A DNA stretch of 41,357 bases, taken from NCBI GenBank assembly GCA_021162805.1, contig JAGGXZ010000095.1, forward strand, positions 1 to 41,357. The letters run 5' to 3'. Under the pieces are notes generated by a model that was given only the letters and a program-made list of their open reading frames with translations, made no database searches and was not told where the DNA came from. The translations under genes and the position numbers were made by a program. This document shows positions 1-41,357 of this stretch, piece by piece (positions within the stretch are counted from its first letter, which is position 1; the number at the start of each line of letters is the position of its first letter). Source of the stretch: Candidatus Poribacteria bacterium (lineage in GTDB: Bacteria > Poribacteria > WGA-4E > B28-G17).

Positions 1-9
1 CATTTTCAT
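1..9 (-). CDS. Start of a minus-strand gene running off the left edge (partial)
   Basis: Read on the minus strand, an AGGAGG ribosome binding site (15-20) lies five bases before an ATG at 9-7, followed by AAA and a second ATG. Only three codons are in the window, so the product cannot be named. The gene would be divergent from the radical SAM gene, with the GTCATTT repeat region between them. Confidence 0.45.
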
Positions 10-92
10 CGCCCCCTCCTACAAGGAAACCTTTTTTCTTCTTATTTGTCAAGCCTTCGATGAACCATCTCATAGCTTCCGGGAATTCTCAG

Positions 93-170
93 GTCATTTA
101 TTGTCATTTGTCGTCATTTATCGTCATTTAAATGACGGCGAAGCCAAATGACATAATGACTACAAATGAC
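93..170. repeat. Phased GTCATTT / AAATGAC repeat array with a central palindrome
   Basis: GTCATTT starts at 93, 103, 113 and 123, exactly 10 bp apart. The inverted form AAATGAC follows at 130, 146 and 164, with a variant TAATGAC at 154. The junction at 122-137 is a perfect 16-bp palindrome. The array lies between two divergent genes. It could be an interior module of a dispersed repeat or a helically phased protein-binding site. Confidence 0.7.
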
Positions 171-180
171 GGCTGATCTA

Positions 181-231
181 TGGACGGCGGACAATTGGCC
201 ATAGATGCTACACTTAAGGGGAATAAAAGCG
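181..231 (-). repeat. End fragment of the MITE-like element also found at 21062
   Basis: These 51 bp match the reverse complement of 21062-21112 with four mismatches. The match ends at 231, which corresponds to the outer end of the complete element at 21062. The other end is not recognisable here, so this is a truncated or rearranged copy. It also explains why the open frame of the next gene extends upstream of its real start. Confidence 0.75.
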
Positions 232-257
232 TCGTAAATAAATGCAGGAGCAAGATA

Positions 258-1376
258 ATGATGAACGGATTTGGTCTTCTGATTAAACCGAGCTCTGCCG
301 AGTGCAACATGAACTGCCTTTACTGTTTCTACCACGGCCGGCCTACCGATCCTTATGCCGGTAGAAAGGGACGTAGGATGAGCGATGAGGTGCTCAGGGA
401 GATGATCAAACAGTACATGAACATGGTCGATATGGCCTCCCTCAGCTGGCAGGGCGGTGAGCCGCTGTTGATGGGGCTGGATTTCTTTCAGGCTGCCGTC
501 AATTACGAGATAAAGTTCGGCAGGTCGGGACAGATCGTCGGGAACAGCGTCCAGACAAACGGCGTGCTTATAAACGCCGAATGGGCGAGATTCTTCAACA
601 GATATAAATTCCTCATCGGACTGAGCCTGGACGGGCCGAAGGAAATCCACGATAGATTCAGGACGTATTACGACGGACGGGGAAGCTATGATGACGTGAT
701 GAGGGCGGCGGAGATCCTCAGAATGTACCGGGTCGAATTTAACGTGCTCGCTGTCGTAAACAGCTATAACGTCAAATACCCCGAGCTGCTCTTCGATTTC
801 TTCGTCTCGGAAGGCTTTCAGTTCCTCCAGTTTATCCCCTGCACCGAAAGGGATCCCAGAACAGGTAAAATGACACCTTTTTCGGTGGGGCCGGAGGAGT
901 ACGGGGACTTCCTCTGCGCCCTGTTCGATAAATGGTACAACAACGGCAACCCGATCGTCTCCATCAGGCTATTCGACGGGATTCTCTCCTCCATGTTGGG
1001 CATGCCCCCCGGCATGTGCATGCTGGAGGATCACTGCGGCGATTATGTCGTGGTGGAATATAACGGGGATGTATATCCGTGCGATTTCTTCGTCCAGGAG
1101 GATATGTTCCTCGGCAACCTGCTCGAGACACCCCTGTCCCGGATAGTGGAGACGGATAAGTTCAAATGGTTCAGGAACCTTCGGAGGGGTGATTTCCCCG
1201 AGTGCAAGGTATGCAGGTGGAACGAGATATGTCATAACTCCTGTCCCAGATTTAGGTATGTCAACGGAGGATTCAACGAGAGAAGCTATCTGTGCGATGC
1301 GTTCAGAAGATTCTTTAAGCACAGCTATCGGAGGTTCAGGATATTGAGGGATAAGCTCAGACGCCGAGGGTTCTGA
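258..1376 (+). CDS. Radical SAM protein, anaerobic sulfatase maturase (anSME)-like, with SPASM domain
   Basis: This 372-residue cytosolic protein is predicted to use S-adenosylmethionine and iron-sulfur clusters. The family oxidises a Cys or Ser of a target enzyme, classically a sulfatase, to formylglycine. The CxxxCxxC motif binding the radical SAM cluster is at C16, C20 and C23. A SAM-binding stretch (SWQGGEPLL) follows. A cysteine-rich C-terminal SPASM region (GMCMLEDHC, then CKVCRWNEICHNSC) would bind two auxiliary clusters. Length and architecture suit anSME. The frame is open from 180, but that part lies in a dispersed repeat. An AGGAG at 245-249 selects the ATG at 258. The last 20 bp overlap the convergent gene. 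No sulfatase is in view, so the substrate is unknown; other SPASM peptide-modifying enzymes are an alternative. Confidence 0.85.
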   Translation: MMNGFGLLIKPSSAECNMNCLYCFYHGRPTDPYAGRKGRRMSDEVLREMIKQYMNMVDMASLSWQGGEPLLMGLDFFQAAVNYEIKFGRSGQIVGNSVQTNGVLINAEWARFFNRYKFLIGLSLDGPKEIHDRFRTYYDGRGSYDDVMRAAEILRMYRVEFNVLAVVNSYNVKYPELLFDFFVSEGFQFLQFIPCTERDPRTGKMTPFSVGPEEYGDFLCALFDKWYNNGNPIVSIRLFDGILSSMLGMPPGMCMLEDHCGDYVVVEYNGDVYPCDFFVQEDMFLGNLLETPLSRIVETDKFKWFRNLRRGDFPECKVCRWNEICHNSCPRFRYVNGGFNERSYLCDAFRRFFKHSYRRFRILRDKLRRRGF

Positions 1377-1893
1377 AGAGGATATCGAAGACCGGACGGT
1401 TATCAGTTCTGTAATAGATCCGCATCTCATATGTAACGATCTCTCCACCACTTTCCCGGCATTCTATCCTCACGGTGACCTCCGTCGAGCTCATAAGGGC
1501 GTCATATTGAAACACCTCAAACAGATCGAGCGATTTGGATGGCTCGATGACTACGGGTAAACTGTTGCGGGTCAGACTTGGAAAGATCCTGGCTAAGGGG
1601 GTCTCGTAGAGATGGGTGTATCTCCATCTTCTACCCACCTTCACCGCCAGTCTGCATCTGTTTATCGTGACGGGGCGCTGGTCGCTCGTGTTATAGGCCC
1701 GGAAGGAGATCAAAAACAGCGTATAACCGCCTCGGCTGAGGAAGCAATTCACGCTTTTTACAAGCGGCTCGATCCTTAGCGGGCTTTCACGCCCGATGTG
1801 CCTTTTCGATCTGGCCTCCAGAACCACCACAACCCATCTGGACAGGGCCAATCCGAAGGCCAGCAGGCTGAGGATGAAGCTCGCCAGAAGCAC
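1357..1893 (-). CDS. Membrane-anchored hypothetical protein downstream of the sigma/anti-sigma pair
   Basis: I do not recognise this 178-residue protein. It begins with one hydrophobic segment (about residues 2-25), an uncleaved anchor or signal. A beta-rich domain follows with no cysteines clustered and no catalytic motif. The start is a GTG placed directly after the anti-sigma stop codon, with AGAGGGCG as a plausible ribosome binding site. It is therefore co-transcribed with the ECF sigma factor and its anti-sigma factor and may be an extracytoplasmic part of that signalling unit; this is inferred from position only. Its 3' end overlaps the convergent radical SAM gene by 20 bp. Confidence 0.7.
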   Translation of the reverse strand: MLLASFILSLLAFGLALSRWVVVVLEARSKRHIGRESPLRIEPLVKSVNCFLSRGGYTLFLISFRAYNTSDQRPVTINRCRLAVKVGRRWRYTHLYETPLARIFPSLTRNSLPVVIEPSKSLDLFEVFQYDALMSSTEVTVRIECRESGGEIVTYEMRIYYRTDNRPVFDILFRTLGV

Positions 1894-2346
1894 TTAGGAA
1901 CGCCCTCTGCCGATGATCTTGCTCAGTTCTGACTCCGATATGACGGTTACCGAGATCTCCGTGCTTCGCACGGGTCTGCTCCGGGTTATCGAGTGATAGA
2001 AGAAGGGGATGACGAGGAACCACGCGAGGGTTACGATCAGAGCCGTCAGCGGCGCCATGACCTTCATGATCCTGAACTTCCACCTTGCCCTTGAGGCTTC
2101 GTACCGGACGGTGAATTTCTGGATTCGCCTCATGATCTTATCCCGCATCTCGGCGGGCGCCCTCACCTCACCCCAGGCTCTAAGCGCGAGGGAAGTCCGC
2201 TGAAGCTCGGCAACCTGCCGGGCACATTCGGGGCATCTCCTCAGATGAAATCTTATAAGCCCTATCTTCCAGATGGGTAGTTCCCTGTCGAGATATGCTG
2301 AGAGAAGCGGTTTGACCTGTTCGCATTTCAGGTTATATCCTGGCAT
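1894..2346 (-). CDS. Anti-sigma factor with zinc-finger (zf-HC2) domain and one membrane segment
   Basis: The 150-residue product starts with a zf-HC2-type anti-sigma domain: an early cysteine (CEQVKPLLSAYLDREL) and then HLRRCPECA, giving the HxxxCxxC zinc motif. A single hydrophobic segment (about residues 87-112, PLTALIVTLAWFLVIPFFY) follows, and a short C-terminal tail. The layout is that of a membrane anti-sigma factor that sequesters its ECF sigma factor in the cytoplasm and releases it on an envelope signal. An AGGAGG site lies seven bases before the ATG at 2346, so this start is preferred over the TTG/ATG codons upstream. It overlaps the end of the sigma gene by 14 bp, which fits translational coupling of the pair. 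Confidence 0.88.
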   Translation of the reverse strand: MPGYNLKCEQVKPLLSAYLDRELPIWKIGLIRFHLRRCPECARQVAELQRTSLALRAWGEVRAPAEMRDKIMRRIQKFTVRYEASRARWKFRIMKVMAPLTALIVTLAWFLVIPFFYHSITRSRPVRSTEISVTVISESELSKIIGRGRS

Positions 2347-2923
2347 TATACCCCTCCTCAAGCCCGTATCTCACCAGGATCTTGCGCAGGTTCTGACGCG
2401 CCCTGTGGATGATCGATTTAACGGCGCCGACCGAACATCCCAGCGCATAGGCTATCTCGTCGTACCTCAGCGACTCGTACTCCCTCATCACGATGGCCAG
2501 CCTTTGGTTTTCGGGAAGGCTCTGGATCGCGCGCTTGACCAACATCGCCCTCTCCTTCCTCTCGAAAAGCTCATCCGGCATCGGCGATGTATCTACAAAT
2601 ATATCGGCATTTCCTTCCGACTCGATGATCCGTTCCAGCGAGTCGGAGGGATGACGCCTTCTATATCTGAGCTCGTTCCGACACAGGTTCGCCGCTATCT
2701 TGAAGAGCCAGCTTTTGAACCTGTTTTTAGATCTATATCCCCTGGCGTTTTTGAAGACCTTGATAAAGGTCTCCTGACAGAGATCCTCTGCCCTGTGGTA
2801 ATCGCCTATGGTATGGTAGATGAAGTTCATGACGGCGTCCTGATATCTGGAGACCAGGAGCTCAAAGGCGTTCACGTCGCCGTTTTTACATCGGAGCATC
2901 AGCTCCTCGTCGGAGCTTCTCAT
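2333..2923 (-). CDS. RNA polymerase ECF-type sigma-70 factor (RpoE/SigW-like)
   Basis: This 196-residue protein has the two ECF domains. Sigma region 2 is near residues 20-90 (DLCQETFIKVFKNARGY, then SWLFKIAANLCRNELRYRRR). Region 4 is near residues 130-185 (LPENQRLAIVMREYESLRYDEIA, then GCSVGAVKSIIHRARQNLRKIL), a helix-turn-helix that reads the -35 element. It lacks regions 1 and 3, as ECF factors do. It directs RNA polymerase to a stress or envelope regulon and is presumably held by the anti-sigma factor encoded next. The M42 peptidase gene ends 7 bp upstream, so the pair may be part of the longer transcript coming from argJ. Confidence 0.93.
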   Translation of the reverse strand: MRSSDEELMLRCKNGDVNAFELLVSRYQDAVMNFIYHTIGDYHRAEDLCQETFIKVFKNARGYRSKNRFKSWLFKIAANLCRNELRYRRRHPSDSLERIIESEGNADIFVDTSPMPDELFERKERAMLVKRAIQSLPENQRLAIVMREYESLRYDEIAYALGCSVGAVKSIIHRARQNLRKILVRYGLEEGYNARI

Positions 2924-2929
2924 ATCCCG

Positions 2930-4000
2930 TTACACCTCGCTATATCCGAACTTCCCCTCATGGGCTTTTTCCAGGAAGGACGCCAGAAGCCTGACTGAGG
3001 CGTCGATATCCCCCCAATGGGCCATCTCCACGGTTGTGTGGACGTATCTAGTGGGGATGGAGATGGTCGCAACCGGTATCCCCGCCCTTGCCCTCTGCAT
3101 CGCTCCCGAATCCGTCCCACCCCTCGGCAATATCTCCATCTGGTATTTGATCCCGTTCTTCTCGGCTAAGTTCCTCAAGAACTGAACTAGGTTATAGTCC
3201 GAGATGCTGGAGGAGTCCATGATCTTTATGGCCGTGCCCTCTCCGAGCTTTGTCACCCTTTCGTGGGCGGGGCTTCCGGGCAGGTCGTTGGAGATCGTCA
3301 CGTCCAGCGCTATCCCGACGTCCGGATCTATTCCGAAGGCGGAGGTCTGAGCTCCCCGCAGCCCCACCTCCTCCTGGACCGTCGCCACGGCGTAGATCTC
3401 GACCTCATGTCCTTCCAGGGCCTTCAGGGCCTGAAGCATGACGTAAAGCCCCAGCCTATCGTCAAACGCCTTGCCTGTGACGCATTCCCCGATGGCGATA
3501 ACGCGTCTGTCCATCGTTATCGGGTCACCCACGCGGACATATCTCTCGACCCTTCTTTTGGGCATTCCCAGGTCGATATAATAATCGGTCACCTGGGGCG
3601 GTTTCTCGTCCTTCGGCTGAAGGTGTATCGGTTTACGTGCCAGCGTCATTATCCCGGGGAGATCCCTCTTGAATCCATGCACCACAACTCGCTGGTTCAT
3701 CAGCGTCCTGGCGTCAAATCCTCCTACGGGGACGAACTTCAGGAATCCGTCATCGTCTATATGGTTAACCAGGAAGCCGATTTCATCCATGTGGGCGGCG
3801 ATCATGACCTTTTTGGGATTGGATACGCCCTCAGGTCGTTTGATCCCTATGACATTTCCCATCTGATCGACCTTGACGAGGTCAACCAGATCCTTCATCC
3901 TCTCGATCACCAGCGCCCTGATCCTCTCCTCACGACCTGGCACGCCAGGCGTCTCACAGAGGTTTCTCAAAAGCCTAAAGCTTCGCCTTGGTTCTATCAT
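2930..4000 (-). CDS. M42 family metallopeptidase (glutamyl aminopeptidase / FrvX-like)
   Basis: The 356-residue enzyme is a predicted cytosolic di-metal aminopeptidase that trims peptides. All family metal and catalytic positions are visible: H70 and D72 in AAHMDEIG, D180 in GKAFDDRLG, the catalytic E210 and ligand E211 in VQEEVGLRGA, D233 in LDVTISND, and H321 in VHTTVEMAHWG. Length fits the family, which forms tetrahedral dodecamers. The ATG at 4000 is preceded by AGGAGG and GGGG. The gene lies 14 bp after the alcohol dehydrogenase gene in the same orientation. Many M42 proteins were first annotated as endoglucanases; the peptidase role is the better supported one. Confidence 0.92.
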   Translation of the reverse strand: MIEPRRSFRLLRNLCETPGVPGREERIRALVIERMKDLVDLVKVDQMGNVIGIKRPEGVSNPKKVMIAAHMDEIGFLVNHIDDDGFLKFVPVGGFDARTLMNQRVVVHGFKRDLPGIMTLARKPIHLQPKDEKPPQVTDYYIDLGMPKRRVERYVRVGDPITMDRRVIAIGECVTGKAFDDRLGLYVMLQALKALEGHEVEIYAVATVQEEVGLRGAQTSAFGIDPDVGIALDVTISNDLPGSPAHERVTKLGEGTAIKIMDSSSISDYNLVQFLRNLAEKNGIKYQMEILPRGGTDSGAMQRARAGIPVATISIPTRYVHTTVEMAHWGDIDASVRLLASFLEKAHEGKFGYSEV

Positions 4001-4014
4001 ATCCCCTTTCCTCC

Positions 4015-5052
4015 TCAGATCTCTATCATAGCTTTGATTATTCCCCCCTTACCTTCACCCGTTAACATCTCAAACGCCTCCGCGATCCTCTCCAGAGGGA
4101 AGAGATGGCTGATCATCGCCTCGGGATCGATCATTCCGGAGGCGGCGAGTCTGATGGCACGTTGATAGACGTTTTTCATCCGGCGGGCCATCTTTATCGT
4201 CAACCCTTTCCTCCGGGCTCTGGAAGCGGTGAGGACGATCCTGTCGTCGGACGGTATCCCGATGAAGACGGCCATGCCGCCGTTCTTACAGACATCGATG
4301 CACTGCTGGAAGGTCTCGGCCTCGCCGGCCGCCTCAAAGGCGACATCGACCCCCCTGCTGCCCGTCAGATCCATGATGAGCCGGACGGGATCTGATCCGG
4401 TGGGATCTATCACCACATCGGCGCCTAGCTTCTTAGCCATCTCGCGTCTTTCGGGAATCGGCTCGCTCAGGAAGATCCTGGACGCCCCGGACAGAGCGGC
4501 TATCTGAGCCGTGGCCAACCCTACAGGTCCACCCCCTATAACGGCCACCTCGTATCCGGGTTTCACCTTGCCCAGATCGACGGCATGGATCGCTACGCCG
4601 TACACCTCGAGCATCGCCCCCCCGGCCGTGCTGATCTCAGGAGGAAGTTTGAAAAGCAGGTGTTCGGGATGTACCAGCTTCTCCCTGAAAGCACCTTGTT
4701 GAGGAGGAGTGCCGAAGAAGCGGATGTTCAAACATAGGTTCGGATTGCCCTCAAGGCAGGCTTCACATCTACCACAATGTATAGCCGGATCTATAGCTAC
4801 CCGATCCCCCGGCTTAAGGGAGCTAACACCCGATCCGATCTCAAGCACCACACCGGCGGGTTCATGTCCTATGATGAAAGGCCCTTCCGGGACGGCGTCT
4901 CCGATCTGACCTTCGGCGTAGTAATGGACGTCGGAGCCGCATATCCCGACGTATTCCACTTTCACCAACACGTCATCGGGATTTTGAACTTTCGGTTCCT
5001 CGATCTCCCCGACCCTGATATCCCCGGGTTTATAAAGCAGCGCCGCTCTCAT
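4015..5052 (-). CDS. Zinc-dependent medium-chain alcohol/sorbitol dehydrogenase
   Basis: This 345-residue NAD(P)-dependent oxidoreductase is of the medium-chain family closest to sorbitol/xylitol and threonine dehydrogenases. Catalytic zinc ligands are C38 (GICGSDVHYY) and H63-E64 (GHEPAGVV). The structural zinc lobe is C93, C96, C99 and C107. A GGGPVGL nucleotide-binding Rossmann motif follows near residues 173-179. It probably oxidises a polyol or sugar alcohol to the ketose; the exact substrate cannot be read from the sequence. It starts 4 bp after the stop of the TolB-like gene, preceded by GTGAGAGG. With the sugar oxidoreductases elsewhere in the window it suits an organism degrading diverse carbohydrates. 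Confidence 0.9.
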   Translation of the reverse strand: MRAALLYKPGDIRVGEIEEPKVQNPDDVLVKVEYVGICGSDVHYYAEGQIGDAVPEGPFIIGHEPAGVVLEIGSGVSSLKPGDRVAIDPAIHCGRCEACLEGNPNLCLNIRFFGTPPQQGAFREKLVHPEHLLFKLPPEISTAGGAMLEVYGVAIHAVDLGKVKPGYEVAVIGGGPVGLATAQIAALSGASRIFLSEPIPERREMAKKLGADVVIDPTGSDPVRLIMDLTGSRGVDVAFEAAGEAETFQQCIDVCKNGGMAVFIGIPSDDRIVLTASRARRKGLTIKMARRMKNVYQRAIRLAASGMIDPEAMISHLFPLERIAEAFEMLTGEGKGGIIKAMIEI

Positions 5053-5056
5053 CCTC

Positions 5057-6073
5057 TCACTTCCAATCCAGATAGAGGTGATCGTAATTCGTGTTTGTTA
5101 TTCTAACCTGGTTGCTTCCGTCGGGGTTGACGATGAAGATCTCCAGGGATTTCCTGTCACCTGGACGAGCCGCATAGGCTATCTTAGTTCCATCGCCGTT
5201 CCACGTCGCGTATGCCGCTCTTCCGTTACTGACGTTGATCAGGTTTTTAAATCTCCCCCTGACCACCTCTGCGGTGCAGACATAACCTCTGGCCGAGAAG
5301 AGGATCCTCCTACCATCCGGCGCCCATTCGTAGATCTCATCGCAGGGGGGTTCATCCCTTCCCAACGCCCATCTGCCCGATGCGATCACGCCTTCGACAT
5401 CCGCAAGGGCGAGCACGCCTGAGGTGATGAAGGCGATATATTTGTTATCCCAAGTCCAGAAGGGCCAGGCGGCATCTTTGGGAAGAGAGGGGATCAATCT
5501 CGGATGGGGATTAAGTATGCGTCCGTCCTCGTTCCAGTGGTTCCATCCCTTGGCCCATTCGCTGCTGCCCATTCTCTTTCGATCCTTTCCGTCTACGCTC
5601 ACCACCCATCCCTCCAGCCGATCCACACTTCGTTTGGGTTTAACCGAGACGAGGATCTGATCGCTTTTGGGCGACCACCAGAAGTAGTTTATCCTCTCCT
5701 GCTTGCCGAGCAACCTTCTTTTGCCGGAGCCATCCCCCCTCATCACCCACAGTTCCTGGTTTCCATCAGGCCCGGAGATGTAGGCTATATATCGGCCGTC
5801 AGGTGACCATCTTGGGAAAATGCTGATGTTGTCGTCGGTGAGCTGACGAAGCTCCGTGCCGTCGGGGTTCATCGTGTATATATTCTGACTGAAGAACTCC
5901 CACCATCTTTTGGAAACCCCTGAAGGCCCCACGCCGCTGCTGTATATACCTATAGAGGCTTTGAACCCCTGGAGGCTATTGAGCGGTTTTCTGACAGTAA
6001 AGACCAGATCACCGCACAACGCCGTGGAAATAAACCACAGCGTCAAAAGTATAGCGAGCACGGCCCCCTTCAA
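5057..6073 (-). CDS. Exported TolB-like beta-propeller (PD40/WD40 repeat) protein
   Basis: The 338-residue product has a typical signal peptide (about residues 1-20, ending ISTALCG). At least four PD40-type blades follow, each with a WSPDGRYIAYIS-like strand; examples lie near SPDGRYIAY, WSPKSDQILV, WAPDGRRILF and WNGDGTKIAY. It should be a periplasmic six- to seven-bladed propeller, as in the C-terminal domain of TolB, without TolB's N-terminal domain. The start is a TTG at 6073, chosen because a strong AGGAGGGGG lies four bases upstream. Such proteins are common binding or scaffold proteins and the partner here is unknown. Confidence 0.85.
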   Translation of the reverse strand: MKGAVLAILLTLWFISTALCGDLVFTVRKPLNSLQGFKASIGIYSSGVGPSGVSKRWWEFFSQNIYTMNPDGTELRQLTDDNISIFPRWSPDGRYIAYISGPDGNQELWVMRGDGSGKRRLLGKQERINYFWWSPKSDQILVSVKPKRSVDRLEGWVVSVDGKDRKRMGSSEWAKGWNHWNEDGRILNPHPRLIPSLPKDAAWPFWTWDNKYIAFITSGVLALADVEGVIASGRWALGRDEPPCDEIYEWAPDGRRILFSARGYVCTAEVVRGRFKNLINVSNGRAAYATWNGDGTKIAYAARPGDRKSLEIFIVNPDGSNQVRITNTNYDHLYLDWK

Positions 6074-6089
6074 TTTGCCCCCTCCTTTT

Positions 6090-6269
6090 TCACCTGAGCT
6101 TTAATATCTCCCTCGGTTCCTCCTGAAGTATGGGCTTTTCGAGCTCAGTTATGGCATTGAAGACGGTCTTTATGAACTCGGCCACCTCATCCCCCGTTAC
6201 CTCCTTCTTGCTCTGGATGAAGGCGACCGTCATATCACGCACGAGCTCGAACTTCTTATCCGTCAGCAT
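6090..6269 (-). CDS. Small conserved-looking protein (59 aa), MucR/Ros N-terminus-like
   Basis: This 59-residue ORF starts at an ATG at 6269 with GGGGAGGGG just upstream. It overlaps the end of the preceding small gene by 14 bp. The sequence is a predicted helical bundle (LTDKKFELVRDMTVAFIQSK, then EVAEFIKTVFNAITEL). Its pattern recalls the N-terminal helices of MucR/Ros-type regulators, but the zinc finger of that family is absent. The resemblance is by eye only. It sits between argB and the TolB-like gene in a tight minus-strand series. Confidence 0.6.
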   Translation of the reverse strand: MLTDKKFELVRDMTVAFIQSKKEVTGDEVAEFIKTVFNAITELEKPILQEEPREILKLR

Positions 6270-6507
6270 TTTCCCCTCCCCTGGCCGTTCTAGGCAGAAC
6301 GAACTGCCATATAAGCCTTTGAAACCTGGATTCATATATCAGATCATATCTGTCCATCATATCGGGTATGATCTTCTCCGCCCTGCGGCGCGTCTCGAGT
6401 GTCAATCTGATAGCCTCGGGCAGAGAGAGAGATCTATCATACATCAGCCTCTCTGCCGTTTGATCGACCAGATCTCGAAGTTTCCCTATCCTTTCATCAT
6501 CGTTCAT
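6256..6507 (-). CDS. Small hypothetical helical protein following argB
   Basis: This 83-residue ORF begins in an ATGA overlap with the argB stop codon, so it is translationally coupled to argB. It is charged and mostly helical, with the end of a possible repeated helix (RLMYDRSLSLPEAIRLTLETRRRAEKIIP). No known domain is recognised. The conserved-looking overlaps on both sides (argB and the 59-residue ORF) support that it is a real gene. Confidence 0.6.
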   Translation of the reverse strand: MNDDERIGKLRDLVDQTAERLMYDRSLSLPEAIRLTLETRRRAEKIIPDMMDRYDLIYESRFQRLIWQFVLPRTARGGENADG

Positions 6508-7367
6508 CCCACTATCTCCGTTCCGATTCCACTTTCGGTGAATATCTCCAGCAGGATCGAGTGAGGGATCCTGCCGTCGATTATGTGGGTCTTGGAGACC
6601 CCTCCTTTAAGGGCGATGAGACAGGCTTTCACCTTGGGTATCATCCCGCCCGCTATCACACCTTCCGCCTTCAGCCTCTCAACCTCATCCTCGTGGATAG
6701 TCGGTATCAGGGAGTTTTCGTCCTCTCTATCGGCCAATATTCCCCTAACGTCGGTGAGCAGTATCAGTTTTTCGGCTTTCAGGGCGGCAGCTATCTCTCC
6801 GGCGACGGTATCGGCGTTTATATTGTAGGTCTGTCCTCCCTCATCCACACCTATAGGTGCGATCACGGGGATAAACCCTCCGGATATGAGCGTGTCGATT
6901 ATCCCGGGGTTTATCCTCACCACCTCCCCGACGAAGCCTATGTCCAGATCGGGTTTGGGCATGTGTTTTTTTGCCAGTATGAAGCTGGCGTCTTTTCCAC
7001 ATATTCCGACAGCTTTAGCGCCATGTTGGTTTATAAGGGAGACTATCTGCTTGTTGATCACCCCGGCGAGCACCATCTCTACGATCTCCATCGTCTCGCC
7101 GTCCGTCACCCTCAATCCGTTGACGAAGCGGGATTTCTTCCCGAGTTTTTCCATCGTCCGGCTTATCATAGGTCCTCCGCCGTGAACCAGTACGGGGTTC
7201 ATCCCCACGAACTTCAGAAGCACGACATCCTGGATCACGCTCTCCCTCAACTCATCCTCGATCATAGCGCTGCCGCCGTATTTTATCACCATCGTGGTTC
7301 CGTAAAACCTTCTTATATACGGCAGAGCCTCTATGAGAACCTTCGCCTTGGATATGAGCTCATTCAT
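6504..7367 (-). CDS. argB: Acetylglutamate kinase ArgB
   Basis: The 287-residue enzyme phosphorylates N-acetyl-L-glutamate, the second committed step of arginine biosynthesis. The amino acid kinase fold is shown by IKYGGSAM near residue 28, the VHGGGPMIS substrate loop, the N-acetylglutamate-binding NINADTVAGEIAAALKAEKLI segment near residues 178-198, and the lysine-containing GGMIPKV segment. Length fits the family. Its N-terminal stretch before the kinase core (about residues 1-22) is like that of the arginine-inhibited hexameric enzymes, which suggests feedback control. The ATG at 7367 follows an AAGGAG. It lies 30 bp after argJ in the same orientation, so the two consecutive arginine genes share a transcript. 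Confidence 0.97.
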   Translation of the reverse strand: MNELISKAKVLIEALPYIRRFYGTTMVIKYGGSAMIEDELRESVIQDVVLLKFVGMNPVLVHGGGPMISRTMEKLGKKSRFVNGLRVTDGETMEIVEMVLAGVINKQIVSLINQHGAKAVGICGKDASFILAKKHMPKPDLDIGFVGEVVRINPGIIDTLISGGFIPVIAPIGVDEGGQTYNINADTVAGEIAAALKAEKLILLTDVRGILADREDENSLIPTIHEDEVERLKAEGVIAGGMIPKVKACLIALKGGVSKTHIIDGRIPHSILLEIFTESGIGTEIVG

Positions 7368-7397
7368 CCACCGGATCTCCTTTTATATGCGGGGTTT

Positions 7398-8600
7398 TTA
7401 AGATCTATACGAAGCGTTTATCTTGATGTATTCGTCCGTCAGATCGCACGTCCAGATCGTGGCCTCCGCGTCGCCCGCGTTAAGGTTGACGGTTATTCTG
7501 AGGTTATTTTTCATGAACAATCTCTTAGCCCCCTCCTCGTCATAATCGGCCGCTACGCCGTTATCGACGATCAGTAGGTCGTCAAACCAGATCTGCACTT
7601 TTTCCGGATCGAACACCGCCCCGGAGTATCCGAGCGCCGCCGCTACCCGTCCCCAATTTGGGTCCATACCGTAGATGGCCGTTTTAACCAGCGGTGATTC
7701 CGCCACGGCGCGGGCGGCCATTTCGGCCTCCTTTTCATCTCGAGCTCCCTTTATCGTAACGGTCACGAACTTTGTGGCGCCCTCGCCGTCCTCAACTATC
7801 ATCCTGGCGAGCTTTCCGGTGACGTAATCCAGCCCTTTCCTGAACTGATTGTAGGCCTCATCCCTCTCCTTAATCTGAGGATTTCCCGCCCCACCGGTCG
7901 CGAGGATAAGAACGGTATCGTTGGTGCTCATGTCTCCGTCCACGGTTATTCTGTTAAACGATAGATCAACCGATTCCTTAAGCGCACTCTGAAGCATCTC
8001 CGCCGTTATAGAGACATCGGTGGTCAGGAAGCAGAGCATAGTGGCCATATTGGGACGGATCATACCTGCTCCTTTTGCTATACCGCCGATCCTGACCTCC
8101 TTACCGGATACCATCAAGCTTACGGCACATTCCTTAGGCAGTTTATCGGTGGTCATGATCGCCCTCGCTGCGTTATGTCCTCCTTTTGGGCTGAGTGATT
8201 TAACGGCCTGTTTGATCCCCTTCCCTATCCTATCCATCGGCAGACGCACCCCTATAACCCCTGTTGAGGCGACCAGGACCATCTCCGGGGCGATCTTCAG
8301 CTCTTCGGCGGCTATCTGAGCCATTCTTCTTGCGTCCTCGAACCCCGCCTTACCGGTGCACGCATTGGCGTTTCCGCTGTTAGCCACTATCGCCTGAGCC
8401 CTGCCGGATTTAACCCTGGATTGTGTCAGCAGCACCGGCGGAGCTTTCATCAAATTCGTGGTGAAGACTCCGGCCGCTACGGCCGGCTCGCGACAGAAGA
8501 TAAGCGCAAGGTCTTTCTCCCTCGATCCCTTGACTCCAGCCGAGACACCGCTTGCCAAAACCCCTTCCACGATTGTGATTGAACCCATTAGCTCCCTCAT
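7398..8600 (-). CDS. argJ: Bifunctional glutamate N-acetyltransferase / amino-acid acetyltransferase ArgJ
   Basis: The 400-residue proenzyme transfers the acetyl group between N-acetylornithine and glutamate. Bifunctional members also use acetyl-CoA. It matures by self-cleavage at an Ala-Thr bond, seen here in PNMATMLCFL; the Thr becomes the nucleophile of the beta chain. The SGNANACTG and NDTVLILATGGAGN motifs are also family-typical. The frame is open to 8639, but GGGAGGAG just upstream of the ATG at 8600 selects that start. Having argJ makes the acetyl cycle recyclable, so no separate argA is required. A promoter is visible at 8647-8676. Confidence 0.97.
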   Translation of the reverse strand: MRELMGSITIVEGVLASGVSAGVKGSREKDLALIFCREPAVAAGVFTTNLMKAPPVLLTQSRVKSGRAQAIVANSGNANACTGKAGFEDARRMAQIAAEELKIAPEMVLVASTGVIGVRLPMDRIGKGIKQAVKSLSPKGGHNAARAIMTTDKLPKECAVSLMVSGKEVRIGGIAKGAGMIRPNMATMLCFLTTDVSITAEMLQSALKESVDLSFNRITVDGDMSTNDTVLILATGGAGNPQIKERDEAYNQFRKGLDYVTGKLARMIVEDGEGATKFVTVTIKGARDEKEAEMAARAVAESPLVKTAIYGMDPNWGRVAAALGYSGAVFDPEKVQIWFDDLLIVDNGVAADYDEEGAKRLFMKNNLRITVNLNAGDAEATIWTCDLTDEYIKINASYRS

Positions 8601-8646
8601 CCACTCTCCTCCCAAGATATCCTTGCTGCCCTCCTTCAACGTAATT

Positions 8647-8676
8647 ACTATACATCAAAGGAGAACGAAAAATCAA
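8647..8676 (-). promoter_or_regulatory. Promoter for argJ and the minus-strand run
   Basis: Read on the minus strand, TTGATT (8676-8671) and TATAGT (8652-8647) are separated by 18 bp, close to the sigma-70 consensus. Transcription would begin near 8640, about 40 bases before the ATG of argJ. Confidence 0.65.
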
Positions 8677-8707
8677 GTGAAGCATAGCTCACCTCGGTTT
8701 CGGAGAA

Positions 8708-8736
8708 TTGACTTCTCAATCTGTCGGTGATAAAAT
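8708..8736 (+). promoter_or_regulatory. Promoter for the oxidoreductase and PH-like genes
   Basis: TTGACT at 8708-8713 and TAAAAT at 8731-8736 with a 17-bp spacer give a strong sigma-70-type promoter. The start codon at 8778 is about 35 bases past the expected transcription start. It is divergent from the argJ promoter. Confidence 0.7.
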
Positions 8737-8777
8737 CAGATGTCGCAGGTTTAACACAACCGGAAAGGAGAGAAGGG

Positions 8778-9770
8778 ATGCCGAAGGACAAAATACGTGT
8801 CGCCTTCATCGGATGTGGAGGAAACGCCCGCGGCCATGGGAGACGCATCGCCGCTCAGCCGGATGCCGAGGTCGTTGGGATCTGCGATGTCAGCGAGGCC
8901 GCGATACAGGCCTTCCGAGGGATCGACGGCGTGGGGGCCAAAGTGCCCGCTTTCACGGATCATAAGGAGATGCTCGCCACCGTCAAGCCGGATGCGGTGG
9001 TGATCAGCACCCCGCATACGCTTCACTTCCAACAGATCATGGATTCGCTCGACGCAGGATGCCACGTGCTGGTCGAAAAGCCGATGGTGTGCACGGTAGA
9101 GCACGCCCGCAAGGTGATCGCTAAGGTTGAGGAGACAGGTAAGCATCTGATGATAGGCTACCAGCGTCATTTCAGCCCCATATACATGTACTGCCGTGAC
9201 GTCGTTCAGAGCGGTGAGCTCGGAAAAGTTCACTTCGTGGCGGCCCATCAATCTCAGAACTGGTATCGCAGTCAAAAAGGGAAATGGCGTCAGGACCCAG
9301 CCCTCAGCGGCGGCGGACAGCTCAACGACTCCGGCAGCCATCTGCTGGATATCCTCCTCTGGATTCTGGAAACACGGCCTGAGGAGGTCTTCGCGATGAT
9401 GGACTGCCTCGATACACAGGTGGATATCCTGACGGCGATGACCATCAGGTTCGACACAGGTGCTCTGTGCAACATCAGCGTTGTCGGACACTCAGTCGGG
9501 CGCATGCATGAGGATATGACGATCTGGATGGAGAACGGAACGCTGTTCGTGCGAGACGGAAAGCTTTACAGGGAGGAACAGAACACAGGGATGGTGGAGG
9601 TAACCGGTGATCAGCTCCCCAAGGGTGGGGAGAAAGACAGGGCTTTTCTGGATCTAGTCCTCGGTAAGGCAGAGAACGCTGTGGATGCCACCAACGGACT
9701 TCGCGTTATCCAGCTCACCGAGGCGGCCTGGAAATCCGCTGAAACGGGTAAACCCGTCAGGCTGAAATAA
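8778..9770 (+). CDS. Gfo/Idh/MocA family oxidoreductase
   Basis: This 330-residue NAD(P)-dependent dehydrogenase acts on sugars, inositols or related carbohydrates. The N-terminal Rossmann fold begins IRVAFIGCGGNARGHG. The catalytic lysine is in the EKPMV motif near residue 98. A C-terminal substrate domain contains GYQRHFSP and the histidine-containing GGGQLNDSGSHLLDILLW segment. An AAGGAG at 8763-8768 supports the ATG at 8778; the frame itself is open from 8727. The stop codon is immediately followed by the next gene's ATG. The specific substrate is unknown; poribacterial and planctomycete genomes carry many paralogues. Confidence 0.92.
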   Translation: MPKDKIRVAFIGCGGNARGHGRRIAAQPDAEVVGICDVSEAAIQAFRGIDGVGAKVPAFTDHKEMLATVKPDAVVISTPHTLHFQQIMDSLDAGCHVLVEKPMVCTVEHARKVIAKVEETGKHLMIGYQRHFSPIYMYCRDVVQSGELGKVHFVAAHQSQNWYRSQKGKWRQDPALSGGGQLNDSGSHLLDILLWILETRPEEVFAMMDCLDTQVDILTAMTIRFDTGALCNISVVGHSVGRMHEDMTIWMENGTLFVRDGKLYREEQNTGMVEVTGDQLPKGGEKDRAFLDLVLGKAENAVDATNGLRVIQLTEAAWKSAETGKPVRLK

Positions 9771-10157
9771 ATGGCTGAATTCGATCTTCTACCGGAAAGG
9801 ATCAAAGGGGTCATCCTGAAGATGCTGAATCCGGGAGAGGGAGTGAGAATGTGCTTCATAGCTAAAGGCTCCCTTTCCGCGTCCAGGGATTTCATCGTGA
9901 TAACCGATGCTCGGGTGTTCATAATCGACGAGAGAAGGATGGGAGGATGGGTATATGCCAACGTGAAAGGGGATATCCCGATATCCGATATAATTGGGAT
10001 CGAGGTGAGAAGAAAGCTAAGGGACAAGGTGCTTGGGCAATCCAGCTTAAGCTTAAAGCTTGAAGGGCGTGAATATCTCATAGATAGAGCATCATCGCGG
10101 GAGGTGAAGAGAGCCCTCGAGATTATCACCTCGATTATGAGCGCACATCCCATGTGA
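9771..10157 (+). CDS. Bacterial PH-domain-like protein (YokE/YdcK-like)
   Basis: The 128-residue protein has the beta-rich pattern of bacterial pleckstrin-homology-like domains: an N-terminal helix, LTDAR-type strand (FIVITDARVFIIDERR), a strand ending in PISDIIGIEV, and a C-terminal helix. The assignment rests on these signature strands and is moderate. It begins directly after the preceding stop (TAA then ATG) and is therefore coupled to the oxidoreductase. No catalytic residues are expected. It is the last gene before the defence island; a small GTGAA/TTCAC hairpin overlaps its stop codon. Confidence 0.65.
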   Translation: MAEFDLLPERIKGVILKMLNPGEGVRMCFIAKGSLSASRDFIVITDARVFIIDERRMGGWVYANVKGDIPISDIIGIEVRRKLRDKVLGQSSLSLKLEGREYLIDRASSREVKRALEIITSIMSAHPM

Positions 10158-10209
10158 AATTTGTTCACCTGTGACCTGTAATGCTCACTCTAGGTGGATG
10201 AGATTTCCT

Positions 10210-10767
10210 TCAATCTTTGGTCTTGATTTCAACGAAGAATTCCCTATTGAGCAGTAGATTCCAAAATTCCGCTATCTGCCGCGCTATCTTCCCATGAATC
10301 AACACTCCCATTTCCAAGTTTTCCGATAGCCCTGGGCCTGTTAGGTTAGCACTACCGATATAAGCGTATCGGCCATCAACAAGGCAGAATTTAGCATGTG
10401 ATCCAAGCCGTCGTTCATCCTCTATATTAGTTCGGGGCTGAAACAACCGCAAACGCCCATGGGCTTTTTGACGCAAATAGCTCAACTCAAGCGCTCGCAG
10501 GCTGCTTCCAGTACTAACTATGTCAACATCAACACCTCTTCCTAGTGCTGCACGCAAAGCCTCTGCTAATGGCTCACTTTCAAGATTTTCATGTAATTGT
10601 ATAAATGGTGATGCGATAACTATTTGATGCTGGGCCTGCGCAATCAGCTGAATGATCACGCCAAGTGTTGTACGTGCCCGAGCCCTGAAGGCAAGCTCTG
10701 GTCCATAGGGTTCCGGCACGGTAATAACAAACTCAACATTTGACGAGGTATCTTGATCGCCAAGCAT
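10210..10767 (-). CDS. drmC: DrmC-like phospholipase D family protein of a DISARM system
   Basis: This 185-residue protein has a single PLD active-site motif: H124, K126, D131 (HAKFCLVD), followed by N141 in IGSANLTG. PLD-family enzymes of this compact, single-motif type dimerise to form one active site and include nucleases. In DISARM, DrmC is the PLD-domain subunit, reported as dispensable for protection in the systems tested. It is the last gene of the operon, 11 bp after drmB, with AAGGTGA before the ATG. Similarity alone could fit other PLD nucleases, but its place next to drmB and drmA makes the DISARM assignment firm. Confidence 0.88.
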   Translation of the reverse strand: MLGDQDTSSNVEFVITVPEPYGPELAFRARARTTLGVIIQLIAQAQHQIVIASPFIQLHENLESEPLAEALRAALGRGVDVDIVSTGSSLRALELSYLRQKAHGRLRLFQPRTNIEDERRLGSHAKFCLVDGRYAYIGSANLTGPGLSENLEMGVLIHGKIARQIAEFWNLLLNREFFVEIKTKD

Positions 10768-10778
10768 ACTTCACCTTA

Positions 10779-12647
10779 CTATTGTAGGGATGGATCGAGA
10801 TAACCTGCAATGGTTCTTCCCAACTCAGGATCATAACCTCCGAAGAGAAAAACACGCCCAAGATTTAAATTGAAAAACCTGCAGCTCGTTTCAGCCAAGT
10901 GAGTACAAGCATGGCAGCTTCCACCATGATCTCGGCAAACTGGATCATAGACACAGCGGTGTGTGTTACATACAGCATTAAGCCATTCAGTCAACGATTG
11001 TTCAAACAACGAGGTCAATGCACCGATCGTTGCGCCAAACCGATGATTGCAATAGAGTGCAAAGGTGAGAGCCCGTGGTAGGAGATATTCTGACAAGCTA
11101 GTACGATCCAGTCCGCAGAGCAGCGCTGCCTGTCGCAAACAGAGGTGGCTCAGAGTATGTAGCAAGCCAAACACTAACCGGGCATGAGGACGGTCACTTT
11201 TCAATGTCTCTCGCAGAGGTACGCCATGAAATAGTTGCACAAAGTAGGCTTGTCTAGCTAGATCTAAGTTTTCTCCATTAGGTAGGCTCGGGGGAAAATC
11301 GTTGTATTCAAGCCAGAGACATACACGCTCTGGATTAAGACGTAGCATTAGAGCGTCCGCTTGAACTTGATCTACGAAGATGGGAAATTTGCCATCGTAA
11401 TCGGGGTCCGGAGGGAAAGGATTCAGATAGCACTGGTTTGGTGTATATTCAGCACGACTGTACCCGTATGTAGCTATAACTATAGGAAAGTCTGATATGA
11501 GTGTCAGACGTGATAATCCTATACGCTGAGCTATTTGCACAGCTGGTGGCGGAGGGGTTTGATCAAATAGCTCTTCAGGTTTGCTCATTTCCAGCGGCAT
11601 AACCGCTTCCAGCATCTCTTGTCCAGCCTCTTTCCATATCGGAAACGAGACACCAGTTTGGCGTTCTAGATCTTGAGCGATCCTGTTAGGGGAAGACATT
11701 TGCTTTTCTTGCTGTCTCCGCTGGCGCAGAGCTTGTATTTCCGCTACCATTTGTTCGGCTGTCAATTCACCCCTTGCTTGGCGGCGGAAGAGTTCATCAA
11801 GATCATCCCCAGATAAACCAATGCTCCCAATCTCAGGACTTCCAAAGCCTTGGGGCCCAAAGTCCGATAGAGCTCGACTGGTTGCTTCTGGTAAACCGAG
11901 GAACTTCGCTGCAGCAATAGCCGGCCATTCTGGTATGTTGAAAAATGGATCTAGCTGGCGATGGGGAACGTTCAGCAAAACCGTAGTATGAGGATAGAAG
12001 GTCCGACCAGCACGATGGACGTCAATATCCATCCTACGCAGACTAGATTCATCATTTGGCCAGTGACACTCCCTACAGTATTCACCAAATACTGACTGTG
12101 TTGTATTGCATCGTCGGCAGATCCAGCGGAAGTTAGCAACGCGCTCGCTGCTTCGAGTATCCAAAGCCATGTAGTTGGTGGTATGGCACCGCTGGCAGGT
12201 AGGAGGACGTAAAGGTCGTAGAGCACCACAGCGGTGTATCTTGACGAAACGCAGCTGAATTAGCTTCCCCTGCTTACATACAGGGCAGACCCTTGGTGGT
12301 AAGACATCTCTATTACTGTAATCAAAAACTCGCCCACAAGACCGATTCTGACACCAGAACACCCTGGGAAACATCTCTGCCTGTACTCGCTTAGGTTCAA
12401 TGAGAACAAAACGAGAGGGATCTTCCAGTACTTGATCTCGCAGTGCTGGCCGAAATTCTTGCCGCCAAGCTTGTGCTTCGTCGGCTACTTTGCGCAACAC
12501 CACAGCGATATTGAGGTCGTCATTACGCTGGACACCTTGGATTTTCCTCACTCGAGCAATAGTTGCTACTCGCTCAAAATCGAAAGTCCTACCAGGAAGA
12601 TAGTTGAAGATTATCTGCTGCTTGCCTCTGTTCATTACTCGTCCCAT
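10779..12647 (-). CDS. drmB: DrmB-like DUF1998 protein of a DISARM system
   Basis: The 622-residue protein works with the DrmA helicase; in published DISARM studies DrmA and DrmB form a DNA-binding complex. Two cysteine-rich regions frame it. The N-terminal one (about residues 98-195) has four CxxC-like pairs, for example CQNRSCG, CPVC, CQRC, CRRC and CREC. The C-terminal DUF1998/MZB region (about residues 520-600) ends with CVYDPVCRDHGGSCHACTH, a four-cysteine zinc site. AAGGGGG five bases before the ATG at 12647 selects that start, 14 bp after the drmA stop. The frame is open further to 12686, which would overlap drmA. Confidence 0.9.
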   Translation of the reverse strand: MGRVMNRGKQQIIFNYLPGRTFDFERVATIARVRKIQGVQRNDDLNIAVVLRKVADEAQAWRQEFRPALRDQVLEDPSRFVLIEPKRVQAEMFPRVFWCQNRSCGRVFDYSNRDVLPPRVCPVCKQGKLIQLRFVKIHRCGALRPLRPPTCQRCHTTNYMALDTRSSERVANFRWICRRCNTTQSVFGEYCRECHWPNDESSLRRMDIDVHRAGRTFYPHTTVLLNVPHRQLDPFFNIPEWPAIAAAKFLGLPEATSRALSDFGPQGFGSPEIGSIGLSGDDLDELFRRQARGELTAEQMVAEIQALRQRRQQEKQMSSPNRIAQDLERQTGVSFPIWKEAGQEMLEAVMPLEMSKPEELFDQTPPPPAVQIAQRIGLSRLTLISDFPIVIATYGYSRAEYTPNQCYLNPFPPDPDYDGKFPIFVDQVQADALMLRLNPERVCLWLEYNDFPPSLPNGENLDLARQAYFVQLFHGVPLRETLKSDRPHARLVFGLLHTLSHLCLRQAALLCGLDRTSLSEYLLPRALTFALYCNHRFGATIGALTSLFEQSLTEWLNAVCNTHRCVYDPVCRDHGGSCHACTHLAETSCRFFNLNLGRVFLFGGYDPELGRTIAGYLDPSLQ

Positions 12648-12661
12648 AAATACCCCCTTAA

Positions 12662-15600
12662 TTAATGATGATCTTGCGTTGCCCATTGTGAACCCAAGCT
12701 ATCTAGCTCGATTTCAATTGGCTCGTCCACATCTCGCAGGCTGCGCATCGGTTTAGGAATCAGGGCATCGGAGACGAAAGCATTTCCACTGCCTGCGCTT
12801 ACAATTTGATCCAAAAACTGCTGCACTCGCAGTCTGATTTCCTTCTGGAATGCAGCCTCGTTAGGAGGGGGCTGTACACAATAGGCTTGTTCCAGAAGTG
12901 GAATAAAATCATCCGCTTGTAAGGTGCCTTCTGCAATCTTTTGCTTCACGAAGTCTAGCATATAGTAACGATTTGGATTACTCTCGTCGGAGCGATTAGC
13001 GATCAGTTGCAACAACACGCCCATAAACAACCCTGGCAGTGTACGGTTGATACTGAACTTCGACCAACGGTTGATAGCTACTGGCTCGACAAGTTGTCCT
13101 AGGAACTCATGGAACTTAGCAAAGTAGGCGTAGTGGCTTCGATCACGCTCTCGGGCAGGATGCAAGCAGGTAAAAACAATGCCGACATGCGCTCGGCCAA
13201 CACGGCTCGATGCCTGGATATACTCAGCATTTTGACGCGGCATGCCGTAGAAGATCATAGCGTTGAAGCGATTCACGTCCACGCCATGGCTAACCATACT
13301 CGTTGCCAACACGGTATGTGGAGCTTGCTCATCTAAGGAGGATCGTTCTAATCTCTCTAAAATTTGCGCTACTTCATCCGTGCTTGTACTGCCGGTAAGC
13401 TCCGAGATTTCCAGTGGGCTCAGACCGTCCCGAACAAGATTAGGATTGATATCACCTTCGATGTCGGTACGGATAGAGTTAAGTTCGCGGTGCGCCAGGA
13501 AATAAGTCAGAGAGGTACTATAAAAATCTAGCAAAGTTTTCCATTCATCTGTAGCGGGTAGAAGAACACCGCCGTAAGGATTTGGTGCACAAGGGGATAA
13601 ACGTTGCAGGTACTGTACTTCGCGGTGATAGTATTCGATGAGTTCAAGAATGGCATTAAAAATGGTCTTGTTATGGGGAAGAACCCCTACAAACAATCGT
13701 TGAGGATAGTTAAGTGTCTCTGCATAGAACGACTCTTTCAACGTTGGACCTGGACTGGGAAAGACCCGAGCCCGTGTTTGATCTCGACCGTATAGGTGTT
13801 CCACTTGTCGCTGAAAAGCTTCAATTGTAGCAGAGGAAGCGATGATCTTCAACGGTTCCTTCTGGCCGAACTCCTGACGGAGTCTTTGGACGAAAGTCTC
13901 GTAATGAGCATCAAACGTTCCTAATCCTTCCTTAAGTAGATGCAGCTCGTCTTGTACAAATAGAGTCGGTCCAGTTAAGCCCGGTGGAGTACCCACTTGC
14001 AACCTACTCCGATCAGTACAGTCCTTTTGACAGCACTTGCCTTTGTAATAGCCATGTATGATGCAGCGACCATCCACCTGTCCAAATATTTGTGCTAATT
14101 TACGCTGATTCCCTATACCAGCGAGTTTATCGATTGTGCTTACAATGACACAAGGTAGGTAGCGATAGATTTCGTTGTCTACAACGTAAACTGGGATTTC
14201 GCCATTGGGGAAAGCACACTGAGAATTCGTGCAACGATGAATGATGCGAATCTTCTGCGGATCGAATTCTACTCTCACAGTCGTTGTGTGACATGAAGGA
14301 CAGCGGAAAACTCGCTTCCAATATTGACGAGCGCTAGGATCATTTGCCTGACTCCATGTTGAATCCGGAGGATCACCGGAACGAGGAGGAGTAATTTCGT
14401 TTGGTGTGGCTTCCTTACCAACGAAATAACCCACAGCAAAGCCATCCACGCCAGAGCTATTCAAACGAGGGTCAGATTGTTCTCGTCGAACTAGCTCGGC
14501 CACACCGATCACATCAGCTACGCGCTGAGTTTGCTGTAGGGTAAGCAATCGTAAAGGAAAACGCGTCCATGCTGTTACACCTGCTGACTTACCTCGCAAG
14601 CGATCGTAAAAGCAGTGAAAGGTGATCACAGCTAAGTAAGCTTCTGTTTTCCCACCACCGGTTGGGAAATGAATAATGTCTACCATTTCTCGTTCGGCGA
14701 TATCGGGGCTATCTGGATGACGTAGTGAAACAATCCCAGGAATCTGGCTCACGAGGAAAACGATTTGAAACAGCCGCCAACTCTCTTTGGGTGGATAGCT
14801 CCGGCGGAAGGTCTCGTTGGTTAATTTAAAAGCTAAGCGTACGTCCTCATCGTTGCGAATCAGCTCAATCCCCCGTTGGAATCGACGGATTTCATCCTCA
14901 AACTGATGCCGATCTCGGTTAAATTCGCCGCCGAATTGTGTCTGCCATTGAGGATAAGAAGCGATATAACCTTGCCATGCTTTATCCCATTCTTCTAGAT
15001 AGTTTTCCATTGCCTCCAGGATAGTATCAAGGGTCGGGATTGGATCTTCCACTAAATCCGCAAATCGAGCGATAGGTTCTGTCCTTGTGACATAGCGCAT
15101 TTGGCGATAAATAGGAGTATGCGTAGTTTCAAAAGTTGGGGGATCATCGTTCGTTTTCTCTACAGCACAGTTGAACCCGCGCCCCCAGAGATTTCGATTG
15201 TAGCGGAAACCCCGAGGGGCTAATTCCAATTCAAAAGGCAACACCCTCCCCTTATCAAAGCTGAAGATTGCTTTTGTATCGAAGAGAAAGGCCTCAATGT
15301 TAGGAGAGTTCACCTTGCAAGGAGAGACGTTAATGAACTCTAGTGACAATATGTTCTCACTTTGTCCATAGGCGTTGCTTTCTCGCAGTTCTGATCTCAC
15401 CTCCCACTTCCACTCCGGCACGACATCTGTTTGCAACGTTTGAAGAAAAGCTCTGTAATCTTCTTCAGAATCCAAAGCGGCTTCGGGTACCTTAATCTGT
15501 TCATAGGGGGAACGAGACGTGCGGATGCGTTCATTGTCACTCATTGCCGCTTGTTGAGCTCGTTTCATCTCTTCATCTAGAGCAGCTTGCAAACTTGAAT

Positions 15601-16222
15601 CATCCACTGACCACCTCCCATCGGGATGGCAGCACAAAGTGACAACGCCTTGTGCTCTGCAAGGGATTTTGCGAAAGCGGATAAATAGTCGATCTCTAGG
15701 TCTGCGGGCGCGACGCCGATCGAGCGTAGATTCAGCAACTTCAGGAGATTCGATCTCTGCAAGTTCTTCTTCCTGCTCATCCTCAAGCATCAATTTGTTC
15801 GTTGCTAGGTTAGCCCCTGCTTGATTTAGATTTTCAGAGATATTGACGCTGCTATTCGATTCCAGCATGCTCTGTCGTTGATGCTCAATCTGTTGTTCAA
15901 AAGTGGGGAAAACCCGATAGTAACAGGCCCACTGAAGTTCGATCGAAATATTGAGCTTACCAGCCTCAGGGCGTACACGAAATTCTGCTCCAAACGCCAC
16001 AGGAGCAAGCTTGTTGATGAGTTCACGCAAATGAGATGGCTGATTAAACACTCTCTGAGGCTCATTTTGCTTAGGACGCAAACTGCCTATAAAATAGACA
16101 TCATGAGGATAGTTATACAAGCATTCCTGCTCGCTTCGCCCCATAGCTCTTTCACACACTTGCTGGATGAGATATTCTGCAAGCCGCCATTCTTCCTGGG
16201 GAGTCCAATTCTTATCGGTCAT
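12662..16222 (-). CDS. drmA: DrmA-like superfamily 2 helicase of a DISARM system
   Basis: This 1186-residue protein is the DISARM helicase. Walker A is PTGGGKT at 520-526. Motif II is DELH at 758-761 and motif III is SAT at 797-799. The C-terminal RecA domain has LATSMVSHGVDV and the arginine finger motif QASSRVGR at 1003-1010. Between motifs Ia and II lie two zinc-like pairs (CPSC...CTNSQC) and a further cysteine cluster (CIIHG...CCQKDC). A long N-terminal region of about 480 residues precedes the motor, including an acidic linker near residue 150. The ATG at 16222 is chosen because GGAGTGA lies just upstream; it overlaps the preceding stop by 11 bp. It is central to recognising incoming DNA in DISARM. 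Confidence 0.93.
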   Translation of the reverse strand: MTDKNWTPQEEWRLAEYLIQQVCERAMGRSEQECLYNYPHDVYFIGSLRPKQNEPQRVFNQPSHLRELINKLAPVAFGAEFRVRPEAGKLNISIELQWACYYRVFPTFEQQIEHQRQSMLESNSSVNISENLNQAGANLATNKLMLEDEQEEELAEIESPEVAESTLDRRRARRPRDRLFIRFRKIPCRAQGVVTLCCHPDGRWSVDDSSLQAALDEEMKRAQQAAMSDNERIRTSRSPYEQIKVPEAALDSEEDYRAFLQTLQTDVVPEWKWEVRSELRESNAYGQSENILSLEFINVSPCKVNSPNIEAFLFDTKAIFSFDKGRVLPFELELAPRGFRYNRNLWGRGFNCAVEKTNDDPPTFETTHTPIYRQMRYVTRTEPIARFADLVEDPIPTLDTILEAMENYLEEWDKAWQGYIASYPQWQTQFGGEFNRDRHQFEDEIRRFQRGIELIRNDEDVRLAFKLTNETFRRSYPPKESWRLFQIVFLVSQIPGIVSLRHPDSPDIAEREMVDIIHFPTGGGKTEAYLAVITFHCFYDRLRGKSAGVTAWTRFPLRLLTLQQTQRVADVIGVAELVRREQSDPRLNSSGVDGFAVGYFVGKEATPNEITPPRSGDPPDSTWSQANDPSARQYWKRVFRCPSCHTTTVRVEFDPQKIRIIHRCTNSQCAFPNGEIPVYVVDNEIYRYLPCVIVSTIDKLAGIGNQRKLAQIFGQVDGRCIIHGYYKGKCCQKDCTDRSRLQVGTPPGLTGPTLFVQDELHLLKEGLGTFDAHYETFVQRLRQEFGQKEPLKIIASSATIEAFQRQVEHLYGRDQTRARVFPSPGPTLKESFYAETLNYPQRLFVGVLPHNKTIFNAILELIEYYHREVQYLQRLSPCAPNPYGGVLLPATDEWKTLLDFYSTSLTYFLAHRELNSIRTDIEGDINPNLVRDGLSPLEISELTGSTSTDEVAQILERLERSSLDEQAPHTVLATSMVSHGVDVNRFNAMIFYGMPRQNAEYIQASSRVGRAHVGIVFTCLHPARERDRSHYAYFAKFHEFLGQLVEPVAINRWSKFSINRTLPGLFMGVLLQLIANRSDESNPNRYYMLDFVKQKIAEGTLQADDFIPLLEQAYCVQPPPNEAAFQKEIRLRVQQFLDQIVSAGSGNAFVSDALIPKPMRSLRDVDEPIEIELDSLGSQWATQDHH

Positions 16223-17801
16223 CGGTATCACTCCTTTCTAATTTACCTAAACGATTTCTCAGGAATGGCCCTCGTTCTATAGTTAATGACTCCACCGTTA
16301 GTATCAATATTGAGTCTCGAAAATCGCGCAATGATAAATCCAGATCCTCATCGATGATCTCTTCTAGTATTCCTGAATCAATTCCAGCGGCTTGGTGTTC
16401 CAGCCATCGATTTAGACGATTTGCCACTCCTCGATGGAGTCCTGCCAGTCGGTGAGCAGCATAGTGGATACGTTGGTAATATTGACGTACGAAATTCATA
16501 TCCAGTATTTCAGCAAGGCGATACAAATCTTTTGGATCTTGAGGACATAAGGTTCGTCCTTCCAACCACAAACGTAATGTAACCGGAGAAGTTAAACGGC
16601 TACCACGATTCCGCAGTTCCTTCAGTAAATCATTTAAAGAGCGTCTTTTGCTACGCCACCGCTGGTGGTAAGCCATAGCAAAATCGTCTTGCCAGCGTTG
16701 AATGAGCGCTAGGTGAATTTCGATAGCCGGGTGCCGATGAACCCGGGAAATGATCAAATCATATAAACTTTGTCGCCTCTGGTCATGAAGAAAGAACACA
16801 CGGTCACCGCGGCGTAATGCGCGAACATAGCGTTCTTCAAGCCGATTACCGTCCGAACCATTGATAATGACGTTAATGGTATCGTCAGGGGCAAGAAGGG
16901 TTTTCCATCCTCCATCAAAATTCACAGCTACTGCTTCCTCTACCCACGGTTTCTCTTCAATGCCTTCCTCGGTGGATTCATGGTTTTCTCCACTAGCTAA
17001 GCTTCTTTGTACTAAGGAAGCTTCTTCGTCTTCATCAAGGTCCTTTACTCCTAAAAGATTTTCCAGTTCTTCAACTGGATCAGCTTGCAACCAAAGGGAC
17101 TTGGATGTTCTTCCATGAGCATGGGATTTCTTTCCGCGTTTTTCTTCAGATGCGATTATATCATCAGAAGGAATCAATTTGACACATGGTGAAGATGTAG
17201 GAATTTTCATAGGTGGTGAACGCTTAGAGAGACAGACGAGGACTTTCACTTGGCCGCTTGAGTCTCCTGATAGCGCTTCATCCCACCGAGCTATCCGCTT
17301 ATCCAAGATAGGCTCTTGATAAGGGTAAATCAATACGTCCATCTTGCGATGGCGTAGAAGAGAGACTATCTGAGCTGATTGATGTTGGCTTGGTATGCCG
17401 ACAAATAGAGGACGTAAGGATAACTCAAGAGGAATTTGCTGTTCATCGCCCGCGCTTCTCGAGGTGCGTAAACCCGAAAGACTCATGAAACCCACACGTA
17501 GATCGCGCAAGTCATCTTCTGAAATGTTGTACCTAGCTAATAGTGCGAAGCTAAACAATTGTTTTCGAGCTGAACTTGGAAAGACAATCGCCCGAAACTC
17601 ATCTTCCGGAACATCTGAGACGCATAATTCGGTTAGAGCTGACCAAAGCGGTGGTTCTCTACCTCGGAGGTAATCATAAGCGGAATCCAAGCAAACATCA
17701 ACTTCTTCCAACTTGGAAGCCAAGTTAGAATTCACATGATAGATCGATTGGATGAAGCGCCTCATCATGGTACGTAGTTGTGAAATTCTTTTTAGGCCCA
17801 A
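16212..17801 (-). CDS. Defence-operon protein, likely C-terminal half of a DrmE-like protein
   Basis: I do not recognise a firm domain in this 529-residue ORF. It has a mid-region acidic, low-complexity linker (about residues 210-285). A more conserved-looking C-terminal part follows: RRGDRVFFLHDQRRQSLYDL, then HRHPAIEIHLALIQRWQDDF, then SPVTLRLWLEGRTLCPQDP, which may be a winged-helix or DNA-binding segment. The first available start is a TTG without a ribosome binding site; ATGs at 17768 and 17765 are no better placed. Adding a single G to the GGG run at 17797-17799 would join it to the preceding ORF and give a protein of about 870 residues. DrmE of class 2 DISARM is a protein of that order with no known function. 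The assignment rests on position and size. Confidence 0.6.
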   Translation of the reverse strand: MGLKRISQLRTMMRRFIQSIYHVNSNLASKLEEVDVCLDSAYDYLRGREPPLWSALTELCVSDVPEDEFRAIVFPSSARKQLFSFALLARYNISEDDLRDLRVGFMSLSGLRTSRSAGDEQQIPLELSLRPLFVGIPSQHQSAQIVSLLRHRKMDVLIYPYQEPILDKRIARWDEALSGDSSGQVKVLVCLSKRSPPMKIPTSSPCVKLIPSDDIIASEEKRGKKSHAHGRTSKSLWLQADPVEELENLLGVKDLDEDEEASLVQRSLASGENHESTEEGIEEKPWVEEAVAVNFDGGWKTLLAPDDTINVIINGSDGNRLEERYVRALRRGDRVFFLHDQRRQSLYDLIISRVHRHPAIEIHLALIQRWQDDFAMAYHQRWRSKRRSLNDLLKELRNRGSRLTSPVTLRLWLEGRTLCPQDPKDLYRLAEILDMNFVRQYYQRIHYAAHRLAGLHRGVANRLNRWLEHQAAGIDSGILEEIIDEDLDLSLRDFRDSILILTVESLTIERGPFLRNRLGKLERSDTDDR

Positions 17802-18814
17802 TGATATTTAGCTTCACTCTCATAGATGTCTAAGGGAACATGAAGACTTTCCAATGTTCTCAAGTAACTCCATCCAACGTAAAGTGCATCTCGAGCTAAA
17901 CGCCCAACAGCTATGCGTGAGGTATCTACTAAGTTATAGTAGGCATTCTGCAGGTGAGAGAGAAAGTTTCCATCTTTGACCAATATTGGCTGAACACATA
18001 CGCTTGTAGTATGGTTAAAAATTTGCTCTAGAATATTACTACCATCTGGAGGATCCAAGGACGATAAGAGTTGATCTTGTTGGATATATGGCCATCGGAA
18101 GACCAAAGCTCCGGTTCGAAGGAAATCTTCTATGCAAAGGGAAAGTGGATTTTGACACCAAGCAATTACGGGGAGATTATGATCTCGAGTGAATTCCAGT
18201 AGAGGAGGCAACCAGTGAAGCTTAGATTTTTCTCCGCAATCAATGGCTATCCAATCTGGTTGGTGCTGTTTAATCACAGAAATGGGATCAACAGGGGAAT
18301 ATACACAGATGACCGTTGGCAGATTAGTTTCCTCGTGGAGTTGCTGAGATGCTTGATAAGTACCAGAACGAGTTCTGTAAACTTGGGGAAATACAGAGGC
18401 TAGATTTATTCTCCCAGCTTTGGTCTGTACTAAATGTTGCCTTATGCCTACTGTTGAGCCAAAATAAAGCACAAGTCCCCTACCGAATGCGCCACATATA
18501 TTGCGATCCCCACCGATAGTATCAAGGGCGTACATAAGTAAACCGGTGGCGAATAATAGTGGTGGACGATGAGGACTAGCATTTGGAAGAACAATTAATA
18601 AGCGTTCACGTCGGTGCAAGGTAGCGCAGATCAACCGGGCGCTCCGTTCGTCTATGATGTCAGGGCTTCCCAAACTTGGGTCGATGTTTAAACGCCCTTC
18701 TTGCCACAGCCTTTGGAAGAAAAGCTCATTACTACGAGGAAGAACAAAGAAAGCCTCATCTAACCATTGATAGAATTCTTGATTTGATCCGTTAGAGTTT
18801 GAGGATCGGCTCAA
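17792..18814 (-). CDS. Defence-operon protein, likely N-terminal half of a DrmE-like protein (degenerate helicase-like)
   Basis: The 340-residue ORF looks like one RecA-type domain of a helicase-like fold without a working Walker A. Predicted strands include RRERLLIVLPNASPHRPPLL (a motif I/Ia-like position), RGLVLYFGSTVGIRQHL and WIAIDCGEK, which sits where motif II would be. No P-loop (GxGKT) is visible, so ATP hydrolysis by itself is unlikely. The start is a TTG at 18814 that overlaps the upstream TGA stop in a TTGA arrangement, with GGGGAGGG just before it; the track start six codons upstream is less likely. See the next ORF for the one-base split. Confidence 0.6.
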   Translation of the reverse strand: MSRSSNSNGSNQEFYQWLDEAFFVLPRSNELFFQRLWQEGRLNIDPSLGSPDIIDERSARLICATLHRRERLLIVLPNASPHRPPLLFATGLLMYALDTIGGDRNICGAFGRGLVLYFGSTVGIRQHLVQTKAGRINLASVFPQVYRTRSGTYQASQQLHEETNLPTVICVYSPVDPISVIKQHQPDWIAIDCGEKSKLHWLPPLLEFTRDHNLPVIAWCQNPLSLCIEDFLRTGALVFRWPYIQQDQLLSSLDPPDGSNILEQIFNHTTSVCVQPILVKDGNFLSHLQNAYYNLVDTSRIAVGRLARDALYVGWSYLRTLESLHVPLDIYESEAKYHWA

Positions 18815-20973
18815 CCAGCTCCCTCCCCGCAAAGAAGTTGAAAGTAAATGATCGTGACGATGCTATTTCTCTGAAGATCAGGATACAGTGCTCGTAGGTT
18901 GCTCTGAAGCTCGGATAAAGATGAGAAGCCGTCGTTTCTCGCATCTTCAGCAGTGAGCTTCGAAAACCGCTTACGGATGATTTTGATGACTCTTACCGGC
19001 AGGTATTCTTCTCCGCATTGGAATAGCAGTAGATCTGATTGAAGAAACTTACGCCCCTTCCGTATCGTCGTCCGCTTGTCGCCGCGACGGACTGCGGAAA
19101 AGAATTCGGGCAGCAAACGAAGAGTGGGAACACCATTGGCAGCAGGACCATCACGTAGTTGTGACACCCTCTTGGTGAATTCCTGCCCATCCCAAATTCG
19201 GTGTTCCCAAGCACTAGTCAACTGAAGCACAAGATCGGGTTTAAGCGAGGTAAGAAACATTTCGCAGTGAGGAGCAGCTACAATTAAAGTCGCGCCAAAT
19301 TGACGTGCGGTATGCTGTAGTTTCTCTGCTACGACATTAGCCGTTACGGGATCAAGATTCGCACAGAATTCATCAATCAGCCAAACATTACAGCGGTCCG
19401 AAAGTAGCTTGGCAAGCATCGCTCGATATTGTTGTCCTTTACTAAGTTCTTCAAAGCGCTTCAGATAAATAAACGCATCCGATAATCCCACAAGCCCCAT
19501 AAGGTACAAAGCGGAACGAACATCTCGCTTATCCATCACTTCTATTAAGGCTTTGCGAGAGCGAATGGGTTGAAAAATTCCTGGTCTATAATTCTTTGGA
19601 AGCTGCAATTCGCCTTCTATCCGGAAAGCTTTTTTTTCCGTTTCTTTCTTGGACAGCAATTCAAGCAATGTCGTCTTCCCCGAACCCGAAGGACCAATGA
19701 TCAAAACGATGCTTCCAGGTTTAATTTTCATTGAGAGATTGCGGATAACTATAGTCTTGATCGCATCGGGAGAGATTCCAAAAGCCTGCTGGATAGCGTG
19801 AGTTTGACGCGTCCTTCGAACTTGCGATTCAAATGTCAACGTGATGTTCTTCAATAGTATTGGATTTGTCAGAGGGTCAAGTGAGATCGAAGGAGGTGTA
19901 TGTCCATTGGAAGGGGCAATCTCCTTAGCCCGTTTTCGCACAAAATTATCGGTTTCTTCGGTTAATCCCATCATGTAAGTCGGCTTAGGCAGGCTGACAA
20001 TCTCATGGAAAAAGGCGAAATCACGAAGAACATTATCACGTGACAGTCTTTGCAAACGCCTTACAAGTTCTTCCTTGCTCAGCCCTTCCTGCTCCATAAG
20101 GCGTAATGCACGATCCAATCGTGCGACTTGTTGATCTACAATGCCACACGACTCCTCAGAGACGATTTCACCGCTTTTCACACGTTTGGCATTGCTAAGT
20201 AAGTAAGCCATATCCTTATGAACCCTCTTCAGATTGCCCTCTGTTTCTCCGATATAGACCATCCCGGCTTTCTCGACAAAAGGTACATATTTCAACATAT
20301 CCGCGGAAATCTCCAAAAAGAGGGGTTTCCAACCGCTCACTTGCCATCGTTCCCGAGCAAACTGTGCTGCATGTTTGACCAAGATCTGACCTAACCCTAA
20401 GCCACGAAACTCCGGGTAAACCACACAACGGGCGATCCGTACGATAAGATGTATATATTTCCGCATTGTGGACTTTTTCCAAGCTTTCCACGCTATTCCG
20501 TCTAATCGAAACGATGTATTCAGAATCTCTGCACGTGCCTTATTCATGTAGAAAGGAGTAGCTAGTTCAATATATCCTAAAACTTCCGGATGTAGGGGGT
20601 GAAACGAGCGTACAATCAGACGAGCTGTGCGACCATAAATCGCTTTTCCTCGATAATGGGAATTCGAAAGAGATTGATAAGCTTCATATTCCTCAGGTTC
20701 TGTAATTTCCTTAATGAGGACTTCTACTACAGTGCTGCCAAGCTGTAGCTTTTCTGGATGTGCGTAAGGGGGAAGAAATTGCGCTTGGCCATTTCTACAG
20801 ATAACCGATGCTTTTCCATCTCTGAACCGGACCCTATCGCCTTTAGTAACACACGCGGAACGGGGGACTGTTAACCATAAATCTTTAGGATAAAGCCGCA
20901 AACGTTTTACATGTCCATTCCAATTAACAGAGACAACGGCAAAGCAATCATTTTGGCTCTCGTTGCTTTGCAT
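18811..20973 (-). CDS. GNAT acetyltransferase - ABC ATPase - ASCH domain fusion, first gene of the DISARM-like operon
   Basis: This 720-residue fusion appears soluble. Residues about 85-260 form a GNAT N-acetyltransferase with the acetyl-CoA loop RGLGLG at 190-195 and VVYPEF just before it. Residues about 365-600 form a soluble ABC ATPase: Walker A GPSGSGKTT at 427-435, signature LSKGQQ at 510-515, Walker B with D534-E535 and an H-loop histidine at 569. No membrane segments are present. Residues about 621-715 resemble an ASCH domain (PUA-like nucleic-acid or nucleotide binding) with K633, T635, T636, R638 and D681. As I recall the ac4C amidohydrolase YqfB, its catalytic Lys-Thr-Glu would align with K633, T636 and D681. 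TTAGGAGA before the ATG supports the start. It opens the operon and its stop overlaps the next ORF. Confidence 0.85.
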   Translation of the reverse strand: MQSNESQNDCFAVVSVNWNGHVKRLRLYPKDLWLTVPRSACVTKGDRVRFRDGKASVICRNGQAQFLPPYAHPEKLQLGSTVVEVLIKEITEPEEYEAYQSLSNSHYRGKAIYGRTARLIVRSFHPLHPEVLGYIELATPFYMNKARAEILNTSFRLDGIAWKAWKKSTMRKYIHLIVRIARCVVYPEFRGLGLGQILVKHAAQFARERWQVSGWKPLFLEISADMLKYVPFVEKAGMVYIGETEGNLKRVHKDMAYLLSNAKRVKSGEIVSEESCGIVDQQVARLDRALRLMEQEGLSKEELVRRLQRLSRDNVLRDFAFFHEIVSLPKPTYMMGLTEETDNFVRKRAKEIAPSNGHTPPSISLDPLTNPILLKNITLTFESQVRRTRQTHAIQQAFGISPDAIKTIVIRNLSMKIKPGSIVLIIGPSGSGKTTLLELLSKKETEKKAFRIEGELQLPKNYRPGIFQPIRSRKALIEVMDKRDVRSALYLMGLVGLSDAFIYLKRFEELSKGQQYRAMLAKLLSDRCNVWLIDEFCANLDPVTANVVAEKLQHTARQFGATLIVAAPHCEMFLTSLKPDLVLQLTSAWEHRIWDGQEFTKRVSQLRDGPAANGVPTLRLLPEFFSAVRRGDKRTTIRKGRKFLQSDLLLFQCGEEYLPVRVIKIIRKRFSKLTAEDARNDGFSSLSELQSNLRALYPDLQRNSIVTIIYFQLLCGEGAG

Positions 20974-21053
20974 GCAATCTTCTCCTAAATACTGAGAGCA
21001 TTTTGCCTCAAGACAAATTGAAGGGACTCAGCCTTGGTTGATGAGACCAACTT

Positions 21054-21218
21054 TTTGCTTTCGCTCTTATTCCCCTTGAGTGTAGTATCTATGGCCAATT
21101 GTCCGCTGTCCACCGTCCGCGGTCCGCAGCGGAATAACGGCGGACGGCGGACTGCCGACTGCGGACGGTAGCTTTAAAAATCTCTGCTACACTCAGCGAT
21201 AATATGAGCGTTTGCTTT
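21054..21218. mobile_element. MITE-like element (21062-21210) with terminal inverted repeats and a perfect 8-bp target duplication
   Basis: The 149-bp element begins CGCTCTTATT and ends AATATGAGCG. Its 26-bp ends are inverted repeats, about 20 of 26 positions matching, both containing GAGTGTAG inward. It is flanked on both sides by TTTGCTTT (21054-21061 and 21211-21218), an exact 8-bp direct repeat as left by transposition. The interior consists of GTCCGC / GCGGAC motifs in both orientations, able to form a large cruciform. It encodes no protein. Copies of one end or the other lie at 181-231 and 36440-36462. Confidence 0.8.
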
Positions 21219-21255
21219 AGATTTAAGATTCAGGCGCAATTTCGACATTGAGGCC

Positions 21256-21381
21256 ATGAAAAGCAAACTAGACAAAAGATTCTACAACACTTTGAGTATC
21301 CTCCTTTTTCTACCCGGCAGAACCGCTCTCTGGAATAAAGCCATCAGTTTCCTACCGAACTCATGTCCGAAGGTTAGCTAG
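21256..21381 (+). pseudogene. Short ORF (41 aa), possibly the truncated start of a lost gene
   Basis: An ATG at 21256 with GAGG four bases upstream opens a 41-residue frame ending at TAG. The peptide (starting MKSKLDKRFYNTLSILLFLP) has a protein-like composition rather than repeat character. I do not recognise it; a transposase N-terminus is a guess only. It lies directly beside the MITE-like element and may be a remnant of a disrupted gene. Confidence 0.25.
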
Positions 21382-21528
21382 ATACTATTGCCCAGCTCCT
21401 TAACGCTGTATATTTTATACCTATCTCCTTCTCAAGTCAACTCTTGTCTTGAACCTCTACTTTCCCCCGCTTCGTCTGCGAGAAACACGAAATGAGCATA
21501 ACGCTCCTCCTCTTGGATTTCAAGCCGC

Positions 21529-24168
21529 TCATCGTTCCTTCTCGACCTTCAGCTTCAGCTCGTATAGCTTGTTGAGAGCCTGGATAGGGGTCATATTGTT
21601 CAGATCCAGCTTCTTAAGCTCCTCTATGATCTCGTTCGGCTGAGGTGTAAAGAGCAGAAGCTGGAGGGAATCGTCCCTAAAGGAAGGCCTGGATCGCCTT
21701 TTGATCCTCGGTCGAGATGCCACGGCGGGTTTGTCTCCCCCTTCAACGCTTATGTTATGGCTTTCCAGGATTCCCAGTATTTCGTTGGCCCTCCCGATCA
21801 CCTCCATCGGCAGACCTGCCAGTTTAGCCACGTGTATCCCGTAGCTCTTATCAGTTGCCCCCTCCACGACCTTCCTCAGGAAGACCACCCTCTCGCCATC
21901 ATCGTGAACGGCGACGTTGTAGTTTTTGACGTTCTTGTAAGTCCCGGCCAGCTCGGTCAGCTCATGATAATGCGTGGCGAACAGGGTTTTCGCGCCGATG
22001 TGCTGCAGAATGTATTCGGCGACCGCCCAGGCGATGCTTATCCCGTCGAAAGTGCTTGTGCCCCGTCCTATCTCGTCGAGTATTATCAGGCTTTTCCGCG
22101 TGGCGTTATTGAGGATGTTGGCCGTCTCGTTCATCTCCACCAGAAAGGTGCTCTGGCCCGTCACGAGGCTATCAGAGGCGCCGACGCGGGTGAAGATCCT
22201 ATCCACCACGCCTATTTTAGCCGCCGACGCGGGAACAAAAGATCCGATCTGCGCCATCAGACAGATCAGTGCGGTTTGTCTGAGGAAGGTCGACTTTCCC
22301 GACATGTTGGGCCCTGTGATTATGCACATCTGTCTGTCGGAGCAGTTCAGGTAGGTGTCGTTCGGGACGAATCCCTCGCGCGTGAAGAGCCTTTCCACGA
22401 CGGGATGTCTCCCGTCTCGGATGATCACCTCGTCGCCCTCATCCACCTGAGGTCTTGCATAGTTATTCTTGGCGGCGATGTGGGCGAAGGTAGCCAGGAC
22501 ATCCAGCATGGCTATGGCGGCGGCGATCCTCTGAATCACCTCCGTCATCTCGGCTACCTTGCTCCTCACCTCGCAGAAGAGCTCATATTCGAGGTCATTT
22601 ATCCGATCCTGAGCGTTTAGGATCTTGGCCTCCTGCTCCTTCAGATCGGGTGTGATGAACCTCTCGGCGTTAACAAGGGTCTGTTTTCGTATGTAATCCT
22701 CCGGGACGAGATGCAGGTTCGGCTTCGTCACCTCGATGTAGTATCCGAAAACCTTGTTGTATCCTATCCTCAGCGATGAGATCCCAGTTCGCTCCCTCTC
22801 TTTTTGTTGTAGGCCGGCTATCCATCCCTTGACGTCTCTGACGATCGCCCTCAGCTCGTCCAGCTCCGAGTTGTATCCGTCCTTGATGATTCCCCCTTCA
22901 CGGATGGTGATGGGCGGGTCCTCATGTATGGCCCTATCGATCAAATCAACCACATCACTTACGTCCTCGAGCTGATCCCGAATCGTCTGGAGGAGCGATG
23001 AGTTGAGACCGCCGAGCTTTTCCTTGATCTGAGGTACCAGCTTAAGCGAATTTCGAAGGGCCAGAAGATCCCTGGCGTTTGCCGAGCCGAGACCCACTTT
23101 AGCGATCAATCTCTCGATATCCCTTATCTCCCTCAACAGCTCTCTCAGTTCGTCACGCAGGATGAGGTTCTCGAAGAGCTCCTGGACGGCGTCGAGCCTT
23201 GCGTTGATCTCATCGGCCCTCAAAAGCGGCCTGAGGATCATCTGGCGTAGTTTTCTCCCACCCATGGGGGTGACGGTCTCATCCAGGATCTCTATCAACG
23301 TCCCCTTGGTCGATCCGTCACGGATGGAGCGGATGAGTTCCAAATTCCTCTGCGTCTCGGTGTCCAGGATCATGAACTCCTCAAGCGAGTAGGTCTTGAG
23401 CGAGAGGATGTGCTGTAGCTGCTGCTTCTGTGTCTCCTTGAGATATTGAATCAGCGCCCCGGCAGCGGATATGGCGGCGGATTTTCCCTCACATCCGAAC
23501 CCTTCCAGCGAGAGGACATCGAAATGGCTCAAGAGCTCCGATCGGGCCGTATCCACATCGAACTGCCACGAGGGAAGCGGGTTTACAACCGGTGATGTTT
23601 CAGACCTTACCCTTTCAATCGTCTCACTCTCGAATCCCTCAGGTATGAGGAGCTCTGAGGGTCTGAGCCGGGTTATCTCGGAGATAAGCTTATCCTCATC
23701 TTCCAGCTCCGTGACGTGGAACTCGCCTGTGGAGAGATCCACATGCGCCAGCCCGTAGATCTCTCCCACTCTGCATAACGCGACGAGATAGTTGTTCTCC
23801 TTATGCTCCAGCGCCTCCGGCTCGAAGATCGTGCCAGGGGTTACTATCCTGACGACCTCGCGCTTGACCACCCCTTTGGCCTTTTTGGGGTCCTCCACCT
23901 GCTCGCAGATCGCCACCTTATAACCCGCTTTGACCATTTTATAGAGATACGATTCGACGGCGTGATGAGGAACGCCCGCAAGCGGTACAGGCTTGCCGTT
24001 ATCGTCCTTATCGCGCGATGTCAGGGCGATTCCCAGCACGCGCGAGGCGATTTTGGCGTCCTCGTAGAAGGTCTCGTAGAAGTCCCCGACCCTGTAAAAC
24101 AGGATAGCGTCCGGGTATTGGCTCTTTATTCGTCTGTACTGCTCCATCAGCGTCAGTTTTTTCGCCAT
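21529..24168 (-). CDS. mutS: DNA mismatch repair protein MutS
   Basis: This 879-residue protein recognises mismatches and small loops in DNA and starts repair with MutL. The N-terminal mismatch-binding Phe-x-Glu is F30-E32 in GDFYETF. The ABC-type ATPase domain has Walker A GPNMSGKST at 619-627, Walker B LIILDEIGRGTSTFDG, and the ATHYHEL signature. The C-terminal tail (RPSFRDDSLQLLLF near 828-841) resembles the tetramerisation/beta-clamp-binding part of full-length MutS1. It starts at the ATG directly after the stop of the nucleotidyltransferase gene, with GAGGGTGAT before it, so it belongs to the toxin-antitoxin transcript. It is the housekeeping gene bordering the defence island on the upstream side. 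Confidence 0.97.
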   Translation of the reverse strand: MAKKLTLMEQYRRIKSQYPDAILFYRVGDFYETFYEDAKIASRVLGIALTSRDKDDNGKPVPLAGVPHHAVESYLYKMVKAGYKVAICEQVEDPKKAKGVVKREVVRIVTPGTIFEPEALEHKENNYLVALCRVGEIYGLAHVDLSTGEFHVTELEDEDKLISEITRLRPSELLIPEGFESETIERVRSETSPVVNPLPSWQFDVDTARSELLSHFDVLSLEGFGCEGKSAAISAAGALIQYLKETQKQQLQHILSLKTYSLEEFMILDTETQRNLELIRSIRDGSTKGTLIEILDETVTPMGGRKLRQMILRPLLRADEINARLDAVQELFENLILRDELRELLREIRDIERLIAKVGLGSANARDLLALRNSLKLVPQIKEKLGGLNSSLLQTIRDQLEDVSDVVDLIDRAIHEDPPITIREGGIIKDGYNSELDELRAIVRDVKGWIAGLQQKERERTGISSLRIGYNKVFGYYIEVTKPNLHLVPEDYIRKQTLVNAERFITPDLKEQEAKILNAQDRINDLEYELFCEVRSKVAEMTEVIQRIAAAIAMLDVLATFAHIAAKNNYARPQVDEGDEVIIRDGRHPVVERLFTREGFVPNDTYLNCSDRQMCIITGPNMSGKSTFLRQTALICLMAQIGSFVPASAAKIGVVDRIFTRVGASDSLVTGQSTFLVEMNETANILNNATRKSLIILDEIGRGTSTFDGISIAWAVAEYILQHIGAKTLFATHYHELTELAGTYKNVKNYNVAVHDDGERVVFLRKVVEGATDKSYGIHVAKLAGLPMEVIGRANEILGILESHNISVEGGDKPAVASRPRIKRRSRPSFRDDSLQLLLFTPQPNEIIEELKKLDLNNMTPIQALNKLYELKLKVEKER

Positions 24169-24522
24169 CTATATCACCCTCAACCCGTGCCTCTCGACGA
24201 AATCCTTAAAGTCGCTTTTCTCCAGCGCTATGACGTCCACATCCCTGTTTAAGACCCTTTCAAGCTCACATCCCAGCTCCCACACATCCCCTTTGAATCC
24301 CTTAACCGCCACGTCGATATCCGAAAATTCGTAAAACTTTCCCTCGCGCAGTAGGGATCCTATAAGGTAGACCGCCTCCACATCCACGCCTTGGAAGTAT
24401 CCTTTGAGGGCGGCTATCGTTCCCCTCAAGGTCTCCTTCCTGAGGTTCTCCCTCAGGAGGAAATCCTTCTCCTTTCTATGTCGTATAAGCTGCCTTCCCA
24501 GCTCAAATTTCCCTCTCCTCAT
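24169..24522 (-). CDS. MntA-like minimal nucleotidyltransferase (antitoxin of a HEPN/MNT pair)
   Basis: The 117-residue protein is a minimal nucleotidyltransferase. G55-S56 and the D68-x-D70 metal pair (GSLLREGKFYEFSDIDVAV) form the active site and D96 in DVDVIAL is a likely third acidic residue. In studied pairs such as Shewanella oneidensis, MntA blocks the HepT toxin by adding AMP groups to a tyrosine in its active site. The partner here is the preceding gene, with 20 bp of overlap. A longer N-terminal helix of about 40 residues precedes the core. Stop and mutS start are adjacent. Confidence 0.88.
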   Translation of the reverse strand: MRRGKFELGRQLIRHRKEKDFLLRENLRKETLRGTIAALKGYFQGVDVEAVYLIGSLLREGKFYEFSDIDVAVKGFKGDVWELGCELERVLNRDVDVIALEKSDFKDFVERHGLRVI

Positions 24523-24982
24523 AGCTCAGATCCTTTACGAATTCAAGAAAGCGATTTAAGTCCTCGCGGAGAACCTCGAAGTCTTCCCTAAACATCTTCT
24601 GAAGCTTTTCTATCTCCTCCCTATCCAGCTCATAGTCATAGGCATGTCTGATAAAATGTCTGAACCTCCTCAATCTGTCAAGGAATCGGAACGCTCTTTC
24701 GTCAATAACGGCCATTCGTATCTCAGGAACTTCGGTGTTCATCCTGACCAAAAGCTCGCGGTGAAACCTGGTAGGGTCTTCGACCCTATTTTCAAACACT
24801 CTGGCTATCTCCTTGAAGAGGTCCTCCAGGGCCGTGTAGAATTGCTGGGCCTTTAATGCGAAGACATAGAGATTCTCGTATTTCGCCAGATCGAGCTCAG
24901 CGACATCACCGTAGAGCCTTTCCAGTATCTCAAGTTGTCTGGAGAAGAAGCCCTCCAAGAGCTTCAGATCCTCGAGTTTCAC
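24503..24982 (-). CDS. HepT-like HEPN-domain toxin
   Basis: This 159-residue helical protein has the HEPN RNase motif R-x4-H followed by x-Y: R108, H113 and Y115 in RHFIRHAYDYEL. That is the RX4HXY motif of HepT toxins, in which the tyrosine is the site AMPylated by MntA. HEPN toxins dimerise and cut RNA or tRNA. The start is a GTG at 24982 with GGGG seven bases upstream. The promoter at 25016-25044 lies just before it. Its N-terminal half is longer than in minimal HepT proteins. Toxic activity is inferred from the motif and partner, not shown. Confidence 0.85.
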   Translation of the reverse strand: MKLEDLKLLEGFFSRQLEILERLYGDVAELDLAKYENLYVFALKAQQFYTALEDLFKEIARVFENRVEDPTRFHRELLVRMNTEVPEIRMAVIDERAFRFLDRLRRFRHFIRHAYDYELDREEIEKLQKMFREDFEVLREDLNRFLEFVKDLSYEEREI

Positions 24983-24999
24983 ACCTTACCCCTTGGCAT

Positions 25000-25022
25000 C
25001 TATACATCGATTTGAAGTATAG
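25000..25022. promoter_or_regulatory. Operator-like inverted repeat over the HepT/MntA/mutS promoter
   Basis: CTATAC (25000-25005) and GTATAG (25017-25022) form an inverted repeat with 11 bases between the arms. It covers the -10 box and the expected transcription start. Such a site would suit autoregulation by the toxin-antitoxin complex. Confidence 0.4.
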
Positions 25023-25044
25023 CAAAGCGGGGTTATCAGGTCAA
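25016..25044 (-). promoter_or_regulatory. Promoter for the HepT-MntA-mutS operon
   Basis: On the minus strand TTGACC (25044-25039) and TATACT (25021-25016) are 17 bp apart. The transcript would start near 25009, about 27 bases before the GTG of the toxin gene, and has no other promoter to mutS in view. Confidence 0.7.
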
Positions 25045-25046
25045 CT

Positions 25047-27464
25047 CTAAATCTGTCCTCTCAGCTTGGCGTCGACCCTTTCCTCAAGGGCTCTCAGAAG
25101 CCTTCTCAGCTCCTCGTCCACCTCCTGATCGGTCAATGTCCTTTCAGGTGAGACGAAATCTATGGTATAGGCCAAGCTTTTGAGGCCCTCCGGTATCCTA
25201 TCCCCTTCATACAGGTCGAAGAGCCTGACGGAGCTAACGAGCGGGCTGAAAGAACGTATGATCTCAGTGACCTCCTCGGAAGGCAGATCGCTGCGCACAA
25301 GGAGCGCTATGTCCCTTGTGAGCTTTGGGAACTGAGGGATAGGGATGAACCTACGGGACAGATCCGAAGCCTCGCACAGCAGATCAAAGTCAAGCTCAAA
25401 CAGGTACACCCTTTGCGGTATATCCCATCGTTCAAGCACATCCGGATGAACCTCGCCTAAGATCCCCACTTTCTCCCCGCCGACGATCAGATCTGCCGAT
25501 CTCCCGGGATGCAGGAAGGGCTCTCCGGATCTGATGAACCTCGCCTCCTTCACGCCGAAACCGTCCAACAGTTCCTCGACGATCCCCTTCAGATCGAAGA
25601 AGTCGGGCTCTCGTTCAGGATCGCACCATGTCCCGGCGGACATAGTGCCGCTCAACACCCCGCCCAGCATCTCTCTCTCCAGGGGCAGTTCCTCCGGATG
25701 ATCGGGTTTGGGCCAGAAGGTTCGAGCCAGCTCGAAGAGCTTGACCTGTCTGACCTGATGTCTGATGTTCCACGAGACGTTCTCCAACAGGCTGGGCACG
25801 AGGGTTGTGCGCATAACGGACTGCTCCCTGCTGAGCGGGTTACGGAGATTCACCGTCCTTCTGCGGGGATCGTCCTCTGGAAGGAGGATCATATCGAACC
25901 AACCCGGATCGTAAAAGGAGTAATTCACGGCCTCGCTCAATCCGGAGCCCAGCATGACCTTTCGGGCTATATTCCGCAACCTCTCCCTCAGGTTCGGTTC
26001 GGCCTCCGGGACCTCCCCAAACGGCATGAAGGTGGGTATTTTGTCGTATCCGTAGATCCTGGCCACCTCCTCTATGAGATCGACCTCCCGTTCTATGTCC
26101 GGCCTGAAGCTGGGCGCCTCCACGCTGATCGTCCCGTCCGGTTCCCTAACGGTCTTGAATTTAAGCCTCCGGAATATATCCTCCATCTCCTCGGTCGATA
26201 TCTCCGTGCCGAGCAGATAGTTGCATCTCTGAGGTCTGAATTTGATGTGGAACTGCGTTCTCTTTTTGGGATATGCGTCCGCCATCCCGCGGCATATCAT
26301 CCCACCGGCGATCTCCACCATCAGTTGAGCCGCTCTCGCCGATGCGGTCACCAGCCCTTCGATATCCGTGCCCCTCTCGAATCTATGTGATGCCTCGGTA
26401 TGCATGCCGAGCGCCTTAGAGGTTTTGCGTATGCTGACAGGGTTGAAATATGCGCTTTCGAGCAGCACCTCTGTAGTCCGATCGGTCACCTCGCTATCCT
26501 CTCCGCCCATGATCCCGGCGAGGGCCACGGGTTTCCGGGCATCGGCTATGACGAGCATATCCGACCTGAGCTTTCTGAGCTCCCCGTCCAGTGTGACCAG
26601 CTCCTCGCCATCTTTTGCCCTACGGACGACGATCCTGTTTTCCTCCAGCTTCCTATAATCGAAGGCATGTAACGGATGGCCGAGCTCCATGAGGACGTAG
26701 TTGGTGATATCCACGACGTTGTTTATGGGCCTTAAGCCCACGGCGTTAAGCCTCCATCTCATCCACCAGGGCGAGGGGGCTATCTTGACGTCCAGGATCA
26801 CCCTGGCGGTATATCTGGGACATAGATCGGGATCCTCGATGAGAACGGAGGTTACCTCCTCCACAGGCGGTCCCTGTTCGATGAGGTTTATCTCTATGGG
26901 GCGAAGCGGGTTTCCGGTGATGGCTGAGATCTCGCGGGCGATCCCATATACGCTGAGGCAATCCGGCCTGTTGGGGGTGAGATCGAACTCAATCACCACC
27001 GTAGGCAGGTTCAGCGCCTCGTTCAACCTCATTCCGACGGGGAGTCCTTCAGGAAGCTCCATCAATCCTGAGGCCTCCTCCGATAACCCCAGCTCCCTTT
27101 CGGAGCAGAGCATGCCGTACGATTCCACTCCTCTGATTTTCGCCACCTTGAGCGTCATGCCGATCGGGAGATTAGAGCCGATCAGTGCCATCGGGGCGAG
27201 CATTCCCTTTCTGACGTTCGGCGCGCCACAGACCACCTGAAGTTTTTGTGCTCCCACATCCACATGACAGATCTTTAATTTGTCGGCGTTGGGATGCCTT
27301 TCGATCGAGATCACCTTTCCGATGACGACCCTATCGTCTATCCCCTCGCCGATTCTCTCTATAGCATCGACCTCAAGCCCGGCCATGGTAAGCCTATCGG
27401 CCAGCTCCTCAGGTGTGAGGTCGAAATCCACGAACTCTTTGAGCCAATCAAGGGTAACTCGCAT
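25047..27464 (-). CDS. pheT: Phenylalanyl-tRNA synthetase beta subunit PheT
   Basis: The 805-residue beta subunit pairs with PheS in an alpha2-beta2 enzyme that charges tRNA-Phe. The N-terminal EMAP/tRNA-binding region (VVIGKVISIERHPNADKLKICHVD), the B3/B4 editing domain (HPLHAFDYRKL, then EASHRFERGTD), the B5 domain and the C-terminal ferredoxin-like anticodon-binding domain (FPKLTRDIALLV, then RLFDLYEGDRIPEGLKSLAY) are all visible, so the protein is full length. CGGAGG before the ATG at 27464 supports the start. It is separated from pheS by the small DUF4258/DUF2283 pair. Confidence 0.97.
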   Translation of the reverse strand: MRVTLDWLKEFVDFDLTPEELADRLTMAGLEVDAIERIGEGIDDRVVIGKVISIERHPNADKLKICHVDVGAQKLQVVCGAPNVRKGMLAPMALIGSNLPIGMTLKVAKIRGVESYGMLCSERELGLSEEASGLMELPEGLPVGMRLNEALNLPTVVIEFDLTPNRPDCLSVYGIAREISAITGNPLRPIEINLIEQGPPVEEVTSVLIEDPDLCPRYTARVILDVKIAPSPWWMRWRLNAVGLRPINNVVDITNYVLMELGHPLHAFDYRKLEENRIVVRRAKDGEELVTLDGELRKLRSDMLVIADARKPVALAGIMGGEDSEVTDRTTEVLLESAYFNPVSIRKTSKALGMHTEASHRFERGTDIEGLVTASARAAQLMVEIAGGMICRGMADAYPKKRTQFHIKFRPQRCNYLLGTEISTEEMEDIFRRLKFKTVREPDGTISVEAPSFRPDIEREVDLIEEVARIYGYDKIPTFMPFGEVPEAEPNLRERLRNIARKVMLGSGLSEAVNYSFYDPGWFDMILLPEDDPRRRTVNLRNPLSREQSVMRTTLVPSLLENVSWNIRHQVRQVKLFELARTFWPKPDHPEELPLEREMLGGVLSGTMSAGTWCDPEREPDFFDLKGIVEELLDGFGVKEARFIRSGEPFLHPGRSADLIVGGEKVGILGEVHPDVLERWDIPQRVYLFELDFDLLCEASDLSRRFIPIPQFPKLTRDIALLVRSDLPSEEVTEIIRSFSPLVSSVRLFDLYEGDRIPEGLKSLAYTIDFVSPERTLTDQEVDEELRRLLRALEERVDAKLRGQI

Positions 27465-27489
27465 TTTGAACCTCCGATATTATCTACGT

Positions 27490-27753
27490 TCAAGCTGCCA
27501 GTTCGACCAGAGATTTGCTGAGCAATGAGCTCAAATCCTCAATCCCATAACGCTCAGATAGTTCTTTGAATACCGATTTCATATCGACTGAAGAGGGATC
27601 CAATATCTCAATCGCCAGTAGCCGTCCCTGTTTGTCTAGATCAAGAAATATTTCCTGTTCCTCCGTATACTCCACCGTTTTCGCTATTTCCCCTTCTCTC
27701 AGTCGGAAATATAGAGCTTTTGCCTCTTCATCAATTTCAAGGATGATATGCAT
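27490..27753 (-). CDS. DUF2283 family protein (putative antitoxin-like partner)
   Basis: The 87-residue protein has the DUF2283 pattern: DEEAKALYFRLREGEIAKTVEY followed by EIFLDLDKQGRLLAIEILDPS. DUF2283 proteins are usually encoded next to DUF4258 proteins and are thought to act as a pair, possibly a toxin-antitoxin module. AGGTGA nine bases upstream selects the ATG at 27753; the ATG at 27771 is an alternative and would overlap the DUF4258 stop. A C-terminal extension of about 30 helical residues follows the core. Confidence 0.82.
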   Translation of the reverse strand: MHIILEIDEEAKALYFRLREGEIAKTVEYTEEQEIFLDLDKQGRLLAIEILDPSSVDMKSVFKELSERYGIEDLSSLLSKSLVELAA

Positions 27754-27755
27754 TT

Positions 27756-27992
27756 TTATCTCACCTGCCATGCTGTAATAATTTTGATTACTTGTTTCTC
27801 CTCCTTATACACAACCCCAAGAGTTCTCACGCCGAGTTTTCGCTCTGCTCGGCGACATCCCTTTGATCGAGCTTTCCTTTCCCTATCAGGTTTTTCAATT
27901 ACTTTAACGGTTTGCTCTTCTGTTATATGGCGTTCCAACATACGTCTTCGAGCGTGAAACGTGAATTCTACTCTCTTTTTTCCGATATACAA
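27756..27992 (-). CDS. DUF4258 family protein (putative toxin-like partner)
   Basis: The 78-residue protein shows the DUF4258 signature FTFHARRRMLERHITEEQ, with a later strand KLGVRTLGVVYKEEKQVIKIITAW. The fold is RelE/BrnT-like in general character, so an RNase or related role is possible but unproven. The start is a TTG at 27992 with AGGGGATTAAAG just before it. It begins 18 bp after pheS and is followed directly by the DUF2283 gene. Confidence 0.82.
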   Translation of the reverse strand: MYIGKKRVEFTFHARRRMLERHITEEQTVKVIEKPDRERKARSKGCRRAERKLGVRTLGVVYKEEKQVIKIITAWQVR

Positions 27993-28010
27993 CTTTAATC
28001 CCCTGTCGTG

Positions 28011-29030
28011 TCACTGGAATTGTTCGAGAAACCTCATGTCGTTTTCAAAAAGCAACCTGATATCGTTTATGCCGTATCGAAGCATGGCGATCCGTTCCAC
28101 GCCCATCCCGAAGGCGAATCCGGTAATTCTCTCAGGGTCATAGCCTACTGCCTTGAACACCTCCGGATCGACTGAGCCGGAGCCGAGTATCTCCATCCAT
28201 CCCGTTCCCTTACACGTGCGACATCCCTTTCCACCGCAGATGATGCAGGAGATATCCACCTCCGCTGACGGTTCGGTGAAGGGAAAGAAGCTGGGGCGAA
28301 ATCTGAGCCTGGTCTCAGGGCCGAACATCTGGTGGGCGAATGAGGTTAAAACTCCCTTCAGCTCGGCAAAAGTTACACGCTCGTCCACCATCAATCCTTC
28401 AACCTGGTGGAACATCGGACTGTGTGAGATATCGGCATCCCGTCTGTAGACCCTGCCGGGGGCTATGATCCGAATGGGCGGTTTGCGCTTCTCCATAACC
28501 CTGATCTGGACGGGAGATGTCTGTGTTCTGAGGAGGACTCTGTCGGTTATGTAGAACGTATCCTGCATGTCGCGGGCGGGATGATGTTCAGGGGTGTTAA
28601 GCGCCTCGAAGTTATGGTATTCATCCTCCACTTCGGGTCCCTCAACCACCTGGAATCCCATTCCGAGGAATATCTCCTTGATCCTCTCCAGCGTCTGTGT
28701 GATCGGGTGCTCGACGCCGAGAGGGGGTCTCCTTCCGGGGAGGGTTATATCCACCTTTTCGGCAGCGAGTTTCCGTTCCCTCTCCTCCCGTATCAGCCTC
28801 TCCCTTGTCTCCTCCAGAGCCTCGTTTATAGTGGATCTGACCTGATTTGCTAGCCTACCGATAATCGGCCTCTGATCGGGAGGCAGCTTTGACATGCCTT
28901 TAAGCAGGTTGGTCAATTTGCCCTTGCGCCCGAGGTATGAGACCCTTATAGCTTCGAGTTCATCGAGGGTTTTAGCCGTTTTGAGTTTACCTATGATCTC
29001 CGTCTCAATCTCCCTGAGTTCCTTTTCCAT
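28011..29030 (-). CDS. pheS: Phenylalanyl-tRNA synthetase alpha subunit PheS
   Basis: The 339-residue alpha subunit holds the class II catalytic core: motif 1 near GFQVVEGPEVEDEYHNFEALN, motif 2 near RTQTSPVQIRVM and VYRRDADISHSPMFHQVEGLMVD, and motif 3 near FGMGVERIAMLRYG. Two cysteine pairs (CIICGGKGCRTCKGTGW) lie between motifs 2 and 3, as in many bacterial PheS. An ATG at 29045 lacks a ribosome binding site; GGAGG positioned eight bases before the ATG at 29030 makes that the likely start. Expression is controlled by the T-box leader directly upstream. Confidence 0.95.
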   Translation of the reverse strand: MEKELREIETEIIGKLKTAKTLDELEAIRVSYLGRKGKLTNLLKGMSKLPPDQRPIIGRLANQVRSTINEALEETRERLIREERERKLAAEKVDITLPGRRPPLGVEHPITQTLERIKEIFLGMGFQVVEGPEVEDEYHNFEALNTPEHHPARDMQDTFYITDRVLLRTQTSPVQIRVMEKRKPPIRIIAPGRVYRRDADISHSPMFHQVEGLMVDERVTFAELKGVLTSFAHQMFGPETRLRFRPSFFPFTEPSAEVDISCIICGGKGCRTCKGTGWMEILGSGSVDPEVFKAVGYDPERITGFAFGMGVERIAMLRYGINDIRLLFENDMRFLEQFQ

Positions 29031-29054
29031 CTGCGTTTCCTCCATGCTTTATAA

Positions 29055-29116
29055 CAAAAAAGGCTTGCGTTTTCCATCCTCAGCCTACTTTGGCCGGGGA
29101 CGAAAGCGCAAGCCTT
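29055..29116 (-). terminator. Intrinsic terminator of the pheS T-box leader
   Basis: On the minus strand AAGGCTTGCG (29116-29107) pairs perfectly with CGCAAGCCTT (29069-29060), followed by a T-run. The hairpin ends 25 bases before the pheS start codon, so it can switch pheS off when uncharged tRNA-Phe is scarce. Confidence 0.92.
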
Positions 29117-29345
29117 CAAATACGCTTCCGCGGTACCACCCCGGTTGACAGATCCCCTTGGGATCTGCCCACTCATCCTTCCCGGTAACGGCGGGGAACC
29201 GTCCAGGCCTACTCGCCCTGGATGGGTTTCAGCCTGGAAGCTCCGGAGCGAAATTCAGCCGGCGGCCCCGAAGGGATGCTTTCAGCCGGTGACATCCCCT
29301 CTCTGTTCGGGGTTTACGCGGGCCTACTTATCTCCTTCACTGCCT
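29055..29345 (-). promoter_or_regulatory. T-box riboswitch (tRNA-Phe) controlling pheS
   Basis: On the minus strand the conserved T-box GGTGGTACCGCG lies at 29140-29129, followed by the terminator. Upstream are the specifier loop (GGCTGAATTTCGCTCC, with UUC at 29252-29250, the Phe codon) and the conserved GTTACCGGGAAGGATGAGTGGG region. Uncharged tRNA-Phe would bind the specifier by its anticodon and the T-box by its CCA end, stabilising the antiterminator and allowing pheS transcription. The 5' boundary at about 29345 is approximate. Confidence 0.93.
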
Positions 29346-29742
29346 TTGTCGGTATATTCTGTCTGTTGGGATGGGATCTCATTATCCCATCCCGCCCGAA
29401 GAGATACGCCAGAAAGGCGTGTATCGAACCCGTTCTTTTGAAAATCTCCCAGTGACCTCCTCTCATCTCCAAAGGAGATGAGCTTCCTCCCTCATCGAAG
29501 CGGCTTACATCGGAGGAACGAGGAGAAAGGAAATCCGTTGCACGTTCAACGTTTAACGTTGTAACGTTTTCCACTCCTGGTTCCTCGTTCCTTAACCTTT
29601 GCAGAGGCCCTCTCCTCCAGAGGCTTAACTTCGGACCGGTCCGGCCCTAGGGTTTTATACCAAAGGTATTATACCACAACCTTAACCTTTACCTCAACCT
29701 GTATAGAGTGGGCTTTCCTGGCGGAATTCCTTCCATCAGATC
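29117..29742. other. Long pheS leader and repeat-filled spacer after rplT
   Basis: Apart from the T-box, this stretch holds no gene. It contains small hairpins and repeats: a GGGATGGGAT/ATCCCATCCC hairpin near 29370, AACGTT-rich sequence near 29540-29570, a GGACCGGTCC palindrome at about 29633-29642, and AACCT repeats near 29676-29700. Confidence 0.6.
29668..29697 (-). promoter_or_regulatory. Candidate promoter for the pheS leader
   Basis: On the minus strand TTGAGG (29697-29692) and TATAAT (29673-29668) are 18 bp apart. The spacer is made of the AGGTTAAGG repeat. If used, the leader would be about 630 nt long. Confidence 0.45.
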
Positions 29743-30105
29743 TCAGGAGGCGGCGAGCTGTGATTTAGCCGTTTCAACCAGCTTAGCGAAGGCATCGGAG
29801 TCGTTGATGGCGACATCGGCCAGCATTTTCCTATCGAGCTCCACCCCGGCAAGCTTCAAGCCGTGCATGAATCTACTGTATGAGAGCCCATATGGTCTCA
29901 CGGCGGCGTTGATCCTGACGATCCACAGCCGCCTGAAATCCCGCTTGCGTAATCTCCTGTGCTCGTAGGAGTGCTGCCAGGCTTTATGTACGGCCTCCGT
30001 CGCCGTACGTATCAGGTTCTTTCTGCCACCTCTGAATCCCTTAGCGTACTTGAGGATTTTCCTCTTTCGCTTTCGAGCGGTTACCCCTCTCTTTACCCTC
30101 GGCAT
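29743..30105 (-). CDS. rplT: 50S ribosomal protein L20
   Basis: The 120-residue protein matches L20: it begins [19 protein letters not shown] with the [13 protein letters not shown] segment, and continues with [35 protein letters not shown]. It binds 23S rRNA early in large-subunit assembly. Length fits the family. It follows rpmI by 31 bp, the standard infC-rpmI-rplT order. Confidence 0.98.
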
Positions 30106-30136
30106 CTTTCGCTACTCTCCTTTCGCACCGGTGATT

Positions 30137-30334
30137 TTATCCATACGGCAGAAGTCTCTTTATCCTCTTTTCGTCAGCCGGATCGACCAGATCGCTTCGT
30201 CGAAGCCTTCTCTTACGCTTCGCGGTTTTGTTGAGGAAGAGGTGTCCTGCGTATGCCTTATACCTTTTGATCTTTCCGGAGCTGGTGACCTTGAACCTCT
30301 TCCTAGCGCTTCTGTTGCTTTTCATCTTCGGCAT
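30137..30334 (-). CDS. rpmI: 50S ribosomal protein L35
   Basis: The 65-residue basic protein (MPKMKSNRSARKRFKVTSSG, then HLFLNKTAKRKRRLR) is L35. The ATG at 30334 is preferred: it gives the family's usual length and has AGGGGG at a normal spacing, while the ATG at 30343 is too close. The gene overlaps the 3' end of infC by 32 bp in another frame, a tight arrangement that would couple their translation. Confidence 0.95.
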   Translation of the reverse strand: MPKMKSNRSARKRFKVTSSGKIKRYKAYAGHLFLNKTAKRKRRLRRSDLVDPADEKRIKRLLPYG

Positions 30335-30863
30335 CTTCGTCATCCCCCTTTTCCGTCATCTCCGGATTGGGCACGAGCAGGATGCTCATCATCCTTCCGT
30401 CCATCCTGGGATACTGTTCGATACTTCCCACATGGGAGAGGTCGGCTGCGAATTTCTCAAGCATCTTCCGCCCTAAATCGGCGTGTACCACCTCTCTGCC
30501 TCTGAAGATTATGGAGATCTTGACCCTTTTGCCCGACCGAAGGAATTTCTCGGCATGGCGGAGTTTGAACTGGTAATCGTGGTCGGCTATGTCGTATTTG
30601 AACCTTATCTCCTTGAGCTCGGCGGTTTTCTGATGTTTTTTGGCCTCACGCGCTCGCTTCTTCTGCTCGTACATGTACTTGCCGTAATCCATTATCTTGC
30701 AAACGGGAGGCGATGCCTTGGGCGCCACCTCCACCAGATCCAGCCCTTTCTGCTGGGCTATCCTCATCCCCTCTTTGGGGGTCATTATCCCAAGCTGTTT
30801 GCCGTTTTCGTCGATGACCCGTATCTTTCTCACACGGATCTGCCAGTTAACCCTCGGCTCTAT
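30303..30863 (-). CDS. infC: Translation initiation factor IF-3
   Basis: The 186-residue factor binds the 30S subunit, prevents subunit joining and checks start codons. The N-domain (IRVRKIRVIDENGKQLGIMT), the linker and the C-domain (FRGREVVHADLGRKMLEKF) are in order, with a charged tail. No ATG lies at the right place. A TTG at 30893 has no ribosome binding site. CTGGAGGTG six bases before an ATA at 30863 suggests an AUA start, giving MEPRVNWQIRV, like the N-terminus expected for IF-3. Rare starts (AUU, AUA, AUC) are known for infC, where IF-3 represses its own translation. Confidence 0.95.
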   Translation of the reverse strand: MEPRVNWQIRVRKIRVIDENGKQLGIMTPKEGMRIAQQKGLDLVEVAPKASPPVCKIMDYGKYMYEQKKRAREAKKHQKTAELKEIRFKYDIADHDYQFKLRHAEKFLRSGKRVKISIIFRGREVVHADLGRKMLEKFAADLSHVGSIEQYPRMDGRMMSILLVPNPEMTEKGDDEDAEDEKQQKR

Positions 30864-30923
30864 CTTACGCACCTCCAGATAGATTTTCCACAATTAAATC
30901 ATACAAGTTAAGGGGAGTAAAAG

Positions 30924-32849
30924 TCAAGGGTAAGTGGCTTTGCTCTCGATCTCCTCTTTGATCTTCCGGATGAAATCCTCAACTTTCATCCCACCGAGAT
31001 CCTCACCCCTTCGGGTTCTAACGGCCACCGTTCCGCTATCCTTCTCCCTGGCGCCGACGATCAGCATATAAGGGATCTTTTCCAGTTGGGCCTCCCTTAC
31101 CTTGTAACCGAGCTTCTCTCCCCGGATATCATTATCGGCTCTCAACCCCGCCTCCTTTAACCTTCTGGTGATCTGAAGAGCGTAATCCTCCTGATCTCTT
31201 GTGATGTTCATCACCCTCACCTGGACCGGAGCGAGCCAGATCGGAAACGCCCCGGCATAGTGCTCGATCAACACGCCGAAGAACCGTTCCAAGGAACCCA
31301 GGAGCGCCCTGTGAACCATGTACGGCCGATGTTCCCTGCCGTCCTCCCCCACATAACTGAGATCGAACCGTTCCGGCAGGTTGAAGTCGAACTGTATCGT
31401 GGAACACTGCCATGATCTTCCGATGGCGTCCTTGATCTTTATGTCTATCTTAGGACCATAAAATGCTCCTCCTCCCTCATCCACTTCAAAGGAAAGCCCC
31501 TCAGCTTCGAGCGCATTGCGGAGCGAGTTCTGCGCCTGCTCCCATCTTTCGGGCTCGCCGACCGCCTTTTCGGGCTTGGTCGAGAGATAAACCTCGAACT
31601 GATCGAACCCGAAGGAGCGCAACATCTCAAGCGAAAACCGCAGCACGCGCAGTATCTCCTCCTCTATCTGTTCGGGAGTGCAGAAGATATGGGCGTCATC
31701 CTGAGTGAACCCCCTCACCCTCATCAATCCATGCAGCACACCGCCTCTTTCGTACCGATAGACCGTTCCAAGCTCAGCCCATCTCAGGGGTAGGTCGCGA
31801 TACGATCTGATCCTAGTCTTATAAATCATTATGTGAAACGGGCAATTCATCGGTTTGAGGTAGTAGTCCTGTCCGTCCACGTCCATAGGAGAATACATAT
31901 TCTCGCTGAAGAAATCGAGATGTCCGGAGGTCTTCCAGAGCCATGATCTCCCGATATGTGGGGTATAGACGAACTCGTATCCACCTTTGATGTGTTGATC
32001 ACGCCAGAAATCCTCGATGATCTTTCTTATCATCGCCCCCTTAGGATGCCAGTATACCAGCCCTGCTCCGGCCACCTCGTGGAAGGAGAACAGATCCAAC
32101 TGTCTGCCGAGCCTGCGGTGATCCCGTCTCTCGGCCTCCTCTATCCTTCTGAGGTGCGCGTCCAGGTCGGATTTTCTCTCGTAGGCGGTTCCGTAGATCC
32201 GCTGGAGCATCTTCCTACTTTCGTCTCCCCTCCAGTATGCCCCCGCGGCGCTAAGGAGCTTGACCACCTTCAGTTTGCCCGTGCTGGGGAGGTGCGGTCC
32301 CCTGCACAGATCCACGAATTTATCGTGCTCATAAAGCGAGACGATCTCGTCCTCCATCTCATTAAGCAGTTCGACCTTGTAGATCTCCCCCATCTCCTCG
32401 AACAGCCTTATCGCCTCATCCTTCGTAACCTCCCTGCGTTTGAAGGGATAATCAGCCTTGATGATCTGACGCATTCTCTCCTCGATCCTTTCCAGGTCAT
32501 CCGGCGTAAAGGGTTTCGGCACGTCGAAGTCATAGTAGAAACCATCCTCTATCGCCGGGCCTATGCCGAGTTTCGCCTCGGGGAAGAGCTCTTTGACCGC
32601 CTGCGCCATGACGTGTGAGGCCGAGTGCCGATACACTCGTCGCCCCTCCTCATCACGGAAGGTCAAGATACGGACCTCGGCGTCGGATGTGATCGGTCGG
32701 GTTAAATCCACAAGCTCTCCGTTAACCAGGGCTGCCAGCGCCGCTTTGGCGAGACCCGGACCGATATCCGAAGCTATCTCTAGCGGGGTTATACCCTTCG
32801 GATACTCCTTAGACGAACCGTCCGGAAAGGAGATCTTCACCGTATCCAC
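30924..32849 (-). CDS. thrS: Threonyl-tRNA synthetase
   Basis: The 641-residue enzyme charges tRNA-Thr. Present in order: TGS domain (residues 1-60), the editing domain with [17 protein letters not shown] and the CRGPHL zinc-type motif (about 180-190), the class II catalytic core with [11 protein letters not shown] and [23 protein letters not shown], and the C-terminal anticodon-binding domain ([17 protein letters not shown]). Length is normal. The start is a GTG at 32849 with AAGGTGA upstream. It is only 24 bp beyond the terminator of the tRNA operon, so no separate promoter fits between them except within the tRNA region. Confidence 0.97.
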
Positions 32850-32873
32850 ATCGATTCACCTTAGAAGCGAGAT

Positions 32874-32900
32874 AAAAAAATAGAGCCCTTAACAGGCTCC
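32874..32900 (-). terminator. Intrinsic terminator of the tRNA operon, just ahead of thrS
   Basis: On the minus strand GAGCC (32899-32895) pairs with GGCTC (32887-32883), followed by seven T residues. The stem is short. It lies between the tRNA genes and thrS. Confidence 0.6.
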
Positions 32901-32933
32901 AAAGTCCTGGGCATTCATATAATAAAAGAAAAA

Positions 32934-33010
32934 TGGTGGGCGGTACAGGACTTGAACCTGTGACCCCTTGCATGTCAAGCAAGTACTCTGACCAGCTGAG
33001 CTAACCGCCC
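32934..33010 (-). tRNA. tRNA-Val (anticodon GAC)
   Basis: Acceptor arms GGGCGGT and ACCGCCC, a T-arm with GGTTCAA, and the anticodon loop TTGACAT between CTTGC and GCAAG. The CCA end is encoded. It is the last of three tRNAs in the operon. Confidence 0.97.
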
Positions 33011-33024
33011 ACCTCGAAGAATAA

Positions 33025-33098
33025 TGGAGGCGACGACCGGACTCGAACCGGTGATAGCGGCTTTGCAGGCCGCGGCCTTACCTCTTGGCTACGTCGCC
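33025..33098 (-). tRNA. tRNA-Cys (anticodon GCA)
   Basis: Acceptor arms GGCGACG and CGTCGCC, T-arm GGTTCGA, and anticodon loop CTGCAAA between GCGGC and GCCGC. Discriminator base U, as expected for tRNA-Cys, and CCA encoded. Confidence 0.97.
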
Positions 33099-33105
33099 TC
33101 AAGAA

Positions 33106-33180
33106 TGGAGCGGAAGACGGGATTCGAACCCGCGACCTTCTGCATGGCAAGCAGAAGCTCTACCACTGAGCTACTTCCGC
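33106..33180 (-). tRNA. tRNA-Gly (anticodon GCC)
   Basis: Acceptor arms GCGGAAG and CTTCCGC, D-arm with AGCTCAGTGGTAGAGC, anticodon loop TTGCCAT between TCTGC and GCAGA, T-arm GGTTCGA. CCA is encoded. It is the first tRNA of the operon. Confidence 0.97.
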
Positions 33181-33194
33181 CCAAGACATATTAA

Positions 33195-33223
33195 AGTTTA
33201 GCAAAAAGCGATGTTTTTGTCAA
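33195..33223 (-). promoter_or_regulatory. Promoter of the Gly-Cys-Val tRNA operon
   Basis: On the minus strand a perfect TTGACA (33223-33218) and TAAACT (33200-33195) are 17 bp apart. The start would be about 8 bases before the tRNA-Gly gene. Confidence 0.85.
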
Positions 33224-33260
33224 CCTAACATTCACAGAGGGACCTTACTTGAGCGAGCGC

Positions 33261-33274
33261 GGATCCGCGGATCC
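33261..33274. promoter_or_regulatory. 14-bp perfect palindrome upstream of the metal importer promoter
   Basis: GGATCCGCGGATCC reads the same on both strands and lies 8 bp before the -35 box of the znuA-like gene. It could be an operator, but it does not resemble a Zur or MntR box that I know. Confidence 0.3.
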
Positions 33275-33282
33275 TAATAGCC

Positions 33283-33312
33283 TTGATATCCATATAAAAG
33301 GTAAGGTAGAAT
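33283..33312 (+). promoter_or_regulatory. Promoter of the metal ABC importer operon
   Basis: TTGATA (33283-33288) and TAGAAT (33307-33312) are 18 bp apart, and the start codon of the first gene is at 33348. Confidence 0.65.
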
Positions 33313-33347
33313 ATTCCTCGGACGATCTTAAGCCGGGAGGAGTGGGA

Positions 33348-34214
33348 ATGAGAAGGTGGTTCCTGATGTTATTATCCCTCTGCACCCTATTCTACGCCTT
33401 CGGGGCGGATCGGCTCAACGTGGTCGTAACCATCCCCCCGCTTGGAAGTCTGACGCGTGAACTGGTGGGTGATAAAGGTGAGGTGATCGTGCTGCTTCCC
33501 CCAGGCGCCAGTCCGCACGTCTACGAGCCGACGGCCGATAAGATGAAGCTCATCGCACGCGCTGATCTCTTCGTCGAAAACGGCGCCGGACTGGAGATGT
33601 GGGCTGAGAAGATGTTGAAGGGAAGCTCAAATAGAAAACTCGTTCTCGTCGAGGCCTCAAAGGGGATAAAACTCATCGGCGCTAAGGCCGGACATGAGGG
33701 TAAACGGACCAGAGGCGGCAACCCACACGTCTGGCTCGATCCCATCCTGGCCAAAAAGATGGCACATAACATCGAAAAGGGACTGGAGCAGGTCGATCCC
33801 GAAAACAAAGCCTACTACAGGGAGAATCTCAGGAAACTGCAGGCCAAGCTGGACGCCCTGGATAGGGAGATCAGAAGGCGGATAGGAGGGATAAGGGATA
33901 AGCGGGCGGTGGTGTTCCATCCGGCCTGGGATTACTTCGCCAGGAGATATGGAATTCAGATCGTGGGCGTGGTGGAGAAAAGCCCCGGAAAATCTCCAAC
34001 GCCCCGAGATATAGCGACGATAATCAGGGAGATCAAGAGATATAAAGTAAAGGTGATCTTCATAGAGCCGCAGTTCAATCCGAAGGTGGCGGAGATGATC
34101 GCCCATGAGGCGAACGTCAAATTGGCCACCCTTGATCCACTGGGGAGCTCGAAGGAGGATTACTTCAAGCTGATGAGGCGAAACCTCAAGGCGATCGAGG
34201 AGGTGTTCAGATGA
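33348..34214 (+). CDS. Metal ABC transporter substrate-binding protein (ZnuA/MntC-like)
   Basis: The 288-residue exported protein (signal peptide about residues 1-19) captures zinc or manganese outside the membrane. The three histidine ligands of this family are H57 (SPHVYEP), H127 (NPHVWLDP) and H191 (VVFHPAWDYF), with D263 (ATLDPLG) as fourth position. It has only a short charged loop (GHEGKRTRGG) in place of the long His-rich loop of E. coli ZnuA. The ATG at 33348 follows GGGAGGAG; the frame is open from 33249 but upstream codons are not needed. The last bases overlap the ATPase start (ATGA). Metal specificity cannot be fixed from the sequence. Confidence 0.9.
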   Translation: MRRWFLMLLSLCTLFYAFGADRLNVVVTIPPLGSLTRELVGDKGEVIVLLPPGASPHVYEPTADKMKLIARADLFVENGAGLEMWAEKMLKGSSNRKLVLVEASKGIKLIGAKAGHEGKRTRGGNPHVWLDPILAKKMAHNIEKGLEQVDPENKAYYRENLRKLQAKLDALDREIRRRIGGIRDKRAVVFHPAWDYFARRYGIQIVGVVEKSPGKSPTPRDIATIIREIKRYKVKVIFIEPQFNPKVAEMIAHEANVKLATLDPLGSSKEDYFKLMRRNLKAIEEVFR

Positions 34215-34972
34215 GCGAGAGGGTCGTCGAGTTGAAGGATGTATGGGTCAGGTTCGATGGGATATCCGTGCTGGAAGGGGTTAACCTGGAGGTCGAGGAG
34301 GGGGATTTCATGGGTATCGTCGGCCCAAACGGAGCGGGCAAAACGACGCTGCTCAGGATCATCGTCGGTTTGATCAGGCCGGATGAGGGTTACGTGAGGG
34401 TCTTCGGCAGGGAACCGCGGAAGCTGGGGGAACTCAGAAGCCTGGTGGGATACATACCGCAGAGGCACGAGGCGGAGCGGTTCTTCCCGATAACCGTCTA
34501 TGAGGTCGTCGCCCTGGGGAGAATTCATCGGAGACGATGGGCCCGGAGGCTAAGCGGAGATGACAGGAGGAAAATCGAGGAGGCGCTCAGAGAGATGGGG
34601 ATGCTGGAACATGCTGGCAAACTCTTCGGAGAACTCTCAGGTGGGCAACAGCAAAGGGTGCTTTTGGCCCGCGCGCTCGCCCAGGAGCCCAGGCTGCTCA
34701 TCCTGGATGAGCCCACCTCTGGCATAGACCAACCCTCACAGGAGAACTTCTACTCGCTGCTGTCAAGACTACATGATATGGGGATGACCATCATCATGGT
34801 CTCACACGATATAGGCGCCATCACGGATCACGTGACGAAGATCGCCTGCCTCAACCGCAAGCTTTACATGCACGGATGTCCCGCCGATGTGATGAAGAGC
34901 GAGAAGCTGAACCGGCTTTATGGGATGAACGTGTTCCTGCTTACACATGAGGGAAGAGAGGAGAGGAAATGA
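34211..34972 (+). CDS. Metal ABC transporter ATP-binding protein (ZnuC-like)
   Basis: The 253-residue ATPase powers the importer. Walker A is GPNGAGKTT from residue 38, signature LSGGQQQ at 142-148, Walker B LLILDEP at 162-168, and an H-loop in VSHDIGA. Length and motifs fit the ZnuC/MntB class. Both ends overlap its neighbours by four bases (ATGA), so the three proteins are made together. Confidence 0.95.
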   Translation: MSERVVELKDVWVRFDGISVLEGVNLEVEEGDFMGIVGPNGAGKTTLLRIIVGLIRPDEGYVRVFGREPRKLGELRSLVGYIPQRHEAERFFPITVYEVVALGRIHRRRWARRLSGDDRRKIEEALREMGMLEHAGKLFGELSGGQQQRVLLARALAQEPRLLILDEPTSGIDQPSQENFYSLLSRLHDMGMTIIMVSHDIGAITDHVTKIACLNRKLYMHGCPADVMKSEKLNRLYGMNVFLLTHEGREERK

Positions 34973-35781
34973 ACCTGACTGAGATGCTCCAATACGGATT
35001 CATGCAGAGAGCGCTCATGGCCGGGGTGATCGTCGGAGCGTTGACGGCTGCCATAGGGACATATGTCGTTTTGAGAGGTATGGCCTTTTTGGGGGCGGGG
35101 ATAAGCCATGCAGCTTTCGGAGGAGTGGCGTTGGGATATTACCTCGGACTCAACCCCTCAGCGGTGGCGATCATCTTCTGCGTCCTCGTCTCATGGGCGA
35201 TAGCCGTGATCGGAAGGCTCACAAGGCTGAAGAGCGATGTGCCGATAGGCGTTTTTTTCGCCGCGACGATGTCCTTCGGCGCCATAATCATCAACCTGAT
35301 AAAGGAGTACAACGTGGACCTGTTCGGATACCTCTTCGGCAATATACTGGCGGTCAGCAAAGTTGATCTGATCATAACCGCCTCGCTCGGAGTGATCCTG
35401 ATGTTTCTGATACTCATCTTCTACCATCAGTTCCTCTATATCACCTTCGACTCGCAGATGGCAAGGGTTTCCGGGATACCGGTCGTCGCGATGGATATGC
35501 TGCTTTTGAGCATGATCTCCGTCGCGATCGTCATATCGATTAAAGTCGTGGGGATAATCCTGGTTTCAGCCCTTCTGGTGGCTCCGTCCGCCACGGTGAT
35601 GGGGTGGGTGAGAAACTTCAAGGCGTTAATGGCATTTTCGATCCTCGCCGGAGTGCTTTCATCATTGGGTGGGATCGTGATCTCCTATTACCTGAACACG
35701 CCCAGCGGTGCGACGATAGTCCTGCTATTAACCCTCACTTTCCTTATATCATCGATACTTTTAAAGATCAAAAAGGGGTAG
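34969..35781 (+). CDS. Metal ABC transporter permease (ZnuB-like)
   Basis: This 270-residue integral membrane protein has eight or so hydrophobic segments and the conserved ABC-3 family stretches GAGISHAAFGGVALGYYLG and VVGIILVSALLVAPSATV. It forms the membrane channel of the importer, presumably as a dimer. Convergent with the next gene, whose stop is only 5 bp away. Confidence 0.93.
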   Translation: MNLTEMLQYGFMQRALMAGVIVGALTAAIGTYVVLRGMAFLGAGISHAAFGGVALGYYLGLNPSAVAIIFCVLVSWAIAVIGRLTRLKSDVPIGVFFAATMSFGAIIINLIKEYNVDLFGYLFGNILAVSKVDLIITASLGVILMFLILIFYHQFLYITFDSQMARVSGIPVVAMDMLLLSMISVAIVISIKVVGIILVSALLVAPSATVMGWVRNFKALMAFSILAGVLSSLGGIVISYYLNTPSGATIVLLLTLTFLISSILLKIKKG

Positions 35782-35786
35782 GAAAT

Positions 35787-36146
35787 CTATTCCCCTCTCT
35801 CAGCGATCTCTATGCCGAATTCATCGAAGATCGTTTCGCCCTCGCTTTCCCCGACGACAGGTCTCACCTGAAGCTTCTGAATTTCATCGACGAGCGATCT
35901 GACCCCCTTCTCAATCGAGATCAAAAGGGCCGTTGTTTCACCCAAAGCCATCAAAATGAGGGATAGGATAATCCACGCCGCCGCTTTAAGGGCGGTCGAA
36001 AATCCGGCGATTATGCCGTCACGCAGAATCGAATAGATGATCGAGGCGAGGCCGAATCCGACGGAGAGGATCAGGAGGATCATCCCCGCCACGAAGGACC
36101 ACCAGCCCAGTTTCGCTAAGAGTGAAAACCTTTCATCTCGCGTCAT
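35787..36146 (-). CDS. Small membrane protein of unknown function
   Basis: The 119-residue product has two predicted membrane segments (about residues 15-40 and 52-75) and a charged C-terminal tail of about 40 residues with an amphipathic helix (SIEKGVRSLVDEIQKLQ). No family is recognised. There is no good ribosome binding site before the ATG, and the 3' end faces znuB. Function unknown. Confidence 0.6.
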   Translation of the reverse strand: MTRDERFSLLAKLGWWSFVAGMILLILSVGFGLASIIYSILRDGIIAGFSTALKAAAWIILSLILMALGETTALLISIEKGVRSLVDEIQKLQVRPVVGESEGETIFDEFGIEIAERGE

Positions 36147-36161
36147 CGTATTAGTTAGAAA

Positions 36162-36398
36162 GGTCGAGGGTCAAGAGTCTCTTCTTAGGGGTTTTCAACG
36201 TTTTTCGCCGGCGCTGTAATTGTAGCGAGTAGCGAGTGGCGAATAGGGGAGAATCACCACTCGCTACTCGCCATTCGCCGTTCTCCTTGTGCCTGCCGGA
36301 TTTGGGGGCACGCGCAGGGGCGAGCCCCTACCACGCCTGATTATACCAAATCATTGAAAAGCCCTTAGTCTCTTTTTTGTCTCTTGACCCTTGACCAT
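36162..36398. mobile_element. MITE-like repeat element with inverted ends
   Basis: GGTCGAGGGTCAAGAG near 36163-36178 matches, inverted, CTCTTGACCCTTGACC near 36381-36396. Further in, TAGGGGTTTTCAACG (36187-36201) matches, inverted, CATTGAAAAGCCCTTA (36352-36366) with a few changes. Inside is a 15-bp perfect stem (36225-36239 and 36257-36271, of the GCGAGTAGCG type) and a GC-rich hairpin AGGGGC/GCCCCT (36316-36329). It encodes no protein. Confidence 0.55.
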
Positions 36399-36439
36399 CT
36401 TAACCTCAACCTAAACCTTAACCTGTTTTCGCATCCCCT

Positions 36440-36462
36440 TACACTCAGCGATAATATGAGCG
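36440..36462. repeat. End fragment of the 21-kb MITE-like element
   Basis: These 23 bp are identical to 21188-21210, the right end of the complete element. The rest is not present, so it is a solitary end. Confidence 0.7.
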
Positions 36463-36469
36463 ATCTGCT

Positions 36470-37456
36470 TTATTCCACCTTCTCCACCCTGCCGGTTTCA
36501 AGCGACTTGCTCGCTGCCATCTGGAGCTTATGCGTCTGTAAGGCATCCGAGTATGGCGATTTTATCTTCGACGGATCGCCCGATTTAACGGCATCTATGA
36601 AGGTTCTATCCTCGGCCTGATAGGCGTTGATCCTGGACTCGATCCTTTCCTCGACCCTATGCTGGAGGTCTCCGCGTCTTATAAGTCTCGCCGCGCCGCC
36701 GGTTATCTCCACCACTATATCCCTGCAGATCACATCCAGCTCGACCTTATATCCCTGGGAGAGGCAACAGGCGGAGGTGATGTTCGCTATGGCGCCGTTT
36801 CTGAACTTGACGTTGATCACGCTCATGTCATCCACGTCGTAGTCGGGGATATCGGTCATGCTGCCGCTGGCCGCGAACATCTGGACGTATTCGGCGTCGC
36901 TTCCGATCATATAGCGGGCCAGATCTATGATATGGGTCGTCTGCTCCACATGTTGACCTCCGGAGAGCTTCCTCTGTCTCCACCAGTATGTCCCCGGCAA
37001 TCCACCCATCCAGTATCCCAGAGCTCCCAGGACGAGCTTATCTGAAAGGAAGGATTTGGCCGCCTCGGCGGAGTTGGTATAGCGCCAGTGATACCCCACG
37101 GCCGTGATTATGCCGCTTTTACGCACGGCCTCATCTATCTTCAACGCCGTCTCCAGATCGGCGGCTATGGGCTTTTCGACGAAAAATGGGATGCCCTTCT
37201 CGCAGGCGATCATCTCCTGCTCGCCATGGGCGAAGGGAGGGGTGCAGATGTAGAGGGCGTCGAACTTCTCCCTATCGAACATCACCTTGAAATCGGTATA
37301 CGGCTTTCCGCCGAACCGATCGGCGGCCGATTTCGCCCTGTTCTCATCCACATCGCACATGGCAACGAACTCAACGTCGGAAAACCCGCTGAGGTTGTTG
37401 AGATGCGCATGCGCTATGCCGCCGACACCTATGAAGGCGACTTTGACTTTATCCAT
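36470..37456 (-). CDS. Gfo/Idh/MocA family oxidoreductase
   Basis: The 328-residue protein is a second sugar-type NAD(P)-dependent dehydrogenase. It has the N-terminal VKVAFIGVGGIAHAHLNNL Rossmann motif, the EKPIA lysine motif near residue 95, and a C-terminal region with GYHWRYTNSAEAA and the histidine-containing GGQHVEQTTHIIDLARYM. Sequence differs enough from the one at 8778 to suggest a different substrate. AGGAGG before the ATG at 37456 supports the start. It ends just inside the dispersed-repeat region. Confidence 0.92.
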   Translation of the reverse strand: MDKVKVAFIGVGGIAHAHLNNLSGFSDVEFVAMCDVDENRAKSAADRFGGKPYTDFKVMFDREKFDALYICTPPFAHGEQEMIACEKGIPFFVEKPIAADLETALKIDEAVRKSGIITAVGYHWRYTNSAEAAKSFLSDKLVLGALGYWMGGLPGTYWWRQRKLSGGQHVEQTTHIIDLARYMIGSDAEYVQMFAASGSMTDIPDYDVDDMSVINVKFRNGAIANITSACCLSQGYKVELDVICRDIVVEITGGAARLIRRGDLQHRVEERIESRINAYQAEDRTFIDAVKSGDPSKIKSPYSDALQTHKLQMAASKSLETGRVEKVE

Positions 37457-37509
37457 TTTATACCTCCTGATTGATTAGTTGGGGACGGTTCATATCCTGG
37501 ATGAATTAA

Positions 37510-37603
37510 GGTGACACTTTCACTCTTCTGATCTCGTAAGGCGGGGTTTCCAACCCTGCCGAAAACGGCGGCATTGAAAATGCCGCCCTATGAAAGTGTA
37601 ACC
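37510..37603. repeat. Nested palindromic repeat element
   Basis: GGTGACACTTTCA (37510-37522) and TGAAAGTGTAACC (37591-37603) are inverted copies with one mismatch. Inside is a perfect hairpin GGCGGCATT-GAA-AATGCCGCC (37567-37587). Together they can form a large cruciform. It is a typical dispersed palindrome and encodes no protein. Confidence 0.6.
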
Positions 37604-37625
37604 ATAAAGTGACGTGAACCATCCC

Positions 37626-38723
37626 TTATTCTAAGAACAAACTATGCGATAATTTTTTTTGGGTGTCGCGGTATATTACGATTCTGCTTGTATATCCTAT
37701 GACGTACAAGCAGACATTACCATCTACGACTTCTAAACCACCTATTCCTGACTCAATATCTATAAAAGGATAGGTTCTCAGGAATACACCATCACTGGTA
37801 AAGACATTTACTCCTTCTTCCCCTATAGCGTATATTTTGTCTTCATATAAAGCGAGATAACTGGAATGCGGATTGTCGATTTCTTGGGACACTTTCCTGG
37901 TGATCAAATCGCATATAAGAATTTTACCTTGGGCTGAATCGGAAAGAAAAAGCTTACCATTTCTAATCCGCAGATCTTTCAAGGTTCGATTCGGAAACTG
38001 CCAAATATCTACTAATCGAAGTTCGAAATCAAAAATCTTAACAGTGTCAAGGTCAGTAACGTAAACTCTATCCTTGTATATCTCAATCCCCGAGGCTTGA
38101 TTAAGCTTTTGATCGGAATATTTTGTTTTAACTTTAACTTGTCGAGACTTTGAGGTTCTGTTGGAAATAACCTTAAAGACTGATATCCCTTCAGCCTTTA
38201 TCAAGTGGTGAGGGCAAATAACAAAGAGATCTCCTTTATCGGATATAGCTCCACCAAGGGGGCGCTGATAAAAATCAAAGCTTTTTGAAACCCAGAATTT
38301 CCCTTTTAATATTATCTTAGGAACTCCCCAAATACCGCCGATGTTTTCAACCATCTCTAAGTAATTGGCATCCGTAGAGTAAAGACGCCCAAAGCGATCT
38401 GAGGTCATCCCTCGAGGATAGTAGCCGTGGACTTTTATCTGAACCACATCAACTCCCCAAGCTTCTATATGAAGGATTCCCTTCAGTTTTTTGCTCACGG
38501 GAAAACTGTGTTTACCCGGCTTATAAAAAGTCCAATCCTGCAGCGTTACTCTTTGACCGTTTAGTTCTTCAATATAGGAATACACAATAGCTGGGAACGG
38601 AAGGAAATATTCGACAACATAGTAGGCCGATTGTTCTGGGTAAAGGATCTTAGGATTGAGCGATGATGTGGCGCATGAAGACATTACCATTGGAAGAACC
38701 AATACGATAAGAAATCCGATCAT
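37626..38723 (-). CDS. Probable lipoprotein with beta-propeller-like (NHL/6-bladed) domain
   Basis: The 365-residue product begins with a lipoprotein-type signal (MIGFLIVLVLPMVMSSCAT), lipobox cysteine at residue 17. Repeated strand patterns follow, such as GRLYSTDANYLEMVE, GDLFVICPHHLIKAEG, DRVYVTDLDTVKIFD, GKLFLSDSAQGKILI and DKIYAIGEEGVNVFT, which suggest a propeller. The gene is visibly richer in A+T than its neighbours, a sign of transfer. The frame is open to 38930, but the extension consists of a repeat and an unrelated gene remnant, so the ATG at 38723 is chosen although it lacks a clear ribosome binding site. Confidence 0.65.
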   Translation of the reverse strand: MIGFLIVLVLPMVMSSCATSSLNPKILYPEQSAYYVVEYFLPFPAIVYSYIEELNGQRVTLQDWTFYKPGKHSFPVSKKLKGILHIEAWGVDVVQIKVHGYYPRGMTSDRFGRLYSTDANYLEMVENIGGIWGVPKIILKGKFWVSKSFDFYQRPLGGAISDKGDLFVICPHHLIKAEGISVFKVISNRTSKSRQVKVKTKYSDQKLNQASGIEIYKDRVYVTDLDTVKIFDFELRLVDIWQFPNRTLKDLRIRNGKLFLSDSAQGKILICDLITRKVSQEIDNPHSSYLALYEDKIYAIGEEGVNVFTSDGVFLRTYPFIDIESGIGGLEVVDGNVCLYVIGYTSRIVIYRDTQKKLSHSLFLE

Positions 38724-38779
38724 AATTTTTAACCGCGTCGCTGATAAGCAAGTTTGCGAAAACCTTTTGAATTTTTCAC

Positions 38780-38860
38780 CCTCCCCTGGCCCCTCCCATC
38801 GAGGGAGGGGAATTTTAGGCTCCTCCCCTTCGGTGGGGGAGGTTAAGTGGGAGTGATCAA
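38780..38860. repeat. GC-rich palindromic repeat (CCTCCC / GGGAGG hairpins)
   Basis: Consecutive hairpins made of CCCTCCC/GGGAGGG and CTCCCC/GGGGGAGG arms fill this stretch. Translated, it gives a PLPRWEG-like peptide of the kind that intergenic repeats commonly produce in bacterial genomes. It separates the PIN-like remnant from the lipoprotein gene. Confidence 0.55.
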
Positions 38861-39040
38861 AAATCCAAAGCCTATTTTCAAACTCTCTTATCAGTATATT
38901 CATGTCAATAGCTAAACGAGATCTACTCATTACCCACGGTGTTCTTCTGTGATCTTAGCAACGTCCCCTTCGGTTAAACCAGAAATCTTTTTCCTTAGCC
39001 AAGTTAATCGCCCATTCATCAAACTCTAATTTGGCTATAT
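38861..39040 (-). pseudogene. Remnant of a VapBC-like toxin-antitoxin pair
   Basis: On the minus strand a reading frame with EYIAKLEFDEWAINLAKEK continues, after a one-base shift in an AAAAA run near 38985, as KISGLTEGDVAKITEEHRG and stop at 38933. That looks like the C-terminal part of an antitoxin. The stop overlaps (TAATG) an ATG at 38930 that starts SRSRLAIDMNILIREFENRLW, like the first strand and catalytic Asp of a PIN-domain toxin. It is cut off by the palindromic repeat. The reading is by pattern only. Confidence 0.4.
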
Positions 39041-39050
39041 ATTCCGATGA

Positions 39051-39082
39051 AGGCGTGAAGGGCCTTATCCTTCACGCCCTTA
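39051..39082 (-). terminator. Hairpin after the sugar isomerase gene
   Basis: AAGGCGTGAAGG (39051-39062) pairs with CCTTCACGCC(C)TT (39070-39082) with one bulged base. It is 11 bp past the isomerase stop on the minus strand. There is no long T-run, so it is a weak terminator or RNA-stabilising hairpin. Confidence 0.45.
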
Positions 39083-39093
39083 CTTAGAACGGT

Positions 39094-39879
39094 CTACAAC
39101 CACTGTTTCATATACTGAACGGTTTTGGGAAGCTCGACATGTGGATCGCCGGGCACACCGCACTCAAGCGCCATATACCCTTCGAAGCCCACCTCCTTCA
39201 GGGCCTCGAAGCCCGATTTGAAATCGGTATGCCCATATCCGGGAAGCAACCTCGTGCTATCGGCCAGATGCACGTGTTTTATGTAATCGCCCGCCTCGCG
39301 GATGCTATCGGCTATGACGGGCTCCTCGATGTTCATATGGAAGAAATCGGCCATTATCCTCACGTAGGGCTTATCCACGGCTTCGCAGATCTCCACAGCA
39401 TCACGCAGCCTTTTAAGCAGGTGTGTTTCGTACCTGTTGAGAGGTTCGAGCAGCACATATGCCCCTACCTCGGCGGCGTAATCTCCGATCTCCTTCATCT
39501 GCATGATCAGGAGCTCTTTCTCGAGCTGGACGGCGGATTTATAGGGGGAGAGGTCGTTTATCCTCGGCCCGCCGAATATCGGCACCACTATCAATCCGAC
39601 GGCTCCGATGTTGGCGGCCACCTTCAGGAGCTTCTTTATGTCGTTCACAGCCCTATCCCGCTCGGATCTGTTCGGATCGAGCAGACATCCGCCGTAACCG
39701 GCGCAGATCGTGCTCGGTTTAACCTGGTGGTTCTCGGTGGCCCTGATTATCTCCTCCTGTCTGTTCTCGAGGCCCGAACCCCAGAACTCGATCCCTTCAA
39801 AGCCGAATTTGGCGGCGTTATCCAGTTTTTCGGCCAGATCTCTTCCGGGGATAAGCCCTTCCTGGACCGCAAGTTTCAT
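39094..39879 (-). CDS. Sugar phosphate isomerase/epimerase family protein (xylose isomerase-like TIM barrel)
   Basis: This 261-residue TIM-barrel enzyme isomerises or epimerises a sugar or hydroxypyruvate-type substrate with a divalent metal. Likely metal ligands are E145 (LLEPLNRYE), D178 with H181 (MADFFHMN), H204 (HVHLAD) and E239 (ALECGV). The ATG at 39879 overlaps the rsmD stop (ATGA), and the AGAGGAGG inside the end of rsmD serves as its ribosome binding site. Related proteins often sit with Gfo/Idh/MocA oxidoreductases; one such gene lies about 1.6 kb away. Confidence 0.88.
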   Translation of the reverse strand: MKLAVQEGLIPGRDLAEKLDNAAKFGFEGIEFWGSGLENRQEEIIRATENHQVKPSTICAGYGGCLLDPNRSERDRAVNDIKKLLKVAANIGAVGLIVVPIFGGPRINDLSPYKSAVQLEKELLIMQMKEIGDYAAEVGAYVLLEPLNRYETHLLKRLRDAVEICEAVDKPYVRIMADFFHMNIEEPVIADSIREAGDYIKHVHLADSTRLLPGYGHTDFKSGFEALKEVGFEGYMALECGVPGDPHVELPKTVQYMKQWL

Positions 39880-40442
39880 GGTTTCCTCCTCTTGTAGAAG
39901 GTTAAAACGGTATCGCCGTATCTCTCCTCCCTGATGCGGGTGAGGTTCTCCGTTTCCTCCGGGAGGAAAGACCTGAAAGGACGTTCGGCGATGACCATGG
40001 CATCATCGCTGAGGATCTGAGACCCGTCGAGCTTTCTGAGCGCCTTCTCCAGCAGGAATGAGCCATAAGGAGGATCGAGAAAGACAAGATCGAACTTCAA
40101 CCCCATGTTCTCCATTGCCTTAAACGCCCTGAGAGCATCCTTCTGGAAGATGTGAACCGATTCATCTCCGAAGGGAAGACCACACAAGCGGAGATTTTCG
40201 CGGATGGCCTTGACACATCTGGGGTTTTTCTCGACGAAGAGGACGAACCCTGCCCCTCGGCTCAGAGCCTCTATTCCGACGGAACCCACCCCGGCAAAGA
40301 GATCGAGAAAGAAGCTTCCCGGCACGATATCCCTTATGATGGCGAAGAGGGATTCCCTGACCCTATCGGAGGTATATCTGACGGACCCCGATCGAACCGT
40401 GACAAGCCTCCTACCCTTGAACCTGCCGGCGATGACGCGCAT
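39876..40442 (-). CDS. rsmD: 16S rRNA (guanine(966)-N2)-methyltransferase RsmD
   Basis: The 188-residue methyltransferase modifies G966 of 16S rRNA in the 30S subunit. It starts MRVIAGRFKGRRL, carries the SAM motif DLFAGVGSVGIEALSRGA, and has the DPPY catalytic motif (FLDPPYGSFLLEK). The ATG at 40442 with AGGTG eight bases upstream is preferred to the one six codons earlier. Unlike most genomes, where coaD follows, it is followed by the sugar isomerase. Confidence 0.93.
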   Translation of the reverse strand: MRVIAGRFKGRRLVTVRSGSVRYTSDRVRESLFAIIRDIVPGSFFLDLFAGVGSVGIEALSRGAGFVLFVEKNPRCVKAIRENLRLCGLPFGDESVHIFQKDALRAFKAMENMGLKFDLVFLDPPYGSFLLEKALRKLDGSQILSDDAMVIAERPFRSFLPEETENLTRIREERYGDTVLTFYKRRKP

Positions 40443-40472
40443 GGCTAGACACCTCATCATGAAAGCGACTCT

Positions 40473-40501
40473 ATTTTAACATCAACCTCAGCCTCAGTCA
40501 A
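40473..40501 (-). promoter_or_regulatory. Promoter of rsmD and the sugar isomerase
   Basis: On the minus strand TTGACT (40501-40496) and TAAAAT (40478-40473) are 17 bp apart, about 30 bp before the rsmD start codon. The spacer is made of GAGGCTGAGG-type sequence. Confidence 0.7.
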
Positions 40502-40583
40502 TAGTGGGATCGATAGGAGGGGTTACATCAAAATAGCTATGACCAGCAGAATCGATTGAAATCTTCATTTCCCCCTTAGGTTT

Positions 40584-41267
40584 TCATTCCTCTTTGACTT
40601 GTCCCATTCTCCTCTTCAGCTCTTCATCCTTTAGGTAAGCCTCGCTGAAGGAGATGCCATATCTCATCTCAAACTCCTCCTTAACTCTCTTCTGCTCCGC
40701 TATTAGCTCATCGATAATGGATGAGATCTCATCATGTCTCCTTTTCAGACCGTCGAACTCCCTCTTCAACGCATCTATCTCCTCCCTCGTTCCTGCCTCC
40801 TTCATATCGTGAAGTATGATCTCCTCCATCCTTCGGTTGATCTTGAAGTTCTCCCTCAGAAGAGGGGATAGTTGAGCTTCTATAGCCATATATGCCTTAC
40901 GAGCTTCTTTATAAGCGATCAACATCTCATCCGTTTCATCTTGTCTTTCCAATAGTTTCTCCTTATCTTCGGGTTGCTCCAATAGATCTTCGGGTTGATA
41001 GGACGACGAGGTTTTTTCTGGTTTCCGTTTCTCAAGATTTTCCGGCCCTCGAGCTTCCCCCTCATCCTTCACCTCCATATCCAGTAGGGCGTTAAACTCC
41101 TCGAATGTGAGTTCATCTTCCTCCCGGCTGATAGGAGAGCCGCTTCCTCCGGGCTTTCCTCCCGTCGATATCGCCTTTAAGGGTTGGGATTCTGAAACGG
41201 AGTTTCCCACCTTTAACTCACTTGATGGCCTACTCCCCCAGTATCTTAGGAGTGAAGTTCCCCCCAA
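40584..41267 (-). CDS. Hypothetical coiled-coil protein
   Basis: The ORF is 227 residues if read from the TTG at 41267; the real start is unclear because no ATG or good ribosome binding site is near. A low-complexity, Ser/Gly/Pro-rich N-terminal third (about residues 1-95) is followed by an acidic segment and a long coiled coil (about residues 100-225, e.g. ERQDETDEMLIAYKEARKAYM and DALKREFDGLKRRHDEIS). No family is recognised. Confidence 0.6.
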   Translation of the reverse strand: MGGTSLLRYWGSRPSSELKVGNSVSESQPLKAISTGGKPGGSGSPISREEDELTFEEFNALLDMEVKDEGEARGPENLEKRKPEKTSSSYQPEDLLEQPEDKEKLLERQDETDEMLIAYKEARKAYMAIEAQLSPLLRENFKINRRMEEIILHDMKEAGTREEIDALKREFDGLKRRHDEISSIIDELIAEQKRVKEEFEMRYGISFSEAYLKDEELKRRMGQVKEE

Positions 41268-41322
41268 TTTTTGGACAGAGGATTAAGGTGGAATCAGAGG
41301 GAAGGAATCAGCTAAAATTGAA

Positions 41323-41338
41323 GGGAGCATCAGCTCCC
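41323..41338 (-). terminator. Hairpin at the right edge, possible terminator
   Basis: GGGAGC (41323-41328) and GCTCCC (41333-41338) pair with a four-base loop. On the minus strand TTCAATTTT follows. It may end a gene lying to the right of the window. Confidence 0.4.
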
Positions 41339-41357
41339 CACCACCTCATATCAGAGG

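Follow-up and report, generated by a model that had tools for sequence, protein, structure and literature searches.

Finding a T-box riboswitch ahead of pheS in a poribacterial genome raises two questions: whether the leader is a genuine regulatory element that responds to tRNA-Phe, and how it came to stand there. The locus lies in the window analyzed here, a stretch of 41,357 nucleotides (contig JAGGXZ010000095.1) from a Candidatus Poribacteria bacterium. A sequence-only reading had described a complete T-box with a UUC specifier and a strong terminator before pheS, and had suggested that this would be an unusual occurrence in such a lineage and may reflect transfer. We consider it very probable that the leader is a tRNA-Phe-sensing class I T-box of pheST that has been inherited vertically within the Poribacteria, with stem II lost in genera g19 and g20 of family f8 and the leader eroded in several other genomes to antiterminator plus terminator or to a terminator only.

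Anatomy and predicted operation of the pheS leader

The structural part of the earlier description was borne out. The Infernal check that it had called for (cmscan, RF00230) returned a full-length match (model positions 1-219; window 29349-29093, minus strand) at 111.8 bits and an E value of 4.4e-24, above the curated gathering score of 93 bits, and the complete T-box, its UUC specifier, and its strong terminator were confirmed by this match, by the competing hairpins, and by the Pfam identification of PheS downstream. The span first proposed, 29055-29345, takes in the terminator as well, which ends at 29056. When the whole window was scanned more permissively, only three tRNAs were found beyond the T-box.

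Table 1. Features of the pheS leader and the genes around it, in window coordinates
Feature	Position	Strand	Basis
pheS T-box leader, whole (aptamer, antiterminator, terminator)	29056..29349	-	RF00230 match and terminator fold
Stem I (K-turn base, AG bulge, distal loop, specifier loop)	29239..29344	-	Rfam alignment; helices covary
Specifier codon UUC (Phe)	29250..29252	-	Read from sequence; leader alignments
Stem II and Stem IIA/B region	29180..29237	-	Rfam alignment and sequence reading
Stem III, 9 bp	29147..29169	-	Sequence reading and Rfam alignment
Antiterminator; its T-box bulge UGGUACC starts at 29138	29096..29142	-	Fold, -19.5 kcal/mol
Intrinsic terminator with U-run; 5' arm overlaps antiterminator 3' arm	29056..29117	-	Fold, -36.7 kcal/mol
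pheS	28011..29045 (likely start 29030)	-	Pfam PF01409 (1.1e-105), PF02912
pheT	25047..27464	-	Pfam B3_4, B5, FDX-ACB, tRNA_bind
rplT, gene upstream of the T-box	29743..30105	-	Pfam PF00453
infC, upstream in block	30303..30893	-	Pfam
thrS, upstream in block	30924..32849	-	Pfam

The element has the layout of the class I T-boxes typified by B. subtilis tyrS (RF00230), with a long Stem I that holds the specifier in an internal loop and ends in a distal elbow-binding module, an F-box stem II, a stem III, a UGGN antiterminator, and a transcription terminator (Table 1). Within Stem I, the AG bulge (AGAGAG) starts at 29304 and the distal loop (GGCUGAAAGC) at 29287, and helix 4 covaries. The F-box, CCGUUA, lies at 29191-29186 in the stem II region, where helix 5 covaries among the poribacterial leaders. 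UUC occupies the aligned specifier position in every aligned class I and stem-II-less pheS leader, and the T-box bulge of the antiterminator is near-invariant among relatives. The arm CGCUUUCGUCCCC is common to antiterminator and terminator, which makes the two hairpins mutually exclusive, and the terminator is the more stable (-36.7 versus -19.5 kcal/mol), in keeping with a switch whose default state is off. Across 15 poribacterial class I leaders, 23 pairs were changed on both sides and 94% of cells were paired, a level of covariation reached by 0 of 500 shuffles; the shuffle controls used for this set and for the f8 set below do not correct for relatedness, and controls with slid partners, which keep it, agree. 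The window element is a real, canonical, and well-conserved class I T-box.

What sets it apart from the textbook class I element is its host and its position between rplT and pheS, in the minus-strand order thrS, infC, rplT, T-box, pheS, a DUF2283 ORF, and pheT. The first pheS ATG (29045) stands immediately behind the terminator, but the likelier start is the next in-frame ATG, at 29030, which has GGAGG closely upstream. The pheS T-boxes of Bacillota share the gene and the phenylalanine specificity, and 7 of the 8 Bacillota leaders read carry the F-box CCGTTA, but in the loci read they do not lie directly behind rplT. The pheM leader-peptide attenuator of Escherichia coli also sits between rplT and pheST and likewise acts by attenuation, although it senses ribosome stalling at Phe codons and not the tRNA directly.

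ARAGORN was run on the tRNA loci of the window's genome, a set to which three weaker tRNA matches do not belong, and identified a single tRNA-Phe gene, with a GAA anticodon, A73, and an encoded CCA. The UUC specifier agrees with this anticodon and with the downstream pheS, and the UGGU of the bulge is complementary to the ACCA end (A73). By analogy with the established T-box mechanism, the specifier would pair with the anticodon GAA, the tRNA elbow would be read by the AG bulge together with the distal loop, and the free ACCA end of uncharged tRNA would pair with UGGU. With tRNA-Phe charged, the more stable terminator would form and pheST would be off; as uncharged tRNA-Phe accumulates, the antiterminator would be stabilized and pheST transcribed.

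Inheritance and origin within the Poribacteria

The expectation that such a T-box would be out of the ordinary in this lineage did not survive comparison across the phylum. RF00230 matches are present in 79 of its 85 genomes, and a T-box lies upstream of 66 of the 85 pheS loci (in G039 at a distance of 1.7 kb). Where the contig extends far enough, rplT almost always precedes pheS and the leader sits in the gap between them; family f7 differs, its pheS lying elsewhere and lacking a T-box. With this distribution, the mostly uncultured phylum moves from an unexpected host to a lineage in which T-boxes are the rule. In the literature searched, no earlier report of a T-box in Poribacteria was found.

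The host phylum is Poribacteria, since G037 and G068, two genomes of the window's phylum, contain as exact substrings the contig pieces L003 and L004, both titled Candidatus Poribacteria; the placement of the T-box outside the Firmicutes was right. In the sampled PheS tree, the Poribacteria form one clade (97% SH-aLRT) apart from Bacillota, with G011 outside. The window PheS falls within this clade. It is 76% identical to, and pairs with, the PheS of G003, a genome of the same family, which makes a contaminating contig unlikely. Because poribacterial PheS is monophyletic and apart from Bacillota, the leader is old within the phylum, and it has been inherited vertically. The exception, G011, has a PheS that is only 51% identical and forms a long branch outside the clade, yet its gene (L225) lies directly behind rplT with a class I T-box; the gene may have been replaced while its leader was kept, or it may have evolved fast.

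Transfer could in principle have happened recently or long ago. A recent horizontal transfer of the leader from Bacillota, alone or with pheS, would fit the concentration of T-boxes in that phylum; an older survey placed >95% of them in Firmicutes, and the single planctomycete that it covered had none (PMC2494555). It would also fit the named pheS loci, where the core motif occurs upstream only in Bacillota and Poribacteria, the exception being a variant motif in L078 at a distance of 629 bases. We nevertheless reject this explanation as very improbable, given that the leader occupies one and the same site between rplT and pheS across the phylum and that PheS is monophyletic and not nested in Bacillota, whose T-box loci lack rplT directly upstream of the leader. 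The earlier suggestion of transfer into the lineage is not supported in this form. Of the phylogenies that had been proposed as checks, the PheS tree gave a clear answer, while a tree of 38 leader RNAs, with several long branches, left the pheS leaders and those of Bacillota without clear order.

It is a different matter whether the poribacterial ancestor long ago acquired the leader alone by transfer and passed it on vertically, and we give this a little under an even chance. T-boxes were present in 3 of the 22 genomes reached via close PheS relatives (Moorella, a Pelobacter, and one MAG titled Proteobacteria); T-boxes are absent from 19 of the 21 genomes that are not Bacillota and number one or two in the other two, and both poribacterial T-boxes, before pheS and before ilv genes, are phylum-wide. 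Common descent with losses elsewhere accounts for the same pattern, however, and the RNA tree gives no resolution at such depth. This alternative concerns the origin of the leader and is compatible with T-box switching.

Erosion of the leader and probable stem-II-less phenylalanine T-boxes

The pheS leaders were assigned to classes by reading their segments, since an F-box regular expression gave chance matches in the f8 linkers. Class I leaders occur in 20 genomes, stem-II-less leaders in 46 (G039 included), and leaders that keep antiterminator and terminator without Stem I in three (G028, G053, and G083, all f8), and no T-box core stands beside pheS in 14; G004, whose contig is cut, is outside these counts. 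All 46 stem-II-less leaders fall in one f8 subclade (genera g19 and g20), and g17 of f8 keeps stem II. The PheS tree requires 13 changes among leader states, most simply explained if stem II was lost once and leaders then eroded further several times. The 14 genomes without a core indicate that the switch is dispensable; six of them (G005, G031, G033, G052, G061, and G074) keep a hairpin formed from the old terminator arms. Another is G003, of the window's own family, whose rplT-pheS gap (L142) lacks a T-box and has a terminator-like hairpin (-38.8 kcal/mol) directly before pheS, so that the aptamer was likely lost and the terminator kept. Insertions within otherwise intact pheS T-boxes were seen at five loci, L201 (G010), L187 (G027), L217 (G055), L167 (G058), and L166 (G049); they lie in stem III, the antiterminator loop, or the linker, and some are palindromic and repeat-like.

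In the g19/g20 relatives, the stem II domain and its F-box are absent, and in the 27 aligned leaders an A-rich linker of 9-17 nt takes their place, with extra linker insertions in G049, G058, G060, and G080. Such a linker in place of stem II has been described for class II T-boxes of the B. subtilis glyQS type, which are glycine-specific (PMC10482949). The f8 specifier, in contrast, is UUC (Phe) in 27 of 27 aligned leaders; the window element itself is not class II. Stem II has been described as essential only for A-U-rich codons (PMC7583486), and UUC is A-U rich, which makes these leaders surprising. An altered tRNA-Phe offsetting the lost stem II was rejected, as the tRNA-Phe in the f8 genomes read has a GAA anticodon, A73, and an unchanged anticodon loop. 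At no more than 86 bits, the f8 leaders score below the Rfam cut-off of 93, and annotation at that cut-off therefore misses them, L003 and L004 included.

On comparative grounds, we think it probable that the pheS leader of f8 g19/g20 (46 species) is a working, stem-II-less, phenylalanine-specific T-box. That these leaders are instead in decay and have stopped sensing tRNA seems unlikely, though it is the reading suggested by the Stem-I-less and terminator-only leaders that f8 also holds and by G063, which has UGGUCCC in place of UGGUACC. Decay sits poorly with the conservation of the specifier, distal loop, purine string, stem III, and T-box bulge while the linker drifts (99.6% identity in the T-box core versus 66% in the linker over the 27 aligned leaders). 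The f8 stems moreover covary, with 18 pairs changed on both sides, a number that 0 of 500 shuffles reached, and pairing drops from 98% to 40-49% when partners are slid. Terminators are intact, with terminator-like hairpins in all 45 stem-II-less leaders tested (median, -31.8 kcal/mol). The f8 orthologues likely represent a non-glycine, stem-II-less type that is new relative to the published descriptions compared. As natural RNAs facing the same tRNA anticodon loop, they make the current explanation of the role of stem II directly testable.

The ilv T-box and other features of the window

The window's genome carries a second, valine-type T-box before ilvD-ilvB-ilvN-ilvC; the poribacterial T-box regulon is small, comprising pheST (Phe) and ilv (Val). 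In G002 the ilv T-box precedes ilvD, the remaining leaders read stand before a gene of ilvB type, and ilvBNC was confirmed with Pfam in G084. In the tree of 38 leader RNAs, the ilv T-boxes of Poribacteria group as a single clade (100/100*). Their specifier is GUC (valine) in the leaders read, except at L226 in G025, where the ilvB T-box has AUC (isoleucine). A core match at the wrong place in L107 was disregarded.

Several neighboring features of the window, all on the minus strand where a strand was assigned, are recorded here. The small DUF2283 ORF between pheS and pheT spans 27490-27771, and a Polbeta-type nucleotidyltransferase with a HepT-like partner, a pair of toxin-antitoxin type, lies between pheT and mutS (24169-24982). 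A DISARM-like defense operon occupies 10210-17801, where consecutive ORFs match DrmC, DrmB, DrmA, and DrmE. It is preceded by an unassigned ORF at 17792-18832 and by another ORF at 18811-20973, which has ABC, ASCH, and acetyltransferase domains and a weak similarity to mad3.
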